From an uncultured Allomuricauda sp. (GTDB taxonomy: Bacteria > Bacteroidota > Bacteroidia > Flavobacteriales > Flavobacteriaceae): a stretch of 64,000 bases of DNA. Positions 1-64,000 of the stretch are shown in pieces. Numbering within the stretch: the stretch's first letter is position 1; the number at the start of each line of letters is the position of its first letter. Below the pieces are notes generated by a model. The model saw only the letters and a program-made list of their open reading frames with translations. It did not search any database and was not told where the DNA came from. The position numbers were made by a program, and so were the translations under genes. Location: positions 248,001 to 312,000 of the forward strand of contig NZ_CANMOO010000003.1 of NCBI RefSeq assembly GCF_947499585.1. The letters are read 5' to 3'.

Positions 1-341
1 GAAGCTAAAAATTCTTCTTTTGTGTTATGGTCTAGAGCTTTTTCTGCTAACTCGTTAGCTAAGGCAATAAATTTTTCGTTCTTTCCAACAAAATCTGTTT
101 CGCAGCCTAATACTATAGCAACACCAACAGTTTTATCAGCGTTTACTTTTGCTATTGCTGCACCTTCAGAAGAATCTCTATCTGCTCTTTTGGCAGCTAT
201 CTTTTGTCCTTTTTTACGAAGAATTTCAATTGCTTTATCAAAGTCACCTTCAGCTTCAACTAATGCATTTTTACAATCCATCATTCCGGCTCCAGTAGCT
301 TTTCTTAATTTATTTACTTCTGCGGCGGTAATCTTTGCCAT
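1..341 (-). CDS. tsf: Elongation factor Ts, N-terminal part (cut by window edge)
   Basis: This is the guanine-nucleotide exchange factor for EF-Tu. The reverse strand from the ATG at 341 reads MAKITAAEVNKLRKATGAGM, the UBA-like N-terminal domain of EF-Ts. It is followed by MDCKNALVEAEGDFDKAIEI and the conserved TDFVGKNE segment that contacts EF-Tu. About 113 codons are present; the rest lies beyond position 1. It is the last visible gene of rplM-rpsI-rpsB-tsf, about 80 bases after the rpsB stop. The identification is secure; only the C-terminal end is unknown. Confidence 0.96.
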   Translation of the reverse strand, partial: MAKITAAEVNKLRKATGAGMMDCKNALVEAEGDFDKAIEILRKKGQKIAAKRADRDSSEGAAIAKVNADKTVGVAIVLGCETDFVGKNEKFIALANELAEKALDHNTKEEFLA

Positions 342-423
342 TTTTTCTCTTTTTAAAAATTTATGTAAAGTAAAACACTGCGTGAGTGTTTTGTTTTAGG
401 ATAACGTTAAATTAATTATTGGG

Positions 424-1611
424 TTATTCAACACCGCCTTTGGCGTTGTCTTGCCATTCTTTTAATTCATCCCATTTGCCATCAGCAGCCATTTGAGCTT
501 GCTTTGGCCAAGATGTTGGGTCTAAATGTGCCATTCTTGAGCTGGCCTCCGTCAAGGTTTCTTTTATCTTTTCTGGATCTGCTTTTGCAAGATCACCAAA
601 AGTGGCAATACCACTATTGGTCAAAGCCTCTGCGGCTTTAGGACCAATACCTTCAACCTTAGTCAAATCATCAGCTTTAGACTTTGCAGCTTTCTTTGGC
701 TTTTTCTCCTCAGCTTTAGGTTCTTCCTTAACCTCCTCAACAACTTCTTCTACTTTTTCTACAACAGGTTCAGCTACTTTTTCTACAACTGGCTCTTTTG
801 CCTTTTCTGTTTTTTCTGCAACAGGTTCAGCTTCTTCTTTGGCAACAGCAGGTTCTTTTGCTTTTGCTGGAGCTTTACCTTCTGCTACTGGAGCATCTTT
901 GGCTTCGTCTTGTTTGTCATTTTTGCGTTCAGATAGACCTTCTGCTACTGCATTGGTCACCTCTGTCATAATCACTTCAATAGACTTTCCAGCGTCATCA
1001 TTTGCAGGAATCACATAGTCTATTGGTCTTGGGTCAGAGTTAGTATCCACTATTGCAAAAATTGGGATATTCAGTTTTTGAGCTTCTTTTACAGCAATGT
1101 GCTCACGCATGGTGTCAACTATAAAAATAGCGCCAGGAAGTCTGGTCATATCAGAAATAGAACCTAAGTTCTTCTCTAATTTGGCTCTTAAACGGTCAAC
1201 CTGTAGTCTTTCTTTTTTGGAAAGTGTTTTGAACGTGCCATCCTTTTTCATTCTGTCAATGGCCGCCATTTTCTTAACAGCTTTACGAATGGTAACAAAG
1301 TTGGTCAACATACCACCTGGCCACCTTTCAGTAATGTAGGGCATGTTTACATTGGATACTTTATCCGCAACAATGTCCTTAGCTTGTTTCTTTGTAGCTA
1401 CAAAAAGAATTTTTCTTCCTGATGCAGCAATCTTTTTAAGAGCCTCGTTGGCCTCATCAAGTTTTGCTACAGTTTTGTAGAGATTGATAACGTGAATTCC
1501 GTTACGCTCCATGTAGATGTAAGGAGACATGTTCGGATTCCACTTTCTTGTTAGGTGTCCAAAATGCACACCTGCTTCTAGTAAGTCTTTGACTTCAATT
1601 TTACTTGCCAT
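424..1611 (-). CDS. rpsB: 30S ribosomal protein S2 with acidic/basic linker and C-terminal helix-hairpin-helix tail
   Basis: Residues 1 to about 230 are ordinary S2, starting MASKIEVKDLLEAGVHFGH and including TERWPGGMLTNF and NIPIFAIVDTNSDPRPIDY. Residues about 231-313 are low-complexity and rich in Lys, Glu, Ala, Pro and Val. Residues about 314-395 form a compact tail opening with DDLTKVEGIGPKAAEAL, a helix-hairpin-helix-like motif. At 395 residues the protein is far longer than the roughly 240-260 residues usual for S2. The open frame is uninterrupted, so the extension is translated with S2. A similar tail ends the ActC protein at 39044-40771. The tail's role is not known to me; nucleic-acid or protein contact is an inference from the motif. 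Confidence 0.96.
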   Translation of the reverse strand: MASKIEVKDLLEAGVHFGHLTRKWNPNMSPYIYMERNGIHVINLYKTVAKLDEANEALKKIAASGRKILFVATKKQAKDIVADKVSNVNMPYITERWPGGMLTNFVTIRKAVKKMAAIDRMKKDGTFKTLSKKERLQVDRLRAKLEKNLGSISDMTRLPGAIFIVDTMREHIAVKEAQKLNIPIFAIVDTNSDPRPIDYVIPANDDAGKSIEVIMTEVTNAVAEGLSERKNDKQDEAKDAPVAEGKAPAKAKEPAVAKEEAEPVAEKTEKAKEPVVEKVAEPVVEKVEEVVEEVKEEPKAEEKKPKKAAKSKADDLTKVEGIGPKAAEALTNSGIATFGDLAKADPEKIKETLTEASSRMAHLDPTSWPKQAQMAADGKWDELKEWQDNAKGGVE

Positions 1612-1822
1612 TTCTTGTAAATTAGTTTACGTTCCGTTGTATTAGCAATGAATTGGTGGTCACAAAATATGTTCGCCCTACTCATTTAGATGCTAAACTA
1701 AATTCCAAAAAGTCGGTTTTTTGCTCTTTGGAACAACGACAACTTGGTTAAAATATTAACCCTGAAACAATTTCAGGGTTTTCAATGAACTTTATATAAT
1801 AGGTACAAACGTACCTGTAATA
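1612..1822 (-). promoter_or_regulatory. rpsI-rpsB spacer / rpsB leader with two hairpins
   Basis: The 211-base spacer between the rpsI stop and the rpsB start holds two inverted repeats. One is a 10-bp stem (arms 1758-1767 and 1771-1780, AACCCTGAAA / TTTCAGGGTT on the transcript side) with a 3-base loop. The second has 7-bp arms TTCCAAA/TTTGGAA at 1703-1709 and 1727-1733. The first could act as a partial terminator or processing site after rpsI. The second sits in the presumed rpsB-tsf leader. Autoregulation by S2 is known in other bacteria; its application here is an inference. No convincing promoter was fixed by eye. Confidence 0.45.
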
Positions 1823-2209
1823 TTAACGTTTAGAGAACTGGAACTTCTTACGGGCTTTCTTCTGACCGAATTTCTTTCTCTCTACCATTCTTGGATCTCT
1901 TGTCAGCAAACCTTCTGGTTTAAGAACAATTCTATTCTCTTCATCAATCTCACACATTACCCTTGCAAGTGCTAAACGAATAGCTTCAGCTTGACCAGTG
2001 ATACCACCTCCAAATACATTTACTTTTACATCGTAACTGTCTTCAGTATTGGTCAATGCAAAAGGTTGCTTCACCTTATATTGTAATGTAGCTGTTGTAA
2101 AGTACTCTTTTAAGTCCTTTTTGTTAATGGTAATGTTTCCTTTTCCTTCAGAAACATAAACTCTTGCTACAGCTGTTTTTCTTCTACCAATCTTATGAAC
2201 CACTTCCAT
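1823..2209 (-). CDS. rpsI: 30S ribosomal protein S9
   Basis: The 128-residue product is full-length S9. It begins [19 protein letters not shown], has the [17 protein letters not shown] core, and ends in the basic tail RKKFQFSKR that reaches into the ribosomal P site. Its ATG overlaps the rplM stop by one base (TAATG), which implies translational coupling with L13. L13-S9 pairing is the standard bacterial arrangement. Confidence 0.98.
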
Positions 2210-2664
2210 TATTTGTAGTCGTTTAAGTTTATTGCTTTTGGTTTTTGTGCTTCTTGTCCATGCTCTGCACCGACATATACTTTTAGGTTTCTGAACAACT
2301 CAGCACCAAGTTTGTTTTTCGGAAGCATCCCCTTAATAGATTTTTCAATAATTCTCTCTGGGTGCTTGTCCAATAATTCTTGGGCAGTAGTGGAACGCTG
2401 TCCACCTGGATAACCAGTATACCTTGAATACGTTTTATCTTCCCACTTGTTTCCTGTCATGGTGATTTTCTCAGCATTGATAACTATTACATTATCACCA
2501 CAATCAACATGGGGAGTAAAATTTGGTTTATGTTTCCCTCTAAGTAACTTGGCTACTTTTGACGCGAACCTTCCTAACGTTTCTCCTTCAGCATCAACTA
2601 ACAACCATTGCTTGTCAACGGTAGATTTATTGGCAGAAATAGTCTTATAACTTAATGTATCCAC
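2209..2664 (-). CDS. rplM: 50S ribosomal protein L13
   Basis: The 151-residue product is L13, one of the early-assembly proteins of the large subunit. Recognisable segments are [55 protein letters not shown] and GMLPKNKLG. It is the first gene of the operon, with a good promoter 47-77 bases upstream, and it is coupled to rpsI by a one-base stop/start overlap. Confidence 0.98.
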
Positions 2665-2710
2665 TTCTTGAATATTATTGATTTAAACACCTATCCCGAT
2701 AAACGGGCTG

Positions 2711-2741
2711 CAAATGTACGATTATTAGATTGAATTCCAAA
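2711..2741 (-). promoter_or_regulatory. Bacteroidetes-type promoter for rplM-rpsI-rpsB-tsf
   Basis: On the minus strand a -33 element TTTG (2738-2741) is followed by 19 bases and a -7 element TACATTTG (2711-2718), matching the Bacteroidetes sigma-A consensus TTTG...TAnnTTTG. The predicted transcript would start near 2705, leaving a leader of about 40 bases before the rplM ATG. A short CCCG/CGGG hairpin lies at about 2695-2708. Confidence 0.75.
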
Positions 2742-2912
2742 TGGTTGATTGGGAATATTTTCTACTTTTTCTGTTGGTCCATATTTGTTAAAAGGAAGAG
2801 ACTATTTTCAAGGTGAGTTTCTGTTAAAAAAGGCATAAAATTTAACGGTACTGTAACTGTTTCATTTTTCTTAGGTCTTTAAGTTACCTAATCAAATCAA
2901 AAAACGAATTAA

Positions 2913-5564
2913 GTGAAACAATCAACCATTCTCTTCACGCTCTTAATTTTTTCTGTCTATCTAAATGCTCAAGATTCAACCGAAGTTGTACCCAAAAAAA
3001 TTTATGTAACAAAACCAATTGAAAACGAAACTCCTCCGCTTGTAGATGGTTTATTAAATGATGAAGCATGGAATCTTGTGGAGTGGGCTGGAGAGTATGT
3101 GGAATTTCAGCCAGATGAGAATACCCCGCCCAGTTATCAAACCAAATTTAAAATTGTATACGATAGTAAGAACTTATATATAGGGGTACGCTGTTATGAT
3201 GCCGAACCTGATAAAATTGTAAAACGATTATCACGTAGAGACGGTTTTGAAGGAGATTGGATAGAATTTAATATAGATAGCTATCATGATAAGCGAACTG
3301 CATTTTCTTTTACAGCCACCGTTGCTGGGGTTAAAGGAGATGAATTTGTTTCTAATAATGGGAACGATTGGGATGGTAGCTGGAACCCAATATGGTATAC
3401 CAAAACAAATGTAGACGAAGAAGGCTGGACAGCTGAATTAAGGATTCCTTTGAGTCAGTTAAAGTTTGGAGGGGAGGAGAATCAAGTGTGGGGGTTACAA
3501 TCTACACGCAGGTTTTTTAGGGCGGAAGAACGCTCGCTTTGGCAACGAAAACCAATAGATACACCAGGGTGGGTAAGTGAATTTGGGGAACTTCATGGAC
3601 TCAAGAATATAGAGCCTCAAAAACAATTGGAAATTCAACCTTATACCGTTACCAGTGGTGAAACTTATGAGGCAGAAGAAGGAAACCCTTTTAGAGATGG
3701 TAGCGAAAACGATATTACCGTAGGTCTTGATGCTAAAATTGGGGTCACCAATGATCTGACGTTGGATTTAACGGTTAACCCTGATTTTGGACAGGTTGAA
3801 GCTGATCCATCAGCAATAGCTTTAGATGGCTTTCAGATTTTCTTTAGGGAACAACGACCCTTTTTTGTGGAGAACAAGAATATTTTCGATTTTAATGTTT
3901 CGGAATCTGAAGCTGGTAATACATTTGGTTTTGATAATGTTTTCTATTCTAGACGGATAGGTCGCAGTCCCCAAGGTTCGCCGGATACTGAAGATAACGA
4001 GTTTGTAAATCAGCCAGATAATACCCCAATTATTGGTGCTGCAAAGTTTAGTGGTAAAACAAAAGATGGATGGGCTTTAGGAGTGCTGGAAAGTGTGACT
4101 TCAAAAAGATATGCAACTATTAGTAGTGAGAACGGGGATCGCCGACGAGAAATGGTGGAACCCTTAACCAATTATTTTGTTGGGAGAGCTCAGAAAGACT
4201 TTAATGACAGAAACTCCTATTTGGGAGTAATTTTTACCGCTGCAAATAGAGATAATTTAACGGAAGAGCTTAATTTTTTACATAAATCCGCTTACACAGG
4301 AGGTGTTGATTTTAAACATCAATGGAATAACAGGGATTGGTATGTGGAAGGTAATGTCATTTTAAGCCGTGTTAATGGGAGTGAGGAGGCTATAAAAAAT
4401 ACGCAAGAGTCTATTACCCATCTATTTCAACGTGTGGACGCTAACCACGTTGCATTAGATTCTACTAGAACTTCGTTGACTGGTAGTGGAGGTAATGTTC
4501 AAATTGGTAAGATTGGAAATGGTCATTGGAAGTTTGAAACTGGAGGTACATGGCGGTCTCCGGAACTGGAATTAAACGATTTGGGTTTTCAACGGCAAGC
4601 TGATGATATCAGGCATTATACTTGGATTGGCTATCAAACATTAAAGCCGGATAGTACGTTTAGAAGAGTAGGAATAAACTATAATCACTGGAGTGCCTGG
4701 GATTTTAATGGCAACCATAACAGTTTGCGTTTTAATACGAATAGCTGGCAAAACTGGGAAAACAACTGGTTTTCTAACTTTGGATTTAACTATGCGCCTA
4801 TTCAATATTCCAATTTTGCGCTAAGGGGAGGTCCAAGATTGAGACAGTCACCAGAAATTAGCTTCTGGAACAGTATTAGAACGGATAGTCGTAAAAAGGT
4901 TCGTTTTAATGTATTTCATAGGGGAGAAAAGGCAGTGGACAATTCATATAGGTCTTACTTTGTTGAAGCTGGAGTTACCTATCAACCCATAAACGCAATA
5001 CGTATTTCTGCATTTCCCTCCGTAAGAATCAATAATGATAGGTTGCAATTCATTGATAATTTTGATGATGTAAACGGTTCGCCAAGATACCTTAATGGCG
5101 AAATTAATCAACGAACCTTAAGTATGTCATTTCGGTTAAACTACACTATCAATCCGAATCTAACCATTCAATATTGGGGACAACCCTTTATATCAAGAGG
5201 TCGATATTCCAATTTTAAACATGTTACAGATGCATCGGCAAAACTATTTGAAAATCGATTTACTGGTTATAACCTTGATCAACTTTCTTTGGCAGACGAT
5301 ACGTATTCCGTAGATGAGGATTTAAACGGAGTTGAAGATTTTAGTTTTGATAATCCAGATTTTTCCTTTGTCCAATTTCGTTCCAATTTGGTAATACGGT
5401 GGGAGTATATTCCGGGATCGGAAATTTTTCTGGTATGGTCTCAAGATGTATCCCAAGATGGTGATCCATCAGCAGGATTACTATCTAGTTTAGGGGATAA
5501 TATTTTTGGGCAAAAACCTCAAAACATCTTTTTATTAAAGGCAACTTATAGATTTGTGCTTTAG
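2913..5564 (+). CDS. Outer-membrane CBM9-like / DUF5916 family protein
   Basis: The 883-residue protein starts at GTG with a clean signal peptide (MKQSTILFTLLIFSVYLNAQ). Residues about 35-215 look like a family 9 carbohydrate-binding fold: PPLVDGLLNDEAWN, then YDSKNLYIGVRCYD and DDxxEF-like segments. The remainder is rich in alternating aromatic residues and ends in ATYRFVL, as expected for a large outer-membrane beta-barrel of the DUF5916 type. Such proteins are common in Bacteroidetes. Their substrate is not established and cannot be read from this sequence. The gene stands alone on the plus strand between two minus-strand operons. Confidence 0.88.
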   Translation: MKQSTILFTLLIFSVYLNAQDSTEVVPKKIYVTKPIENETPPLVDGLLNDEAWNLVEWAGEYVEFQPDENTPPSYQTKFKIVYDSKNLYIGVRCYDAEPDKIVKRLSRRDGFEGDWIEFNIDSYHDKRTAFSFTATVAGVKGDEFVSNNGNDWDGSWNPIWYTKTNVDEEGWTAELRIPLSQLKFGGEENQVWGLQSTRRFFRAEERSLWQRKPIDTPGWVSEFGELHGLKNIEPQKQLEIQPYTVTSGETYEAEEGNPFRDGSENDITVGLDAKIGVTNDLTLDLTVNPDFGQVEADPSAIALDGFQIFFREQRPFFVENKNIFDFNVSESEAGNTFGFDNVFYSRRIGRSPQGSPDTEDNEFVNQPDNTPIIGAAKFSGKTKDGWALGVLESVTSKRYATISSENGDRRREMVEPLTNYFVGRAQKDFNDRNSYLGVIFTAANRDNLTEELNFLHKSAYTGGVDFKHQWNNRDWYVEGNVILSRVNGSEEAIKNTQESITHLFQRVDANHVALDSTRTSLTGSGGNVQIGKIGNGHWKFETGGTWRSPELELNDLGFQRQADDIRHYTWIGYQTLKPDSTFRRVGINYNHWSAWDFNGNHNSLRFNTNSWQNWENNWFSNFGFNYAPIQYSNFALRGGPRLRQSPEISFWNSIRTDSRKKVRFNVFHRGEKAVDNSYRSYFVEAGVTYQPINAIRISAFPSVRINNDRLQFIDNFDDVNGSPRYLNGEINQRTLSMSFRLNYTINPNLTIQYWGQPFISRGRYSNFKHVTDASAKLFENRFTGYNLDQLSLADDTYSVDEDLNGVEDFSFDNPDFSFVQFRSNLVIRWEYIPGSEIFLVWSQDVSQDGDPSAGLLSSLGDNIFGQKPQNIFLLKATYRFVL

Positions 5565-5598
5565 AGAGCTTTAGTTCTATTGTACTATTTAATGGGGT

Positions 5599-6687
5599 TT
5601 ATTTTTTCAAGGCGTTTATCAATGCTTCATTTGATTCTTGGTCGCCAATGGTGATTCTAACCTTTCCAGGTGCCCCAAACTGCGAGACAGGCCTTACCAT
5701 GACACCTTTTTCCATTAGTCTGTCGGCAAAATCAAATTCAGGAATAGGTGGGTCAACGATAAAGAAGTTCCCTTGAGTGGGCCAATACGTAATTCCGATT
5801 TTATCAAATTCACGTGTTAGATATGCCTTTCCATCATGAACGGTTTTTACCGTTTTTTCAATAAACAACTCATCGTTTAATGCACCAATGGCTGCCTCTA
5901 TTGAAGTGATTGGGAGTAAAAAAGGCTTGTAAATTTGCCTAATGTAATTTGCAATAACAGCTGTAGTGTAACAATACCCAATACGTTGTCCTGCCAATCC
6001 ATAGGTTTTTGAAAAACTATTAATGGCAATTACATTATTTCCAGATTTTACATATGGCAATGCAGTCACATAGTCTTCAGCATCTGCAAAATGTCGATAC
6101 ACTTCATCAAAAACTATGATGATGTTTTTAGGAATTCGGTTAAGAAAATCATCTAGTATTGCCTTTGGAATGTAGCTGCCGGTTGGGTTGTTGGGACTGG
6201 TTAAAAAGACGACTTTCGTTTTATCCGTGATTGCATTTAAAATCCCTCCCACATCCAAATCGTAATTTGGTTTTAATAGGGGGATATCAACTGGTTTGGC
6301 TCCATACCATCTTGAAAATACCGAGTAAGGCAAAAAACATGGATTAGAATAAATTACTTCATCACCTTCAGTAATAAATGCTCTAAGCAGCATATCAATG
6401 ATTTCTGAACCACTGTTGCCGCAAATAAATTGGTCTACAGTCAATTGATTGTCAAAATCGTTTACCAAGGCTTCTCTTAAACGAATATCTGTTTGATCGG
6501 GATACAGATTCACATTTTCAGCGGCCTTTTTCAGAGCTGAAATGGCTTTGGGAGAGGCTCCCAGCGGATTTTCGTTTGAGGAGAGTTTATATATTTTCTT
6601 GTCTGAGACAGGTATGTTTTTACCCCCCTTATATGCCTCTTTCGGCTCTAAATAGGGTTTGAAAATAGATTCTATTCCGTTGCTCAT
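5599..6687 (-). CDS. HisC-like class I/II aminotransferase, probably the aromatic aminotransferase of tyrosine breakdown
   Basis: The 362-residue protein is a PLP-dependent fold type I aminotransferase most like histidinol-phosphate aminotransferase (KLSSNENPLGASPKAI at the N-terminus). Conserved parts are SPNNPTGS, the Asp of VFDEVYRHF, and the PLP lysine in NSFSKTYGLAGQRIGY. It ends the operon hppD-hmgA-fahA-flavin reductase, and its start overlaps the preceding stop by one base. No his genes are near. The context therefore suggests it converts tyrosine (or phenylalanine) to the 4-hydroxyphenylpyruvate that HppD uses. That assignment is inferred from position; a true HisC cannot be excluded. 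Confidence 0.85.
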   Translation of the reverse strand: MSNGIESIFKPYLEPKEAYKGGKNIPVSDKKIYKLSSNENPLGASPKAISALKKAAENVNLYPDQTDIRLREALVNDFDNQLTVDQFICGNSGSEIIDMLLRAFITEGDEVIYSNPCFLPYSVFSRWYGAKPVDIPLLKPNYDLDVGGILNAITDKTKVVFLTSPNNPTGSYIPKAILDDFLNRIPKNIIIVFDEVYRHFADAEDYVTALPYVKSGNNVIAINSFSKTYGLAGQRIGYCYTTAVIANYIRQIYKPFLLPITSIEAAIGALNDELFIEKTVKTVHDGKAYLTREFDKIGITYWPTQGNFFIVDPPIPEFDFADRLMEKGVMVRPVSQFGAPGKVRITIGDQESNEALINALKK

Positions 6688-7598
6688 TAATCTAATTTTT
6701 CAGCATACATTAGTACAGCCAATGCTTTTTCTGTATCGTTGTCTTTCAGCATTTGTTGAGATAGCCAGTGCAATTCTTTTTTTAATTTTTCTGTATTTCC
6801 ATCCAATTTTTTAGATAGCATTTGAATCTCGTCATCCAAACCAATACGTTCTATTTCATCTGTAGTTGGGAGTTTTTCCAAATTCCCCAATCTGCCCAGA
6901 TTGTTACCGGTAAGAACAGTACTGTTTTGGATACTTTCTGGAAGTTGATCTACTCCAATACCCTTATTGCGGATGGGCTTTGGAATTTCAAATAGAGAAT
7001 TCCCACTAGCTCTTGTATACCAGCTTCCGCCCATTCTTCCAATTAAATCCAGTTTTAAAGGATCCAACTTTCCTTGTTCATCCATGTATTTTTCATTGAT
7101 ATGGATGAGCTCTACCCTTGCCAAGATTAAGTTCCCTGCTCCAGGGGTGTCTGCAAGTTCAATAACTTGTTCAACAGTACACTCAAAAGAAACTGGAGCC
7201 TCCGCAACACGGGGAGGTCCTACTTTTTCACTGGGGACTTGAGTTAATCCAGATTTAATGAATTCATTCACACCCTTTTCATAAGCTGTGCTGGACAATG
7301 ACATTTGTTCCACTATAGGATAGTCTACAATGTTGATGACCACCTCTGGCACTTCTTTTATATTCTGATGGGAATGTTTTAAAGAATTGTCCCTTCCGCT
7401 TCTTGATGGAGAGAATATCATTATTGGAGGGTTGGAACTAAATACATTAAAAAAACTAAAAGGACTTAAATTCACATTTCCCGCTTTGTCAATTGTACTT
7501 GCAAAGCAAATGGGCCTGGGAGCGACTGCCGAAAGTAAATAAGCATGCAGCTCTGGTTGAGGAATAGAAGTTGGGTCTATAGTTTTTATGGTGGACAT
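6687..7598 (-). CDS. Flavin reductase-like FMN-binding protein
   Basis: The 303-residue protein has the split-barrel flavin-binding domain in residues about 15-200 (LLSAVAPRPICFASTIDKAG, NLSPFSFFNVFSSNPPIM, then the SRSGRDN loop). A C-terminal helical segment of about 100 residues follows and looks specific to this subfamily. It lies between fahA (33-base gap) and the aminotransferase (one-base overlap), so it is part of the tyrosine catabolism transcript. Its reaction in that pathway is unknown to me; supplying reduced flavin or acting on an aromatic by-product are both possible. Confidence 0.85.
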   Translation of the reverse strand: MSTIKTIDPTSIPQPELHAYLLSAVAPRPICFASTIDKAGNVNLSPFSFFNVFSSNPPIMIFSPSRSGRDNSLKHSHQNIKEVPEVVINIVDYPIVEQMSLSSTAYEKGVNEFIKSGLTQVPSEKVGPPRVAEAPVSFECTVEQVIELADTPGAGNLILARVELIHINEKYMDEQGKLDPLKLDLIGRMGGSWYTRASGNSLFEIPKPIRNKGIGVDQLPESIQNSTVLTGNNLGRLGNLEKLPTTDEIERIGLDDEIQMLSKKLDGNTEKLKKELHWLSQQMLKDNDTEKALAVLMYAEKLD

Positions 7599-7631
7599 TT
7601 CTGTTTCTTTAGTTTGCGCTAAGATAATGAT

Positions 7632-8852
7632 CTATTTTGCTGGAAGCACCTTTGCGGAAACTTCTCCAAAACCAACCTTAATACCATCTTTTTCGGCAGA
7701 CCCTCTCATAATTACGGTATCGCCATCATTTATAAACTTTCGTTCTGACCCGTCTTTCATTTTGATGGGTTTAGTGCCCATCCAGGCTAGTTCTAACATA
7801 GAGCCATAAGAATTTTCATCCTTTCCAGAAATGGTGCCTGAACCATAAAGATCCCCAACATTAATATTACAGCCATTTACTGTATGGTGAGCCAATTGCT
7901 GTGCCATGTTCCAATACATATATTTAAAATTGGAATGGCAAACGGTTTCCTCTTCACTGCCATCGGGAGCGATGCCAACTTCGAGCTTAATATCGTAGTT
8001 TTTAATTCCCTCATATTCTAAATAAGGAAGCACTTTTGGTTCTTGATCTGGCCCTGACACTCTAAAAGGCTCCAAAGCTTCCAAGGTCACTATCCAGGGT
8101 GAAATATGCGAGGCAAAATTCTTCGCCAAAAAAGGGCCTAATGGAACATACTCCCATTTTTGAATGTCACGTGCAGACCAATCATTTAGCAATACCATTC
8201 CAAAAATGTAGTCCTCAGCATCTTGGATTGAAATAGATTCCCCTACAGCTGTGCTTTTTCCAGTGATAAATCCCATTTCCAATTCAAAATCCAAACGTGC
8301 TGAAGCTTGAAAGACAGGAGTTGTAGCATCTTTTGGTAAAACCTGTCCCTTTGGCCTATGGATGGACTCTCCACTTACAATGATAGATGAGGCCCTACCG
8401 TGATAGCCCACCGGAATATGTTTCCAATTGGGCATCAGTGCATTTTTTGGGTCGCGGAACATGGTCCCTACATTGGTGGCGTGTTCTATACTGGAATAAA
8501 AATCTGTATAGTCCCCAATGGATACGGGCATGTGCATGCTTGCTTCAGATTGCATAACAAAAAGTTCTGGTTTGTCTGCCAAAGCTGAATCTTCCTGTTG
8601 TAACCAATGCTGAATATTTGTTCTAACCCTTTTGGTAATTGTTTTTCCTAAGGAGATAAAATCATTGAGCGTATCTTTTTCAAGTACGGCAGTATTAAAA
8701 TCAAAAACGTCTAATTCTGCAACAGCGGCTAAATCCAAAATATGTTCTCCAATGGCAACGCCAGCTCTAGGGCTTCTATCTGCTGTTGAAAAAATCCCAA
8801 ATGGAATGTTATGGATTGAGAAATCGGAGTTTTCTGGAATATTTATAATCAT
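7632..8852 (-). CDS. fahA: Fumarylacetoacetase
   Basis: This is the final enzyme of the homogentisate pathway, splitting fumarylacetoacetate to fumarate and acetoacetate. The 406-residue protein has the N-terminal SH3-like FAA domain and the catalytic domain, with DFYSSIEHATNVGTMFRD (catalytic His), the metal-binding acidic residues in DFELEMGFITG, and NDWSARDIQKWEYVPLGPF. Length and motifs match the eukaryotic-type enzyme. It follows hmgA with a 96-base gap that contains a long palindrome. The gene order supports a complete tyrosine-to-central-metabolism route. Confidence 0.96.
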   Translation of the reverse strand: MIINIPENSDFSIHNIPFGIFSTADRSPRAGVAIGEHILDLAAVAELDVFDFNTAVLEKDTLNDFISLGKTITKRVRTNIQHWLQQEDSALADKPELFVMQSEASMHMPVSIGDYTDFYSSIEHATNVGTMFRDPKNALMPNWKHIPVGYHGRASSIIVSGESIHRPKGQVLPKDATTPVFQASARLDFELEMGFITGKSTAVGESISIQDAEDYIFGMVLLNDWSARDIQKWEYVPLGPFLAKNFASHISPWIVTLEALEPFRVSGPDQEPKVLPYLEYEGIKNYDIKLEVGIAPDGSEEETVCHSNFKYMYWNMAQQLAHHTVNGCNINVGDLYGSGTISGKDENSYGSMLELAWMGTKPIKMKDGSERKFINDGDTVIMRGSAEKDGIKVGFGEVSAKVLPAK

Positions 8853-8869
8853 GAAAATTAAAATTGAAT

Positions 8870-8935
8870 TGTCAGTTCGAGCGCAGTCGAGAATTATTTA
8901 TGCCTTATGTGTTCTCGACTGCGCTCGAACTGACA
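8870..8935. repeat. Long perfect inverted repeat (24-bp arms, 18-base loop) between hmgA and fahA
   Basis: The arms at 8870-8893 and 8912-8935 are perfect reverse complements over 24 bases; the core is TTCGAGCGCAGTCGAGAA and its complement. The loop is 18 bases. It lies inside the operon, between the hmgA start side (8949) and the fahA start (8852), and would fold into a very stable hairpin in the transcript. GC content is far above its surroundings. It resembles a dispersed REP-like palindrome; from memory, similar sequences recur in flavobacterial genomes, but this was not checked. Confidence 0.93.
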
Positions 8936-8948
8936 TAAGGCCATCTAT

Positions 8949-10106
8949 TTATTCCACCCAAGATTTGTAATACGTACCGTCATCAATCTTCAACGCATTT
9001 TCTGTGACCTGAAGTGGTTTGAACGTATCGATCATAACGGCTAATTCTTCAGTTTTGGTTTTGCCTATACTAGCCTCATATGTTCCTGGGTGTGGCCCGT
9101 GTGGAATTCCTGCGGGATGTAAGGAGATGTAACCAGGGCCAATGCCTGTTCTGCTCATAAAATCCCCATCCACATAGTACAATACTTCATCAGAATCTAT
9201 ATTGGAGTGATTATATGGTGCTGGAATTGCCTTTGGATGGTAATCGTACAATCTTGGGCAAAAAGAGCAAATTACGAAAGCACTGGTCTCAAAGGTTTGG
9301 TGCACTGGTGGTGGCTGGTGCACACGACCGGTAATGGGCTCAAAATTATGAATGGAAAATCCGTAGGGAAAATTGTATCCATCCCAACCCACAACGTCAA
9401 ACGGGTGCGATGCATACACAAGAGTATGTAACATACCCTGCTTCTTTATTTTCATTACAAACTCGCCTTTCTCATCATGGGTTTGCAAATCTTGAGGCAA
9501 TTTGTAGTCACGTTCGCAGAATGGGGAATGCTCTAACAATTGCCCAAACCAGTTTCTATATCGTTTTGGTGTATAGATGGGATGAAAGGATTCTGCAAAT
9601 AGTATGCGATTGTCTTCAGTGTCAAATTCAATTTGATAAATCATCCCTCGTGGAATGATCAGATAATCACCGTACTCAAAAGGAATATTACCCAAAAAAG
9701 TTTTTAATTTGCCAGTTCCTTTATGAATAAAAAGCATTTCATCAGCATCCGAGTTTTTGTAAAAGTACTCGGTCATTGATTTTTTGGGAGCTGCCAACCC
9801 AACATGCACATCGCTATTTACAAGCATGGGTTCTCGTGACTCCAAAAAGTCATCTTTGGGAGCAACATCAAAACCTATGAGTTTACGAGAGGCAATGTTC
9901 TTTTCAACAGCAATTTTTGGGCTTAGATCAACTGCTTTACCAATTGCAGAAACCTGAGTAGGCCTGTGCACATGATAAAGGAGGGAAGACATGCCGTCAA
10001 AACCGATTGTGCCAAATAATTGTTCATAGTACAGACTCCCATCTGGTTTAGTAAATTGGGTGTGTCTTTTCTGCGGAATCTTTCCGAGTTTATGATAGAT
10101 TGGCAT
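8949..10106 (-). CDS. hmgA: Homogentisate 1,2-dioxygenase
   Basis: This non-haem iron enzyme opens the homogentisate ring to maleylacetoacetate. The 385-residue protein has the cupin-type architecture of HmgA, with the C-terminal iron-ligand region YHPKAIPAPYNHSNIDSDEVL and HPAGIPHGPHPGTYEASIG supplying the conserved His and Glu residues. It starts 15 bases after the hppD stop, so the two are co-transcribed. No separate maleylacetoacetate isomerase gene is visible in the operon. Confidence 0.95.
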   Translation of the reverse strand: MPIYHKLGKIPQKRHTQFTKPDGSLYYEQLFGTIGFDGMSSLLYHVHRPTQVSAIGKAVDLSPKIAVEKNIASRKLIGFDVAPKDDFLESREPMLVNSDVHVGLAAPKKSMTEYFYKNSDADEMLFIHKGTGKLKTFLGNIPFEYGDYLIIPRGMIYQIEFDTEDNRILFAESFHPIYTPKRYRNWFGQLLEHSPFCERDYKLPQDLQTHDEKGEFVMKIKKQGMLHTLVYASHPFDVVGWDGYNFPYGFSIHNFEPITGRVHQPPPVHQTFETSAFVICSFCPRLYDYHPKAIPAPYNHSNIDSDEVLYYVDGDFMSRTGIGPGYISLHPAGIPHGPHPGTYEASIGKTKTEELAVMIDTFKPLQVTENALKIDDGTYYKSWVE

Positions 10107-10121
10107 AACTGAAAGTTTTAA

Positions 10122-11255
10122 TTAGTGCAAAGTTCCTCTAAGTTCCTGTTCTCTCTCAATAGCTTCAAACAGTGCTTTAAAGTTACCTTTTCCAAATGAT
10201 TGTGCGCCTTTTCTTTGAATGATTTCAAAAAACATGGTTGGTCTTGGCTCTACAGGGCGGGTAAAGATTTGCAATAAATAGCCTTCGTCATCACGATCAA
10301 CCAGAATACCCAGTTCTTTTAAAGGAGCAATATCTTCATCAATTTCACCTACACGGTCCAGGACGGCATCATAATAAGTGTCAGGTACTTTTAGAAACTC
10401 AACACCTCTGCTTTTAAGTTGCCTCACTGTCGAGATAACGTCATCAGTGGAAACTGCTATATGTTGCACACCTTCACCTTCATAAAAATCAAGGTATTCT
10501 TCTACTTGTGATTTTTTCTTGCCGGCTGCGGGTTCGTTTATTGGGAATTTAATACGCCCGTTACCATTACTCATCACTTTACTCATAAGGGCGGTGAAAT
10601 CGGTAGAGATATCTTTATCATCAAAAGACAGTATTTGAGTGAAACCCATAACATTTTCATAGAAGTTCACCCACTCGTTCATTCTATTCCATCCAACATT
10701 GCCTACCATGTGATCTACAAACTTTAACCCAACAGGAGATGGATTGTAATCTGGAGTTTCCCATTTTCTGAACCCGGGCATAAAAGTGCCGTTATAATCT
10801 TTTCTTTCTACAAAAATATGTACGGTCTCGCCATAGGTATAAATACCAGAGCGAACAATTTTTCCTGTTTTATCTTCTTCAACTTTAGGTTCCATGTAGG
10901 ATTTTGCACCTCGCTCCATAGCCGTGTTGTATGCATAGGTCGCATCATCTACCCACAGTGCCACAACTTTAACACCATCACCATGTTGATCAATATGGCG
11001 ACCAATGTCCGTACCACTTTTTAATGGAGAGGTCAGTACAAGTCTTATTTTGTCTTGAACGACCACATAACTTTCCCTATCTTTTAAGCTAGTTTCCAAT
11101 CCTGCATAAGCTAAAGATTGAAACCCAAAAGCAGTCTTATAAAAGTGCGCCGCTTGCTTTGAATTGCTTACATAAAGTTCTAAATAATCGGTGCCATTTA
11201 TAGGCATAAAATCTTTTGCCGTATCATGCAATTTTGGTAAAGTGGAAGTGGACAT
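10122..11255 (-). CDS. hppD: 4-Hydroxyphenylpyruvate dioxygenase
   Basis: HppD makes homogentisate from 4-hydroxyphenylpyruvate. The 377-residue protein contains two vicinal-oxygen-chelate halves. The three iron ligands are visible as the His in VDHMVGNVGWN, the His in VQHIAVSTDDV and the Glu in PTMFFEIIQRKG. It is the first gene of the catabolic operon and faces a divergent MarR gene across 152 bases that hold candidate operators. Length and motifs are typical. Confidence 0.96.
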   Translation of the reverse strand: MSTSTLPKLHDTAKDFMPINGTDYLELYVSNSKQAAHFYKTAFGFQSLAYAGLETSLKDRESYVVVQDKIRLVLTSPLKSGTDIGRHIDQHGDGVKVVALWVDDATYAYNTAMERGAKSYMEPKVEEDKTGKIVRSGIYTYGETVHIFVERKDYNGTFMPGFRKWETPDYNPSPVGLKFVDHMVGNVGWNRMNEWVNFYENVMGFTQILSFDDKDISTDFTALMSKVMSNGNGRIKFPINEPAAGKKKSQVEEYLDFYEGEGVQHIAVSTDDVISTVRQLKSRGVEFLKVPDTYYDAVLDRVGEIDEDIAPLKELGILVDRDDEGYLLQIFTRPVEPRPTMFFEIIQRKGAQSFGKGNFKALFEAIEREQELRGTLH

Positions 11256-11290
11256 AACAAATATATTTTAAGATGTAATTGAAATTATTG

Positions 11291-11327
11291 TTGTTGATGC
11301 AACAAAAATAGTAATTTTGAAATTACT
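11291..11327. promoter_or_regulatory. Divergent hppD / marR promoter region with two palindromes (candidate MarR operators)
   Basis: An 18-base palindrome AGTAATTTTGAAATTACT (8-bp arms, 2-base centre) lies at 11310-11327, and a second one, TTGTTGATGCAACAA (6-bp arms, 3-base centre), at 11291-11305. The first contains a plus-strand -7 box TAATTTTG (11312-11319) suited to the marR gene, with TTG at 11291-11293 as possible -33. A minus-strand -7-like box TATTTTTG (11303-11310) suited to hppD abuts it. MarR dimers bind palindromes of this size, so repression of both genes from this site is a reasonable inference. Confidence 0.6.
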
Positions 11328-11365
11328 TTAGTGTTATTCAGGGCAAATAATTGTTAAAAACAACG

Positions 11366-11393
11366 ATCATTTCGAACGGAGTGGGGAAATGAT
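11366..11393. repeat. Small inverted repeat upstream of marR
   Basis: ATCATTTC (11366-11373) and GAAATGAT (11386-11393) form 8-bp perfect arms around a 12-base loop, ending 14 bases before the marR start. It would lie in the marR leader. It may be a short dispersed repeat rather than a regulatory site; there is only one copy in the window. Confidence 0.5.
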
Positions 11394-11407
11394 AAAGAAG
11401 GTGATAT

Positions 11408-11854
11408 ATGCTTCATCAAATAGACGAAATATCAGGTATTGGATTGCATTTGGATTTAGTATTACGAAAAGTGCAGGATGCTTATCTTAGAAAGTTTAAG
11501 GAATTGGGTGTTGAGCTCACAATTGAACAATGGGTAATCCTCTATCGTATTTATCAGTTAGGAGAAGATGTATCTCAATCTGATATTGTAAAGTCCAATT
11601 TTAGAAACAGAGCCACTACCTCTAGGGTTATTGGTGGTCTTGAACGAAAAGGTTGGATTACCAAGACTCGTTTTGAAGGTGATTTAAAACGATTTAAATT
11701 AGAATTAACCCAAATAGGCCAAGATATTATCGCCAAAGTTGAGCCCTATGCCCATGTTTTAAGAAAACAGGCTATAAAAGGCCTGGATAATGATGAGTTT
11801 GAAACTTTTTTAAAGGTTTTGGATAAGATTGGGGATAATTATGAAAATTTCTGA
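11408..11854 (+). CDS. MarR-family transcriptional regulator
   Basis: The 148-residue protein is a winged-helix MarR regulator. Features are the dimerisation helix at the N-terminus, LTIEQWVILYRIYQ, the recognition-helix region SNFRNRATTSRVIGGLERKGWI, and the wing GDLKRFKLELTQIG. It is divergent from hppD with two palindromes between them, so it most likely controls the tyrosine catabolism operon and itself, possibly in response to an aromatic intermediate. The ligand is unknown. Confidence 0.9.
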   Translation: MLHQIDEISGIGLHLDLVLRKVQDAYLRKFKELGVELTIEQWVILYRIYQLGEDVSQSDIVKSNFRNRATTSRVIGGLERKGWITKTRFEGDLKRFKLELTQIGQDIIAKVEPYAHVLRKQAIKGLDNDEFETFLKVLDKIGDNYENF

Positions 11855-11994
11855 TTCTTATCAGACGCTAGGTTTTTTAATTCCCAAAAGGGAATAGTAG
11901 GGATAAGATAGCATAGAAATTGGAAAAACATGTTGTTTTGAAACGATATTAATTGGTTGAATTTTGCTTAGTATTAATTGAAAAATATTTCAAT

Positions 11995-12159
11995 ATGAAA
12001 AAGTTAAAGCATTACCCAAATGTTTGGCAAGCTTCACCGTTTTCAATGGAAATGTTCGCGCATTTTGAGCAGGACGCGCGTCTTAGGAATCATGAAGCAG
12101 AAATAGAACAACAAAAAACTAAAAAGGAAAGTAAATTTAAATTGGCTTTTGGCTGGTAA
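11995..12159 (+). CDS. Small conserved hypothetical protein (54 aa)
   Basis: The ATG at 11995 gives a 54-residue basic and charged protein beginning MKKLKHYPNVWQASPFSMEM and ending FKLAFGW. The frame is open further upstream to 11953, but that extension has no codon bias or motif worth keeping. A strong terminator follows 24 bases after the stop, which supports a real transcript. I do not recognise a function. Confidence 0.6.
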   Translation: MKKLKHYPNVWQASPFSMEMFAHFEQDARLRNHEAEIEQQKTKKESKFKLAFGW

Positions 12160-12182
12160 ACAAAAACGAACAGTATTGTAAG

Positions 12183-12207
12183 AAAAGGCACCCATTGGGT
12201 GCCTTTT
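12183..12207. terminator. Bidirectional rho-independent terminator
   Basis: An 11-bp perfect stem (AAAAGGCACCC, loop ATT, GGGTGCCTTTT) sits between the small plus-strand gene and the convergent esterase gene. Its A-rich and T-rich flanks allow termination in both directions. Confidence 0.85.
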
Positions 12208-12242
12208 CAGATTTTAGTTTGTCTCTAACCAGCTCTTATGGA

Positions 12243-13064
12243 TTATTTTCTTCTAAAAAAATCGTCGAAGAAAACCAGCTGATACTTCAAAGAATTTGCC
12301 CAGTACTCATAATTGTGCCCGCCAGGTCTTTCAATATAATCATGGGGTATATTTCTTAGGACAAGTTTTTCATGCAATCTTCTGTTGACTTCAAAAAAGA
12401 AATCATCATAACCACAATCAATTATAATTTCCAAATTTCCATTTAGTAGATGAACCATATTCATCACGGTATTGTCCTCCCAGTTTTGTTTGTTTTCAGC
12501 ATATGTTCCCAATCGTTGGGATATGTCCCAACCATTTGGGAATGGCCTGATGTCAACTCCTCCGCTCATGCTCCCTGCAGCTCCCCAGACATCTTGGTGT
12601 TTAAAAGCAAGATACAGTGCACCATGCCCGCCCATGCTTAGCCCCGTTATGGCTCGACCTTTGTTTTCAGGGATAGTGGGGTATTTTTTATCGATGGCTG
12701 ATACTAATTCCTTAGAAACATAAGTCTCATATTTCATTTTAGAATCAATTGGGCTGTCAAAATACCAACTTGTACTGCCTCCATCCGGGCATACAATGAT
12801 CATATTAAATTTATCTGCGTATGCTTTTACTTCTGGCACATAAGATGCCCAACCTGCATAATCTCCTCCAGCACCATGCAATAAATACAAAACAGGGAAC
12901 TTCTCATTTTGATTTGCATAGCCATCAGGAGTAATAACAATATTGGGAATATTTTTGCTCATGGATTTGCTGAAGACCATGATGGTATCTATCTGTGAAG
13001 TTATGAGGTTTATGCTAAACCAATTGATCAACAGAAACGCTATGAAATATTTTGATTTTGACAT
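12243..13064 (-). CDS. Secreted alpha/beta-hydrolase esterase (esterase D / feruloyl esterase-like)
   Basis: The 273-residue protein has an N-terminal signal peptide (FIAFLLINWFSINLITSQ) and an alpha/beta-hydrolase fold: PVLYLLHGAGGDYAGW oxyanion-loop region, nucleophile elbow GLSMGG, an Asp in IIDCGYDD, and a final catalytic His in RPGGHNYEYW. Family members hydrolyse acyl esters (feruloyl esterases, S-formylglutathione hydrolase, mycolyltransferase relatives). The signal peptide suggests an extracytoplasmic carbohydrate ester or xenobiotic ester substrate, but which one cannot be told. It lies 28 bases downstream of polA on the same strand. Confidence 0.88.
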   Translation of the reverse strand: MSKSKYFIAFLLINWFSINLITSQIDTIMVFSKSMSKNIPNIVITPDGYANQNEKFPVLYLLHGAGGDYAGWASYVPEVKAYADKFNMIIVCPDGGSTSWYFDSPIDSKMKYETYVSKELVSAIDKKYPTIPENKGRAITGLSMGGHGALYLAFKHQDVWGAAGSMSGGVDIRPFPNGWDISQRLGTYAENKQNWEDNTVMNMVHLLNGNLEIIIDCGYDDFFFEVNRRLHEKLVLRNIPHDYIERPGGHNYEYWANSLKYQLVFFDDFFRRK

Positions 13065-13092
13065 GTTTGTGATTGTATTATCTGTGAAAATA

Positions 13093-15927
13093 TTAATGTG
13101 CCTCTAACCAATTATCGCCAACCCCGACTTCTACATCCAATGGGACGGAAAGTATGTAAGCATTTTCCATTTCAGTTTTAATTAGACTTTTTACATCTTC
13201 TAATTCTGGTTTGTACGCATCAAAGACCAATTCATCATGTACCTGAAGTAACATTTTGGTTTTGTAGTTACCTTCAGTTAATTTCTTATGGATATTGATC
13301 ATGGCAATTTTAATGATGTCCGCTGCACTTCCTTGGATGGGCGCATTTACTGCATTTCGCTCTGCAGCCCCTCGTACTACGGCATTACCAGCATTGATAT
13401 CTTTTAAATACCTACGCCTACCCAATACGGTTTGTACGTAGCCATTGTCGCGCGCAAAATCTACTTGGTCACCCATGTAATTTCGTAGTTTGGGATAGGT
13501 TTTATAATAGGTCTCTATCAGTTCTTTGGATTCGGCACGTGTTAAGTCCGTTTGATTGCTCAACCCAAAAGCGGAAACGCCATAAATGATTCCAAAGTTT
13601 ACTGTTTTAGCATTGCCGCGTTGCTCTCTTGTTACTTCTTCAATAGGTACATTAAACACCCTAGAAGCAGTAGAAGCATGAATGTCTTCCCCATTTTTAA
13701 AAGCTTCTATCATGGTATCCTCTTCACTTAAGGCAGCAATAATTCTAAGTTCTATTTGTGAATAATCAGCTGCTAAGAGGGTATAGTTTTCATCTCTTGG
13801 AATAAACGCTTTACGTACTTGCCTGCCTCGTTCTGTACGGATAGGAATGTTTTGAAGGTTAGGATTGTTACTACTAAGTCTGCCAGTAGCTGCAACAGTC
13901 TGCATGTAATCTGTGTGTACCCTACCACTATGTTGTTGTACCTCATTAGGTAGCGCATCAACATAGGTACTTTTTAACTTGGCGAGTCCACGGTAATCCA
14001 ACACATTTTGAATTATTTCATGATCTTTTGCTAAATAGGAAAGTACATCTTCTGCAGTGGAATATTGCCCTGTTTTGGTCTTTTTCGGCTTGTCTACCAA
14101 TTTTAGCTTATCAAACAAAATTTCACCTAACTGTTTCGGCGATGCTATATTAAATTCTTGACCTGCGGCTTCATAAATTTTGGCTTCCAGACTTTTGATA
14201 TCGTTGTTTAAATCCTCAGAAAGGGAGTTCAAGAAATCCTTGTTTAGATTAATGCCTTCTGTTTCCATATCAGCTAAAACACGTAGTAAGGGAACTTCAA
14301 TCTCTTCAAATAGCTTTTGGGTCTTGGCTTCCACCAATTCTGGCCTAAAATGATGTGCCAATTGTAATGTAATGTCAGCATCTTCTGAGGCATATTCTGT
14401 CTGTTTTTCTAAAGGAACTTGCCGCATGCTCAATTGGTTTTTCCCCTTTTTACCAATAAGTTCTGTTATGGAAACTGGAGTATAGTTGAGGTACGTCTCG
14501 GCCAGCACATCCATATTGTGTCGCATATCGGGATTTATCAGATAATGCGCCAACATGGTATCGAACAGTTTTCCCTTTACTTCTACACCATAGTTTTTCA
14601 TCACCTTGATATCGTATTTCAAGTTCTGGCCAATTTTTTCAATTGCCTCAGATTCAAAGAAAGGACGAAGCTGTTCCAAAATTTCTTGAGCTGCTTCTTT
14701 ATCTTCAGTAATGGGTACATAAAAGCCTTTTTTCGCCTCCCAACTAAAAGCAATTCCTACCAATTCAGCTTCTAATGGATTAATGGAGGTGGTTTCGGTA
14801 TCAAAACAAACCGATGTCTGTTTCATTAATTTATCTACAAAAAGCTTCATTCCCAACCCAGGAGTTATGCCTTGATAAAGATGTGCAACGTTGGTCACTG
14901 TATTTCTGCTGCTCTCATCTTTTATAGTGGCAGGTGCATCTACCGGGTTTCCTCCAAACAGACTAAATTGACCACTACCAGCTACCTGTGCCTGTTCTGT
15001 AGCTTTAGGAGTATTCGAAGTAGGGCTTGCCTCAACAGTTTCTTCAGAGAAAATTTTAATAAACTGGTCTTTTAATCTTCTAAATTCCAGTTCTTCAAAA
15101 ATCTGCTGGACTTTGGGGCTATCAGGTTCAGACATTTTGTAGTCTTCAGCATTGAAAGTAACTTCGCAATTTAGATTGATTTCTGCCAGTTTTCTGGACA
15201 ACCTGCCCAGTTCCGCATTTTCCTCCACCTTCTCCTTCATTTTGCCTTTTAGCTTATCGGTGTTGGCCAAAAGTCCCTCCATGTCTCCAAAATCTGCTAT
15301 AAACTTTTTAGCAGTTTTATCTCCTACTCCTGGAAGTCCAGGAATATTATCACTGGCGTCACCCATCATGCCTAGATAGTCGATTACCTGTTCTGGGCGT
15401 TCTACGCCAAATCTTTTTTGAACCTCGGGAATTCCCCAAATTTCTATACCATTGCCCATACGTGCCGGACGATACATGAAAATGTTTTCGGAGACCAATT
15501 GTCCAAAATCTTTATCTGGGGTTACCATAAAAACCTTGTAATCTTCCTTTTCCGCTTGTTTGGCCAAGGTGCCAATAATATCATCTGCCTCAAAGCCTTC
15601 CAATTCTACAACGGGAATGTGCATTGCCTTTAAAATATCTTGGATAAATGGTACTGCAATACGAATGGCATCTGGCGTTTCATCACGATTGGCCTTGTAG
15701 TCTTCAAAAAGTTCTGTTCGCTCTACACTTCCTCCTTTATCAAAACAAACCGCTAAATGATCAGGCTTTTCTCGTTTTATCACATCAAAAAGAGAATTTA
15801 CAAAACCCATAATGGCTGAAGTATCCATTCCTTTGGAATTGATTCTTGGATTTTTGATCAAAGCATAATAACCTCTAAAAATTAAGGCGTAAGCATCAAG
15901 AAGAAAGAGTCTTTTTTGTTCGGACAT
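13093..15927 (-). CDS. polA: DNA polymerase I
   Basis: The 944-residue three-domain enzyme is used in repair and Okazaki fragment processing. Residues 1 to about 290 are the 5'-3' exonuclease (LLDAYALIFRGYYAL, GFEADDIIGTLA, GDASDNIPGLPGVGDKTA). A Gln/Ser/Ala-rich linker follows at about 300-345. The 3'-5' proofreading domain retains its acidic motif (VCFDTETTSINP, near residue 375). The polymerase domain has LLAADYSQIELRII, VNFGIIYGVSAFGLS and LQVHDELVFDA. All three active sites look intact. Confidence 0.98.
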   Translation of the reverse strand: MSEQKRLFLLDAYALIFRGYYALIKNPRINSKGMDTSAIMGFVNSLFDVIKREKPDHLAVCFDKGGSVERTELFEDYKANRDETPDAIRIAVPFIQDILKAMHIPVVELEGFEADDIIGTLAKQAEKEDYKVFMVTPDKDFGQLVSENIFMYRPARMGNGIEIWGIPEVQKRFGVERPEQVIDYLGMMGDASDNIPGLPGVGDKTAKKFIADFGDMEGLLANTDKLKGKMKEKVEENAELGRLSRKLAEINLNCEVTFNAEDYKMSEPDSPKVQQIFEELEFRRLKDQFIKIFSEETVEASPTSNTPKATEQAQVAGSGQFSLFGGNPVDAPATIKDESSRNTVTNVAHLYQGITPGLGMKLFVDKLMKQTSVCFDTETTSINPLEAELVGIAFSWEAKKGFYVPITEDKEAAQEILEQLRPFFESEAIEKIGQNLKYDIKVMKNYGVEVKGKLFDTMLAHYLINPDMRHNMDVLAETYLNYTPVSITELIGKKGKNQLSMRQVPLEKQTEYASEDADITLQLAHHFRPELVEAKTQKLFEEIEVPLLRVLADMETEGINLNKDFLNSLSEDLNNDIKSLEAKIYEAAGQEFNIASPKQLGEILFDKLKLVDKPKKTKTGQYSTAEDVLSYLAKDHEIIQNVLDYRGLAKLKSTYVDALPNEVQQHSGRVHTDYMQTVAATGRLSSNNPNLQNIPIRTERGRQVRKAFIPRDENYTLLAADYSQIELRIIAALSEEDTMIEAFKNGEDIHASTASRVFNVPIEEVTREQRGNAKTVNFGIIYGVSAFGLSNQTDLTRAESKELIETYYKTYPKLRNYMGDQVDFARDNGYVQTVLGRRRYLKDINAGNAVVRGAAERNAVNAPIQGSAADIIKIAMINIHKKLTEGNYKTKMLLQVHDELVFDAYKPELEDVKSLIKTEMENAYILSVPLDVEVGVGDNWLEAH

Positions 15928-16041
15928 GTTTTTATTTGTCAGTTTAACGTTAGAAGTTGACAGATTTTAAAAGTAGAAAAAAGAGTCTAGAAATTAGCGC
16001 AAAAATTCAAGAAGTCTTTTGTCTTTTATAATGAAGTGAAG

Positions 16042-17034
16042 CTATTTTTTATAAAAACTCTCCACGGGCTGATTCTCGTGACCGTCTTGGGTATATTCTC
16101 TATAAGTGAACCCAGGGTGCACACAGTAACCTCCAGTTTCACCTTGTTTGTTAATGGCCAAAAAGCCTATTTGGAAATCTTCACGACCCTCATTCTTTTT
16201 CATGATTCGCTTTACACCTTCTTCACAAGCTTCTTGGGGGCTTTTGCCTTGGCGCATTAATTCTACAATTAAAAAGCTGCCTACGGTTCTAATGACTTCT
16301 TCACCAACTCCTGTTGCGGTAGCACCGCCCACTTCATTGTCCACATAAAGTCCCGCACCAATAATAGGGGAGTCCCCTACGCGTCCCGCAACCTTATAGG
16401 CCATGCCACTAGTGGTACAAGCACCGGCAATATCACCATTTGAGTCAATGGCAAGCATGCCAATGGTATCATGATTTTCAATATTGATAACGGTCTCGTA
16501 TTTAGATTCCTTTTTCCATTCCTCGTATTGTTTTCTGGTACTTTCCGTCAATAAATCTGTTTTCTTAAATCCTTTTTCATAAGCAAATTGCTCTGCTCCT
16601 TTTCCAGCTAGTATTATATGTGGAGTATCTTCCATAACCTTACGGGCCACGGATATGGGGTGTGCTATGTTTTGAAGATAAACTACAGACCCACAATTAC
16701 CGTCTTTATCCATAATGCAGGCATCCAGCGTTACATTTCCTTCTCTATCTGGTCTGCCACCCACACCAACGGTTTCATTGGTTACATCTGCTTCTTCCAC
16801 CATAACACCTTGCTCAACGGCATCCAATGCATTTCCCCCTTTTTCAAGAACTTCCCAAGCTTTTGCTGTTGCGTTCATAAAGTTCCATGTACAGATAGCA
16901 ACGGGTTTTTTGACTACTATTGTTACTGGAACATTTTCAGGTTTATTCTCAGTTTTGCACGATGCGAGAATTGGGGCGGACAATAAGCCGGCAGTAGTAA
17001 GGCTTGATTTTTTGAGAAACTTACGTCTTTGCAT
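16042..17034 (-). CDS. N4-(beta-N-acetylglucosaminyl)-L-asparaginase (glycosylasparaginase), lipoprotein-like
   Basis: This Ntn-hydrolase family enzyme cleaves the GlcNAc-Asn bond. I start it at the ATG at 17034 (330 residues), because this gives a proper leader MQRRKFLKKSSLTTAGLLSA and a lipobox-like LASC with Cys26. The frame continues upstream to 17358 but overlaps the divergent cutC and lacks a plausible protein. The autocatalytic nucleophile is Thr200 in ENHDTIGMLAID, with the second half (VGDSPIIGAGLYVDNEVGGATATG) also conserved. It is divergent from cutC across 39 bases. The substrate is inferred from the family. Confidence 0.9.
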   Translation of the reverse strand: MQRRKFLKKSSLTTAGLLSAPILASCKTENKPENVPVTIVVKKPVAICTWNFMNATAKAWEVLEKGGNALDAVEQGVMVEEADVTNETVGVGGRPDREGNVTLDACIMDKDGNCGSVVYLQNIAHPISVARKVMEDTPHIILAGKGAEQFAYEKGFKKTDLLTESTRKQYEEWKKESKYETVINIENHDTIGMLAIDSNGDIAGACTTSGMAYKVAGRVGDSPIIGAGLYVDNEVGGATATGVGEEVIRTVGSFLIVELMRQGKSPQEACEEGVKRIMKKNEGREDFQIGFLAINKQGETGGYCVHPGFTYREYTQDGHENQPVESFYKK

Positions 17035-17073
17035 GATTTGGATGTTTATTTTAGTCCTGATAAATATAGCAAT

Positions 17074-17796
17074 ATGCTTATAGAAGTTTGTGCCAATTCT
17101 TTGGAATCTGCTCTTAATGCACAAGAGGCCGGGGCTGATAGAATTGAACTTTGTTCCGAACTTGGAGTGGGCGGGATTACACCATCGCATGGATTGATTC
17201 AATTGGTAAAAGAGCAACTGGATATCCCCATTCATGTCTTGATTAGGCCACGGAGTGGGCATTTCACTTATTCTGAACAAGAATTTGAAGTAATGAAAAA
17301 GGATATTGCTTTTTGTGTTGAAATGCGGGTTGATGGTATTGTTTCTGGTATGCTTCATTCAAACTTTAGTTTGAATCTTGAAATAACTAAACAGTTGATT
17401 GAGCTCTCAAAACCATTAAAATTTACGTTTCATCGTGCTTTTGATTGGGTTTCTAATCCTAAGGAGACCTTTATACATTTAGAAGAACTTGGGGTGGATT
17501 ATGTTTTGACTTCAGGCGGTGAAACTTCGGCAGAAAGAGGACTGGATTTACTTTCAAAACTCAATGCTATTTCAAAACAATGCACCATTATGGCAGGTGG
17601 GGGAATAAAAATTGATAATGCAACAAAATTTAAAAACGCGAAGCTAAAAGCCATTCATCTTTCTGGATCTTCCTTTGGCAATATGATAAATGTGAACAAA
17701 AAAATCCCAATGAATTCTGAGGCTCATTTGAAAGAGGGCCAAGTAGCTGTAACAAACATGGAGACTATTCGTCAAATTGTGCGGAGCGTTAAATAA
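17074..17796 (+). CDS. cutC: CutC family protein (copper homeostasis)
   Basis: The ATG at 17074 gives a 240-residue TIM-barrel protein starting MLIEVCANSLESALNAQEAG, followed by ADRIELCSELGVGGITPS, HVLIRPRSGHFTYS, FHRAFDW and TSGGETSAERGL. These are the CutC signatures. An upstream start at 17029 is open but would add an unconserved 15 residues. The link of this family to copper is historical and its biochemical role is unclear. The metallophosphoesterase gene follows after 54 bases and is probably co-transcribed. Confidence 0.92.
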   Translation: MLIEVCANSLESALNAQEAGADRIELCSELGVGGITPSHGLIQLVKEQLDIPIHVLIRPRSGHFTYSEQEFEVMKKDIAFCVEMRVDGIVSGMLHSNFSLNLEITKQLIELSKPLKFTFHRAFDWVSNPKETFIHLEELGVDYVLTSGGETSAERGLDLLSKLNAISKQCTIMAGGGIKIDNATKFKNAKLKAIHLSGSSFGNMINVNKKIPMNSEAHLKEGQVAVTNMETIRQIVRSVK

Positions 17797-17850
17797 TCGT
17801 CAAATAATTATGTTCCTGAACTAAAGAAATATCTTTACAAAAAAACAGCT

Positions 17851-19077
17851 ATGCTTCGTTGGGTCATTTTCGTTATTATCTATTTGGTTTTAGGCTTTTA
17901 TTCTTTACAAGCCATAAAAACCGCCTCTAGATACCCATGGGTACATTACCTTTTTATATTACTTTCTCTTTTTGTTATTGGAAATTTCCTATATCAGTTT
18001 ACAGGTACAGATGGAGGAAGGGTTCTTAGCAGACCAAAAAGCTATGCTTTCGGGCTTTTATTGGCCATGCTCTCTTTTCAGATAATCACCATTATATTTC
18101 TTTTTGGCGAAGATATTTTTAGGCTGTTTGTTGGGATTTATCAAAAAGTATTTAGCACTCAAAAAGAGTTCAGTATTCCTTCAAGAAGACGCTTTTTAAG
18201 TATCATTGCCCTTGGAGTGGCAGCCCTGCCTTTTGGGGCTTTGTTGATGGGCATGTACAAGGGTAAGTACAATTACAAAGTGTTAAAATATCAATTGGAA
18301 TTTGATGATCTTCCAGATGCTTTTGATGGCTATCAAATCACCCAAATTTCAGATGTACACAGCGGTAGTTTTGATAATAGAAAGGAAGTAACTTACGGGG
18401 TTGATTTAATCAACAAACAACAGAGTGATGTGATATTGTTTACAGGTGATATGGTGAACAATAAAGCTGAAGAGATGTTGCCTTGGAGTGATTTGTTTGC
18501 TACGCTGAAAGCAAAAGATGGGGTGTATTCTGTTTTGGGAAATCACGATTATGGAGATTATGTTAGTTGGGAATCTGAAACTTTAAAGGCACAAAATTTA
18601 CAGGATTTAAAAAACATTCAGAAAGAGATGGGCTTTGACTTGTTGTTGGATTCGCATCGATATTTGGAAAGGAATGGCGAAAAGATTGCTCTCATGGGTG
18701 TAGAAAATTGGGGTCGAGGAGGATTTAAAAAAGCGGGAGATTTAGAGAAGGCCAAACAAGGGGTATCTAAAGAGGATTTCAAAATTTTGATGAGTCATGA
18801 TCCTTCCCATTGGGAAGATGTGGTTATTAATGATGATTACCATTTTCATTTAACATTGAGCGGCCACACCCACGGAATGCAGTTTGGAGTGGAAATTCCT
18901 GGCTGGATAAAATGGAGTCCGGTAAAATGGCGCTATAAATATTGGGCAGGTGTTTACCAAGAGCTTGGACAGTTTATAAATGTAAACCGAGGCTTTGGTT
19001 TTATAGGTTATCCAGGACGGGTGGGGATATGGCCCGAGATTTCTGTGATTACACTTAAAAAGAAAGGTTTAACTTGA
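17851..19077 (+). CDS. Membrane-anchored metallophosphoesterase
   Basis: The 408-residue protein has about four N-terminal membrane helices in residues 1-135, then a calcineurin-like phosphoesterase domain. Metal-binding motifs are DVH (168-170), GD (199-200), GNHD (230-233) and GHTHG (338-342). It resembles the YkuE/YaeI type of membrane-linked phosphoesterase, some of which act on lipid phosphates. The substrate here is unknown. It follows cutC closely. Confidence 0.92.
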   Translation: MLRWVIFVIIYLVLGFYSLQAIKTASRYPWVHYLFILLSLFVIGNFLYQFTGTDGGRVLSRPKSYAFGLLLAMLSFQIITIIFLFGEDIFRLFVGIYQKVFSTQKEFSIPSRRRFLSIIALGVAALPFGALLMGMYKGKYNYKVLKYQLEFDDLPDAFDGYQITQISDVHSGSFDNRKEVTYGVDLINKQQSDVILFTGDMVNNKAEEMLPWSDLFATLKAKDGVYSVLGNHDYGDYVSWESETLKAQNLQDLKNIQKEMGFDLLLDSHRYLERNGEKIALMGVENWGRGGFKKAGDLEKAKQGVSKEDFKILMSHDPSHWEDVVINDDYHFHLTLSGHTHGMQFGVEIPGWIKWSPVKWRYKYWAGVYQELGQFINVNRGFGFIGYPGRVGIWPEISVITLKKKGLT

Positions 19078-19137
19078 TTTTAACGCAGATCTTTCCTTGC
19101 TGAGTACGCTATTAAGCTAAATTTTAACAAATTTTCT

Positions 19138-19145
19138 TACTTTTG
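19138..19145 (+). promoter_or_regulatory. Possible -7 element for the thioredoxin-fold gene
   Basis: TACTTTTG matches the Bacteroidetes -7 consensus TAnnTTTG and ends 23 bases before the ATG at 19169. A good -33 TTTG was not found at the usual 19-21 base spacing, so support is partial. Confidence 0.4.
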
Positions 19146-19168
19146 GTTTGTAAACCTTAGAATTATAC

Positions 19169-19465
19169 ATGTCCAAATTTGGTGAACTTATAGATTTAAA
19201 AGTACCAGTGTTACTGGACTTTTATGCAGAATGGAACGATCAGTCCACTTCCATGCATCCTGTACTACGTGATGTTGCGGCAGCACTTGGTGATAAGGGA
19301 AAAGTAATTAAGATTGATGTTGACAAAAATAAAGAGCTGTCACAAGCTTTGCGTATTAAAGGATTGCCAACATTGATGATTTACAAGAAAGGAGAAATGG
19401 TCTGGCGACAGAGTGGAGAACAAGATGCCAATACTCTTATTGGTATTCTGAACGAATATATTTAA
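19169..19465 (+). CDS. Thioredoxin-fold protein lacking the CxxC active site
   Basis: The 98-residue protein fits thioredoxin across its length: VPVLLDFYAEW, VIKIDVDKN, then the cis-proline loop GLPTLMIYKKGE (Pro67). The active-site WCGPC is replaced by WNDQS (residues 22-26), so both cysteines are missing. It cannot perform dithiol-disulfide exchange in the usual way and may act as a chaperone, a structural partner or a regulator. It is a stand-alone gene between a -7 box and a strong terminator. Confidence 0.88.
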   Translation: MSKFGELIDLKVPVLLDFYAEWNDQSTSMHPVLRDVAAALGDKGKVIKIDVDKNKELSQALRIKGLPTLMIYKKGEMVWRQSGEQDANTLIGILNEYI

Positions 19466-19487
19466 AGCGAGGGTTTCCCCTCGCTTT
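19464..19487. terminator. Bidirectional terminator
   Basis: A 10-bp stem (AAAGCGAGGG / CCCTCGCTTT) with a TTTC loop is followed by a T tract on the plus side and an A-rich flank on the other. It overlaps the stop codon of the thioredoxin-fold gene and lies immediately beyond the stop of the convergent DUF2723 gene at 19489. Confidence 0.85.
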
Positions 19488-19488
19488 T

Positions 19489-22400
19489 TTATTGTTCCAA
19501 TACTATTGAATCTGGAACAGATTCAATAGTATCTAGAGGAATGGAATCTTCTAAATCAGGGTCTGGAATAGGCTCCTCAAAAACGTCTTCACTGTCACCT
19601 ACAAATTGAGAGAACTTATCTATATACTCATTGAAGATTATAGTTTCCGATTCTGCCAACTCTCTATCTTGATTTTCAATAAGAATGTCAATATTCCTAC
19701 GATAGGCTTGCATATCAGCTAAAACATCATCAATCTTATCATACTGTTCATCAAGTGGTATTCCAGAATAATATTCTAAACGTTCTTGATATACTTTTTT
19801 CAGTTTTTCAAACAATGCCCTGGCTTTTTCGGTTTCTCCCACCTTGTAATATCCATCTACAAAGGGTTCCACAAATGCATAAAAGCCGTATTGCTCTACA
19901 GGCATGTTGGTCAAGCTCATTTCAATGATATTCTTCGCTTTATCAATCTTATTCTCCGCAATCAATGTTTCCATCAATCGAGCCAAATTACTTCTAAAAG
20001 AAAGTCCTTGTGAACGCGTTTGAGGGTCATGATAGATATCAGCACTGCCAGAATTTCCCCAGTCCCACTTCTTCACAATATCATACATTAAATCACTGTC
20101 CACACGCCCCATTTCAAAAGAGCTCTGATTTTTTGTTTTGATAGGGACCAATTTATAGACCAAACCATCCAGTTGAAGATAATCTTTCATCCAAATGTAT
20201 TCAGCTTTGTCAAAACTCCCTCCTGAAAAATAAATGGGTCTTTTCCAATCGTTGTTGGCAATTAAATCCAGCATTAAGATTCTGTTCTTGGGCAATGCGC
20301 TCTGCGGAAGATCAATATCTATAAAATCTTCTATTAAGGCAGAATCCTTGGCTTTTACCAAACCGGTTTCCAATACATTCTTTTTGTTGACAGGGATTCT
20401 TATCTTATTGGTTGGGTAATACACAATATCCAAATTGCTTTCAGGATAATTGTTGAGGTCTGCACCTTGTTTCTCCAATAAATATTTGAATTTAGTCTGT
20501 GGTTTATCGCTTCCTATCCAATTGATAAAATCTTTAATGTTCCAACGATTTTCTGTAACCCCTTGATAATATACTGCGTCCCTTGATCCATAGCGGTACT
20601 TGTCATGAGTTAATTGAGAAGGAATAGGTTCGCTCTCGTAGGCTTTGCGCTTCATTTGGTCAATATACCAATCTGTGGCAAAAAGGCTAGTGTTAACAAT
20701 ACGGACATCTGTTCTGTATTCTTCAATTTCTTGGGCATACCAAAGGGGAAAGGTATCATTGTCACCAATGGTGAAAAGAATGGCACCTGCATCTTCTTTA
20801 CAAGAATCTAAATATGCTTTGGCCGTAGAATTTGCTGTATAACGGCCAGAACGGTCATGATCATCCCAGTTTTGAAATGCCATCAATAAGGGTACGGCTA
20901 AAAGACATAACCCAGTGATGACCGGTGCAGCTATTTTTGCTGACAATATTTTTCTAAACTCATCAAAAAGACCATAGACTCCAATACCTATCCATATGCA
21001 GAAAATATAAAATGAACCTACCAGAGAATAATCACGTTCCCTAGGTTGAAAGATGTAAGGGTTGGTATAGAACTGAATAGCCAGCCCTGTAAATATGAAA
21101 AAGACAAAGAGCACCCAAAAGTGTTTCGGGTTTTTAGAAACCTGAAAGACAATTCCAATAATACCCAATAATAATGGCAGGAAGAAATAGGTGTTTCGGC
21201 CTTTGTTATTCTCCCAATCGCTGGGTAAATTGTTTTGGCTGCCTAAACGAAGACTATCTACAAATCCGATGCCGCTGAGCCAATGCCCATTTTCATCATA
21301 TCTGCCTTGAATGTCGTTTTGCCTTCCTGTAAAATTCCACATGAAGTAACGCATATACATATACCCAAACTGGAATTCGAAAAGATAGGTCACGTTTTGC
21401 CAAAGAGTAGGCGGCTCTACTTCTATATACTCACTAAACTCCCTTAAAAAGCGAATGTATTGTTCAGAATCCAATTCGCCTTGGCCATAGGCACTTTTAA
21501 ATTGAGCTACTGCTTCTCTTAGGTCATTATTGGAAATGTATTCGGCTTTTATTCGAAATTCCAATTCCCCAAAATAGCGCATGTAGTTTTCTGCATGTTG
21601 ATCGCTCCAAAGTCTTGGGAGGATACCAACATGTTTTTCGTTTGGTCCTTGAATGGCATTCTTGTAATTATTTACAATAACGTACTTGCCTAGTTTTTCA
21701 TCTTTCTCATACTTGGGACGGTCATCTATGTCGTCACCAGCCGGAGCAAAAGTGTCTGAAAAGTAAGCACCATAGAATGGACTTTCTACCCCTGGGTATT
21801 GTTCCCGGTTATAATACGCCAAAAGAGAACGCGCATCCGAAGGGTCATTTTCATTGACTACGGTTTTTGCATTGGCACGTATGGGTAGCATCAACCACGA
21901 TGAAAAACCGAAAATCAAGAACATTAAACAGAGTACAATGGTATTTCCAGTGTAGAAATTGTTTTTTCGAGTATAGCGCAGGCCAAAGTAGAAGGCCGCA
22001 ATAAAAATGAGACCCATTATGATACTTCCTGAGTTGAACGGAAGCCCTATGCTGTTTATAAAGAATACCTCGCTCCAACCAAATAATTTTAATACATAGG
22101 TCAATGAGAATTTATAGACCAGCATTAAAAGGGCAATTACTATAATATTGGCTAAAAGGAAATTCTTTACTGTAGTTGTTTTATATTTTTTGAAGTAGTA
22201 CAAAAGGCCAATGGAAGGAATGGCCAAAAAGCCCATAAATTGAATCCCGAATGTAAGTCCCACTAAAAAACAAATAAGCAGTAGCCATCTGTTTCCCCTT
22301 GGATCATCCAAATTGTCAGTCCATTTTAACCCTAGCCAAAGTAAAAGGGCCATAATAAAGCTGGCCATGGCATACACTTCAGTCTCCACGGCGTTGAACC

Positions 22401-22818
22401 AAAAACTATCTGAAAAAGTAAAGGCTAAAGCCCCTACCAATCCACTTCCAAAAATAGCTATGGCCTTACTATTGGTAATGGGTTTCTTTTTGGAAGCAAG
22501 TTTTGCCGTCATATTGGTAATGATCCAAAAAGTAAATAGTACTGCAAAGGCACTTGAAACTACTGAAACGGCATTGACCATCAAAGCTATTTTAGAGCCG
22601 TCTCCAAAAGCAAATATTGAAAAGAACGCCCCTATCATCTGTAAAAGAGGAGCTCCTGGTGGGTGACCCACTTGGAGTTTTGCAGAGGTGGTTATGTATT
22701 CCCCCGCATCCCAGAAACTTCCGGTAGGCTCAACAGTTAGGGCATAAACAATAAATGCAACGGCAAAGGAGGCCCATCCTAAGATAGTGTCCCATTTCTT
22801 AAAGTCTTTTGCAAACAT
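19489..22818 (-). CDS. DUF2723 large integral membrane protein, glycosyltransferase-C-like
   Basis: The 1109-residue protein begins with the DUF2723 block (VEPTGSFWDAGEYITTSAKL, then VGHPPGAPLLQMIGAFF). It has about a dozen membrane helices in the first 680 residues and a large soluble C-terminal part with helical repeats. The early acidic residue in FWDAGE is typical of GT-C transferases that use polyprenyl-phosphate sugars. Bacteroidetes commonly carry this gene, and a role in protein O-glycosylation or surface glycan assembly is a family-level inference. No partner genes adjoin it. Confidence 0.88.
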   Translation of the reverse strand: MFAKDFKKWDTILGWASFAVAFIVYALTVEPTGSFWDAGEYITTSAKLQVGHPPGAPLLQMIGAFFSIFAFGDGSKIALMVNAVSVVSSAFAVLFTFWIITNMTAKLASKKKPITNSKAIAIFGSGLVGALAFTFSDSFWFNAVETEVYAMASFIMALLLWLGLKWTDNLDDPRGNRWLLLICFLVGLTFGIQFMGFLAIPSIGLLYYFKKYKTTTVKNFLLANIIVIALLMLVYKFSLTYVLKLFGWSEVFFINSIGLPFNSGSIIMGLIFIAAFYFGLRYTRKNNFYTGNTIVLCLMFLIFGFSSWLMLPIRANAKTVVNENDPSDARSLLAYYNREQYPGVESPFYGAYFSDTFAPAGDDIDDRPKYEKDEKLGKYVIVNNYKNAIQGPNEKHVGILPRLWSDQHAENYMRYFGELEFRIKAEYISNNDLREAVAQFKSAYGQGELDSEQYIRFLREFSEYIEVEPPTLWQNVTYLFEFQFGYMYMRYFMWNFTGRQNDIQGRYDENGHWLSGIGFVDSLRLGSQNNLPSDWENNKGRNTYFFLPLLLGIIGIVFQVSKNPKHFWVLFVFFIFTGLAIQFYTNPYIFQPRERDYSLVGSFYIFCIWIGIGVYGLFDEFRKILSAKIAAPVITGLCLLAVPLLMAFQNWDDHDRSGRYTANSTAKAYLDSCKEDAGAILFTIGDNDTFPLWYAQEIEEYRTDVRIVNTSLFATDWYIDQMKRKAYESEPIPSQLTHDKYRYGSRDAVYYQGVTENRWNIKDFINWIGSDKPQTKFKYLLEKQGADLNNYPESNLDIVYYPTNKIRIPVNKKNVLETGLVKAKDSALIEDFIDIDLPQSALPKNRILMLDLIANNDWKRPIYFSGGSFDKAEYIWMKDYLQLDGLVYKLVPIKTKNQSSFEMGRVDSDLMYDIVKKWDWGNSGSADIYHDPQTRSQGLSFRSNLARLMETLIAENKIDKAKNIIEMSLTNMPVEQYGFYAFVEPFVDGYYKVGETEKARALFEKLKKVYQERLEYYSGIPLDEQYDKIDDVLADMQAYRRNIDILIENQDRELAESETIIFNEYIDKFSQFVGDSEDVFEEPIPDPDLEDSIPLDTIESVPDSIVLEQ

Positions 22819-22939
22819 AAAGATTGGTGTTTACCAAGTTGGGGCGAATTTAGTAAATATAGTAGAGAAGATTGTTCAATTTTGGAAAAGCTTTAACAGG
22901 GAAGCAATAGTAAAAATAGCTTGGAATATCATTAAAATA

Positions 22940-22970
22940 TTTGCCTAAACAAAAGTTTGTCTTAAATTTG
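22940..22970 (+). promoter_or_regulatory. Bacteroidetes-type promoter for tRNA-Gln
   Basis: TTTG at 22940-22943, a 19-base spacer, then TAAATTTG at 22963-22970 give an exact match to the TTTG-N19-TAnnTTTG pattern. The tRNA starts 18 bases downstream, so transcription would begin just ahead of the mature 5' end. Confidence 0.8.
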
Positions 22971-22988
22971 CACCCTCAAATGTGGTAC

Positions 22989-23060
22989 TGGCCTATGGTG
23001 TAATTGGTAACACAGCTGGTTTTGGTCCAGTCGTTCAAGGTTCGAGTCCTTGTAGGCCAA
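22989..23060 (+). tRNA. tRNA-Gln (anticodon TTG)
   Basis: The 72-base gene has a 7-bp acceptor stem TGGCCTA / TAGGCCA with discriminator A, an anticodon arm CTGG-TTTTGGT-CCAG that gives the anticodon TTG, and the T-arm GGTTCGAGTCC. No CCA is encoded. Its 3' end and the following terminator are repeated at 27316-27365, which marks it as a likely integration target. Confidence 0.97.
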
Positions 23061-23098
23061 CAAAATGACCTCCTAAATGTGATAGTTTAGGAGGTTTT
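23049..23098. repeat. Direct repeat, left copy (tRNA-Gln 3' end plus terminator; attL-like)
   Basis: This is the copy belonging to the intact tRNA. It pairs with 27316-27365 at a constant offset of 4,267 bases and includes the exact 13-base core TAGGCCAACAAAA. Confidence 0.7.
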
Positions 23099-23100
23099 TT
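23068..23100 (+). terminator. Terminator of tRNA-Gln
   Basis: A 10-bp stem ACCTCCTAAA / TTTAGGAGGT (23068-23077 and 23086-23095), an 8-base loop and a run of six T (23095-23100) follow the tRNA by 7 bases. Confidence 0.85.
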
Positions 23101-23112
23101 ATTTTTAATTCC

Positions 23113-23576
23113 CCTTAAAGTAATGGAAGTGTTTATAATAATAGTTGGGTATAGGTAACCAAGAGCTGCAATTAGTCTTCCTTGGTCTTCGATTGTTGCC
23201 AATCGTATGTATTTCCCTCTATCTGCCTCTAGAAGTAATCGTTGATTTTGGGTCATTACTTCTACATCTGCATTTGGCAAATTTAAAGAGGAAGAAGTAA
23301 CAACAGGTTTAATACCTAGTCTTTCAGCATCAAGGCCTAATTTGCCTGTTAGATTGTGCGGGTAACTGTAACTTTTTTCAATTTGGCTTCAATAGTGAAT
23401 AAACCCAAAGAATCAATAATTGTTGATTTCTTAGAATTTAGGTTAACAATTAATATATTGGAAACATCATTTTTAAAGCTTTTAGCTCTGCCATTTATCA
23501 GCGTTGTGTTGTCTTGATTAAATCCGGTAAATGAGGCCAAAGCAATTAATACTAGCAGTAAAAACCTTAAATGATT
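23113..23576 (-). pseudogene. Broken carboxypeptidase-regulatory-like domain protein
   Basis: Two reading frames on the minus strand carry parts of one protein. The first (from about 23576) reads as a signal peptide (LRFLLLVLIALASF), then INGRAKSFKNDVSNILIVNL and DSLGLFTIEAKLK, the start of a CarboxypepD_reg-like domain. It ends at a stop soon after VTVT. The second frame continues with PHNLTGKLGLDAERLGIKPV through ADRGKYIRLATIEDQGR. A one-base frameshift joins them, about 40 codons of the domain seem missing between, no start codon precedes the signal peptide, and the 3' end runs into the tRNA terminator. The gene is not functional. Confidence 0.72.
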
Positions 23577-23632
23577 CTACAATATTTATATTTTAGAATT
23601 TTAAGATCAAATACTTTTTTAAAATAAGAGAT

Positions 23633-23765
23633 AACGGCTCCGTATATGAAAAGTAGCGCTAAAAAAAGCTTTAACTTTTCGGATGATACAAAAGCCAAAT
23701 TTCCAAAAAAAAACCAATCCATTGTGTTAGCAACGACTTGCGCTATTTTTTATATACAATGTAAG
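23633..23765 (-). repeat. attC-like imperfect palindrome A (after the NTF2-like gene)
   Basis: On the plus strand CGGCTCCGTATATGAAAAG-TAGCGCT at one end faces GCGCTATTTTTTATATACAA at the other, forming an imperfect inverted repeat with mismatches and unequal arm length. It lies between the NTF2-like gene's stop and the pseudogene. The outer ends are degenerate compared with site D. Confidence 0.45.
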
Positions 23766-23798
23766 CAGCAGTTATTTTTTGCTTTCACAATATATTCA

Positions 23799-24170
23799 TC
23801 ATGCTGTTTTTTTACTCAGATTTTCAGTTAGCAAAATCCATTTCCCATTTTCATTAATTAGAACTATGGTTCCAATTCCGTTTCCTTTTGTAAGATTTTT
23901 ATTGATTATTCCTTGCCAATAGAATTCAAATGCAAAAGCAGCTATAGATTCATTTTTAAGAACCCATCGTACGTTTTGTATTGAATATTCTTCGCTCTTA
24001 ATCATTGAAAAATTGTTTTCAAAGGCAATTCTAACTTTTGATTTTCCCATATGAATTGCTCCATTAGAAAAAGTAACACAGGCATTATCATGAAATAGTG
24101 GGTCAACATTTTTCCAATCTTGGGTTTTTAAGGCAGCTTCATATTCTTTTATAAAATCTTCTGGTCTCAT
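23799..24170 (-). CDS. NTF2-like / SnoaL-fold small protein
   Basis: The 123-residue protein has the pattern of the DUF4440/SnoaL group of the NTF2 superfamily: N-terminal helix FIKEYEAALKTQDWKNVDPL, FHDNACVTFSNGAIHMGKSK, and a beta-rich second half ending GTIVLINENGKWILL. No signal peptide or catalytic motif is evident. It is the last gene of the cassette-like group and stands alone between two palindromes. The function is unknown; such folds serve as small-molecule isomerases, hydrolases or binding proteins. Confidence 0.75.
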   Translation of the reverse strand: MRPEDFIKEYEAALKTQDWKNVDPLFHDNACVTFSNGAIHMGKSKVRIAFENNFSMIKSEEYSIQNVRWVLKNESIAAFAFEFYWQGIINKNLTKGNGIGTIVLINENGKWILLTENLSKKTA

Positions 24171-24179
24171 TTACTATTA

Positions 24180-24330
24180 TGTTCGATTAAGCACTTAGCC
24201 AAAACTTTTTATTTTGTTTTATCTTTTTTGTTATAAAGCCAAATCAAAAAGATTTGGCGTACTTGGTTAAAGCCCTAAACTTTGGGTTAAGTACCCAGGC
24301 CCGTATTAATTATAGCCATTGTTAGGTGCT
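24180..24330 (-). repeat. attC-like palindrome B (after the 171-aa membrane protein gene)
   Basis: Reading the minus strand, the site starts shortly after the gene's stop with ACCTAAC, which fits the integron R'' consensus RYYYAAC, followed by AATGGCTATAATTAATACGG. An internal 8-bp hairpin GCCAAATC/GATTTGGC (24238-24245, 24251-24258) and GTACTT/AAGTAC arms form further structure. The far end is poorly matched, so the site may be decayed or mosaic. Confidence 0.5.
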
Positions 24331-24334
24331 GGTT

Positions 24335-24850
24335 TTATAGCTCAGACTCTTTTAAATCTTTAGCTAAACTTGCGATTTTTAATTTTTTATTTCGTTTTAT
24401 ATATTTTAAATCAGCTGAATTGTCAATCATTAACTGACGGTTATAATAATTTATATGTTCAAGAATTGCGAAAAAATTGGATAAGATTCCGTACAAAATC
24501 AAGTTTTCGGGAATTATTCCCCAGTCATTTTGATACAATTGAATTGCAAATATTATTGGAATCAGAGCAATTAGTATCAGATTTATTTTTTTGGAATTCC
24601 TGAAAAGATTTAAGTTTTTTTCTTGATTAAAAGGCTTTTCCATCAATCTATATAACTTTAACTTCCAATAGTGTTGACCTTGAACTAGTATTATTATACA
24701 AACTAAAACTCCATACAACAGAAAAAATATATCTATAAATAAGTTATTAAGGAATAGATAAACTAATATCGCTGGGAAAGTCACAAAAGCGTGAAATCTT
24801 TCCATAGGATAGTAACTCTTTAATCTTTTAATCAGTTTTTGTTTGCTCAT
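24335..24850 (-). CDS. Hypothetical membrane protein (171 aa)
   Basis: The protein has two hydrophobic helices near residues 22-55, a charged loop, and two more near residues 90-130, with basic ends (SKQKLIKRLKSYY at the start, KYIKRNKKLKIASLAKDLKE at the end). A four-helix inner-membrane topology is likely. I do not recognise a named family or active-site residues. It is a stand-alone gene flanked by attC-like palindromes B and C. Confidence 0.7.
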   Translation of the reverse strand: MSKQKLIKRLKSYYPMERFHAFVTFPAILVYLFLNNLFIDIFFLLYGVLVCIIILVQGQHYWKLKLYRLMEKPFNQEKNLNLFRNSKKINLILIALIPIIFAIQLYQNDWGIIPENLILYGILSNFFAILEHINYYNRQLMIDNSADLKYIKRNKKLKIASLAKDLKESEL

Positions 24851-24861
24851 ATTTATTTGCG

Positions 24862-25157
24862 GCTTGAAGCTAACGACCTGCTAAACGCAGTTCGATGATT
24901 TCTACGGAAATATAATAAAATCGATTAACTATGAAATCGGAATTAGACTTCCTATGTCTCTGATTTTATAGTTTGTCAAGAAGACCGCGCAGCGGTTGTA
25001 TCTTGGAGATTTTATGTTATTGGGAGTATAAATTATCGGGCCAAATTGCTTTTAGCCGCTGTTGGCGCACCTCACGGATTTTTTTATTTTCCGAGAGCTT
25101 GGTTTCCCCTCGATGGGCAGTTAAAGATGCAAAGAACTAGACACGATGTTAGGCATA
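24862..25157 (-). repeat. attC-like spacer C (after the DJ-1/PfpI gene), possibly two fused sites
   Basis: On the minus strand the spacer opens 8 bases after the stop with GCCTAAC, an exact RYYYAAC core (25148-25154), and closes near GTCGTTAGCT just before the next gene. An internal CGCCAACAGCGGC element could be the start of a second site. At about 300 bases it is long for one attC, so two adjacent sites or an empty cassette are possible. No gene was found in it. Confidence 0.45.
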
Positions 25158-25161
25158 GTAC

Positions 25162-25917
25162 TTATTCTTTCCAATTTTGAAGTCGGTCGATGTACAAATA
25201 ACTTTCAACAAATTTTCTGTGTTCTGAACTGGTCATTTTTTCAAGTAAATTAAGAGCAGAAATATAGCTCGTCAAGTTTCCATTAGAGGAACTGAATTTT
25301 CCATCTTCAACAAATGTTACTAAACTGTCATTTTGAACTTTTAAATTTGGGTAATCTTTTTGGAGCTGTTTTCCCCCGCCAATATAGGTGACGATTTTAT
25401 GTCCGTCTGCAATTCCAGACTCGCCAATAAGCTGTGCTCCAGCACAATTGCTCACAATGTATTTAGTTTCTTCGTTTTTCTTTTTAATAAAATCTATCAT
25501 TTTTTCATTGCGGACTTGTGCGTACATATCATAGCCACTAGGAATAAATAGCGCTGTTAACTTTGGACAATTTTCAAATGTATAATCAGGAACAAAACGC
25601 ATGCCTTCCTCGGTTGTGATTGGTTTTTCCGTTTCCGCTATGGTGATCACATTAAAAAGTTGCTCAAAATTTTGATTAGGTTTTCCAAAAACATCTGATG
25701 TTGCGATAACCTCACCTTGTAGGACACCATTAAACATAAGAAGGCCTATTGTTGGCAATTCAGTTTTGTACGGTTTCAAGTGTTTTGTTAATGTGTCAGA
25801 TGGTGATTCTACTTGATTGGTATGCTCTGTTTTGAGCTTAGCTTTTGATTTCTCATTATTACAGCTAATAAAAATAGTTGCAAAAAATAGTGTTGAAATC
25901 ATCAATACATTTTTCAT
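25162..25917 (-). CDS. DJ-1/PfpI family lipoprotein
   Basis: The 251-residue protein has a lipoprotein leader with a lipobox ending at Cys19 (FFATIFISC). The DJ-1/PfpI (class I glutamine amidotransferase-like) domain runs from about residue 55, with the nucleophile elbow YIVSNCAGAQLIGESG (Cys158). Family members act as proteases, glyoxalases, hydratases or regulators. With an export signal and no fused HTH domain, an envelope role is likely here. It is a single gene between palindromes C and D. Confidence 0.82.
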   Translation of the reverse strand: MKNVLMISTLFFATIFISCNNEKSKAKLKTEHTNQVESPSDTLTKHLKPYKTELPTIGLLMFNGVLQGEVIATSDVFGKPNQNFEQLFNVITIAETEKPITTEEGMRFVPDYTFENCPKLTALFIPSGYDMYAQVRNEKMIDFIKKKNEETKYIVSNCAGAQLIGESGIADGHKIVTYIGGGKQLQKDYPNLKVQNDSLVTFVEDGKFSSSNGNLTSYISALNLLEKMTSSEHRKFVESYLYIDRLQNWKE

Positions 25918-26100
25918 ATTCTTGTTTTTAATATTGACAAGTCAATTATAATATAATTTGAACTCGCCTTTTGTTTAAAAAGTAGGACAAGGTACTTATG
26001 AGAAATCTGATAAAAATTAAGCTGGTTTAAGAAGATTTTTTTAACCCCATTTAAATATTCATGGGTTAAACCAAGAAAACTTGCTAAAAGATATTGTGCT

Positions 26101-26233
26101 CTAACGGTCTCGGCTATGATTTCGTTGTGGAATCATCCGCAGGATTATTCCGCCGAAATCCAGCCGTTTGATTTATACTTTTATTTTGGTGTGGCACAAA
26201 ACCACAATGAATTATAGCCATTGTTGTGGTTAG
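26101..26233 (-). repeat. attC-like imperfect palindrome D (best example; after the HMA-CDF transporter gene)
   Basis: The 133-base element begins CTAACGG and ends TGTGGTTAG. Inner arms GGCTATGATTTCGTTGTGG (26112-26130) and CCACAATGAATTATAGCC (26202-26219) pair along their length, but one arm is 19 bases and the other 18, leaving unpaired bases. Asymmetric bulges are a hallmark of integron attC hairpins. The element starts 12 bases beyond the stop of the upstream gene, as an attC would. Confidence 0.62.
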
Positions 26234-26244
26234 TTTTTTTTTAT

Positions 26245-27039
26245 TTATTTACTCAATTTTAAAATTCTAAATGCTCCTTGAATTACCAAAGCAAAAACGA
26301 TTGTTCCGATAATCAAATCAGGTTTATTTGAACTTAACCAATTTACCAAAATTCCTGCGATTATTACTCCCAAATTGATAATCACGTCATTTGAAGTGAA
26401 AATCATACTCGCTTTCATATGAGCCTCTTCTTTGCTTTTTGACTGTTGTAAAATGTAAAGGCAAATTCCGTTTGCAACAAGTGCAAAAATCGAAACAATA
26501 ATCATTGTTGAAAAATCAGGAAGATTCTCGTCTCCAAAAAATCTCCTTAAAACTTCCACAAATCCAATAATCGCAAGTGTTATTTGAAAATATCCAGCAA
26601 GTTTTGCAATCCGTTTTTTTCTTGTCAGAGTTCCGCCAACCGCAAAAAGACTGATTCCATAAACGAAACTGTCGGCAAGCATATCCAAACTGTCGGCAAC
26701 TAACCCCATTGATTTTGAGATTATTCCAGTTGTCATTTCGATTAGGAAAAATGCAAAGTTAATTCCGAGTACAGTCCAGAGTAGTTTTTTCTGGTTTGCG
26801 TTTTCTTTAAATTCAGTTTGGTCGGTTTTTTCGGTCGAGATTTTCTTTCCACCTAAATTAAGTTCAAGAACTGACTTTTCAATTTGGTCGATTTGTCCGC
26901 TGTGAAAAACAGTCAGTTTTCGGTTCGGAATGTCAAAGTCCAAATTTGCAATACTTGAGATTCCGTCCAATTTCATTCGGATTAGATTTTCCTCAGAAGG
27001 ACAGTCCATTTTGGTAATCTCAAATATCGTTTTGTTCAT
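26245..27039 (-). CDS. Cation transporter: degenerate HMA domain fused to CDF-like membrane domain
   Basis: Residues 1 to about 75 resemble a heavy-metal-associated domain, but its metal loop is MDCPSEE with one cysteine instead of CxxC. Residues about 85-262 form about six membrane helices of the cation diffusion facilitator type, with the acidic helix-2 site DSLDMLADS. In helix 5 the usual HxxxD is replaced by FTSND, and the cytosolic CDF C-terminal domain is absent. The likely role is divalent metal (Zn/Cd/Co-like) efflux, with altered metal choice. TTGTGG upstream and CCACAA downstream bracket the gene, as expected for one cassette. Confidence 0.8.
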   Translation of the reverse strand: MNKTIFEITKMDCPSEENLIRMKLDGISSIANLDFDIPNRKLTVFHSGQIDQIEKSVLELNLGGKKISTEKTDQTEFKENANQKKLLWTVLGINFAFFLIEMTTGIISKSMGLVADSLDMLADSFVYGISLFAVGGTLTRKKRIAKLAGYFQITLAIIGFVEVLRRFFGDENLPDFSTMIIVSIFALVANGICLYILQQSKSKEEAHMKASMIFTSNDVIINLGVIIAGILVNWLSSNKPDLIIGTIVFALVIQGAFRILKLSK

Positions 27040-27315
27040 TCACTTTTTCGTTTTTTGGACATTAACCACAACTTGTTTATATAGATGTAAAATACATCGT
27101 TATACGCCCAAATCCAATATGTAATCGATTATAAATACATTTCTTATATGCAATCTCGCTATTATTTAAAAAGGTTGATTGGATAAAGCACAGCGTAAGG
27201 AAACAAATTTAATATCTTTATTAAAGTTGCCCGTCCTTCGTTAAATTACAGACAGCTTAATGATATATAGACCTGACCATAACTGTGGTGATATCCAAAA
27301 TAAAGATGTAATCAA

Positions 27316-27365
27316 CTTATAGGCCAACAAAAAAACCTCCCAAACAAACTTGTCTAAGAGGTTTT
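27316..27365. repeat. Direct repeat, right copy (tRNA-Gln 3' remnant plus terminator; attR-like)
   Basis: CTTATAGGCCAACAAAA followed by a CCTC...GAGG hairpin repeats the tail of tRNA-Gln and its terminator, with no tRNA body upstream. The remnant supports an integration or recombination event at the tRNA. Confidence 0.65.
27333..27364. terminator. Terminator downstream of the S41 peptidase gene
   Basis: AAACCTC (27333-27339) and GAGGTTT (27358-27364) form the base of a hairpin, with T runs on both exits. It lies 22 bases past the stop of the minus-strand peptidase gene and is homologous to the tRNA-Gln terminator. Confidence 0.65.
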
Positions 27366-27385
27366 ATTTATTGACAGTGTAGGGG

Positions 27386-29026
27386 TTACCTAACCTCCTT
27401 AAGCATATCTTTGGCACTTTTACCAATTGCTCCTTTGGAGTCCATGGCAATAACTTTTTCCAGTAATTTAATAGTTTTATCCTTGGCACCTGCTTTAAAA
27501 TAAGCATCTGCTAAGTTTTTTATGGCGCTAGGGGAATTAGGGAATAATTGTGCTACAAACGAGTATACGCCAATAGCGGGTTCAATTTGGTTATTGCTTA
27601 ATAAATGATATGCGGTATTGCTCAATTCTGTTTCAAAATCAAAGAAACTATAGCGCGGGTCTTTAACCATTTTTGGTACCTCTATGGCCAGTTCTTCCAT
27701 TTTTCCGGCCATATATAAATCGGTGATATAACGCATGGGGTCGGGCTGAAAACCTGTTCCTGAAAAAGTCAAGGCAGCATCTAGAACAGGGTCTTCATTA
27801 GATCTGTATTGCTCAAAACTCATATTAACAGCTATATTAGGTACGGTGGCATCGGCATTTTCCCAGACCGGCTTATCTTGCCACCAAGCATATGATAAGT
27901 AAACGGGAATCTTACTGTTGGGCAAAGCCACAGGGCGTGCATCACCATAAAAATTTATATTTTCTGAAGTTGGCTCCCCAACAAAGGTGGCATTGGTGTA
28001 ATTATCCAGTTCGTTTACCAGATTCTGACAGGCAGAAAAGGTGCGTCTACCAGTGATGACAAATAATTTTCCTTTCTGGTTGATTTTCTTGGTTTCAATA
28101 ATACCAGTTACAACCGTCTTGTTTTTGTAGTTGTTTCCACCGCCATTTAAACGAACATCCAATATCAGTTTTTCAACCTCATTGTTTTCAATAAAATCAA
28201 AAACACGAGCATAAAAAGAGGGTGTGTCTTCTTTGGGGTCATCCTGTATTTGGCTGTGTCTTACATAGACCGTTTTTTCTTCTGGCAGATATTCAAAGAA
28301 ATAGATCTTATCTAAGTTTTTCAGGTATAAAGGCGTATTGGTTTGATCTCTTGCTTCGAGCCAATTCTCATCTTGAAAAATATGACTGTACTTTCTAGGC
28401 ATTCTTTCTCCCTTTGGTAGGGCATTGAACTCCTGTTCAAAGGTTTTGCCATCTTTCTCCAGGGTAAGCTTGACCGAGTTTTGTAGTGTAGTAGTAATTC
28501 CTTGTGCATGCAAAACTTCTAACATGCCCAAGTAATTAATTCCAAAGGCCTTGAAATACTGATTGTTTTCCGAGTTCACTGCTGGGTATATTAGTTCCAA
28601 AGCCTTATCAATTGGTATTTTGTTTATTTCCAAAACTTTGGCCCCAAGTGCTTTGGCGTAGTCTTTATGAACACCTTGCAGGTAAATGCCATCGTTGTAT
28701 TCGTAAAGATTAAAGGGCAGGTAATGAAATTCAAAAGGTTTTTGTCTAAAGCTAATGTCTGTATGGCCATATTTAAACAAGGAAATTATTCTGGACATTC
28801 CAACGATAATCTCATGCTCCTGTAAGTTTGGAATATTCTTATAAAGGGTTTCTACTTCGGAATTAAAAACCGCTTTAGTGGTTTTAACAAATAGAAAAGA
28901 ATAGTCTTCATTTATGGTGTTTTGTAAAAATCGAAGGTCTTCTTGCCATTGGGTTGTGGTCAAATTCTCTTGAGCGGATAAGCTCAAAAAGAAGATCAAG
29001 TTTAGGGAGAGGAGTAATTTTTTCAT
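27386..29026 (-). CDS. S41 family peptidase with C-terminal TPR-like segment
   Basis: The 546-residue exported protein has a signal peptide (KLLLSLNLIFFLSLSAQ). The tail-specific protease core includes KLILDVRLNGGGNNY and the serine motif TGRRTFSACQNLVNEL. After the protease domain, residues about 470-545 read as one or two tetratricopeptide-like helices (NQIEPAIGVYSFVAQLFPNS, ADAYFKAGAKDKTIKLLEKV). The protein lacks an obvious PDZ domain. A periplasmic role on unknown substrates is likely. It stands alone. Confidence 0.88.
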   Translation of the reverse strand: MKKLLLSLNLIFFLSLSAQENLTTTQWQEDLRFLQNTINEDYSFLFVKTTKAVFNSEVETLYKNIPNLQEHEIIVGMSRIISLFKYGHTDISFRQKPFEFHYLPFNLYEYNDGIYLQGVHKDYAKALGAKVLEINKIPIDKALELIYPAVNSENNQYFKAFGINYLGMLEVLHAQGITTTLQNSVKLTLEKDGKTFEQEFNALPKGERMPRKYSHIFQDENWLEARDQTNTPLYLKNLDKIYFFEYLPEEKTVYVRHSQIQDDPKEDTPSFYARVFDFIENNEVEKLILDVRLNGGGNNYKNKTVVTGIIETKKINQKGKLFVITGRRTFSACQNLVNELDNYTNATFVGEPTSENINFYGDARPVALPNSKIPVYLSYAWWQDKPVWENADATVPNIAVNMSFEQYRSNEDPVLDAALTFSGTGFQPDPMRYITDLYMAGKMEELAIEVPKMVKDPRYSFFDFETELSNTAYHLLSNNQIEPAIGVYSFVAQLFPNSPSAIKNLADAYFKAGAKDKTIKLLEKVIAMDSKGAIGKSAKDMLKEVR

Positions 29027-29190
29027 CTTTAGTTTTTATGGTTATTAAAAATAGTACACTGTAATTTTAAATTTAATCACTTGTAAAAAGAATTTGATTT
29101 AACCGAAATGTAGTATTGGGTGGTTGAATTGTGTTTTTGAGATAATTCACTATTTTCCTAAGAGGTTGATATTTTTTATAGCGAAACAGC

Positions 29191-29222
29191 TTGCAAAAAC
29201 ATTAATAATTATTGTATATTTG
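29191..29222 (+). promoter_or_regulatory. Promoter of rimP-nusA-infB
   Basis: TTG at 29191-29193 and the -7 element TATATTTG at 29215-29222, 21 bases apart, fit the Bacteroidetes promoter pattern. A leader of about 60 bases would precede rimP. Confidence 0.68.
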
Positions 29223-29251
29223 CGCCACTGAACGGATAAAAGGTTATTCAT

Positions 29252-29276
29252 GAGGGGACTTCTAGTCCCCTCTTTT
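29252..29276 (+). promoter_or_regulatory. Terminator-like hairpin in the rimP leader
   Basis: GAGGGGACT (29252-29260), loop TCT, AGTCCCCTC (29264-29272), then TTTTA form an intrinsic-terminator-like hairpin. It lies between the promoter and the rimP ATG, ending 14 bases before the start. It could attenuate the operon. NusA itself is encoded downstream, so autoregulation is conceivable; this is inference. Confidence 0.6.
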
Positions 29277-29289
29277 ATTACTAATTTTT

Positions 29290-29751
29290 ATGTTTAAGGA
29301 AAAAGTGAAATCATTGTTGGACAAGGCCTTGGAGGAAAATACATCCTTGTTTTTGATTGATTTTTCTATAGGTGGTGATAACACTATCCGAGTGATTTTG
29401 GATGGCGATGAAGGAGTCAATCTTCAAGATTGTATGGATGTAAGTAGAGCCATTGAACACAACCTAGATCGAGAAGAACAAGATTTCTCATTGGAAGTGA
29501 CATCGGCAGGAGCTACATCTCCGTTAGAATTGCCACGTCAGTATAAGAAAAATATAGGCAGGAAGTTAATGGTTAGGACTGCAGGAGAAGAGTTGGAAGG
29601 AAACCTGACCCATGCCACTGAAGATAGTATTACCTTAGAGTGGAAGGCGCGTGAGCCCAAACCAATTGGTAAAGGAAAAGTTACGGTTCAGAAAAAGCGG
29701 GATATTGCATTTTCTGATATCCATCAAGCAAAAGTTATTATAAAATTTTAA
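29290..29751 (+). CDS. rimP: Ribosome maturation factor RimP
   Basis: The 153-residue protein assists 30S assembly. It has the DVSRAIEHNLDREEQDFSLEVTS-type core, seen as LQDCMDVSRAIEHNLDRE and FSLEVTSAGATSPLELPRQY, and a C-terminal SH3-like domain. It is the first gene of the conserved rimP-nusA-infB operon, 13 bases ahead of nusA. Confidence 0.95.
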   Translation: MFKEKVKSLLDKALEENTSLFLIDFSIGGDNTIRVILDGDEGVNLQDCMDVSRAIEHNLDREEQDFSLEVTSAGATSPLELPRQYKKNIGRKLMVRTAGEELEGNLTHATEDSITLEWKAREPKPIGKGKVTVQKKRDIAFSDIHQAKVIIKF

Positions 29752-29764
29752 TTGTAATTCAAAA

Positions 29765-30997
29765 ATGGAAAACCTAGCGCTCATCGAATCCTTTTCGGAG
29801 TTTAAGGACGATAAGTTTATTGATAGGGTAACCCTTATGGCGATTTTGGAAGATGTATTCCGAAATGCCCTTAAAAAGAAGTTTGGTTCTGATGAAAATT
29901 TTGACATCATTATCAATCCGGATAAAGGCGATTTGGAAATTTGGAGAAACCGCATAGTGGTTGAAGATGGTGAAGTAGAGGAACCCAATGAAGAAATTTC
30001 CTTGACAGAAGCTAGAAAAATTGAGCCCGATTTTGAGGTTGGAGAAGATGTGTCCGAAGAGGTGAAGTTGATTGACTTGGGAAGAAGAGCTATTTTGGCT
30101 TTGCGTCAAAACTTGATTTCCAAAATCCATGAACATGACAACACTACTATATACAAGCAGTTCAAGGATCTAGAAGGAGAAATTTATACTGCAGAAGTAC
30201 ACCATATTCGCCATAAAGCAATTATTTTGTTGGATGATGAGGGCAATGAAATCATCCTTCCAAAGGAAAAACAGATTCCATCAGATTTCTTTCGCAAGGG
30301 AGATAACGTTCGTGGTGTAATAGAAAGTGTGGAATTAAAAGGGAACAAGCCTACAATTATCATGTCCAGAACTTCACCAAGTTTCTTGGAGCAATTGTTC
30401 TTCCAAGAAATTCCAGAAGTTTTTGATGGCTTGATTACTATTAAAAAGGCGGTTAGAATTCCTGGTGAAAAAGCAAAAGTTGCTGTGGATTCTTATGATG
30501 ATAGAATTGATCCAGTTGGAGCATGTGTGGGGATGAAAGGATCGCGTATTCATGGTATTGTGCGTGAATTAGGAAACGAAAATATTGATGTCATTAATTG
30601 GACAAACAATTCTCAATTAATGGTAACACGGGCATTGAGTCCAGCTAGAGTGTCATCTGTTAAATTGAATGACGAGAAAAAAACGGCCCAAGTATACCTA
30701 AAACCAGAGGAAGTTTCCAAGGCAATTGGTAGAGGAGGGCATAACATTCGTCTTGCAGGTCAACTAACTGGTTATGAGATTGATGTGTTTAGAGAAGGCG
30801 TAGAGGAAGATGTAGAATTGACTGAGTTCTCTGATGAAATAGAAGCATGGGTTATTGACGAGTTTAAGAAGATTGGATTGGACACGGCAAGAAGTGTTCT
30901 GGAACAAGATGTCAATGACTTGATAAAACGAACCGATTTAGAAGATGAAACTGTTCTTGATGTGGTCCGCATTCTCAAGGAAGAGTTTGAAGATTAA
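29765..30997 (+). CDS. nusA: Transcription termination/antitermination factor NusA
   Basis: The 410-residue protein has the RNA polymerase-binding N-terminal domain (LMAILEDVFRNALKKKFG), an S1 domain (about 135-200) and the KH region (VGACVGMKGSRIHGIVREL, then KAIGRGGHNIRLAGQLTGYE). The acidic AR1-type repeats of proteobacterial NusA are absent, as usual outside that group. Confidence 0.97.
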   Translation: MENLALIESFSEFKDDKFIDRVTLMAILEDVFRNALKKKFGSDENFDIIINPDKGDLEIWRNRIVVEDGEVEEPNEEISLTEARKIEPDFEVGEDVSEEVKLIDLGRRAILALRQNLISKIHEHDNTTIYKQFKDLEGEIYTAEVHHIRHKAIILLDDEGNEIILPKEKQIPSDFFRKGDNVRGVIESVELKGNKPTIIMSRTSPSFLEQLFFQEIPEVFDGLITIKKAVRIPGEKAKVAVDSYDDRIDPVGACVGMKGSRIHGIVRELGNENIDVINWTNNSQLMVTRALSPARVSSVKLNDEKKTAQVYLKPEEVSKAIGRGGHNIRLAGQLTGYEIDVFREGVEEDVELTEFSDEIEAWVIDEFKKIGLDTARSVLEQDVNDLIKRTDLEDETVLDVVRILKEEFED

Positions 30998-31040
30998 ACT
31001 ATATATTAGCAGCAAATTTTAGGGCTAGGAAATACAATTT

Positions 31041-33839
31041 ATGGCAGGAAACCCAACAATAAGACTTAATAAAGTTCTCAGGGAATTGAACATTTCGCTG
31101 GATAGGGCTGTAGACCACCTTTCTTCTATGGGTCATGAGGTGGAGGCAAGGCCTACAACAAAGATTACAGATGAGGTGTATCAAGTACTGTTGGATGAAT
31201 TCCAAACGGATAAGAGTAAAAAGGTAGCTTCCAAAGAAGTTGGTGAGGAAAAAAGAAAGGAAAAGGAAGCCCTAAGAATTCAGATTGAGCAAGAGCAAGA
31301 AGAAAGAAGGCTTGCTAGAGAAAAGCGCAATGCCGAACAAGTAATAAAGGCTAAAGCAGAACTTGCTGGTCCCAAAACGGTTGGTAAGATTGACTTGGAT
31401 AAAAAGCCAAAGGCACCTAAAGCTGCGGAAAAGGCAAAAGAACCTGAGCAACCTAAAGCTGAAGAGCCTAAAGTTAAAGAGCAACCTAAGGTTGAAGAAC
31501 AACCTAAAGTAAAAGCTGAATCTACTCCTGAAATTGTTTCAGAGGAAATAAAAGAGAAGCCTGAAGTAAAAGAAAAAGAAGCTGTTGAATCTGTAGAGAA
31601 GGTTGTTGAGGCCCCAACAGAAGAAACGGATGAGGCCAAGGAACCCGAAGCTATTCAGACCCAATACAAAAAACTTAGTGGGCCTAAGATTACTGGTGAT
31701 AAGATAGACCTTACCCAGTTTAATAAGCCAAAGAAAAAGAAAGAAGAGCCCAAAAAACCAAAACCTGCAGCATCAACTTCTGACAGCAATGCAGATAGGA
31801 GAAAGCGCAGAAAACGTATTATCAGCAGTAATCCTTCGCAGTCTGGTGGTAATCGCCCTCCAAGAGCGGGTGGTGGTAATAATAGTGGTCCAGGTAGAAG
31901 AGGAAATCAGCGTTCTGCAGCTCCAAAGGTTGAGCCAACAGAAGAAGAAGTACAAAAACAAGTGCGTGAAACCCTAGAAAAACTTCAAGGGAAATCAAAC
32001 AAAGGCAAAGGAGCTAAATATAGAAGAGAGAAAAGAGATCAACACCGTCAGCAGACGGAAATAGATCTTGAGATTCAAGAGTTGGAAAGCAAAATTCTTA
32101 AGGTCACCGAGTTTGTTACGGTGAATGAGGTTGCCACGCTTATGGAGGTTTCTACGACCCAAATTATATCTGCATGTATGTCATTGGGTATTATGGTGAC
32201 CATGAACCAGCGTTTGGATGCGGAAACGCTTTCTATTGTTGCAGAGGAATTTGGATATGAAGTTGAGTTTATAACTGCAGAAATTGAGGAATCTATTGAA
32301 GAAGAGGTAGATGCTCCAGAAGATTTAGAACCAAGAGCTCCTATTGTTACCGTAATGGGACATGTAGATCACGGTAAAACATCTTTGCTTGATCACATAA
32401 GGGAAGAAAATGTAATTGCAGGAGAAAGTGGGGGTATTACCCAGCACATTGGTGCATATGGCGTTACATTGCAAGATGGACAAAAAATAGCATTTTTAGA
32501 TACGCCGGGTCACGAAGCTTTTACGGCAATGCGTGCTCGTGGTGCTCAAGTAACGGATATAGCAATAATTGTTGTAGCGGCGGATGATGATATAATGCCT
32601 CAGACAAAAGAGGCTATCAGTCATGCCCAAGCAGCAAGTGTTCCAATTGTTTTTGCTATTAATAAAATAGATAGACCTGCCGCTAACCCTGAAAAAATTA
32701 AGGAAGGTCTAGCAGCTATGAACCTATTGGTGGAAGATTGGGGAGGTAAAATTCAGTCCCACGACATTTCTGCAAAAACAGGTGAAGGAGTAAAAGAATT
32801 ACTTGAAAAAGTATTGTTGGAGGCTGAACTGTTAGAGTTGAAAGCAAATCCAAACAGATTGGCTTCAGGTACTGTTGTAGAAGCATTCCTGGATAAGGGT
32901 AGAGGATACGTATCTACAGTTTTGGTGCAAACAGGAACCTTGGAAATTGGGGATTACGTGCTTGCTGGAACTTGCAGTGGTAAGATTAAGGCAATGCAGG
33001 ACGAGCGTGGAAAGAATATTAAAAAGGCAGGGCCTGCCACACCAATTTCTATTTTGGGATTGGATGGTGCGCCACAGGCAGGTGACAAGTTCAGTGTATT
33101 GAATGATGAGCGTGAAGCAAAACAAATTGCAACGAAGCGGTCACAATTACAGCGTGAGCAATCTGTTCGTACACAAAGACATATCACCCTAGATGAAATT
33201 GGTAGACGAATCGCCTTAGGAGATTTCCAAGAATTGAACATTATCCTTAAAGGGGATGTGGATGGTTCTGTGGAGGCATTAACAGATTCGTTCCAAAAAT
33301 TATCTACAGATGAAATACAGGTTAATATCATTCATAAAGGTGTAGGTGCTATAACAGAATCTGATGTGTTATTGGCAAGTGCATCGGATGCCATTATCAT
33401 TGGGTTTAATGTTAGACCAATGGGGAATGCACGGATGGTAGCGGACAAAGAAGAAATAGATATCAGAATGTACTCTATTATCTATGATGCTATCAATGAC
33501 CTTAAAGATGCTATGGAAGGTATGTTGTCTCCTGTGATGAAAGAGGAGATTACAGGTAATGCTGAAATTAGAGAAACCTTTAAGATTTCCAAGATTGGAA
33601 CTATTGCAGGGTGTATGGTCACCAGTGGTAAAATCTTTAGAAATTCACAAATTAGATTGATTCGTGATGGCGTTGTAATCTATACAGGTGAATTATCATC
33701 GCTAAAACGATTCAAGGATGATGTTAAAGAAGTCTCCAAAGGATATGATTGTGGTTTACAAATCAAAAACTACAATGATATTAGAGAAGGAGATAATGTA
33801 GAAGCGTTCCAAGAAGTAGCAGTCAAGAAAAAGCTTTAA
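31041..33839 (+). CDS. infB: Translation initiation factor IF-2
   Basis: The 932-residue GTPase positions initiator tRNA on the ribosome. An N-terminal IF2N domain ([20 protein letters not shown]) is followed by a long Lys/Glu/Pro-rich linker to about residue 360. The G domain has [29 protein letters not shown] and INKIDRP, followed by the EF-Tu-like and C-terminal domains. The strongly biased linker explains long open frames on the other strand. Confidence 0.98.
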
Positions 33840-33855
33840 TAAAATGTATTGAAAT

Positions 33856-33883
33856 AAAAAATCCCGCTTCAGCGGGATTTTTT
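33856..33883. terminator. Bidirectional terminator after infB
   Basis: A 13-bp stem AAAAAATCCCGCT / AGCGGGATTTTTT with a 2-base loop lies between infB and the convergent SPOR-domain gene. It can serve both directions. Confidence 0.9.
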
Positions 33884-33885
33884 AT

Positions 33886-34257
33886 TTATCTAGAAGTATT
33901 TTCAGGTTTTAAGAGCATGGCATCTGGGTACTTTTTACGCACTTCCAAATACTTGCGCTCAGCTTCCAATTTTGTTTTAAACTTACCCAAACGTACTCGA
34001 TATGTTGGGGACTCAAATTCTATTTTTGAATACCACCCTGGAAAATCAACATCTATCTTGGATTTTAAGTTTTGAGCCTTTTGGTAACTGCCAAAACCTA
34101 CCTGAATTTGATAAAAATCCGCCTTGGAATTGACTGCTGTATATAGTTTTGTTAATTCTTCAATACGCGGGTCTTGTTCAATAGTAATACTACCTTCTTG
34201 CGCAGAAAGTTGAATAGCGAAACCTATTAAACATACTATGATTACTGGGGTTTTCAT
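33886..34257 (-). CDS. SPOR domain-containing exported protein
   Basis: From the ATG at 34257 the product is 123 residues with a signal peptide MKTPVIIVCLIGFAIQLSAQ. The second half is a SPOR domain (YQIQVGFGSYQKAQNLKSKI, TYRVRLGKFKTKLEAERKYL), a fold that binds peptidoglycan strands stripped of stem peptides. I prefer this start over 34329, because the extra 24 residues would put charge ahead of the signal peptide. The stop is next to a shared terminator with infB. Confidence 0.85.
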   Translation of the reverse strand: MKTPVIIVCLIGFAIQLSAQEGSITIEQDPRIEELTKLYTAVNSKADFYQIQVGFGSYQKAQNLKSKIDVDFPGWYSKIEFESPTYRVRLGKFKTKLEAERKYLEVRKKYPDAMLLKPENTSR

Positions 34258-34397
34258 GATATATGGTAGCTTTTCTTTTTTGTCTTTATACAAATGTAAA
34301 TTTTTATGTTTTACACGAGGTGTTTTCATTTTATTTAGAATCTTTATAAATTAGATATTATAGATCCCTTAACATTTTAAAAAATAAGTCTATGTCG

Positions 34398-34405
34398 TAC
34401 TTTTG
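34398..34405 (+). promoter_or_regulatory. Candidate -7 element for the act-cox operon
   Basis: TACTTTTG matches TAnnTTTG and lies 87 bases upstream of the actA ATG. A -33 TTTG at the proper spacing is not clear. It is the best candidate in the 163-base upstream region. Confidence 0.5.
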
Positions 34406-34492
34406 TGTCCGATTTTAGTACGGTAAAAACCTATTGTTCTCAATATCAGTAGTAATAATCGTGCCAAAGATTTCGACAGAAATTTCGATAAT

Positions 34493-35854
34493 ATGAAAAA
34501 GGTTTTATACCGCCATCTTTTTTCTAAAGTTTTAGGTTTATCCCTCCTAGTTTTTCCCACTTCGTTTTATGCACAAGAAGAAGCTGCTTCAGTAGAAGTT
34601 GTTGTTGAAGACGCTGGTACTGCAGGAGGAGATGTTGCAAAAGGTAAACAGTTGTTTAATCAAAACTGTGCCGCATGTCATGCTCTGAATCGTAAGATGA
34701 CAGGTCCTGCATTGGCAAATGTGGAGGCTAGATTGGCTGAGGATGAAGGTTTGGACAAAGAATGGCTTTATGCTTGGATAAAGAATAGTCCTGGAATGAT
34801 TAAGGCTGGGGATGCTTATGCTGTCAAAACATACGCGGAGTACAATCAAGCGGCTATGACTGCTTTTCCAACATTGTCCAATGCAGATATAGATGATATT
34901 TTGGCGTATACGGCTGCTCCGCCACCAGCGCCTGCGGTTGCTGCGGTCGCTGATTCTGTTGGAGAGCAGGGGGGATCTTCCGGGGGTGTATCAAATGAAA
35001 TTATTTTAGGTGCACTTACGCTTGTTTTCGCTCTTTTGGTCATCATGTTGATTTTGGTGAACAATACATTAAGACGTATTGCTGAAGCCAATGGAGTGGT
35101 GTTAGAGAAAGAAAAAGCTGAAAAACGTACTCCAATATGGAAAGCTTTCGCACAAAATCAGTTTTTGGTTTTGGTGAGTGCTATTTTCTTGCTGTTGGCG
35201 AGTGCTTACTTTGCTTACGGTTGGATGATGCAAGTTGGTGTTGATCAAGGGTACGCTCCTGTGCAACCCATCCATTATTCGCACAAAATACACGCTGGAG
35301 ATAATAAAATTGAATGTAAATATTGCCACTCTTCGGCAAGGGTTTCAAAACATTCTGGAATACCATCTTTAAATGTTTGTATGAATTGTCATAAATCCAT
35401 TTATGAATATCAAGGCAATCCCGAAGGGCCAAGTGCAGAAGATATTGCAAATGGTCATACCAATGAATTCTATACTGGTGAAATCAAAAAACTGTATAAA
35501 GCGGTTGGTTGGGATGAAGAAAACCAAAAATATACTGGTGAAACTCAACCTGTAGAATGGGTTAGAATCCATAACCTACCGGATTTCGCCTATTTCAATC
35601 ACTCACAACACGTTTCCGTAGCAGGAATAGAATGTCAAACTTGTCATGGCCCTGTAGAGGTAATGGAAGTGATGTACCAATTTGCTCCGCTAACAATGGG
35701 ATGGTGTATAAATTGCCACAGAGATACCAATGTGAAAGTGGAGGGCAATGAGTACTATACGGCCATTCATGAAGAGCTATCCAAAAAGTACGGGGTCGAT
35801 AAGTTGACCGCTGCTATGATGGGCGGTTTGGAATGTGGTAAGTGTCACTATTAA
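34493..35854 (+). CDS. actA: Alternative complex III subunit ActA, multihaem cytochrome c with extra N-terminal haem domain
   Basis: The 453-residue protein has six CxxCH haem sites: CAACH at 59-63 in an N-terminal monohaem domain, then CKYCH, CMNCH, CQTCH, CINCH and CGKCH in the C-terminal pentahaem part. An N-terminal signal sequence and two membrane helices (about 172-195 and 225-245) lie between. ActA passes electrons within the quinol:cytochrome c oxidoreductase. It leads the operon actABCDEF-coxBA. The N-terminal cytochrome c domain is fused here, giving six haems on one chain. Confidence 0.93.
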   Translation: MKKVLYRHLFSKVLGLSLLVFPTSFYAQEEAASVEVVVEDAGTAGGDVAKGKQLFNQNCAACHALNRKMTGPALANVEARLAEDEGLDKEWLYAWIKNSPGMIKAGDAYAVKTYAEYNQAAMTAFPTLSNADIDDILAYTAAPPPAPAVAAVADSVGEQGGSSGGVSNEIILGALTLVFALLVIMLILVNNTLRRIAEANGVVLEKEKAEKRTPIWKAFAQNQFLVLVSAIFLLLASAYFAYGWMMQVGVDQGYAPVQPIHYSHKIHAGDNKIECKYCHSSARVSKHSGIPSLNVCMNCHKSIYEYQGNPEGPSAEDIANGHTNEFYTGEIKKLYKAVGWDEENQKYTGETQPVEWVRIHNLPDFAYFNHSQHVSVAGIECQTCHGPVEVMEVMYQFAPLTMGWCINCHRDTNVKVEGNEYYTAIHEELSKKYGVDKLTAAMMGGLECGKCHY

Positions 35855-35887
35855 GAATTAAAAAGAAGATAATCTCAGATATATCGT

Positions 35888-38800
35888 ATGGCATCAAACA
35901 AAAAATATTGGAAAAGCGAAGCGGAGTTAAATCCGAACGATTCCATTGTTGAGGCGCTAAGACAAAACGAATTTACAGAACAGATTCCCGTTGATGAGTT
36001 TTTAGGCGACAAGGAAAACTTGTCAGCTTCCACTACCAACAGAAGGGACTTCTTAAAATATGTGGGTTTCAGTACGGCGGCAGCAACAGTTGCAGCCTGT
36101 GAAGGACCTGTTCATAAGTCTATTCCTTATGTTGTTCAACCAGACAGGATTGTACCAGGAGTTGCTAATTACTATGCGACTACAATTGCTGACGGACATG
36201 ATTTTGCCAGTATTCTGGTTAAGACCAGGGAAGGAAGACCTATTAAAATTGAAAATAATACAGAGGCTAAAGTAAGTGGTAGTGCAAATGCAAGAGTTCA
36301 AGCTTCTGTGCTTTCATTATATGATAGCACAAGGGTGCAAGGGCCTTCTGCCAATGGTGAGCCTATTGAGTGGAAAGATTTGGATAATAGAATTAAAGGA
36401 GGTCTTACCGCTGCTAAAAATTCTGGAAAACAAATTGCATTATTGACCCAAACATACGCAAGCCCTTCTACTGATAAATTGATTGCTGAGTTTAAGGCTA
36501 GCTATGGTGAAAATGTAAACCATGTAGCGTATGATGCTATTTCTGAGGATGCCGCATTAAATGCATTTAATACCGCTTATGGTGAGCGTGCTTTACCAGA
36601 TTATGATTTTGAGAAAGCAGATCTGATAGTTTCTTTTGGTGCAGATTTCTTAGGAGATTGGCAAGGAGGAGGATATGATGATGGCTACGCTAGAGGACGT
36701 GTTCCTAAGCATGGAAAAATGTCTAAGCATGTTCAGCTAGAATCCAATATGTCATTGACAGGGGCTAATGCAGACAAGCGTTACCCAATGACGCCAACAC
36801 AGCAAAAAATTGCTTTGGCAAAGTTGTATGGAAAATTAAATGGCAGTAACGTTGGGGGAGGAACTTCTGATGTTGATGCAGCGGTTGAAAGCATCGCAGC
36901 TCAAATTAGAAAAGCTGGTAGTAAAGCTGTTGTTGTTACTGGACTAAATGATATCAATGCGCAAACTGTTGTGCTTGCAATTAATAAATTGTTGGCTAGT
37001 GAAGCTTTTGATACAGAGAATCCTAGATATGTTCGCCAAGGAGATAGCGCTAAAGTGACAAAATTGGTTGCAGATATGAATGCTGGCCGTGTAGGAGTTT
37101 TGATTATGGACGGTGTAAATCCAGTTTATTCGCTACCAAATTCAGCGGATTTTGTATCTGGACTTGATAAGGTTGATGTTTCTGTAAGTTTTGCATTTAA
37201 TAATGATGAAACTGCACAGGCGTCCAAGTATGTTGCAGCTGCTTCCCATTACTTAGAGTCTTGGGGCGATGCGCAATTCAAAAAAGGACATTACAGTCTA
37301 GCACAACCTGCTATTCGCGAGCTTTTTGATACAAGACAGTTTCAAACAGCTTTGCTTACATGGATGGGCAGCGAAAAAACATATTACGAATACATAAAAG
37401 AAACATGGACTGCAGAAGTGCTGCAAGAATCTGATTGGAATAAAGCATTGCAGGATGGGGTATTTACTGCGCCTGTTGCTCCAGAAATCGATGAGCAGCC
37501 AGTAGCGGTTTCTGCTGATGTAGAAGAAGTGCAAGAAAGCATTGTTCCTATTGCTTCAGCTATACGTTCCTTAGTGAATACAACAAGTTCTGGAACAGAA
37601 TTGGTTTTGTATTCTAAAGTGGGAATGGGAGATGGTCGTCAAGCCAATAACCCATGGTTGCAAGAATTCCCTGATCCAATTACCAGAGTTTCATGGGATA
37701 ACTATGTGACGGTTTCCAAGTCAGATGCAGAAGCTTTGGGTATGGAAAACTTTAATGTGGCCGATGGAGGTTTAAATGGAAGCTATGCAAAACTAACTGT
37801 TGATGGTGCTGTTTTGGATAATGTCGCAGTGATCATCCAGCCAGGTCAAGCTCCCGGTACAGTCGGTCTTTCATTTGGTTATGGTAAACAAGCTGGAATG
37901 AAAGCTGAAATGGCGACTGGAGTAAATGCATTTTCACTTTACAACAATTTCAACAACGTACAATCGGTTAGCATAGAAAAAGCTGAAGGAACACATGAAT
38001 TTGCTTGTGTTCAGTTGCATAAAACATTAATGGGTAGAGGGGATATTATCAAGGAAACTACCTTGGAAATCTTCAACACCAAAGATCATCACGAGTGGAA
38101 TGCAGTTCCACAGGTATCCAAAGATCACCAAGAAATTCCTGTTACCTCGCCAGATGCGGATTTATGGCAAGAATTTGATCGTTCTATTGGGCATCACTTT
38201 AACTTATCCATCGATTTAAATTCTTGTACAGGTTGTGGAGCATGCGTTATTGCTTGCCATGCAGAAAATAATGTTCCTGTTGTTGGAAAAGAAGAAATCA
38301 GAAAATCAAGAGATATGCACTGGTTGCGTATTGATAGATACTATTCATCTGAAGAATCTTTTGAGCAGGATAATGAGAAAAAGGATAACATGGATGGCCT
38401 TTGGGGTGATAATGGTTCCTTGGGTGGATTTAGAGAGATGGAAGATGCATCGGCAAATCCTCAAGTAGCATTTCAACCTGTTATGTGTCAACACTGTAAC
38501 CATGCACCTTGTGAAACAGTTTGTCCGGTAGCGGCAACTTCTCACGGTAGACAAGGTCAGAACCAAATGGCATACAACCGTTGTGTAGGTACAAGATACT
38601 GTGCCAACAACTGTCCATATAAAGTACGTAGATTCAACTGGTTCTTGTATTATGACAATGACGAGTTTGACTACAATATGAATAATGACCTAGGGAAAAT
38701 GGTCATTAATCCTGATGTTAATGTACGTTCAAGAGGGGTAATGGAAAAATGTTCTATGTGTATTCAAATGACACAGAAGACCATTTTAGATGCTAAGAGG

Positions 38801-39010
38801 GATGGACGTGTAATTAAAGATGGAGAATTCCAAACAGCTTGCTCATCTGCATGTAGCAGCGGAGCTATGGTATTTGGAGACATCAATGATAAAGAAAGTA
38901 AGATTGCCGAGTTGAAGGAAAATGATAGAATGTATCACCTATTAGAGCATGTGGGCACAAAGCCCAATGTGTTCTACCATGTTAAGGTGAGAAATACGAA
39001 CGAGGCTTAA
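35888..39010 (+). CDS. actB: Alternative complex III subunit ActB, molybdopterin oxidoreductase-like / iron-sulfur protein
   Basis: The 1040-residue protein begins with a twin-arginine segment RRDFLKYVGFSTAAA (residues 52-66) and a Cys at 71, suggesting Tat export and lipid anchoring. The middle portion follows the molybdopterin oxidoreductase fold, which in this complex has no cofactor in known structures. The C-terminal 300 residues hold ferredoxin-type clusters: CTGCGACVIACH, CQHCNHAPCETVCP, CVGTRYCANNCP and CSMCIQM with a later CSSAC. It relays electrons from quinol toward ActA. Confidence 0.94.
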   Translation: MASNKKYWKSEAELNPNDSIVEALRQNEFTEQIPVDEFLGDKENLSASTTNRRDFLKYVGFSTAAATVAACEGPVHKSIPYVVQPDRIVPGVANYYATTIADGHDFASILVKTREGRPIKIENNTEAKVSGSANARVQASVLSLYDSTRVQGPSANGEPIEWKDLDNRIKGGLTAAKNSGKQIALLTQTYASPSTDKLIAEFKASYGENVNHVAYDAISEDAALNAFNTAYGERALPDYDFEKADLIVSFGADFLGDWQGGGYDDGYARGRVPKHGKMSKHVQLESNMSLTGANADKRYPMTPTQQKIALAKLYGKLNGSNVGGGTSDVDAAVESIAAQIRKAGSKAVVVTGLNDINAQTVVLAINKLLASEAFDTENPRYVRQGDSAKVTKLVADMNAGRVGVLIMDGVNPVYSLPNSADFVSGLDKVDVSVSFAFNNDETAQASKYVAAASHYLESWGDAQFKKGHYSLAQPAIRELFDTRQFQTALLTWMGSEKTYYEYIKETWTAEVLQESDWNKALQDGVFTAPVAPEIDEQPVAVSADVEEVQESIVPIASAIRSLVNTTSSGTELVLYSKVGMGDGRQANNPWLQEFPDPITRVSWDNYVTVSKSDAEALGMENFNVADGGLNGSYAKLTVDGAVLDNVAVIIQPGQAPGTVGLSFGYGKQAGMKAEMATGVNAFSLYNNFNNVQSVSIEKAEGTHEFACVQLHKTLMGRGDIIKETTLEIFNTKDHHEWNAVPQVSKDHQEIPVTSPDADLWQEFDRSIGHHFNLSIDLNSCTGCGACVIACHAENNVPVVGKEEIRKSRDMHWLRIDRYYSSEESFEQDNEKKDNMDGLWGDNGSLGGFREMEDASANPQVAFQPVMCQHCNHAPCETVCPVAATSHGRQGQNQMAYNRCVGTRYCANNCPYKVRRFNWFLYYDNDEFDYNMNNDLGKMVINPDVNVRSRGVMEKCSMCIQMTQKTILDAKRDGRVIKDGEFQTACSSACSSGAMVFGDINDKESKIAELKENDRMYHLLEHVGTKPNVFYHVKVRNTNEA

Positions 39011-39043
39011 TCAATAAATAAGAAAGTAACTAGAAGATAAATT

Positions 39044-40771
39044 ATGGCGTCGCATTACGAAGCACCTATTCGAAAGCCCTTAGTACTTGGAGATAAAGGA
39101 TACCATGACGTTACCGTGGATATCGCAGCTCCTGTGGAGGGAAAGGCCAACAAACATTGGTGGATTGTATTTACCATTGCTTTAGTTGCATTCCTTTGGG
39201 GTCTAGGATGTATTATTTATACCATTTCCACAGGTATTGGGGTTTGGGGTCTTAATAAGACCGTAAACTGGGCCTGGGATATTACAAACTTTGTTTGGTG
39301 GGTAGGTATTGGTCATGCAGGAACACTGATTTCTGCAGTATTGCTCTTATTTAGACAGAAATGGAGAATGGCAATTAACCGTTCTGCAGAAGCGATGACC
39401 ATATTTTCGGTAATTCAAGCGGGATTGTTCCCTATCATTCACATGGGGCGTCCTTGGTTGGCTTATTGGGTGCTTCCAATTCCTAACCAATTTGGTTCGT
39501 TATGGGTAAACTTTAACTCGCCATTGCTTTGGGATGTATTTGCGATTTCAACGTATTTATCCGTTTCCTTGGTATTCTGGTGGACAGGTTTGTTGCCGGA
39601 TTTTGCAATGATTCGTGATAGAGCTGTTAAACCATTTCAAAAGAAAATATATAGCTTACTAAGTTTTGGATGGACTGGTAGAGCCAAAGATTGGCAACGT
39701 TTTGAAGAAGTTTCATTGGTTTTGGCAGGTTTGGCAACACCACTTGTACTTTCTGTACATACCATTGTATCCTTTGACTTTGCTACATCTGTAATTCCAG
39801 GATGGCATACCACTATATTCCCACCTTACTTTGTTGCAGGTGCAATTTTCTCTGGATTTGCTATGGTAAACACTTTACTTATCATCATGAGAAAAGTGTG
39901 TAGCCTTGAAGCCTATATAACCGTTCAGCATATTGAGTTAATGAACATTGTAATCATGATTACAGGTTCTATAGTGGGGTGTGCCTATATTACAGAATTA
40001 TTCATTGCTTGGTATTCTGGAGTTGAATACGAACAGTACGCATTCCTAAATAGGGCAACAGGACCTTACTGGTGGGCTTATTGGTCTATGATGACTTGTA
40101 ATGTGTTTTCGCCACAGTTCATGTGGTTCAAAAAATTGCGTACCAGTATCATGTTCTCATTCTTCATTTCCATTGTAGTAAACATAGGAATGTGGTTTGA
40201 ACGATTTGTAATCATTGTTACTTCTCTACATAGAGATTACTTGCCATCTTCTTGGACCATGTTCTCTCCAACATTTGTAGATATTGGAATATTTATCGGC
40301 ACCATAGGCTTCTTCTTTGTTTTGTTCCTGTTATATTCAAGAACATTCCCTGTAATTGCACAGGCAGAGGTTAAATCAATTTTGAAGGCATCAGGAGAGA
40401 AGTACAAGAAACTTAGGGATGCTGGAAAACCTTTATACGAAATGCCAGCTGTAAAAGGTGAGGTAAAGAAAGAAAAGGCTCCAAAAGTAGAAAAGGACAA
40501 TCCTGATGAAAAGAAAGTTTCCTCCTTATTAGATACCATTGGTGTATTTAATGCGGATACTGAAACTGCAGACGATTTGAAGAAAGTAAAAGGTATAGGG
40601 CCTCAAATGGAACAGACCTTGAACCAGATAGGAATTTTTACGTTCGCGCAAGTGAGTAAAATGACCGAAAAAGAATATGATTTGTTGGACTCTATTACCG
40701 GTTCGTTCCCTGGAAGGGCGCAACGTGATGATTGGGCGGGACAAGCAAAAAAATTAAACGTTAAAAAATAG
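39044..40771 (+). CDS. actC: Alternative complex III subunit ActC (NrfD-like) with C-terminal helix-hairpin-helix tail
   Basis: The first 460 or so residues form the NrfD/PsrC-type membrane subunit with about ten helices (WWIVFTIALVAFLWGLGCII, HMGRPWLAYWVLPIPNQFGS), the presumed quinol site. A charged Lys/Glu linker follows. Residues about 510-575 form a soluble tail starting DDLKKVKGIGPQMEQTL, much like the tail of ribosomal protein S2 at 424-672. The frame is continuous. An NrfD protein has no obvious need for this domain; its role is unknown. Confidence 0.94.
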   Translation: MASHYEAPIRKPLVLGDKGYHDVTVDIAAPVEGKANKHWWIVFTIALVAFLWGLGCIIYTISTGIGVWGLNKTVNWAWDITNFVWWVGIGHAGTLISAVLLLFRQKWRMAINRSAEAMTIFSVIQAGLFPIIHMGRPWLAYWVLPIPNQFGSLWVNFNSPLLWDVFAISTYLSVSLVFWWTGLLPDFAMIRDRAVKPFQKKIYSLLSFGWTGRAKDWQRFEEVSLVLAGLATPLVLSVHTIVSFDFATSVIPGWHTTIFPPYFVAGAIFSGFAMVNTLLIIMRKVCSLEAYITVQHIELMNIVIMITGSIVGCAYITELFIAWYSGVEYEQYAFLNRATGPYWWAYWSMMTCNVFSPQFMWFKKLRTSIMFSFFISIVVNIGMWFERFVIIVTSLHRDYLPSSWTMFSPTFVDIGIFIGTIGFFFVLFLLYSRTFPVIAQAEVKSILKASGEKYKKLRDAGKPLYEMPAVKGEVKKEKAPKVEKDNPDEKKVSSLLDTIGVFNADTETADDLKKVKGIGPQMEQTLNQIGIFTFAQVSKMTEKEYDLLDSITGSFPGRAQRDDWAGQAKKLNVKK

Positions 40772-40773
40772 TT

Positions 40774-41301
40774 ATGGCATCTAAAGTTATACATGCACTT
40801 TATACTGATGATGATGTGTTGATGCATGCCGTAAAGAAGGTAAGAGCAGAACACCATCATATTGATGAAGTGTATACACCTTTTCCAGTGCATGGTTTAG
40901 ACAAGGCATTGGGTCTAGAAGATACTCGTATAGCAATCACTTCTTTTATGTACGGTTGTTTGGGCCTTATTGTGGCTATTGTTATGATGAATTATATCAT
41001 GATTGATGATTGGCCCCAGGATATTGGAGGTAAACCAAGTTTTACTTATTTGGAAAACATGCCCGCCTTTGTGCCAATTATGTTTGAGTTAACGGTATTC
41101 TTCGCTGCCCACTTAATGGTTATCACGTTTTATTTAAGAAGTAGAATGTGGCCATTCAAAAAAGCGGAAAATCCAGATGTAAGAACTACGGATGACCATT
41201 TCTTAATGGAAATAGGAGTTCACAATAACGAGAAAGAGCTTACTGCTTTGTTGTGGGATACAGGAGCTGTGGAAATAAATGTTACAGAAAAGGAGTCATA
41301 A
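40774..41301 (+). CDS. actD: Alternative complex III subunit ActD (DUF3341)
   Basis: The 175-residue protein has an N-terminal cytosolic part (ALYTDDDVLMHAVKKVR, EVYTPFPVHGLD) and two membrane helices (ITSFMYGCLGLIVAIVMM, FVPIMFELTVFFAAHLMVI), the DUF3341 arrangement. It starts 2 bases after actC, so it is translationally linked. Confidence 0.93.
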   Translation: MASKVIHALYTDDDVLMHAVKKVRAEHHHIDEVYTPFPVHGLDKALGLEDTRIAITSFMYGCLGLIVAIVMMNYIMIDDWPQDIGGKPSFTYLENMPAFVPIMFELTVFFAAHLMVITFYLRSRMWPFKKAENPDVRTTDDHFLMEIGVHNNEKELTALLWDTGAVEINVTEKES

Positions 41302-41305
41302 AAAT

Positions 41306-41875
41306 ATGAAGCATTTAGGTAAAATAGGTATTGTCTTAGTTTTGGTCCTGTCTATGGCTGCTTGCGCTGACAAGAACAGTCCAAACTACCAGTATATGCC
41401 CAATATGTATGAACCTGTTGGATACGAAACCTATCAGGGAGTTGACAATGGATTGTTTCCAAATGGGACAGAAGCTATGCTCCCTGCAGAAAACACTATC
41501 CCTAGAGGGTATATGCCATACAAATTTGAGAATACTCCTGGAGGAAAAGATTTGGCAAGATTGGATGTGAGCCCACTGGACTCATTGCAAAGCGAGGCCA
41601 ATTTGGCAATAGGAAAAGAGCTTTATGATATCTATTGTGCAATTTGTCACGGACCAAAAGGTAAGGGGCAAGGTACATTGGTGAAAAGAGAAAAGATATT
41701 GGGTGTTCCTAGCTACGATGATGTTGCACGTAACATTAACGTAGGTAGCACATATCATACAATTTATTATGGATTAAACTCAATGGGTTCTTATGCATCT
41801 CAATTTGCTAATGAAGAAGAGATGTGGCAAGTGTCCGAGTACGTAATGAAGTTAAAGGAAGACCTAACAAAATAA
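41306..41875 (+). CDS. actE: Alternative complex III subunit ActE, monohaem cytochrome c lipoprotein
   Basis: From the ATG at 41306 (4 bases after actD) the protein is 189 residues with a lipoprotein leader ending at Cys20 (VLVLSMAAC). A cytochrome c domain has CAICHGPKGKGQG and a downstream Met ligand region (LNSMGSYA). An upstream start at 41279 would overlap actD and bury the leader, so I reject it. Confidence 0.93.
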   Translation: MKHLGKIGIVLVLVLSMAACADKNSPNYQYMPNMYEPVGYETYQGVDNGLFPNGTEAMLPAENTIPRGYMPYKFENTPGGKDLARLDVSPLDSLQSEANLAIGKELYDIYCAICHGPKGKGQGTLVKREKILGVPSYDDVARNINVGSTYHTIYYGLNSMGSYASQFANEEEMWQVSEYVMKLKEDLTK

Positions 41876-41892
41876 TTGGATAAGAGTATACT

Positions 41893-43245
41893 ATGTACAC
41901 GTTTTCAAACAGACTAAAAATAGGATCTTTCATTGCAATGGCAGTTGGATTGATTTGTTTAGCAACAGGTTTTTTATCCGCTCCCAGTACCGTGGAAGAA
42001 GCTAAGGCAATGGTGGCCTCAGCACATGATGATGGTCATGGAGGTGGACATGGCGAAGAAGCTTCAAGTCATGCTGCCGAAGACCATTCAGGAAAAGATG
42101 CGCACGGTGAAGCTTCAACACATGGAGAAGAGCATGACGCATCACATGATGAACATTTGTTGCACCAATTACAAAATAGACCTTGGTCTGCATTATATGT
42201 AGCTGCCTTTTTCTTTTTTATGATATCACTGGGTGTATTGGCCTTTTATGCCATTCAACGTGCAGCTCAAGCCGGTTGGTCACCCTTGTTATTCAGGGTA
42301 ATGGAAGGTATTACTGCATATTTGGTTCCTGGAGGAATAATTGTATTTGTCATTTTGTTGCTTTCTGTACTGCACATGAACCATATGTTTGTTTGGATGG
42401 ATGCTGATGTTGTTGCTCATGATAAATTGTTACAAGGGAAAGCAGGGTATTTGAATCCTACTTTTTTCCTGATTCGTGCTGCTATTTTCTTGGGCGGTTG
42501 GATTTTCTATCGTGAGTACTCCAGAAAACTTTCTTTGGCACAAGATGAGTCTGATGATAATTCAAACTTCAAATTGAATTTCAGAATCTCTGCTGCTTTC
42601 TTGGTGTTTTATTTGATTACAGAATCCATGATGTCTTGGGATTGGATCATGAGTGTAGACCCGCACTGGTTCAGTACCCTATTTGGATGGTATGTTTTCG
42701 CTAGTATGTTTGTTTCAGGAATAACCGTAATTGCTATGGTTACCATTTACTTGAAATCAAGAGGATATTTAGAAGATGTAAACAATAGCCATATTCACGA
42801 TTTGGCAAAATTCATGTTCGGTATCAGTATTTTCTGGACATATTTATGGTTTTCCCAATTTATGTTGATATGGTATGCCAACATCCCAGAAGAAGTTACT
42901 TATTTTATCACAAGAATAGAGGATTACAAATTGCCATTCTTTGGAATGCTGGCAATGAACTTTATATTCCCATTATTGGTATTGATGAACAGTGATTACA
43001 AAAGAGTAAATTGGTTTGTTATCATGGCAGGTATTGTAGTTCTCTTTGGACACTATATGGATGTTTTCAATATGATCATGCCAGCTACTGTTGGTGACCA
43101 ATGGTATATAGGATTACCTGAAATTGGAGGAATATTGTTTTTTGGAGGATTGTTTGTGTACTGGGTGTTCAACACACTTACAAAACAACCATTACAACCA
43201 AAGCGCAATCCATTTATTGAGGAAAGTAGACAATTTCATTATTAA
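41893..43245 (+). CDS. actF: Alternative complex III subunit ActF, quinol:cytochrome c oxidoreductase membrane subunit
   Basis: The 450-residue membrane protein has about ten helices and is similar in plan to ActC (LFRVMEGITAYLVPGGIIVF, SMMSWDWIMSVDPHWFSTLF). A His-rich extension in residues about 35-95 (HDDGHGGGHGEE and several HxxH runs) separates the first two helices. That insert could bind metal or simply be a flexible loop. It lies between actE and coxB. Confidence 0.92.
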   Translation: MYTFSNRLKIGSFIAMAVGLICLATGFLSAPSTVEEAKAMVASAHDDGHGGGHGEEASSHAAEDHSGKDAHGEASTHGEEHDASHDEHLLHQLQNRPWSALYVAAFFFFMISLGVLAFYAIQRAAQAGWSPLLFRVMEGITAYLVPGGIIVFVILLLSVLHMNHMFVWMDADVVAHDKLLQGKAGYLNPTFFLIRAAIFLGGWIFYREYSRKLSLAQDESDDNSNFKLNFRISAAFLVFYLITESMMSWDWIMSVDPHWFSTLFGWYVFASMFVSGITVIAMVTIYLKSRGYLEDVNNSHIHDLAKFMFGISIFWTYLWFSQFMLIWYANIPEEVTYFITRIEDYKLPFFGMLAMNFIFPLLVLMNSDYKRVNWFVIMAGIVVLFGHYMDVFNMIMPATVGDQWYIGLPEIGGILFFGGLFVYWVFNTLTKQPLQPKRNPFIEESRQFHY

Positions 43246-43272
43246 TACGATTAAGGCTTAGAAAGATATACA

Positions 43273-44331
43273 ATGACTGCATTATTAACATTGACTGTTT
43301 TAGTACTGGTAGCAATCGCAATCTGGCAAATGACCAAGATTTTTGAATTGTCCCAACTAAAATCAGAAAACACGGAGATAGCCACAGATTCAGATAATAA
43401 GTACAATGGTTATTTGTTATTCGGATTCCTGATTTTTATCTACGGAATTACCATATTTAGTTTTGCAAAATATAATAAGATGTTGCTTCCAGAAGCTTCA
43501 TCGGCTCATGGTGGTGAGTATGACCAACTCATGTGGGTATCATTTGCCATTATCTTTTTTGTACAGACAATAACACAAGCCTTACTGCATTATTTTGGAT
43601 ATAAGTATAGAGGAGAGAAAGGCAAGAAAGCACTTTTCTTTGCAGATAATGACCGCTTAGAGTTTATATGGACAATCATACCGGTTATTGTACTTGCTGG
43701 TTTAATTCTATGGGGATTATATACATGGACCAACATCATGGATATAAATGATGAAGACGATCCTTTAATTGTGGAATTATATGCCCAACAGTTTAATTGG
43801 ACAGCACGTTATGGTGGGGATGATAATGTTCTTGGAGATGCAAGTGTTCGTTTAATAGATATTGATAGAGCAAACGTTCTTGGTTTAGATGAATCTGATC
43901 CAAATACTGCAGATGACGTTATCGTAAAAGAATTGCACTTACCAGTTGGCCGTAAGGTGAACTTTATGATGCGTTCCCAAGATGTGCTTCATTCGGCATA
44001 TATGCCTCACTTTAGAGCCCAAATGAACTGTGTTCCTGGTATGATTACCCAATTCTCATTTACTCCTACAGTTACTACGGAAGAAATTCGATTGAACCCA
44101 GATGTGGTTGATAAAGTAAAAAGAACAAATGCGATAAGAGCAAAAAGGGCTGCTGCTGGTGAGCCTAATTCAGACCCATGGGAATATGATTATGTGCTAC
44201 TTTGTAATAAGATTTGCGGCAAATCCCACTATAATATGCAGATGAAGATTATAGTAGAGACCGAAGAAGAATACAATAAGTGGATGGCAGAACAGACTAC
44301 CTTTAAGGAAACTGTTACTCCCGCTGAATAA
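43273..44331 (+). CDS. coxB: Cytochrome c oxidase subunit II
   Basis: The 352-residue protein has an N-terminal hydrophobic region with three membrane segments and the CuA domain. CuA ligands are visible: the His in QDVLHSAYMPHF and the motif CNKICGKSHYNM (two Cys, His, Met). No fused cytochrome c is present. Electrons from the ActA/ActE cytochromes are expected to enter here. Confidence 0.95.
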   Translation: MTALLTLTVLVLVAIAIWQMTKIFELSQLKSENTEIATDSDNKYNGYLLFGFLIFIYGITIFSFAKYNKMLLPEASSAHGGEYDQLMWVSFAIIFFVQTITQALLHYFGYKYRGEKGKKALFFADNDRLEFIWTIIPVIVLAGLILWGLYTWTNIMDINDEDDPLIVELYAQQFNWTARYGGDDNVLGDASVRLIDIDRANVLGLDESDPNTADDVIVKELHLPVGRKVNFMMRSQDVLHSAYMPHFRAQMNCVPGMITQFSFTPTVTTEEIRLNPDVVDKVKRTNAIRAKRAAAGEPNSDPWEYDYVLLCNKICGKSHYNMQMKIIVETEEEYNKWMAEQTTFKETVTPAE

Positions 44332-44372
44332 CATAGGTTAGGAAAAGAAATAATAAAATTTTAAAAGAGATT

Positions 44373-46184
44373 ATGTCAGCTACTGAACACGGACACGAAG
44401 ATCATGGACATCATCATAAAGAAACGTTTGTAACCAAATATATCTTTAGTCAGGACCATAAGATGATTGCCAAGCAATATCTTATTACGGGTGTTTTGAT
44501 CATGGGCTTTATTGGAATTGCAATGTCATTATTGTTTAGAATGCAATTGGCATGGCCTGGAGAATCATTTTCAGTCTTTCAAGCATTTTTAGGCAAATGG
44601 GCTCCTGAGGGCGTCATGGATGCCGATGTTTACTTGGCATTGATTACTATGCATGGTACCATTATGGTATTCTTTGTGCTGACTGCAGGATTGAGTGGTA
44701 CTTTTAGTAACCTATTGATTCCTTTGCAAATAGGTGCTCGTGATATGGCATCCGGCTTCTTGAACATGCTTTCTTTTTGGATGTTTTTTGTGTCAGCTGT
44801 AATCATGGTTATTTCGTTATTCGTTGAAGCTGGACCGGCAGCAGCAGGTTGGACTATTTACCCTCCATTGAGCTCATTGCCAATGGCACAGCCAGGCTCT
44901 GGTATGGGTATGACCTTATGGCTGGTATCCATGGCAATATTCATTGCTTCATCGTTATTGGGTTCCTTAAATTATATTGTAACAGTAATCAATTTGAGAA
45001 CCAAAGGAATGTCAATGACGCGTTTACCATTGACTATTTGGGCATTTTTTGTTACGGCAATTATCGGTGTAATATCTTTCCCAGTATTACTTTCAGCAGC
45101 TTTGCTATTGATAATGGATAGAAGTTTTGGCACATCCTTTTTCCTTTCAGATATATTTATTCAAGGAGAAGTGCTTCATTATCAAGGAGGGTCACCCGTA
45201 TTATTCGAACACTTGTTCTGGTTCTTGGGTCACCCAGAAGTTTATATCGTTTTACTGCCTGCTTTGGGAATTACTTCAGAAGTAATGTCAACCAATGCAA
45301 GGAAGCCTATATTTGGTTATAGAGCGATGGTAGCTTCCATTTTAGCTATTGCTTTCTTATCTACTATTGTATGGGGTCACCATATGTTCATCTCAGGTAT
45401 GAATCCATTCTTGGGATCTGTATTTACATTTACAACATTATTGATTGCAATACCGTCCGCGGTAAAGGCCTTCAACTATATAACCACCTTGTGGAAAGGA
45501 AACCTGCAACTGAATCCCGGTATGCTATTTTCCATAGGTTTGGTTTCAACCTTTATATCAGGAGGTCTTACAGGTATTATACTTGGGGATAGTACATTGG
45601 ATATCAATGTACATGACACCTACTTTGTAGTAGCTCACTTCCACTTGGTAATGGGTATTTCTGCACTGTATGGACTTTTTGCTGGAGTGTACCATTGGTT
45701 CCCTAAAATGTTCCAGGGTAGAATGATGAACAAAAACTTGGGTTACGTCCATTTCTGGATTACTGCAATATGTGCCTATGGAATATTCTTCCCAATGCAC
45801 TTTGTGGGTATGGCTGGTGTACCAAGGCGTTATTATGAAAATACGGCATTCCCAATGTTTGATGAATTAACAAACGTTCAAGTATTGATGACGGTATTTG
45901 CACTTATTGCAGGAGCGGCACAATTGGTCTTCGTTTATAATTTTGTAGTAAGTATATTTTACGGAAAAAGAGGGCCTCAAAACCCATGGAGTTCCAATAC
46001 ACTGGAATGGACAGCTCCTCAAGAGCATATGCATGGAAACTGGCCAGGTGCTATTCCGCATGTACACCGATGGGCATACGATTATAGTAAAACCTATGAA
46101 AACGGTGAATACATTATCCCAGGGCAAGATTTTGTTCCGCAGAATATTCCACTTCAGGATAATGAAGAAGAACTCAACCACTAA
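44373..46184 (+). CDS. coxA: Cytochrome c oxidase subunit I
   Basis: The 603-residue catalytic subunit contains the haem a, haem a3 and CuB ligands: HGTIMVFFV, GHPEVYIVLLPALG (with the cross-linking Tyr), WGHHMF and VVAHFHLVMG. The His-rich N-terminus (EHGHEDHGHHHKE) is notable. It is the last gene of the act-cox operon, and a terminator follows. The gene order implies an ACIII-aa3 supercomplex, as characterised structurally in Flavobacterium johnsoniae. Confidence 0.98.
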   Translation: MSATEHGHEDHGHHHKETFVTKYIFSQDHKMIAKQYLITGVLIMGFIGIAMSLLFRMQLAWPGESFSVFQAFLGKWAPEGVMDADVYLALITMHGTIMVFFVLTAGLSGTFSNLLIPLQIGARDMASGFLNMLSFWMFFVSAVIMVISLFVEAGPAAAGWTIYPPLSSLPMAQPGSGMGMTLWLVSMAIFIASSLLGSLNYIVTVINLRTKGMSMTRLPLTIWAFFVTAIIGVISFPVLLSAALLLIMDRSFGTSFFLSDIFIQGEVLHYQGGSPVLFEHLFWFLGHPEVYIVLLPALGITSEVMSTNARKPIFGYRAMVASILAIAFLSTIVWGHHMFISGMNPFLGSVFTFTTLLIAIPSAVKAFNYITTLWKGNLQLNPGMLFSIGLVSTFISGGLTGIILGDSTLDINVHDTYFVVAHFHLVMGISALYGLFAGVYHWFPKMFQGRMMNKNLGYVHFWITAICAYGIFFPMHFVGMAGVPRRYYENTAFPMFDELTNVQVLMTVFALIAGAAQLVFVYNFVVSIFYGKRGPQNPWSSNTLEWTAPQEHMHGNWPGAIPHVHRWAYDYSKTYENGEYIIPGQDFVPQNIPLQDNEEELNH

Positions 46185-46200
46185 GACGTTAGATAAAACA

Positions 46201-46230
46201 AAAAACCCATCCCACTCGGATGGGTTTTTT
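46201..46230 (+). terminator. Terminator of the act-cox operon
   Basis: AAAAACCCATCC (46201-46212), a 5-base loop and GGATGGGTTTTT (46218-46229) begin 16 bases after the coxA stop. Confidence 0.88.
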
Positions 46231-46302
46231 GTTTACAGCGTTTTGGTACAACAATTGTTATCCGTAATTGTAATATCTTTAAGAACCTTAAATCGAATAC
46301 TT

Positions 46303-47127
46303 GTGAAAAATCTTGTAATACTACTTTTATTGTTGTGCCATGTGACGTTAATAGCGCAGCGTAAACCAAAGATAAAAGGAAGTCGAATTGTTACCGAAGT
46401 CAACGAGGAACTACCGGCCTTTAATGCAATCCAACTTAATGATAACCTAAATATCGTATTAAAAAAGTCATTTGGCCCTGGATATGAAATTGTAGCTGAT
46501 GATAATCTTATAGATATTTTAAAATTCAAAGTAGAGGACAGCACATTGGTAATAAGCTCTTTTTATGATGTCACCGCCAAAAAACAATTTGATATTACCA
46601 TAAATTACACTGAACTCAAAGCAATTACTGTAAAAGAGGGCAGTGTAGTTACAAACGATATTATCAGCAGCGATGAATTGTTTGTAGATGCTTTTGCCGA
46701 TGCTAAATTGGATATTAAGGCAAATGCCGCGATAATGGATATTAATTTGGAAGATACCAGCAAAGGAGATTTTAATGTTGATGTGGATTCACTCAATATA
46801 GGACTGAAAAATAGGGCCGAAGCTTATATATATTCTGTAAATGAAGTAAGCTTGGTGGATTTGGAAGGAAATGGATCCTTGACCTATGAAGGTACTTCGG
46901 ACAGAACAGAAGTTGACTTAACAGGAAATGCAAAATTCAAAGGCGAAAAAATGGAAGCGGGAACAATTAAGGCCCGACTAGAAAATGCGGCAAATGCCCG
47001 CATATATGCCTATAGAGATTTGGAGCTTAGTGCCAAGGGAAATTCAAGAATCTACCTTTACGGGAATCCTAAAATTACGGTTCTCGAATTTTTGGATACT
47101 TCACAATTAATTAAGAAAGTAGAGTGA
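46303..47127 (+). CDS. Exported DUF2807 (head GIN domain) protein
   Basis: I start at the GTG at 46303, giving 274 residues with a signal peptide (KNLVILLLLLCHVTLIAQ). The frame is open back to 46033, but that part overlaps coxA and its terminator. The body is a parallel beta-helix-like DUF2807 domain (FNAIQLNDNLNIVLKKS, ITVKEGSVV, and regular LxVDAFADAKLDIKA repeats). Such proteins are common in Bacteroidetes envelopes; their function is unknown. Confidence 0.85.
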   Translation: MKNLVILLLLLCHVTLIAQRKPKIKGSRIVTEVNEELPAFNAIQLNDNLNIVLKKSFGPGYEIVADDNLIDILKFKVEDSTLVISSFYDVTAKKQFDITINYTELKAITVKEGSVVTNDIISSDELFVDAFADAKLDIKANAAIMDINLEDTSKGDFNVDVDSLNIGLKNRAEAYIYSVNEVSLVDLEGNGSLTYEGTSDRTEVDLTGNAKFKGEKMEAGTIKARLENAANARIYAYRDLELSAKGNSRIYLYGNPKITVLEFLDTSQLIKKVE

Positions 47128-47133
47128 TTTTGC

Positions 47134-49398
47134 CTATTTGGTAATAGGAGCGGTCATACAATGCTCTGGAATTCCAAATCCATCCACCAATACTTCAATA
47201 TGCGGGCGTAACTCTGTGGATAAGCGCTCCACTCGCTGTCTAATAGCTTTAGACTTTGTACCACTAAAATACCCTTGCTCCAAATACCAGCCAGTATCGT
47301 TATAAAGTTGGTGCAGTGCATAAAGTGTCCCCAACTTTTCTAATAATACCTTATGCTTTTCGTCAGTAACGGAAGTACAAAATTCATTGAACACATGATA
47401 AGCCAATTCTATACTATAGGATTTTCCCAAGGCTAACAAGTGGGTCTGTACTTTTAAAAAGGCCTGATATGAAAGGATTCCTTTTTTTATATAACTCCTA
47501 ATTCGCATTGCCAAGGTATAGGTGAGCCGTCGGGTTCTATAATTAAAGGCATGCTTATGAAATTTTGGGTTGTACAAATGTTCCTTATCCACTTTATTGG
47601 AGTAGATAGGGTTAATGGTACTTAGTTTATCTGCAAGTTGACTTCGTAACAACTTTAAAACCGAAGTAAACCCAGCACTATTGAACTCAGCTTTAAAATC
47701 AGATAAAACCCCTTTGGCCGCCAATTGTAGTAAAACATTGTTGTCCCCTTCAAAAGTGGTAAATATGTCCACATCCCCTTTTAGGTCGGCAATTCTATTT
47801 TCTAATAAATACCCTTTTCCGCCACAAGCCTCCCTACATTCTTGAATAGTATCGTTCGCAAACCATGTGATGATGGATTTAAGTCCGGCCACTTGAGTTT
47901 CAACTTTTCTTTTGTCCGGTTGTGAATCATCGCTATACCGTTTCATCATTTCCTCCAAAGTAACATGATAGACATAGGCGCTCGCTATTGCAGGGGTAAG
48001 TCGTAATTGATGGGTGGGGTAATCCATGATAAGATCTTCCTGAATCTTAACACTATCATTAAATTGCCTTCTGTTCAATGCATGCTTTACTGCTATGGTC
48101 AATGCCATTTTTGCACCACCAACAGCTCCTTTTGCAACACAGATACGACCACCAACCAAGGTTCCCAACATGGTGAAAAATCGTTTATTCGGATTTTTAA
48201 TAGCAGAAAAATAAGTGCCATCCCTCCTAATTTCCCCATATTTATTCAATAAGTTTTCACGAGGAACTTTGACTTGATTAAACCAAATCTTTCCATTATC
48301 CACACCATTTAGACCAAGCTTATATCCATTGTCTTCAATAGTGATACCGTCCAACACATCATTTTTATTATCCCGTACAGGAACCAAAATAGCGTGTACC
48401 CCTTCATTTTTACCATCCACAATCAACTGTGCAAAAACGGACGCCATAGTTGAATGCAATGCATTGCCTATGTATTCTTTATTATCGTTTTGCCCTGGAG
48501 TATGAATAATGATGGAGTCAGTTTCCTTGTCATAAGTAGCTGTTGTTTTTATGCCTCTTACATTAGAACCATGCCCAGTTTCAGTCATGGCAAAACAACC
48601 CAATAATTTCGCTTTTCCGGTATCTGCCAAATATTGGTCGTGATGTTTTTTGGTGCCCAATTTCTGAATGCTACCGCCAAAAAGCCCAAATTGAACCCCA
48701 AATTTCACTGCAAGGCTCCCATCAATAAACATAAGATGTTCAAAAATTGCTCCGTATGCTGGCATATTACCGGTTCCTCCATATTCGAGGTCATATGCCA
48801 TAGCGCCATATCCGTTAGTACCCAAGAGCTGAACTTGTTCCAATACTTTCCCCCTAAAATCTTCCTTATTTCTTCTAACATCCCAATGAAAAATAGGTTG
48901 ATTCAGAAAGTTTCTAAAGTCATCAACGGCTTTATCGTGTGGGCCTTTTAAAATACTATCGAGTACTTTGGCGTTGTAAAAATCAGATGTTTTATGATGT
49001 ATGACTTCAACATCAAATAAATGATTGTAGTGGTTGGGTTGTATCCCTAAATTTATTTCAATATGTTTTAAATGGTCATTGAAATCGCAACTGTCGCAGT
49101 ACAAATTCCCTAAACGTTGGCTTAATGATGCAAGAGGATAGGTATCACTTTCAATAAGTTTAACATTGGAATTTGTAATAGTATGTTTCCAATGTTTTAG
49201 TTCTTCATCTGCTGGCGGATTTTCCCTATCCAACCAAAGTGAAAGTTGTTCTTTTTCATCCGGTTCAAGTACAGAATCTTGCTCAATGGTTTTTTTGACC
49301 ACGGATATTTCGGAGGCCGAAAGTAGATCATCTGACCAGATGACATAAAAAAATGGAATGTACTGTAAAATGCCTATTGAGTAATCAGATTTTACCAT
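47134..49398 (-). CDS. Acyl-CoA dehydrogenase / acyl-CoA oxidase family protein
   Basis: The 754-residue protein is longer than a usual acyl-CoA dehydrogenase (about 380-600) and follows the acyl-CoA oxidase layout, with an extra N-terminal and C-terminal helical domain. The FAD/substrate core has CFAMTETGHGSNVRGIKTTA and the catalytic Glu in DIFTTFEGDNNVLLQLAAKG. It likely performs the first step of fatty acyl-CoA beta-oxidation. Oxygen versus ETF as acceptor cannot be told. It is convergent with the DUF2807 gene, 6 bases apart. Confidence 0.9.
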   Translation of the reverse strand: MVKSDYSIGILQYIPFFYVIWSDDLLSASEISVVKKTIEQDSVLEPDEKEQLSLWLDRENPPADEELKHWKHTITNSNVKLIESDTYPLASLSQRLGNLYCDSCDFNDHLKHIEINLGIQPNHYNHLFDVEVIHHKTSDFYNAKVLDSILKGPHDKAVDDFRNFLNQPIFHWDVRRNKEDFRGKVLEQVQLLGTNGYGAMAYDLEYGGTGNMPAYGAIFEHLMFIDGSLAVKFGVQFGLFGGSIQKLGTKKHHDQYLADTGKAKLLGCFAMTETGHGSNVRGIKTTATYDKETDSIIIHTPGQNDNKEYIGNALHSTMASVFAQLIVDGKNEGVHAILVPVRDNKNDVLDGITIEDNGYKLGLNGVDNGKIWFNQVKVPRENLLNKYGEIRRDGTYFSAIKNPNKRFFTMLGTLVGGRICVAKGAVGGAKMALTIAVKHALNRRQFNDSVKIQEDLIMDYPTHQLRLTPAIASAYVYHVTLEEMMKRYSDDSQPDKRKVETQVAGLKSIITWFANDTIQECREACGGKGYLLENRIADLKGDVDIFTTFEGDNNVLLQLAAKGVLSDFKAEFNSAGFTSVLKLLRSQLADKLSTINPIYSNKVDKEHLYNPKFHKHAFNYRTRRLTYTLAMRIRSYIKKGILSYQAFLKVQTHLLALGKSYSIELAYHVFNEFCTSVTDEKHKVLLEKLGTLYALHQLYNDTGWYLEQGYFSGTKSKAIRQRVERLSTELRPHIEVLVDGFGIPEHCMTAPITK

Positions 49399-49549
49399 AA
49401 AAAGCTAAGTTGAAGAAATTGTATTTTTTTTCTTTGACGTATCTAATTTAAGATTTAGATTTTTAAGATGGTGCAGGAATCTTTAGACTCATAGATTTTA
49501 GAAGAATTGGTTTCTGGTACATTTGGTTTTCAACTATATTTGTTAGGAT

Positions 49550-50572
49550 ATGAATGAAAATCTAGACCCTACACCTGAGAATTTCTCTCAAGAAGAGCTT
49601 GATATTGAAAGGGCTTTAAGACCAATTACCTTCGATGATTTTACTGGTCAGGAGCAGGTGTTGGAGAATTTGAAGATTTTTGTACAAGCTGCTAACCTTC
49701 GTGGTGAAGCTCTAGACCATACCTTATTTCATGGTCCACCGGGATTGGGAAAAACTACACTTGCCCATATTTTGGCAAATGAACTTGGAGTAGGAATTAA
49801 GATTACCTCTGGTCCGGTTCTGGATAAGCCGGGAGATTTGGCCGGCTTGTTGACCAATCTAGATGAGAGAGATGTATTGTTTATAGATGAAATTCATCGC
49901 CTAAGCCCTATAGTAGAAGAGTATTTGTATTCTGCGATGGAGGATTATAAGATAGATATCATGATTGAAACAGGGCCGAACGCCAGAACAGTTCAAATCA
50001 ATCTAAGTCCATTTACTTTAATAGGCGCAACCACGCGTTCAGGGTTGTTGACGGCACCTATGCGAGCGCGATTTGGTATCCAGAGCCGATTGCAATATTA
50101 TAATACGGAATTATTGTCGACCATTGTAGAACGAAGTGCTGAGATACTTAAAGTGCCCATCACGAATGATGCGGCCATAGAGATTGCCGGTAGAAGCAGA
50201 GGAACACCAAGAATTTGTAATGCCTTATTACGAAGGGTGCGTGATTTTGCCCAAATAAAAGGCAACGGAAATATAGATATGGACATTTCCAAATTCAGTT
50301 TAAAAGCCTTGCATGTGGATGCACATGGTTTGGACGAGATGGATAATAAAATCTTGACTACCATTATAGATAAGTTCAAAGGAGGCCCTGTAGGCATTAC
50401 AACATTGGCTACCGCAGTTTCAGAAAGTGCAGAAACCATTGAAGAGGTCTATGAACCTTTTTTGATTCAACAAGGATTTATTATGCGCACGCCAAGAGGC
50501 CGGGAGGTGACAGAACTCGCCTATAAGCATTTGGGCAGAATCAAAGGGGCAACGCAAGGAGGGTTGTTTTAA
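49550..50572 (+). CDS. ruvB: Holliday junction branch-migration helicase RuvB
   Basis: The 340-residue AAA+ motor has [14 protein letters not shown], Walker [14 protein letters not shown], Walker [12 protein letters not shown], sensor GATTRSGLL and the C-terminal winged helix ([20 protein letters not shown]). TAnnTTTG-like boxes TACATTTG and TATATTTG lie in the 35 bases before the ATG. It is separate from ruvA, which lies at 55.9 kb. Confidence 0.97.
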
Positions 50573-50573
50573 T

Positions 50574-51497
50574 TTGAATCTAAAAACTAACCATACAGAA
50601 CTTATCAAAACCGAAGCCAAGCGCCTCGGTTTTTTGTCTTGCGGTGTTTCCAAAGCTGAATTTCTGGAAGAAGAGGCTCCGCGATTGGAAAAATGGCTTA
50701 ACCAAAATATGCACGGTGAGATGCAGTATATGGAAAACCATTTTGATAAGCGATTAGACCCTACCAAGTTAGTCGAAGGGTCAAAATCGGTAATTTCTCT
50801 ATTACTCAATTATTTTCCAGAGCAGGATCAAATAAAAAACACCTATAAGGTGTCCAAGTATGCCTATGGTACGGATTATCACTTTGTGATAAAAGACAAA
50901 CTCAAATCCCTATTGCATTTTATTCAAGATGAAATTGGGGAGGTACATGGTAGAGCGTTTGTAGATTCCGCTCCTGTTTTGGATAAGGCATGGGCAGCCA
51001 AAGGTGGTTTGGGTTGGATGGGAAAGCACAGCAATTTACTTACACAACAAGTAGGCTCTTTTTATTTTATTGCTGAATTGATTGTTGATTTGGAATTAGA
51101 TTATGATACTCCGGTTACTGATCATTGTGGTACATGTACCGCCTGCATTGATGCCTGCCCTACAGAAGCAATTGTGGAGCCTTATGTAGTGGATGGGAGT
51201 AAATGCATTTCTTATTTTACTATTGAATTAAAGAATGAAATCCCTAACGAATTTCAAGGAAAGTTTGATGATTGGATGTTTGGTTGTGATGTCTGTCAAG
51301 ATGTTTGTCCGTGGAACCGTTTTTCAAAACAACATAACGAGCCTTTGTTTAATCCCAATCCAGAATTACTTTCAATGAGCAAAAAAGATTGGGAGGAAAT
51401 AACGGAAGATGTTTTTAAAAGAATCTTCAAAAAATCCGCAGTAAAGCGAACCAAATTCTCTGGTTTACAGCGAAATATCAAGTTTTTAAAATCCTGA
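50574..51497 (+). CDS. queG: Epoxyqueuosine reductase QueG
   Basis: The 307-residue cobalamin-dependent enzyme makes queuosine in tRNA from epoxyqueuosine. It has a characteristic N-terminal domain ([17 protein letters not shown]) and two [4Fe-4S] motifs, [16 protein letters not shown] and [11 protein letters not shown]. The best start is TTG at 50574, one base after the ruvB stop, so the pair is coupled; no ATG follows within a convincing distance. Confidence 0.93.
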
Positions 51498-51716
51498 AAA
51501 CCAACTATAACGATTTCGTTAAGCCCTTACAGGCATTTGGTGTTAAGTTTTTTTTAAGGAAAAATTAAAAATACTATATTGGTAGTTATGCAGACTGTGA
51601 TTTTCTCAAAAGCTAGCCACTAAATTTGCTATAATCAAAACTTTTGGGCTATTAAATTTAGAATCAAGGGCATAAACTAACTAAACTTAAATTAATTAAC
51701 TAAATCAAGAAAAACC

Positions 51717-53435
51717 ATGAGTGGATTACAGACTTTGGATATTGTTGTGATTCTGGTATATCTGGTAGGAATCATTATCTACGGAATATCAAAATCAAAA
51801 AGAAGTAGTTCGGAAGATTATTTCTTAGGAGGTAGAACAATGACATGGCCCATAGTGGGGATTGCACTTTTTTCAGCAAATATTTCAAGTTCCACTTTAG
51901 TAGGGTTGGCTTCTGATGGTTTTCAGACCAATGTCAACGTTTATAACTACGAGTGGTATGCTGTTGTCATCCTGATTTTCTTTGCTATATTTTTCTTGCC
52001 ATTTTATTTGAAATCTGGCGTTTACACCATGCCCGAATTTATGCAAAGACGTTATGATAAAAGGTCTAGATATTACTTTTCCCTAATAACCATTGTAGGA
52101 AATGTATTGGTGGACACTGCAGCTGGCCTTTATGTAGGTAGCATCGTATTAAAACTACTATTTCCAGATGTGGATTCTACATATATCATCATTGGTCTTG
52201 CTGTTGCAGCTGCTGCATATACTATTCCTGGAGGATTAAATTCAGTTATTCAAACAGAAGTAATTCAAGCGGTGTTGTTGATTATAGGATCCTGTTTGCT
52301 AACCTATTTTGCTTTTGAAGAACTTGGTGGCGGATGGAGCGGAATGATGTCTAAGTTGGATGCTGCATTAGCTTCGGGAGATGTCAATTTCGGAGATCGC
52401 GCTGCGGAAGGGAAATTCATACCCTCAAATTCTGGAGAAGTATTTAGTCTGGTCCGGCCCAACAACGATGAATTTATGCCATGGTGGGGTCTGCTTACAG
52501 GAGTTCCGCTATTAGGCTTTTACTTTTGGGCCAATAACCAGTTTATGGTGCAACGTGTGCTTGGAGCTAAAGATTTAAACCACGGACGATGGGGTGCGTT
52601 ATTTGCTGGATTGTTAAAACTTCCTGTTATCTTCATTATGGTAGTGCCTGGGGTATTGGCACTTTTACTGTTTAGCTCTTTGGATATATCAAACCTAAAC
52701 TATCCATTACCAGATGGGAGTATGTGTGAGAACCTAATCGATTGCCCCAATCTAACCTATCCGGTATTATTGTTCCAGCTTTTGCCTACGGGTATTTTAG
52801 GTTTGGTGGTAGCCGGTTTATTGGCTGCAATGATGTCTTCGGTTTCAGCAACATTTAATTCGGCCTCAACATTGATTACAATGGATTTTATAAAACAATT
52901 ACGCCCAGAAATGACCAGTAAGCAATTGGTTAGAGCAGGACAAATTGCCACATTAGTATTGGTTGTGTTAGCTTCAGCATGGGTGCCATTTATTGAAAAG
53001 GTGAGCGACTCGCTTTGGGGTTATCTTCAATTAGTGATAGCCTTTACAAGTCCACCAGTTGTATCAGCATTTATTCTTGGTCTGTTTTGGAAAAGAGCAA
53101 ATGGAACAGGAGCTTTTGTTAGTTTGTTGGTAGGTGGCGCAGTTGCAGTCTTTATGATACTATCTGCAAGCTATGATATTTCACCTTATATAAATGAATT
53201 CCATTTTCTTGCAAAAGCCAACCTATTATTTGTTATTAGCATAATAACACATGTAGTGGTTAGTTTGGCAACGGAACTACCAGATGCTCAGAAAGTGGCA
53301 GATTACACCTATAGAAAAGAGTTGTTTACTGAGGAGACAGAAGAACTTAAGGCTTTGCCATGGTATCAAAATTACAGATATTTGGCTATTATTTTGTTGG
53401 TGGTTACCACAATTATAGTGGGTTATTTTTGGTAA
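51717..53435 (+). CDS. Sodium:solute symporter (SSS/SGLT family)
   Basis: The 572-residue protein has about 14 membrane helices and the SSS signature region (SSSEDYFLGGRTMTWPIVGI, ANISSSTLVGLASDGFQ). The conserved SGLT-like LLAAMMSSVSATFNSASTLI near the middle supports Na+ coupling through the LeuT fold. Sugar or a related solute is likely from the resemblance to the SGLT branch. No catabolic gene adjoins it to give the substrate. Confidence 0.9.
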   Translation: MSGLQTLDIVVILVYLVGIIIYGISKSKRSSSEDYFLGGRTMTWPIVGIALFSANISSSTLVGLASDGFQTNVNVYNYEWYAVVILIFFAIFFLPFYLKSGVYTMPEFMQRRYDKRSRYYFSLITIVGNVLVDTAAGLYVGSIVLKLLFPDVDSTYIIIGLAVAAAAYTIPGGLNSVIQTEVIQAVLLIIGSCLLTYFAFEELGGGWSGMMSKLDAALASGDVNFGDRAAEGKFIPSNSGEVFSLVRPNNDEFMPWWGLLTGVPLLGFYFWANNQFMVQRVLGAKDLNHGRWGALFAGLLKLPVIFIMVVPGVLALLLFSSLDISNLNYPLPDGSMCENLIDCPNLTYPVLLFQLLPTGILGLVVAGLLAAMMSSVSATFNSASTLITMDFIKQLRPEMTSKQLVRAGQIATLVLVVLASAWVPFIEKVSDSLWGYLQLVIAFTSPPVVSAFILGLFWKRANGTGAFVSLLVGGAVAVFMILSASYDISPYINEFHFLAKANLLFVISIITHVVVSLATELPDAQKVADYTYRKELFTEETEELKALPWYQNYRYLAIILLVVTTIIVGYFW

Positions 53436-53455
53436 TTTAGAATGATAAAATATTC

Positions 53456-53487
53456 AAAAAGGCGCCACATCTAGTCGGCGTCTTTTT
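53456..53487 (+). terminator. Terminator after the SSS transporter
   Basis: AAAAAGGCGCC (53456-53466) and GGCGTCTTTTT (53477-53487) pair over 11 positions with one G-T wobble around a 10-base loop, followed by a T-rich tail. Confidence 0.75.
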
Positions 53488-53552
53488 ATTTGAAGGCATT
53501 GGGCTTGTATCCCAAAGAATAACTTATAAATTTACATCTTCAATTGTAATCA

Positions 53553-55847
53553 ATGAGTAAAGAAAAATTACGCAGAGAAGCATTATTGTACCATGCCAAA
53601 CCCCAACCAGGCAAGATAAAAATTGTACCAACAAAACCATATGCTACCCAAAGAGACTTGGCACTTGCCTATTCACCAGGCGTTGCGATACCTTGTTTAG
53701 AGATTGAAAAAAATAAAGATGACGTCTATAAATACACGGCCAAAGGAAATATTGTTGCTGTTATTTCAAACGGTACTGCGGTTTTAGGACTTGGAAATAT
53801 AGGCCCCGAAGCTTCAAAACCTGTAATGGAAGGGAAAAGTCTTTTATTCAAGATTTTTGCGGATATCGATGGAATGGATATTGAACTGGATACCACAGAT
53901 GTAGATAAGTTTGTGGAGACCGTAAAAATTATATCCCCTACGTTTGGAGGAATCAATCTTGAAGACATTAAAGCACCCGAAGCATTTGAGATTGAACGAA
54001 GGCTTAAAGAAGAACTGGATATTCCAGTAATGCATGATGATCAGCATGGAACGGCAATTATCTCTGCTGCTGCTTTGTTAAATGCTTTGGAGATTACTGG
54101 TAAAAAAATAGAAGAAGTTAAAATTGTGGTTAGTGGGGCTGGGGCTGCTGCAGTTTCTTGTACACGTTTGTACAAGGCATTTGGTGCTAGTAGCGAAAAT
54201 ATTGTAATGCTGGATAGCAAAGGGGTTATCCGAAGCGACCGAGAAAGCCTTTCTAAAGAAAAACTAGAGTTTGCTTCTGACAGAAAGATAGATACTCTGG
54301 ACGAGGCCCTGAAAGATGCCGATGTTTTTATCGGCTTATCCATTGCAAATATTTTGACTCCGAAAATGCTCAAATCTATGGCCAAAGACCCTATTGTTTT
54401 TGCCATGGCAAATCCTGATCCTGAAATAGAATATAACATTGCCTGTGAGACAAGGGATGACATTATCATGGCAACTGGCCGCTCTGATCATCCTAATCAG
54501 GTAAACAATGTCTTAGGATTTCCATTCATTTTTAGGGGCGCGTTAGATGTTCGAGCAACAAAAATTAATGAAGAAATGAAGATGGCTGCTGTTAGGGCTT
54601 TAGCGGATCTTACAAGAGAACCTGTGCCAGAACAAGTGAATATCGCTTATGACACTACAAGATTGGCTTTTGGTAAAGATTATATAATTCCAAAACCTTT
54701 TGACCCAAGATTAATTACAAAAATTCCTCCTGCGGTTGCTAAAGCAGCAATGGAAAGTGGAGTGGCTAAAGTGCCTATACTTGACTGGAAGAAGTACGAG
54801 GAAGAACTCTACCAAAGATCTGGTAACGATAATAAGGCAGTACGCTTAATGCACAATCGAGCTCGATTGAATCCAAAACGAATTGTTTTTGCAGAGGCCG
54901 AATTGTTAGATGTGATGAAGGCTGCGCAGATTGTGCATGATGAAGGTATTGCCATCCCAATTTTGTTGGGAAGCAAAGAGACTATAGAAAGCCTTAAAAA
55001 GGAGCTGGAATTTGATGCTGAAGTTCCAATCATAGATCCGCGTTCAGATGAGTCCAAGGATATGCGAACTAGGTATGCTCTTAAATTATGGGAATCTAGA
55101 AAACGAAAAGGAGAAACCAAATATAGTGCCAACGTTAATATGGGTAAGCGCAATTACTTTGGTGCTATGATGCTTCAGGAAGGCGATGCTGATGGAATGA
55201 TTTCTGGATATTCCAGATCATATCCGAAGGTATTGAAACCTGTTTTTGAAGTATTGGGTCGGTCTAAGGGAGTAAAAAATGCTTCGACCGTTAACATTAT
55301 GATTACAGAAAGAGGACCGTTATTTTTAGCGGATACTTCAATAAATGTGGACCCAAGTGCTGAAGATTTGGCAGAAATAGCCCAGATGACCGCAAATGTC
55401 GCCAACACCTTTGGTTTTAATCCTGTTATGGCAATGCTGTCCTATGCCAATTACGGTTCGTCAAGCCATCCAAATGCACAAAAAGTAAGGGAAGCTGTTA
55501 AAATTTTACATGAACGTAATCCTGAGTTGGTGGTTGATGGTGAAATCCAGACCGATTTTGCATTGAGTCAGGAATTATGTCATAACAATTTTCCGTTTTC
55601 AAAGCTTGCGGGAAAAAAGGTAAACACTTTGATATTCCCTAATTTAGATTCGGCCAATATCACTTACAAACTCTTGAAAGGATTAAACAATGCAGAGTCC
55701 ATAGGTCCAATCATGGTCGGTCTTCGTAGGCCAGCACATATTTTGCAACTTGGTGCCAGTGTTGATGAAATGGTGAACATGGCAGCCGTAGCTGTGATTG
55801 ATGCCCAAGAAAGGGAAAAACGGAAAAAGGCAAAAATGGGAGAATAA
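53553..55847 (+). CDS. maeB: NADP-dependent malic enzyme fused to phosphotransacetylase-like domain
   Basis: The 764-residue protein is of the MaeB type. Residues 1 to about 430 are malic enzyme (AYSPGVAIPCLEI, VMHDDQHGTAIISAAALLNA, VVSGAGAAAVSC NAD(P)-binding loop). Residues about 440-764 are the PTA-like domain (NPKRIVFAEAE, MISGYSRSYPKV, SNANITYKLLKG-type end). It decarboxylates malate to pyruvate with NADP+; the PTA domain usually regulates in response to acetyl-CoA. It starts the cluster maeB-ruvA-sprA. Confidence 0.96.
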   Translation: MSKEKLRREALLYHAKPQPGKIKIVPTKPYATQRDLALAYSPGVAIPCLEIEKNKDDVYKYTAKGNIVAVISNGTAVLGLGNIGPEASKPVMEGKSLLFKIFADIDGMDIELDTTDVDKFVETVKIISPTFGGINLEDIKAPEAFEIERRLKEELDIPVMHDDQHGTAIISAAALLNALEITGKKIEEVKIVVSGAGAAAVSCTRLYKAFGASSENIVMLDSKGVIRSDRESLSKEKLEFASDRKIDTLDEALKDADVFIGLSIANILTPKMLKSMAKDPIVFAMANPDPEIEYNIACETRDDIIMATGRSDHPNQVNNVLGFPFIFRGALDVRATKINEEMKMAAVRALADLTREPVPEQVNIAYDTTRLAFGKDYIIPKPFDPRLITKIPPAVAKAAMESGVAKVPILDWKKYEEELYQRSGNDNKAVRLMHNRARLNPKRIVFAEAELLDVMKAAQIVHDEGIAIPILLGSKETIESLKKELEFDAEVPIIDPRSDESKDMRTRYALKLWESRKRKGETKYSANVNMGKRNYFGAMMLQEGDADGMISGYSRSYPKVLKPVFEVLGRSKGVKNASTVNIMITERGPLFLADTSINVDPSAEDLAEIAQMTANVANTFGFNPVMAMLSYANYGSSSHPNAQKVREAVKILHERNPELVVDGEIQTDFALSQELCHNNFPFSKLAGKKVNTLIFPNLDSANITYKLLKGLNNAESIGPIMVGLRRPAHILQLGASVDEMVNMAAVAVIDAQEREKRKKAKMGE

Positions 55848-55890
55848 TTTGCTGTGATTAATATTTTACCCAAAACCTAACTACTATATT

Positions 55891-56472
55891 ATGATTACCC
55901 ACTTAAATGGAAAATTAGTCGAAAAAAATCCAACCTACGTCGTGATTGAATGCAGTGGTGTAGGATACTTTTTAAATATTTCATTGCATACTTTTTCGCA
56001 ATTGAAGGATGAAGAAAACATTCGTCTTTTTACCCATTTACAGGTCAAAGAAGATTCACACACCCTATTTGGTTTTGTAGAAAAATCTGAGCGAGAAATT
56101 TTTAGGTTATTGATTTCCGTTTCGGGCATTGGATCAAGCATAGCTAGGACCATGTTATCTTCATTGTCACCCATACATGTAAGGGATGCTATTGCTAACG
56201 GAGATGTCCATTCCATACAGGCAATCAAGGGTATAGGAGCCAAGACTGCACAACGTGTAATCCTCGACTTAAAAGATAAGATTTTAAAAGTCTACGATAT
56301 GGGCGAAGTTTCCCTACAATCAAACAATACAAGCAAAGAAGAAGCGTTATCTGCTTTAGAGGTTCTTGGTTTTGTCCGAAGACAATCAGAAAAGGTTGTG
56401 GACAAGGTATTATCCCAAGATCCTACACTAAGCGTTGAGGACATTATAAAATTAGCGCTGAAAAATTTGTAA
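55891..56472 (+). CDS. ruvA: Holliday junction DNA helicase subunit RuvA
   Basis: The 193-residue protein begins MITHLNGKLVEKNPTYVVIE (OB fold), has the helix-hairpin-helix pair (ISVSGIGSSIARTMLSSL, AIKGIGAKTAQRVILDLKDK), and ends in a C-terminal domain that binds RuvB. The HhH in RuvA is intrinsic to the family, unlike the tails on S2 and ActC. It is 43 bases after maeB. Confidence 0.96.
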   Translation: MITHLNGKLVEKNPTYVVIECSGVGYFLNISLHTFSQLKDEENIRLFTHLQVKEDSHTLFGFVEKSEREIFRLLISVSGIGSSIARTMLSSLSPIHVRDAIANGDVHSIQAIKGIGAKTAQRVILDLKDKILKVYDMGEVSLQSNNTSKEEALSALEVLGFVRRQSEKVVDKVLSQDPTLSVEDIIKLALKNL

Positions 56473-56498
56473 CTAGTTTGAAAAGAGGGGCAAAACCA

Positions 56499-59400
56499 AT
56501 GCTTAAATCATTAAGATTTAAGTACTTTTTCTTTTTTGTATGTTTTCTGATAGCCACCAACTTAATAGGCCAGGAGACCAATGAGCAAGTTCAGGACTCG
56601 GTAAAAACCGGTTTTGCACTTGGTCAATTGATATTGGAGAACCCAGATAGCATTATTGCTAAATATTCTTATGACTCTAAACTAGATCGATATATCTACA
56701 CAGAAAGTGTTGGAGACTTTGATATAAGTCACCCTATTATTCTTACTCCAGATCAATATTTTGAACTCGTTCGAAAAGAACGAATGAAAGCATATTTCAA
56801 AGAAAAAATTGACGCTTTTACAGGGAAAAAGGAAGGAAGTCAAGAGGCTAGAAAAAATCTATTGCCCAATTTTTACGTGAACAGCAGTTTCTTTGAATCC
56901 ATTTTTGGAGGAAACACGATTGAAGTAATTCCGCAGGGTTCCGTAGCGATGGACTTAGGAGTATTATGGCAAAAAAATGATAACCCCGCCCTTTCACCAA
57001 GAAATCGAACCAATCTTTCTTTTGATTTTGATCAAAGAATAAGCTTGAGTCTTTTGGGTAAAGTAGGGGAACGTCTTCAAGTAACTGCCAATTACGATAC
57101 AGAAGCAACTTTTGATTTTCAGAATTTGGTAAAAATAGATTACACGCCAACCGAAGATGATATTCTTCGTAAAATAGAGATTGGTAACGTAAATATGCCA
57201 TTGAACAGTTCCTTGATCACAGGTGCGCAAAGTCTGTTTGGAGTAAAAACACAACTACAATTTGGTAAGACCACGGTGACAGCCGTTTTTTCGGAACAAC
57301 GGTCACAAAACAATACAGTAGTTGCCCAAGGAGGAGGAACGGTAAATGAATTTGCATTGACTGCTTTGGATTATGATGAAGACAAACACTTTTTCTTAGC
57401 GCAGTACTTTAGGGACAATTATGATCGTGCATTAACAAATTACCCTTTTATTCAAAGTCAGGTTCAGATTACTAGATTAGAAGTTTGGGTGACCAACCGT
57501 AATCAACAGACATTAAATGTTAGGAACGTGGTCGCTATTCAAGATTTAGGAGAAGTGGAACTGGGTGCTGATGGAAGAGAAGTGACTAGGATAGGTAAAG
57601 AAGGCAATGCTCCAGGAGGATTCTTCAATGTTCTACAACCAGGAGCTTTACCACGAAATGGAGCAAACGATTTTGACCCGGCACTTATTGGAAATGGAGG
57701 GCAATTAACATCGTCAATTAGAGATATTGCTACGGTGGAGGCTGGGTTTAATGTTGAAGCCAATCAAGGTTTTGACTATGCCATTTTAGAAAACGCAAGA
57801 AAACTTGAGCAAGGAAGAGATTATCAGTTCGATACGCAGTTAGGGTATATTTCTTTAAATCAGCGACTTAGTAATGATGAAGTTTTGGGGGTAGCGTTTC
57901 AATACACCATTAATGGCGAAGTGTTCCAAGTAGGAGAGTTTGCCAATGGAGGAGTTGATGCTACGACGGTTTCTGGAGGAGTAAATCCAATTATAGAAAA
58001 CAATACCCTGATTCTAAAACTACTGAAAAGTAATATTACCAACGTGGATGATCCTATTTGGGATTTGATGATGAAGAACATCTATGCCACGGGAGCATTT
58101 CAATTAAGCGAAGAAGATTTTAAACTAAATATTCTATACTCTGATCCTACGCCAAGAAACTACATAACACCGGTTGATCCAAATGCAGGATGGCCAGTAG
58201 GCTATGAAGAACGTATTCTTATCGACATCTTCAACTTGGATAGATTAAATGTATACAATGACGTACAGCCTGGTGGAGATGGGTTTTTTGATTACGTGCC
58301 AGGAATTACTGTAGATACACAGTCTGGACGTATCATTTTCACGAAAGTGGAGCCATTTGGAGAGTTTCTTTTTGAAGAATTGGGTGGTGGGACCTATGAT
58401 GTTGATAATGACCAAGGCTACAACGTCAACCAGCAACGTTACGTGTTTCGTAATATGTATGCAAAGACCAAAGCAGCTTCTTTACAGGATGCGGAGAAGA
58501 ATCGCTTCCAACTTAAAGGGCGCTATAAATCACAAGGAAATAATGGTATTCCAATAGGAGCATTTAACGTACCTAGAGGTTCAGTTAGGGTTACGGCCGG
58601 TGGTCGTCAATTACAAGAAGGAATAGATTACACCGTAAATTATCAAGCAGGTACAGTACAGATTTTAGACCCTAGTTTGGCGGCTTCCAATACCCCAATA
58701 AATATTTCTGTTGAAAACAATGCCGTTTTTGGCCAACAAACAAGACGATTCACGGGAATAAACGTGGAACATAAATTCAATGAGAACTTTGTTTTGGGAG
58801 GTACTCTTCTGAATTTGAACGAAAGACCACTGACACAAAAATCTAATTTTGGCGTTGAACCGGTTAACAATACCATTTTTGGATTGAATGGAAACTTCAG
58901 TACCGAAATACCATTCTTAACAAGATTAGCAAATAAGCTACCTAATATTGATACAGATGTTCCTTCCAATTTATCAGTAAGGGGAGAAGTTGCGTTCTTG
59001 AAGCCCAATTCTCCAAAGAATGCAGATTTTCAAGGAGAAACCACAACGTATTTAGATGACTTTGAAGGAGCGCAAGCTTTAATTGATATTCGTTCATCTT
59101 TAGGGTGGACCTTAGCAAGTCCGCCTGTAGAGTTTTTAGAAGATAGAACAGATATTGGTGTCGGTTTTGAACGGGCAAAAATGGCTTGGTATACAATCGA
59201 TCCAATTTTTTATACCAATCAAAGACCTTCGGGAATGTCTGATAATGACATTTCATTGAACTCTACTCGTAGGGTTTTTATAGATGAGGTTTTTGCAGAA
59301 ACAGATATTGCTCAGGGTCAAACTCAGGTGCAAGGAACTTTAGATTTGGTGTATTACCCCAATGACAAAGGGCCCTATAATGCGAATCCAAGCTTTGAAA

Positions 59401-62400
59401 CGGAGACACCAGACGATAAATGGGCTGGTATTATGCGTCCATTGAGTAGTACCAATTTTGAGCAGTCCAATGTAGAATTCGTTCAATTTTGGGTTTTAGA
59501 TCCTTATGTGGATGGCGAGACCAACAATGCAAATGCTGGTGAGTTGGTTTTGAATTTAGGTAACATCTCAGAAGATATTTTGAGGGATGGAAGAAAGCAA
59601 TATGAAAATGGATTGCCTGCAAGTACTAATACTGAAGTCCCTAGAACCACTATTTGGGGGGAAGTACCCTCTACGCAATCTTTGGTTTATGCTTTTGATG
59701 CAGATGAAGCAAACAGGGTATTGCAAGATATTGGACTAGATGGTTTGGATGACGCTGAAGAGCAAACCATTTACAACGGACCAAGTGAAGATCCTGCTTT
59801 AGATAACTATCAATACTATTTAAATAGAGAAGGTGGTATTTTGGAGCGTTATTTAGATTTTAACAACACAGACGGCAATTCCCCGGTGGCAGTCAGTAAT
59901 ACAAACAGAGGATCAACAACCTTGCCAGATGTAGAGGATATTGATAGAGATTTAACCATGAACACGGTTAATAGCTACTATGAATATCGTATTCAAATTA
60001 GACCAAACACGACCATCGATGATCAATATGTAACGGACATTAGGGAAGGACTTACTCCAGATCTTCCTAATGGTACCCAATTGAACAGAAGGTGGATTCA
60101 ATATAAAATTCCGTTAAGTGATTTTACAGATGCGGTTGGTGGAATAACAGATTTTCGTTCCATAAGTTTTATGCGGATGTACCTTACCGGGTTTAGTGAT
60201 GATGTGGCCCTGCGTTTTGCTACTTTGGACCTTGTTCGTGGAGATTGGAGAACTTATACCAATTCTTTGCAACCAGATATTGACAATGACCCTTCTGATG
60301 ACGGTACGGTGACAGATGTGAACACAGTTAATATAGAAGAGAACTTTGGTAGACAACCTATACCATATGTGTTGCCTCCAGGAGTAGTAAGAGAACAATT
60401 GAATAATAACAATACCATTATTAGACAGAATGAGCAGTCATTGTCTTTTGTAGTGGAAAATTTGGAATCTGAAGATTCTCGAGGAGTCTTCAAAAATGTC
60501 AATATTGATGTGCGGCAGTATGAGCGCATTAAAATGTTCATGCATGCCGAAAAAATATTGAATGGGGATTACTCTGACGATGATACACCTTTGGTTGGTT
60601 TTCTTCGAATAGGAACTGATTTCTCAGAGAACTTTTATCAAATAGAATTGCCACTTCAGTTTACGTCATTTAATGTAACATCTCCAGATGAAATTTGGCC
60701 AGACGTAAATCAGATAGATATTGACCTAAGTGATTTGAACAAGGTGAAATCCAGAGGGATTGCAGAGCAGAGTCTCAATGATATCAATTACTATGAGATT
60801 ATAGATGGGCAGGCGGTTTTGGTAGATGAATTTGCACCAAGAACATTAGGCAGGTTGCGTATAGGAATCCGTGGAAATCCATCATTGGGAAGCATTCGTG
60901 GAATGATGGTGGGTGTTAAAAATATTGACGATTTACCTGCAAGGGGAGAAGTATGGTTTAATGAATTGCGCTTGGCTGGCTTGGATAACAATGGCGGATG
61001 GGCCGCAATTGCCGCATTGGATGCAAACATGGCAGATTTTGCAAATGTTACCGCAACAGGAAGCAGAAGTACTTCAGGTTTTGGTTCCATTGATCAGATG
61101 CCCAATGAACGTTCACGTGAAGATGCCATTTCTTATGATGTGGTTACCAATGTAAATGTGGGTCAATTGTTACCAAAAAAATGGGGAATCCAACTTCCGT
61201 TTAATTATGGTATTTCAGAAAGTTTGATCACTCCAGAGTTTGATCCCGTTTATGATGATTTAAAGTTAGATGATCGTATTGCGGCCGCAACTACGCCAGA
61301 AGACGCTGAAACCATTCAAAAACAAGCAGAAGATTACACAAAAAGAACGAGTATCAACCTTATTGGAGTTCGTAAAAATAGAAGTGATGAGGCTGAAGAA
61401 AACTTTTTTGATGTAGAAAATTTCACTTTCAATTATTCTTATAATGAAACCAATCATAGAGATTTTGAAGTTGCAGATTTACGCGACCAAAACGTAACAA
61501 CTGGTTTTGTTTACAATCATAATTTCAAACCAGCTCCAATTGCGCCATTTGTTAAGAAGGATTCATTATTTATGAGTAAATACTGGCAATGGCTTAAAGA
61601 ACTCAATTTTAATTTATTGCCTACGAGCTTGTCAGTAAATGCAAACTACAATCGTTCATTTAACCAACAACGTTTTAGAGATGTATTGGAGCCAGGTGTA
61701 GATGCTTTGGAATTGCCATTGCTACAGCAACGTAATTACCTATTTAACTGGCAGTACGCATTAAATTATAGTATTTCCAAATCGCTAAGATTGAACCTGA
61801 CAGCATCTAACAATAATATAGTACGTAATTATTTTAATGTTGATGATGATTCAGATTCAGGAATTAATCAAGCACTGGATTTATGGGATGGATTTTTTGA
61901 CATTGGAGAACCAAATAGGCATTCCCAACAAATGCAGCTGAATTATGAACTGCCGTTTAGCAAGTTTCCGTTTTTGAATTTTATCAATGCGCAATACACC
62001 TATACCAGTAATTTTGACTGGCAACGTGGAGGTGATGCATTATTAGAAGTTGCTGGAGAAAACATTAACACGGTTCAAAATGCCAATACCCACAATATAA
62101 CCGCCAATTTAACCATGCAGCGTTTTTATGACTTTTTAGGTCTTAAGAAACGAGATGGCAAGGTAACTGCAACGCAGGCACGGGTAAGACGTGATAAGGC
62201 GGGTAACCCGGGGTCCGAAGATGAAAAGCCACCTAAAAAAACAAGCAAGGGCTTAAATACTCTCATTGATATTGTAACGATGGTAAAACGTATCAATGTA
62301 AACTACAGTGAGAATAGTGGTAAAGTACTGCCAGGTTATACACAATCTATAGGATTTATTGGAACTGCCAGACCTACATTGGGATTTGTTTTTGGAAGTC

Positions 62401-63599
62401 AGGCGGACGTGCGTTTTGAAGCGGCTCGAAATGGTTGGTTGACTACTTTTCCAGAGTTTAATTCCCAATATCTGGAAAATTCAAACAAGCAATTAAATAT
62501 TACCGCGACTGCACAACCTACACAAGATTTAACCATAGACTTTACTGCAGATAGACAGTTGTCCAACAGTTACCAAGAGAATTTCCAAATAAATGACTTG
62601 GGCAGCGGAGAGTTTGAGTATGAAAATTTATTGGGCAATACTTTCGGAAATTTTAGTATTTCCACAGTAATGATCGGAACGGTATTCAGTAAAAGTGATG
62701 AGTTTGATTCTGAAACCTTCGATAAATTTAAAGAAAATAGAATCGCCATTGCCAACAGATTGATTTCTGACCGAGGGCAAAATCCTGGAACGCTGGATGC
62801 GGATGGATTTCCAGAGCGTTATGGAAAAACTCAACAAGAAGTATTGCTCCCTGCATTTTTCGCAGCTTATACGGGACAAGATGTAAATCGTGTCAATTTA
62901 GATGCTTTCAGGGAAATACCAATTCCAAACTGGAACATTAAGTATACAGGTTTGATGAAAAATAGATGGTTCAAAAAGAAGTTTAAACGTTTTTCATTGA
63001 GTCATGGATATAGGGCCGCTTATAGTATCAACTCTTTTCAGACCAATTTAGAGCGAGAGAATACAACAACTGATCCTGAAACTGGAGATTTCCTTCCAGA
63101 GAACATTATAAATAATGTAGTACTTACCGATCAGTTCAATCCATTGATGCGCGTAGACTTTGAAATGAAAAGCTCCTTTAGCTTTTTAGCTGAGGTAAGA
63201 ACAGATAGAACCTTGTCCTTAAGTTTTGATAATAATTTGCTTACTGAAATTAATGGAAAGGAATACACCTTAGGATTGGGTTACCGTTTTAAAGATGTAA
63301 AATTTGTGACCAATATTGGTGGTGAAAAAACGAGATTGAAAGGTGACTTAAATCTTAAAGCTGATTTATCCCTTAGAGATAATATCACCATAATTAGAAA
63401 TTTGGATATTGATAACAATCAGATTACTTCGGGACAACAACTAATGTCGATCAAGTTCACTGCGGATTATGCTTTGAGCAAGAGTTTGAATGCCTTATTC
63501 TTCTATGATCATTCCTTTTCGCAATTTGCCGTATCTACTGCATTCCCTCAAACCACTATCAATACAGGGTTTACACTTAGATATAACTTCGGGAACTAG
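56499..63599 (+). CDS. sprA: SprA, type IX secretion system outer-membrane translocon
   Basis: The 2366-residue protein is the giant beta-barrel through which T9SS substrates leave the cell, also needed for gliding. The ATG at 56499 gives a signal peptide (MLKSLRFKYFFFFVCFLIAT); a TTG at 56478 would add seven unconserved residues. The body has long aromatic beta-strand stretches, the FEGAQALIDIRSS segment, and a final strand TGFTLRYNFGN. Length agrees with known SprA (about 2,300-2,400). It follows ruvA and precedes gcvH, a gene order I recall as common in flavobacteria. Confidence 0.96.
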   Translation: MLKSLRFKYFFFFVCFLIATNLIGQETNEQVQDSVKTGFALGQLILENPDSIIAKYSYDSKLDRYIYTESVGDFDISHPIILTPDQYFELVRKERMKAYFKEKIDAFTGKKEGSQEARKNLLPNFYVNSSFFESIFGGNTIEVIPQGSVAMDLGVLWQKNDNPALSPRNRTNLSFDFDQRISLSLLGKVGERLQVTANYDTEATFDFQNLVKIDYTPTEDDILRKIEIGNVNMPLNSSLITGAQSLFGVKTQLQFGKTTVTAVFSEQRSQNNTVVAQGGGTVNEFALTALDYDEDKHFFLAQYFRDNYDRALTNYPFIQSQVQITRLEVWVTNRNQQTLNVRNVVAIQDLGEVELGADGREVTRIGKEGNAPGGFFNVLQPGALPRNGANDFDPALIGNGGQLTSSIRDIATVEAGFNVEANQGFDYAILENARKLEQGRDYQFDTQLGYISLNQRLSNDEVLGVAFQYTINGEVFQVGEFANGGVDATTVSGGVNPIIENNTLILKLLKSNITNVDDPIWDLMMKNIYATGAFQLSEEDFKLNILYSDPTPRNYITPVDPNAGWPVGYEERILIDIFNLDRLNVYNDVQPGGDGFFDYVPGITVDTQSGRIIFTKVEPFGEFLFEELGGGTYDVDNDQGYNVNQQRYVFRNMYAKTKAASLQDAEKNRFQLKGRYKSQGNNGIPIGAFNVPRGSVRVTAGGRQLQEGIDYTVNYQAGTVQILDPSLAASNTPINISVENNAVFGQQTRRFTGINVEHKFNENFVLGGTLLNLNERPLTQKSNFGVEPVNNTIFGLNGNFSTEIPFLTRLANKLPNIDTDVPSNLSVRGEVAFLKPNSPKNADFQGETTTYLDDFEGAQALIDIRSSLGWTLASPPVEFLEDRTDIGVGFERAKMAWYTIDPIFYTNQRPSGMSDNDISLNSTRRVFIDEVFAETDIAQGQTQVQGTLDLVYYPNDKGPYNANPSFETETPDDKWAGIMRPLSSTNFEQSNVEFVQFWVLDPYVDGETNNANAGELVLNLGNISEDILRDGRKQYENGLPASTNTEVPRTTIWGEVPSTQSLVYAFDADEANRVLQDIGLDGLDDAEEQTIYNGPSEDPALDNYQYYLNREGGILERYLDFNNTDGNSPVAVSNTNRGSTTLPDVEDIDRDLTMNTVNSYYEYRIQIRPNTTIDDQYVTDIREGLTPDLPNGTQLNRRWIQYKIPLSDFTDAVGGITDFRSISFMRMYLTGFSDDVALRFATLDLVRGDWRTYTNSLQPDIDNDPSDDGTVTDVNTVNIEENFGRQPIPYVLPPGVVREQLNNNNTIIRQNEQSLSFVVENLESEDSRGVFKNVNIDVRQYERIKMFMHAEKILNGDYSDDDTPLVGFLRIGTDFSENFYQIELPLQFTSFNVTSPDEIWPDVNQIDIDLSDLNKVKSRGIAEQSLNDINYYEIIDGQAVLVDEFAPRTLGRLRIGIRGNPSLGSIRGMMVGVKNIDDLPARGEVWFNELRLAGLDNNGGWAAIAALDANMADFANVTATGSRSTSGFGSIDQMPNERSREDAISYDVVTNVNVGQLLPKKWGIQLPFNYGISESLITPEFDPVYDDLKLDDRIAAATTPEDAETIQKQAEDYTKRTSINLIGVRKNRSDEAEENFFDVENFTFNYSYNETNHRDFEVADLRDQNVTTGFVYNHNFKPAPIAPFVKKDSLFMSKYWQWLKELNFNLLPTSLSVNANYNRSFNQQRFRDVLEPGVDALELPLLQQRNYLFNWQYALNYSISKSLRLNLTASNNNIVRNYFNVDDDSDSGINQALDLWDGFFDIGEPNRHSQQMQLNYELPFSKFPFLNFINAQYTYTSNFDWQRGGDALLEVAGENINTVQNANTHNITANLTMQRFYDFLGLKKRDGKVTATQARVRRDKAGNPGSEDEKPPKKTSKGLNTLIDIVTMVKRINVNYSENSGKVLPGYTQSIGFIGTARPTLGFVFGSQADVRFEAARNGWLTTFPEFNSQYLENSNKQLNITATAQPTQDLTIDFTADRQLSNSYQENFQINDLGSGEFEYENLLGNTFGNFSISTVMIGTVFSKSDEFDSETFDKFKENRIAIANRLISDRGQNPGTLDADGFPERYGKTQQEVLLPAFFAAYTGQDVNRVNLDAFREIPIPNWNIKYTGLMKNRWFKKKFKRFSLSHGYRAAYSINSFQTNLERENTTTDPETGDFLPENIINNVVLTDQFNPLMRVDFEMKSSFSFLAEVRTDRTLSLSFDNNLLTEINGKEYTLGLGYRFKDVKFVTNIGGEKTRLKGDLNLKADLSLRDNITIIRNLDIDNNQITSGQQLMSIKFTADYALSKSLNALFFYDHSFSQFAVSTAFPQTTINTGFTLRYNFGN

Positions 63600-63711
63600 C
63601 ATTTCTTTACCTAAAGATTATTTTATAAATACATGGATTTTGTTTTCAAGTTTACTTGAAAAGCTATGTCTGATCCTTTACATTTGTGACCTGACTAATA
63701 CAAATTAAACA

Positions 63712-64000
63712 ATGAACATACCAGCAGAATTAAAGTATACTAAGGATCACGAATGGATCAAAATAGATGGAGATATCGCAACTGTGGGCATCACGGACTT
63801 TGCTCAAGGAGAGTTAGGTGATATTGTTTATGTAGAAGTTGAAACTTTGGACGAGACTTTAGAAAAGGAAGAAGTTTTTGGCACTGTAGAAGCTGTTAAA
63901 ACGGTTTCTGATTTGTTTTTGCCCCTAAGCGGCGAGATTGTAGAATTTAATGAAGCCCTAGAAGATGAACCTGAAAAGGTAAATACAGATCCATATGGGG
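63712..64000 (+). CDS. gcvH: Glycine cleavage system H protein, N-terminal part (cut by window edge)
   Basis: The ATG at 63712 opens [20 protein letters not shown], then [19 protein letters not shown] and the lipoylation site [20 protein letters not shown] (Lys). About 96 codons are present of a usual 125 or so. It carries the aminomethyl group in glycine cleavage. No gene occupies the 112 bases between sprA and gcvH. Confidence 0.96.

Follow-up and report, generated by a model that had tools for sequence, protein, structure and literature searches.

The window, a 64,000-nucleotide stretch of the genome of an uncultured Allomuricauda sp., contains a gene for 4-hydroxyphenylpyruvate dioxygenase, hppD (positions 10122 to 11255, minus strand; TIGR01263, 444.8 bits against a cutoff of 277), and, divergent from it across a gap of 152 bases, marR (11408 to 11854, plus strand), which encodes a MarR family winged helix regulator of 148 amino acids (PF01047, 45.2 bits; cutoff, 24.6). 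Behind hppD and on the same strand follow genes for a divergent, hmgA-like homogentisate dioxygenase (8949 to 10106; above the cutoffs of PF20510 and PF04209 and far under that of TIGR01015, with 72.5 versus 510.75 bits), fumarylacetoacetase (7632 to 8852; TIGR01266, 583.7 bits; cutoff, 375.3), a flavin-reductase-like protein (6687 to 7598; PF01613, 63 bits; cutoff, 27), and a HisC-related aminotransferase (5599 to 6687; PF00155, 216.6 bits). The flavin-reductase-like gene, being co-directional with the others and separated by short gaps, probably belongs to the same operon, and the aminotransferase, whose substrate is a guess, may be the one that acts on tyrosine in this pathway. On the other side, marR is followed by a small open reading frame of about 54 codons (11996 to 12205) and then, as seen by eye, by a hairpin with a run of T (AAGGCACCCATTGGGTGCCTTTT).

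Bacteroidota sigma-A promoters carry a TTG element at about -33. Their -7 box, TAnnTTTG, was found in the window for both genes, as TATTTTTG for hppD (11303 to 11310, minus strand) and as TAATTTTG for marR (11312 to 11319, plus strand). A sigma-70 scan of positions 10800 to 12200 gave no site in the gap; the TTGACA/TATAAT consensus on which such a scan relies does not describe Bacteroidota promoters. The original prediction had located two palindromes in the gap, spaced by 4 bases, and both turned out to be present at those positions, one being an 18-base sequence at 11310 to 11327, AGTAATTT-TG-AAATTACT, with perfect 8-base arms, a 2-base centre, and 8 of 9 pairs, and the other TTGTTG-ATG-CAACAA at 11291 to 11305. 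It was also right in placing the marR -7 box inside the 18-base palindrome and in having the hppD -7 box touch it, the two sharing a single base.

We then compared the gap among the genomes of the genus; most named relatives of the window's genome belong to Flagellimonas, Allomuricauda, or Muricauda, in the Flavobacteriaceae. Of 71 genus genomes with a marR match, 70 were used, in all of which marR and hppD are divergent, and G060, with its weak match, was left out. The 18-base palindrome had been expected to persist wherever the gene pair is kept, and it did not. At least 7 of 9 pairs were found at the same offset in only 5 of the 70 genomes, all of them from the window's close clade and with a marR at least 90% identical to that of the window, while the remaining 65 had at most 6 of 9. 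Allowing the best of seven offsets gave 8 of 70, the extra three being L154, L156, and L179, the last of which had been anchored in this comparison at another, one-mismatch place. Of 5,000 dinucleotide shuffles of the 152-base gap, 5.6% yielded an 18-mer in which 8 or all 9 of the pairs formed (P = 0.056), arms of at least 8 bases with a centre of at most 4 bases were present in 3.65% of 2,000 shuffles, and some 18-mer of at least 8 of 9 pairs lay outside the operator described below in 9 of the 70 gaps, the window's included. Taken by itself, the 18-base palindrome does not stand out. Searched genome-wide with up to 3 mismatches, its pattern showed no excess (96 places versus 110 for the reversed control), the sole mismatch-free copy in the genome being that at 11310 to 11327. 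The columns of its right arm were 44 to 73% conserved, and what was conserved, in its left part, was ATTTT from the marR -7 box (columns 26 to 30 counted from 11288, at 80 to 99%). We judged the palindrome to be probably a clade-limited by-product of this box; conservation, the shuffles, and the genome-wide control all led us to set it aside as a candidate operator.

The conserved element was the second palindrome, so that footprinting reversed a choice based on palindrome length. It is contained in TTGTTGTTGATGCAACAA (TTGTTG-N6-CAACAA, 11288 to 11305), the proposed MarR operator, which was exact in 69 of the 70 gaps and had one mismatch in the remaining one; at the homologous site of L179, A replaces the first T. 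Counted from 11288, column 0 was conserved at 99%, columns 1 to 5, 12 to 19, 21, and 22 at 100%, and column 20 at 94%. The six columns of the centre were conserved at 40 to 64%, and the flanks varied from 37% to 97%. The arms were fixed although the identity of marR drops to 63% within the genus. The CAACAA arm runs into the hppD -7 box, with CAAAnnTA found right at that end of the operator in all 70 gaps. Conservation was also seen in a run of T at -20 to -17 (76 to 96%) and in two A at +58 and +59 (96 to 97%). A further inverted repeat, ACGAAA-N4-TTTCGT, lies 36 to 37 bases past the operator start, downstream of the marR -7 box; it matched at 11 or more of its 12 bases in 21 of the 70 gaps and at 7 or fewer in 23, and it was not seen in the close clade of the window.

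The co-occurrence of the site and the regulator was determined in a sample of 120 genomes of the family (the window's own included), of which 97 had hppD and 4 had this MarR, absence meaning that no match reached an E of 1e-20. The core of the operator, GTTG-N6-CAAC, was found no more than 300 bases upstream of hppD in all 4 genomes with MarR, the window's among them, and in none of the 86 tested out of the 93 hppD-bearing genomes without it; one of these 86 upstream regions, that of L197, is shortened by a contig end. Among 397 family genomes, MarR was present in 16, 3 of them of the genus, and all of the other 13 had the core by hppD or marR, in 12 cases as TGTTG-N6-CAACA and in G220 as GTTGCAAATGCAAC. 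The site of G228 is the perfect form TTGTTGCATATGCAACAA. In G145 and G355, a gene for an aminotransferase (an about 55% identical homologue of that at 5599 to 6687) stands between marR and hppD, and each genome has two sites, the first between marR and the aminotransferase gene and the second ahead of hppD.

A search of 395 genomes of the phylum found a MarR homologue (E up to 1e-18, 29 to 45% identical) in 8 from other families, and in 6 of these hppD lay within about 2 kb of it. The core was upstream of hppD in 5 of the 8 (as TAGTTGTTGTAACAACTA and similar forms in four, and twice in G704). G612 and G632 had one-mismatch forms of the core at hppD, as read by eye, and at hppD of G788 neither the core nor a one-mismatch form was found. 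G632 and G788 have their MarR homologue away from hppD; in the latter, two copies of GTTG-N6-CAAC lie beside its own marR homologue (L153, 1380 to 1510), and hppD is on another contig. The three distant MarR homologues that were scanned all exceeded the PF01047 cutoff. Within the family, a recognition region resembling FRNRATTSR was accompanied by halves resembling TTGTTGCAT, and in one distant family, a region resembling FKDKPTVSR was accompanied by halves resembling TAGTTGTTA.

A genus-wide search for the exact site in 70 genomes, a set slightly unlike the 70 of the gap comparison, gave 116 sites, and the reversed control gave 58; the surplus, 0.83 per genome, is in keeping with a single site in each. 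G000 has two exact copies of TTGTTG-N6-CAACAA, one in the hppD-marR gap of the window and one in 23S rRNA. A scan of the same genome for a wider regulon, allowing up to 2 mismatches, was too noisy to be of use (539 versus 404 control places).

As the -7 box of Bacteroidota is placed at -12 to -5 (PMC9723704), hppD transcription is predicted to start near 11298, inside the operator, which spans about -7 to +11 relative to this start; no TTG at -33 of hppD was present in the window sequence. On the marR side, the TTG of the left operator arm (11291 to 11293, plus strand) falls at -33 to -31, since the marR start is predicted near 11324. TAnnTTTG, taken as the marR box, was found within 22 bases past the operator in 44 of the 70 gaps, and this strict form was missing there in 26. 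In 42 of the 70 genomes, TAnnTTTG was also found no more than 45 bases from the start codon of marR, so marR need not rely everywhere on the promoter covered by the operator. This second box lies mostly 24 to 26 bases before marR and mostly away from the operator, and it is absent in the window.

MarR family regulators commonly bind as dimers to a palindrome near their own divergent promoter, and in the window a candidate palindromic site was found at the divergent promoter of marR. Our best reading of the locus is that MarR would act locally, through TTGTTG-N6-CAACAA, as a repressor of homogentisate-pathway genes and probably of its own gene. We consider it quite probable, judging from sequence comparison, that a dimer of the MarR encoded at 11408 to 11854 occupies 11288 to 11305 and represses both hppD and marR until a pathway intermediate releases it. 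The bound protein would cover the transcription start of hppD and the end of its -7 box and would hide the TTG predicted to act as the -33 element of marR. Both directions would stay repressed until 4-hydroxyphenylpyruvate, homogentisate, or a relative frees MarR, and the genes downstream of hppD would be regulated together with it. The architecture originally proposed, one MarR dimer at one site controlling hppD and marR, fits this evidence well, whereas the site chosen for it does not, the conserved palindrome being the other one.

That the dimer binds the 18-base palindrome instead now seems highly improbable. Its perfect 8-base arms and its contacts with the two -7 boxes, together with an equally good copy in G016 and copies one pair short of it in G013, G064, and G040, would favour such binding; against it are the loss of pairing in 65 of the 70 genomes that keep the gene pair, the share of shuffles that match it, and the missing genome-wide excess. 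Equally hard to credit is a conserved block that is promoter sequence only, made up of the hppD -7 box and the initially transcribed region, with no repressor involved. The -7 box does belong to the invariant block, but the block is absent from all 86 tested hppD upstream regions of genomes without MarR, and its symmetric arms are fixed around a variable 6-base centre.

The role of the site could differ in two further ways. Some MarR proteins activate, and MarR at 11288 to 11305 might activate hppD or act on one promoter only, to which the second possible marR promoter in 42 of the 70 genomes lends some weight; we hold this unlikely, and steric repression of hppD fits better because the operator lies over the predicted start. 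It is also quite unlikely that another regulator binds TTGTTG-N6-CAACAA while the neighbouring MarR acts elsewhere. A second regulator is hinted at by ACGAAA-N4-TTTCGT, which some genomes of the genus carry, but TTGTTG-N6-CAACAA tracks MarR (4 of 4 genomes with it versus 0 of 86 without), and its excess is about one per genome. G060, whose marR match is weak, yet whose hppD upstream region carries the site, has an assembly that is 71% complete.

Returning to the operator as the proposed target of MarR, we found that each of its halves in the 70 gaps is TTGTTGCAT or a weaker form of it. CAT ends exactly one half in 61 gaps, both halves in none, and neither in 9, and the better half is oriented toward the hppD -7 box in 43 gaps, in the opposite direction in 26, and tied in 1. 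On the marR gene tree, the orientation of the centre needed 4 changes, compared with a mean of 22 after shuffling. In the close pair L020 and L025, the centres (CACCAA and TTGGTG) differ at all 6 bases, and the gap outside the centre differs by two bases and by one in length. One inversion is a better explanation here than six substitutions, since the centres are exact reverse complements in nearly identical flanks; the difference may also be due to an assembly fault. Elsewhere, orientation may have changed by stepwise substitution, since intermediate centres such as CTAATG, CTTATG, and CATATA occur. Template switching between inverted repeats inverts spacers, and in the yeast cases described in PMC8604942 it did so only with arms of over 9 bases, compared with 6 to 8 bases for the operator arms here.

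We tentatively suggest, with somewhat less than even confidence, that MarR and GTTG-N6-CAAC constitute an old regulator of tyrosine breakdown in Bacteroidota, in which the half-site and the recognition region changed together and the centre was inverted more than once within the genus by template switching between the arms. A symmetric dimer would hardly sense such an inversion, and the flips would thus be natural evidence of dimer binding. The locus serves as an example of how an operator can evolve, with constant arms and a spacer that flips.

Among the papers listed in literature searches, none dealt in its title or the beginning of its abstract with the MarR-hppD pair of Bacteroidota or with its motif. 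What is proposed here for tyrosine catabolism in Bacteroidota is an exact operator-regulator pair, open to testing. None of the six NCBIfam matches to the marR product reaches its cutoff, among them the HpaR equivalog TIGR02337 (33.9 versus 121.2 bits) and the SlyA equivalog NF002926 (53.3 versus 120 bits). SlyA-type MarR proteins (3q5f, 3deu, and 4aih) are among the closest solved chains (best phmmer E, 3.5e-12). HpaR is likewise a member of the MarR family and, by its NCBIfam name, regulates an aromatic (homoprotocatechuate) catabolic operon. HmgR of Pseudomonas putida, as described in PMC5343134, represses homogentisate genes, with homogentisate as the anti-repressor, and differs in belonging to another protein family, IclR. 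The kind of regulator proposed here is already known from the same source, where HmgS, a protein of the MarR family, is predicted to regulate tyrosine degradation in Alteromonadales and their relatives (PMC5343134). The two are alike in family, in serving the homogentisate pathway, in having a small regulon, and in having been predicted by comparative genomics, whereas HmgS is from Proteobacteria and is predicted to act on hmgAB (PMC5343134).

Follow-up and report, generated by a model that had tools for sequence, protein, structure and literature searches.

Integrons are gene-collecting devices that swap ready-made gene cassettes, and the described systems closest to the locus studied here are the integrons that depend on IntI (class 1 integrons and the Vibrio superintegrons) and the site clusters without a nearby integrase gene, known as CALIN. 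Integrons are described as rare in Bacteroidetes, from which only In0 and one Salinibacter integron were reported (PMC9024848). IntegronFinder identifies IntI through an IntI-specific domain (PMC9668308), and an integrase such as the one described below would therefore be missed. Single-strand attC recombination is held to have become possible through the innovation of the I2 helix of IntI (PMC7790495), an idea that becomes directly testable with a large clade that has attC-like sites and no I2 segment. Such a clade also points to an overlooked gene-exchange route across Bacteroidota, defence genes included.

Here we analyse a 64,000-nucleotide stretch of DNA from an uncultured Allomuricauda sp. 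(hereafter the window), which, with a probability of roughly 0.9, we read as containing an integron array in decay that lacks an integrase and belongs to a type spread across Bacteroidia. Like the IntI integrons, this type follows a circular-cassette logic with R and L boxes, unpaired spacers and an extrahelical base, has its crossover in a GTT box and its first cassette at an attI beside the integrase, shows signs of bottom-strand folding and carries diverse accessory genes, including defence genes. Unlike them, it has a recombinase that lacks the IntI-specific segment and branches as a clade apart, a gene for this recombinase on the same strand as the cassettes, a cassette-end stem of 10-14 bp in which a C.A mismatch is fixed, and an attI whose usual form is a palindrome that stops 5-7 bp short of the crossover. 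The window resembles a CALIN in having a site cluster, with at least two full sites, and no nearby integrase gene; it differs in that the integrase beside related arrays is not IntI and in keeping an attI-like element. Since the integrase lacks the marks of IntI, we class the system, from its sequences, as an integron variant that stands outside the IntI integrons. The full texts searched held no published description of it; preprints and most subscription journals lay outside that search, so a publication may exist.

Results and Discussion

Genes and sites of the array

The array occupies the minus strand from 27072 to 23633 and comprises an attI-like start, one pristine cassette, a second full site and two decayed half-sites, its four genes sitting between a tRNA-Gln gene (22989-23061, plus strand, ARAGORN) and an S41 peptidase gene (27386-29026). 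A first-pass annotation had described four unrelated genes on one strand, and ORF calls and Pfam bear this out: in the order of the array, they encode a CDF family cation-efflux transporter of 264 aa, the gene of cassette 1 (26245-27039; PF01545, E 1.1e-17), a DJ-1/PfpI-family protein of 251 aa (25162-25917; PF01965), a 171-aa product without a Pfam family (24335-24850) and a SnoaL/DUF4440-like protein of 123 aa (23799-24170; PF13474, PF14534). The palindrome claimed behind each gene holds in part, with full sites at 26099-26230 and 23629-23768 and remnants at the other two places; the overall claim of an integron-like, CALIN-like array without an integrase stands, though two of the four sites are complete. 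An Rfam search of the window returned the tRNA and otherwise sub-threshold noise.

The intact attC-like site of cassette 1 (26099-26230, minus strand) reads R'' CCACAAC, L'' GGCTAT, L' ATAGCC, spacer GAGACC and R' GTTAGAG, and the second full site (23629-23768, minus strand) reads R'' CTGCTTAC, L'' GTATAT, L' ATATAC and R' GTTATCT. In the latter, R'' has CTTAC instead of YAAC, and for this reason the site may be dead. The first-pass annotation had proposed as checks a covariance match to at least two sites and a folding test. With R2, a covariance model made in this analysis, the two sites score 101 bits (E 2.9e-23, full window searched) and 61 bits (E 3.9e-13), E-values that are not independent by themselves, because both sites were used in training; independent support comes from the close blastn relatives of the first site in its own genome (several, mostly at gene ends), from matches of the models to non-training sites elsewhere and from the cassette tests described below. 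Folded as single-stranded DNA, the first site is far more stable than its shuffles (z -4.15, with 0 of 200 as good).

The remaining sites of the minus strand are decayed, scoring 9-11 bits with the covariance model. Half-site fragments lie in 24865-25155, among them a degenerate 5' half-site at 25130-25154 (GCCTAACATCGTGTCTAGTTC, by eye like AACAACGTGTATAATTC of intact sites), which has no full covariance match, and a weak remnant at 24868-25068 that ends in GTTAGC (11.3 bits, filters off). The remnant at 24182-24335 is a truncated attC of a long type (R'' ACCTAAC, L'' GGCTAT) that keeps its 5' two thirds and has lost the 3' arm; a stretch of about 150 nt of it occurs in dozens of Flavobacteriaceae genomes, and the full-length version is present in locus L139. 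The PfpI gene has no matching cassette ends in the window and its homology elsewhere is bounded by the gene (matches begin near the start codon), so that on sequence grounds it is an unproven candidate cassette gene only. The 171-aa ORF has one DNA relative, with 82% identity and bounded near the unit. Between the last attC-like site and the tRNA-Gln gene (23035-23540, minus strand), broken small ORFs resemble a decayed gene.

A family of attC-like sites

Ten sites of the window's own genome can be aligned end to end, and they share one architecture: NNNYAAC (R''), a 3-nt spacer, the L'' stem (GGCTAT, GTATAT, GTGTAT or GTATAA), a central part of variable sequence, L' carrying a single extrahelical base (top strand), a GAGACC spacer of 6 nt, and R' reading GTTR. 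Covariation is evident in the L stem, with 27 cells changed on both sides versus 14.3 in shuffles and a covariation score of 0.304 versus 0.126, and sliding the partner abolishes the signal. Alignment and covariation together display the make-up of an integron attC, namely RYYYAAC/GTTRRRY boxes, L''/L', unpaired spacers and the extrahelical base.

A covariance model built from the own-genome sites (R1) finds 25 candidates in that genome, including clear non-training matches (e.g. C1:351272 at 3.2e-10), and detects sites in 71 of 73 congeners; of 295 genomes from across the class, 94 have sites that the broader model R2 detects. The first-pass annotation would have given up its reading had no such palindromes followed other accessory genes; more than a dozen further ones occur in the same genome and hundreds in relatives. 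At stem position 11, a conserved C.A mismatch on the top strand (a G.T wobble on the bottom strand) is present in 35 of 42 cases, and in the inner stem A.C mismatches outnumber G.T on the top strand by 73 to 21. Both observations point indirectly to the bottom strand as the one that probably folds, as in IntI integrons.

Cassette ends and the efflux cassette

If cassettes were once circles, the outer half of R' would derive from the next cassette, and therefore R' should match the R'' of the next site and not that of its own. In 57 consecutive pairs from arrays of the genus, the contiguous match beyond GTT averages 4.88 nt, versus 1.06 nt in shuffled pairs (maximum 1.68), and the R'/R'' match inside one site averages about 1 nt. 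In 25 pairs from named genomes whose sites were outside model building (Winogradskyella ursingii, Seonamhaeicola aphaedonensis, Algibacter onchidii, Zunongwangia mangrovi and others), the mean is 6.48 nt versus 1.59 nt shuffled, with a match of at least 5 nt in 24 of the 25. The matches extend for about 10 bp, and are followed by the fixed C.A mismatch (top strand) and then by A/T pairs. The ends match within the cassette and not within the site.

Cassette 1 is complete (26105-27071, minus strand, 967 bp): it begins with TTGTGG, its last base is the G of its own R' box, and it has homologous cassettes in other genera. The TTGTGG/CCACAA pair noticed around the transporter in the first-pass annotation is real, and represents both ends of this one cassette (GTTGTGGTTAATG and CACTAACCACAAC in homologues). 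Relatives of the efflux cassette region were found in 134 of 397 Flavobacteriaceae genomes, often with 85-95% DNA identity across genera, and many of the alignments begin precisely at 27072, which is exactly the crossover G (the G of GTTGTGG), with unrelated upstream flanks that are different attC or attI sequences. On inspection by eye of 29 loci, GTTG stood at the cassette boundary in 22 and was offset by one base in one more; in about 18 of those 23, the upstream sequence was the end of a different attC (for example, TATACGAGACC directly followed by GTTGTGG). Two variants of the cassette exist, GTTGTGGTTAATG..CACTAACCACAAC and GTTGTAAGTAATGC..GCACTACTTACAAC, in which both ends, about 850 bp apart, have changed together. 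In both the end statistics and this exact boundary, the box halves match within the cassette, as in gene cassettes, and judging by these matches the units would behave as excisable circular cassettes.

The attI-like element and the linked integrase

The attI-like element of the window (27066-27104, minus strand) is a degenerate palindrome, GATGTA ttt TACATC TATATAAACAA, followed by the crossover between G and TTGTGG at 27072/27071. Its right half is identical to the attI of integrase locus L154 (TACATCTATATAAACAA, then GTTG). The search for intI that the first-pass annotation had recommended gave a result consistent with an array lacking its integrase: by profile search, the window's genome has no IntI and no integrase above Xer level, the only candidates being XerC, XerD and three CTn-type integrases. 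With two full sites by model R2 and neither an IntI nor an IntI-like integrase in the whole genome, the window has the composition of a CALIN.

A tyrosine recombinase that matches the IntI profile at E 1e-28 or better, yet below the cut-off, is encoded in 161 of 299 Flavobacteriaceae genomes. R1 sites lie within about 1.5 kb of this recombinase in 12 of 30 loci, in all 12 cases downstream and on the same strand; the other 18 have no significant site in the short flanks examined, and many of them are at contig ends. In 80 loci from named genomes there are 40 R1 sites, and every one of them is again downstream of the recombinase, shares its strand and belongs to Bacteroidota. In nine of 11 loci the first cassette starts 15-80 bp past the integrase stop codon and matches the R'' of the first site over GTT plus 5-7 nt, a start that usually comes after a palindrome (6-12 bp arms) ending 5-7 bp before the GTT. 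This is the attI. The relatives have an attI beside the integrase with the first cassette there, and the window has an attI-like element without an integrase. About half of the congeners carry the integrase, and the genus includes complete integrons (e.g. L172 and L167).

In many loci, a divergent ORF of 124-134 aa without a clear Pfam family adjoins the integrase gene (L161:945-1340, L140:2408-2782, L146:933-1337, L162:656-1045 and L143:2438-2839), with a zinc-finger-like start (CPxC...CSxxC) in some members. Many integrase genes of the family are no more than about 0.5 kb away from a contig end (L135, L152, L153, L160, L178); the probable cause is the repetition of attC sites, at which assemblies of short reads break.

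The recombinase and IntI

The array-associated recombinase is not IntI. In a tree of 82 rows, a single clade (SH-aLRT 100) unites the canonical IntI proteins, IntI1 among them, and leaves the Bacteroidota family outside; this tree does not fix the sister order of the new clade, IntI and the archaeal/alphaproteobacterial XerA-like proteins. The additional segment specific to IntI (the I2 region of the catalytic domain) is absent, with 26 residues in place of the 69 of VchIntI (PDB 2a3v), 43 fewer, and every canonical IntI protein that was extracted from this phylum has it. One family member scores 207 bits with the IntI profile TIGR02249, against a cut-off of 265. The Bacteroidota recombinase thus lacks both marks of IntI, the I2 segment on the one hand and the profile score with clade membership on the other. 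Its nearest NCBIfam entry is NF040815 ('site-specific tyrosine recombinase/integron integrase'), and an AlphaFold model (mean pLDDT 87) best matches XerA and 2a3v. It resembles the XerA/XerC-like 'simple' tyrosine recombinases (NF040815; PDB 4a8e, 5hxy), its best sequence matches, in having core and catalytic domains with intact catalytic residues; unlike them, most members of the family carry about 80-100 additional aa at the N terminus, the C terminus ends in ..NPLD/SPLD as in IntI, and cassette arrays lie behind the gene. The insertion was reported by Smyshlyaev et al. to be not fully conserved in their integron-like subgroup (PMC8138268), and relatives of this recombinase may therefore have been seen earlier as sequences.

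In the mechanism that we propose, a tyrosine recombinase whose gene lies elsewhere or was once resident would insert circular cassettes at the attI adjoining its own gene. Each cassette would consist of one gene and one attC-like site, the site would fold as a hairpin (probably of the bottom strand), and the cut would fall in the AAC/GTT box, so that the box half past the cut would belong to the neighbouring cassette. We infer that the array-associated recombinase performs this reaction and that it would act on a folded single strand. That Bacteroidia have an integron lineage of their own, in which a recombinase without I2 captures cassettes through folded attC hairpins, is a reading that we somewhat favour; if true, I2 would be unneeded for folded-strand recombination, or the lineage would be a stage that predates I2, or integrons would have arisen in it independently.

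The strongest competitor, to which we nevertheless assign a small probability, is that the window holds an ordinary CALIN, with cassettes of a canonical IntI system that were moved by IntI in other hosts and reached a flavobacterium. The anatomy of the sites is indeed close to attC (RYYYAAC/GTTRRRY boxes, unpaired spacers, extrahelical base), and Polaribacter phage P12002L has R1-matching sites. One attC of this phage was recombined into attI1 by IntI1, on the bottom strand only (PMC9892861), which hints that the site family may be able to undergo attC recombination. However, TIGR02249 exceeds its cut-off in none of the 299 Flavobacteriaceae genomes, and the arrays there follow immediately after a different tyrosine recombinase, which has an attI of its own. 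The R1-type sites of P12002L (locus L354: 30004-30059, 31113-31317, 32219-32284 and 32793-32928) are located between methyltransferase and hypothetical genes of this lytic phage, in the region of the CALIN published for it.

Probable insertion at tRNA-Gln

The 3' end of the tRNA-Gln gene, together with its terminator, is duplicated as a direct repeat, with copies at 23049-23105 and 27316-27372 (plus strand) that lie 4.27 kb apart, the second forming the right end of an island whose insertion target is the tRNA. In the closest relative (G042), 215 bp separate tRNA-Gln from the S41 gene, versus 4.3 kb in the window, and the block is absent. From the duplication and the empty site it follows that the array lies on an island that entered tRNA-Gln, or on what is left of such an island, and we infer that the array arrived in this way, its integrase having been lost or never present. 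It is very improbable that the locus is merely such an island with a few gene-end hairpins, its gene content explained by the island integrase: the duplication and the missing block account for the insertion of a block, but not for the attI-like start, the exact cassette boundary or the same cassette in arrays elsewhere. The island complements the cassette reading rather than replacing it.

Dispersed palindromic repeats (MITE- or REP-like) or transcription terminators behind genes, without any movement of cassettes, would fit the position of the hairpins at the 3' ends of genes and the multi-copy nature of one long site type, but this reading is already contradicted and retains next to no weight, because neither complementarity between a unit's own ends across 0.5-2 kb in consecutive units nor exact cassette boundaries and a fixed start behind an integrase gene are expected from it.

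Other arrays in the same genome

Elsewhere in the window's genome, AbiH-type and TIR-domain defence genes have attC-like sites between and around them (G000:C2:433180-436403, locus L059) and are putative cassettes. Additionally, behind a serine resolvase gene (Pfam Resolvase, 3.4e-41) lie about 25 small genes on the same strand (G000:C5:97645-113000; L060 local 3646-19001), most of them followed by a direct repeat of about 16 bp (AAAGTTCAAATAAAGGAT), in what looks like the cassette array of a serine recombinase. A kinship of this array with the attC-like system was considered and the two were treated apart, being in the same place with different repeats. Several of its units have an attC-like site immediately before the repeat, and three 128-bp copies (90%; L060 local 4379-4506, 10478-10605 and 15622-15749) start with the repeat of the serine array and end in an attI-like palindrome, after which GTTG cassette starts follow; the two systems seem to be nested.

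Follow-up and report, generated by a model that had tools for sequence, protein, structure and literature searches.

The window, i.e., the whole stretch of 64,000 nucleotides that was analysed, comes from an uncultured Allomuricauda sp. and carries an array in which four cassette ORFs alternate with hairpin sites, some of them decayed (Table 1). On one side the array is bordered by a tRNA gene, on the other by a decayed repeat of this tRNA's 3' end with terminator, a configuration that may correspond to an old island boundary or to a lost tandem tRNA. An Rfam search of the window returned nothing besides this tRNA. The covariance model described below hit the window twice, at sites A and D, and the window contained no recombinase.

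Table 1. Features of the cassette array in the window.
Feature	Position	Strand	Content or evidence
Decayed repeat, tRNA 3' end and terminator	27316..27372	+	74% to 23049-23105; other side of the array
Orphan attI-like site	27070..27098	-	GATGTATTTTACATC hairpin and core ATATAAACAAGTT
Intact gene cassette 1	26105..27071	-	TTGTGGTTA half-box, ORF, site A up to G
Cassette 1 ORF, 264 aa, cation efflux (CDF) family	26245..27039	-	Pfam PF01545, E 1.1e-17
attC-like site A	26101..26232	+ (read on 'bottom', non-coding strand)	cmsearch 121 bits; training-set member
Site A, R' (CTAAC)	26101..26105		
Site A, 6-nt spacer	26106..26111		
Site A, L' arm	26112..26130		followed by variable loop
Site A, L'' arm	26202..26219		
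Site A, 3-nt spacer	26220..26222		
Site A, R''	26223..26232	-	TAACCACAAC
Site A, predicted crossover G^TT (cassette 1 3' end)	26104..26105	-	crossover test; L217 copy
Second cassette ORF, DJ-1/PfpI family	25162..25917	-	Pfam PF01965, E 5.6e-14
Degenerate site region B	24870..25161	-	R''-like CTAAC at both ends; no model match; sequence reading
Third cassette ORF, 171 aa	24335..24850	-	no Pfam match
Decayed site C	24190..24334	-	left half CACCTAACAATGGCTATAATT intact (exact left-arm match), right half lost; model score 15 bits only, E 0.037
Fourth cassette ORF, SnoaL-like / DUF4440	23799..24170	-	Pfam
attC-like site D	23628..23766	+	54 bits; model-found, outside training set
tRNA gene at array 3' end	22989..23060	+	Rfam RF00005, 63.7 bits

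The original prediction described site A as an attC-like hairpin whose arms pair almost fully and differ in length by one base. Both arms were present and formed 18 bp on the + strand, including two G.T pairs, and the inequality corresponded to a single bulged T. The outer CTAAC (26101-26105) and GTTAG (26229-26233) had also been described as complementary, which they are; as the R stem of site A, this pair was dropped, since the R'' box is 26223-26232 and matches the cassette start instead. Unpaired bases had further been proposed as the mark of attC strand choice. The asymmetry does exist, but the bulge lies on the L' arm and not on the R''-L'' arm, where the extrahelical bases of canonical attC sites sit (PMC2727003), and the L' bulged base was missing from several functional relatives of site A. 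The strand asymmetry was attributed mainly to the two G.T pairs together with the 6:3 spacer. Both G.T pairs were invariant in 9/9 training sites, and the other strand has A.C mismatches at both, so that the non-coding strand is favoured.

Prediction of the single-strand fold confirmed the hairpin in part. On each strand, the fold of the 133-nt piece beat 200/200 shuffles, with z -4.5 for + and -3.9 for -. When the piece was folded in isolation, a competing inner hairpin (26111-26166) was more stable, with an MFE of -23.1 versus -17.4 kcal/mol when the long arms were forced. For the closed circle of the cassette, the long-arm fold reached -25.9 versus -26.1 kcal/mol for the best fold, a gap within 0.2, and the R box was fully paired; in the inserted site, AAC/GTT alone of R'' pairs with 26103-26105.

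Close copies of site A were found after other ORFs of the same genome, and a covariance model was built from nine sites, all of this Allomuricauda genome. The nine aligned sites shared 21 pairs with 94.7% pairing, and covariation amounted to 19 doubly changed cells, versus 6.5 in shuffles and 0 to 4 in slid versions. Nine untrained sites of the same genome were recovered at E<=1e-8, site D among them. With 16 candidates at most scored per genome, sites were detected in 170/199 Flavobacteriaceae genomes, and a draw across the phylum gave model matches in 84/395 genomes, in which most genomes of one large same-family genus had no match and served as a useful negative control. Throughout the 429 sites collected, AAC and GTT were nearly invariant (420/429 and 426/429), the unpaired central spacer was fixed at 6:3 nt, and the extra base, where present, lay on the L' arm and not on the R''-L'' arm. 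The 'bottom' strand folded better in 401/429 sites, versus 115/426 control pieces.

In integrons, a cassette begins with the 3' part of the R' that its own R'' matches. The R'' of site A and GTTGTGGTTA at 27063-27072 are exact reverse complements, which makes 26105-27071 one intact cassette. In the arrays read, cassettes likewise consisted of one ORF plus a site, bounded at G^TT, and R'' was complementary to the start half-box of its own cassette at 91.8% of variable positions, the controls being 36.6% for the own-end half-box, 36.5% for the downstream one and 39.5% for random ones. When duplicates were removed, leaving 190 unique of 380 pairs, the mean was 5.9/7 versus 2.4 in shuffles (maximum 2.8 in 1000 shuffles). 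The R box pairing spans ~10 bp with the consensus GTTRKSnnYMAT, and is longer than the canonical 7-bp box.

The cation-efflux cassette or its site was matched in 183/397 family genomes searched, belonging to many genera. In the 19 loci read, homology to cassette 1 began at GTT (27072), the predicted G^TT crossover, while the preceding sequence varied by genome and in most resembled a family site; one locus (L217) held a full-length copy matching to 26103. Copies of site A with 88-100% identity adjoined other genes in other genomes. At the sequence level, these 19 contexts with homology starting from GTT are direct evidence of cassette mobility. Two genomes of the same genus, G609 and G760, yielded no syntenic empty site, as only the cation-efflux cassette matched the window region there. 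Terminators, REP-type palindromes and other non-recombining hairpins share with these sites their palindromic character and their position 3' of genes, but this explanation has next to no probability in view of the R'' complementarity to the previous boundary across a whole cassette, the cassette copies in 19 contexts, the near-invariant GTT and the fixed 6:3 spacer.

Four genomes read over 60-100 kb contained 96, 79, 90 and 19 sites, on a single strand each, at a median interval of 627 bp. The longest ORF was co-directional with the array in 278/321 cases, and the median stop-to-site distance was 11 nt. As to cargo, 75 sampled cassette ORFs gave matches to 41 Pfam families, each in two members at most, and some ORFs matched defence models. 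The cassettes of the Allomuricauda genome itself included AbiH, TIR and HNH proteins. At another of its loci (L029:8144-11440, contig C2), the cassettes behind an orphan attI-like site encode an unknown protein of 325 aa, AbiH and a protein with a TIR domain; these are phage-defence genes as cassettes.

All four large arrays were headed by a tyrosine recombinase of 375-401 aa (roughly 390), whose gene is co-oriented with the cassettes. Twenty further loci, picked for holding the recombinase, fitted this arrangement, the exception being one contig too short for sites. At recombinase-first loci, from Mesonia, Lutibacter, Algibacter onchidii, Zunongwangia mangrovi, Flavobacterium aciduliphilum, Arundinibacter roseus and others, 43/44 site matches lay downstream on the expected strand. 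Recombinase-bearing genomes held more sites (Mann-Whitney p 3e-10, phylogenetic relatedness being ignored). Against the linkage, 84/111 genomes in which no N-extended recombinase was detected carried sites all the same, as orphans. Two genomes (G008, G128) had the N-extended recombinase and no model site; their sites may be of another type, or the contigs may be short.

The half-box of the first site was exact (10/10) in 20/29 loci, mostly 27-210 nt past the recombinase stop. It sits in a conserved attI-like core, ATATAACnAG^TT or ATATAAACAAG^TT (in general ATATAAnnAG^TT), which was also found in same-genus loci. In L122, L147, L239, L241-L243 and others, the attI core of the window immediately follows the recombinase gene. 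A different origin of these arrays was considered, in which homologous recombination between repeated sites mainly shuffles cassettes and the recombinase is a passenger. The many near-identical sites per array and the existence of duplicated cassettes agree with it, and homologous recombination could partly have spread the long similarity among sites. However, homology stops at GTT though flanking sites share little sequence, first cassettes start at an attI that differs from the sites, and the recombinase is consistently at the array 5' end, so that this scenario was judged very improbable.

The N-extended array recombinase was found neither in the window nor in the rest of its genome, whereas 10/20 same-genus genomes searched, the Allomuricauda genome itself being in the draw, had a match to this protein, in some cases spanning its core only. 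The window array is therefore an orphan. No recombinase remnants were found upstream of the window attI. Two further loci of this genome carry the attI core; in one of them (L031:2260-2290, contig C5), this third attI-like core, with a TTTTACATC-type hairpin, stands after three cassettes and not before them.

Regarding the nature of the recombinase, the best models were XerA-type (202-223 bits), and two of the four array recombinases exceeded the cut-off of 220 of NCBIfam NF040815. The integron integrase model TIGR02249 gave 186-213 bits versus a cut-off of 265, in two stretches that skipped profile positions 178-238, so that the IntI insertion was left out, and the distance from the K box to HxLRH was 58 residues versus about 100 in IntI. 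In a quick tree, IntI formed a separate clade without array proteins (SH-aLRT 99), in which the branching of the array clade relative to IntI was not fixed. A C-terminal SPLD motif is common to the array recombinase and many IntI, so a distant kinship with IntI is possible. The closest solved sequences were PDB 5hxy and 4a8e (XerA / Xer-type), and PDB 2a3v (V. cholerae IntI4 bound to attC) was the third-best sequence match (E 4e-39). The extra N-terminal part has about 95 residues, roughly 80 of which are confidently folded (pLDDT 90). It was compared with UvsW, XPB and HARP-like domains, which come from helicases acting on forked DNA; Foldseek E values of 0.1-0.3 and VIA-align Z of 6-7.6 lie below significance, and the modelled resemblance is a lead only. 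Relatives of 456-602 aa from Bacteroidales, Cytophagales and Flavobacterium (L154, L155, L156, L158, L160, L170, L173) seem to carry this domain in duplicate.

It could be argued that the window is a cassette cluster of a canonical integron that lacks an integrase (CALIN, defined by at least two attC sites with no integrase close by). In that case the sites would be divergent attC sites, and an ordinary IntI, since lost or acting in trans, would have moved them. The cassette logic, the G^TT crossover and the bottom-strand folding are all alike, and canonical IntI is frequent elsewhere in Bacteroidota (105/395 genomes). Nevertheless, the genomes positive for IntI in that search included none from Flavobacteriaceae, no model sites were found beside 12 Bacteroidota IntI genes, and the recombinase at the head of the arrays is a different one that has an attI of its own. 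In the Allomuricauda genome, no canonical IntI scored above the cut-off, Xer-like proteins only being detected. The canonical R boxes RYYYAAC and GTTRRRY fitted just 48/429 and 43/429 sites, the latter counted at R'. Hence, the comparison with known attC sites called for by the original prediction showed attC-like sites that by sequence are no canonical IntI-type attC, and the CALIN explanation was considered unlikely. The IntI insertion was absent and canonical R boxes were rare when both were tested, and for these reasons the system does not count as a canonical integron.

The designation of site A as attC-like was borne out by covariation, the arrays, the cassette boundaries, attI and the linked recombinase. 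Site A is very probably where a mobile cassette recombines, as part of an integron-like system of Flavobacteriaceae with a XerA-like recombinase. As far as sequence comparison demonstrates, this system has cassette units with G^TT boundaries, an attI-like core, recombinase-array linkage, cassette spread and better bottom-strand folding, and would thus work like an integron. In the proposed mechanism, the cassette would circularise via recombination at G^TT; in the circle, the R'' and R' boxes would pair fully and the 'bottom' strand would fold into the hairpin. The linked XerA-like tyrosine recombinase would be the catalyst and single-stranded folded DNA its substrate, which the extra N-terminal domain may help to bind. 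The folded site would be inserted into the double-stranded attI-like site just downstream of the recombinase's own gene or, alternatively, into another array site. In the Allomuricauda genome, orphan attI sites with short arrays are left over, the recombinase gene not having been found there; this absence and the decay of sites B and C are a counterpoint to the proposed reading.

More broadly, these arrays of Bacteroidota, the largest with about 100 cassettes, likely represent a second integron lineage, in which a non-IntI, XerA-like recombinase would read folded single-stranded sites through an added domain resembling branched-DNA-binding ones in place of the IntI insertion. This lineage would have an attI and a site grammar of its own, would occur in most Flavobacteriaceae and would be missing from current integron surveys. 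In Bacteroidetes, IntegronFinder 2.0 reported integrases that lack cassettes and a single complete integron, that of Salinibacter ruber (PMC9024848). The canonical IntI genes above cut-off (L124-L135) in the phylum, outside Flavobacteriaceae, exceed the picture given by the integron surveys consulted. No earlier description of such arrays was found in the open-access literature (preprints and most subscription journals were outside this scope), and the view that the system is undescribed rests on that literature and on the IntegronFinder 2.0 distribution. If this lineage is real, its presence in most sampled members of a family of abundant marine and soil bacteria would change the known extent of cassette-based gene exchange and open a large cargo pool that includes defence genes. 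The additional catalytic-domain insertion of IntI has been considered defining for integrons (PMC2426708) and termed essential (PMC8138268); its need in folded-site recombination would become testable.

Compared with known systems, the arrays resemble sedentary chromosomal integrons, or superintegrons, in their small cassettes of one ORF with a 3' palindromic site, the G^TT boundary, the half-box at the cassette start, the better folding of the bottom strand, the tyrosine recombinase and attI at the head, and a cargo mostly unknown with toxins, defence and metal-resistance genes. Unlike in superintegrons, the recombinase lies outside the IntI clade, lacks the IntI insertion and has an extra N-terminal domain; its gene is co-directional with the cassettes and attI lies past its stop codon; and the sites have an R box of about 10 bp, a 6:3 spacer and the extra base on the L' arm. 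As in canonical integrons, the first cassette starts at an attI by the recombinase, although the attI position differs. The window and other loci of its genome resemble CALINs in having sites and cassettes without an integrase, but the window keeps an attI-like site, and its sites differ from the canonical type of attC. For XerA, the target is dif. The array recombinase is closest to XerA and Xer-type proteins among solved sequences and NCBIfam models, yet it differs from XerA by its N-terminal extension and its linkage to cassette arrays, whereas with V. cholerae IntI4 it shares the C-terminal SPLD motif but not the K box-HxLRH spacing.
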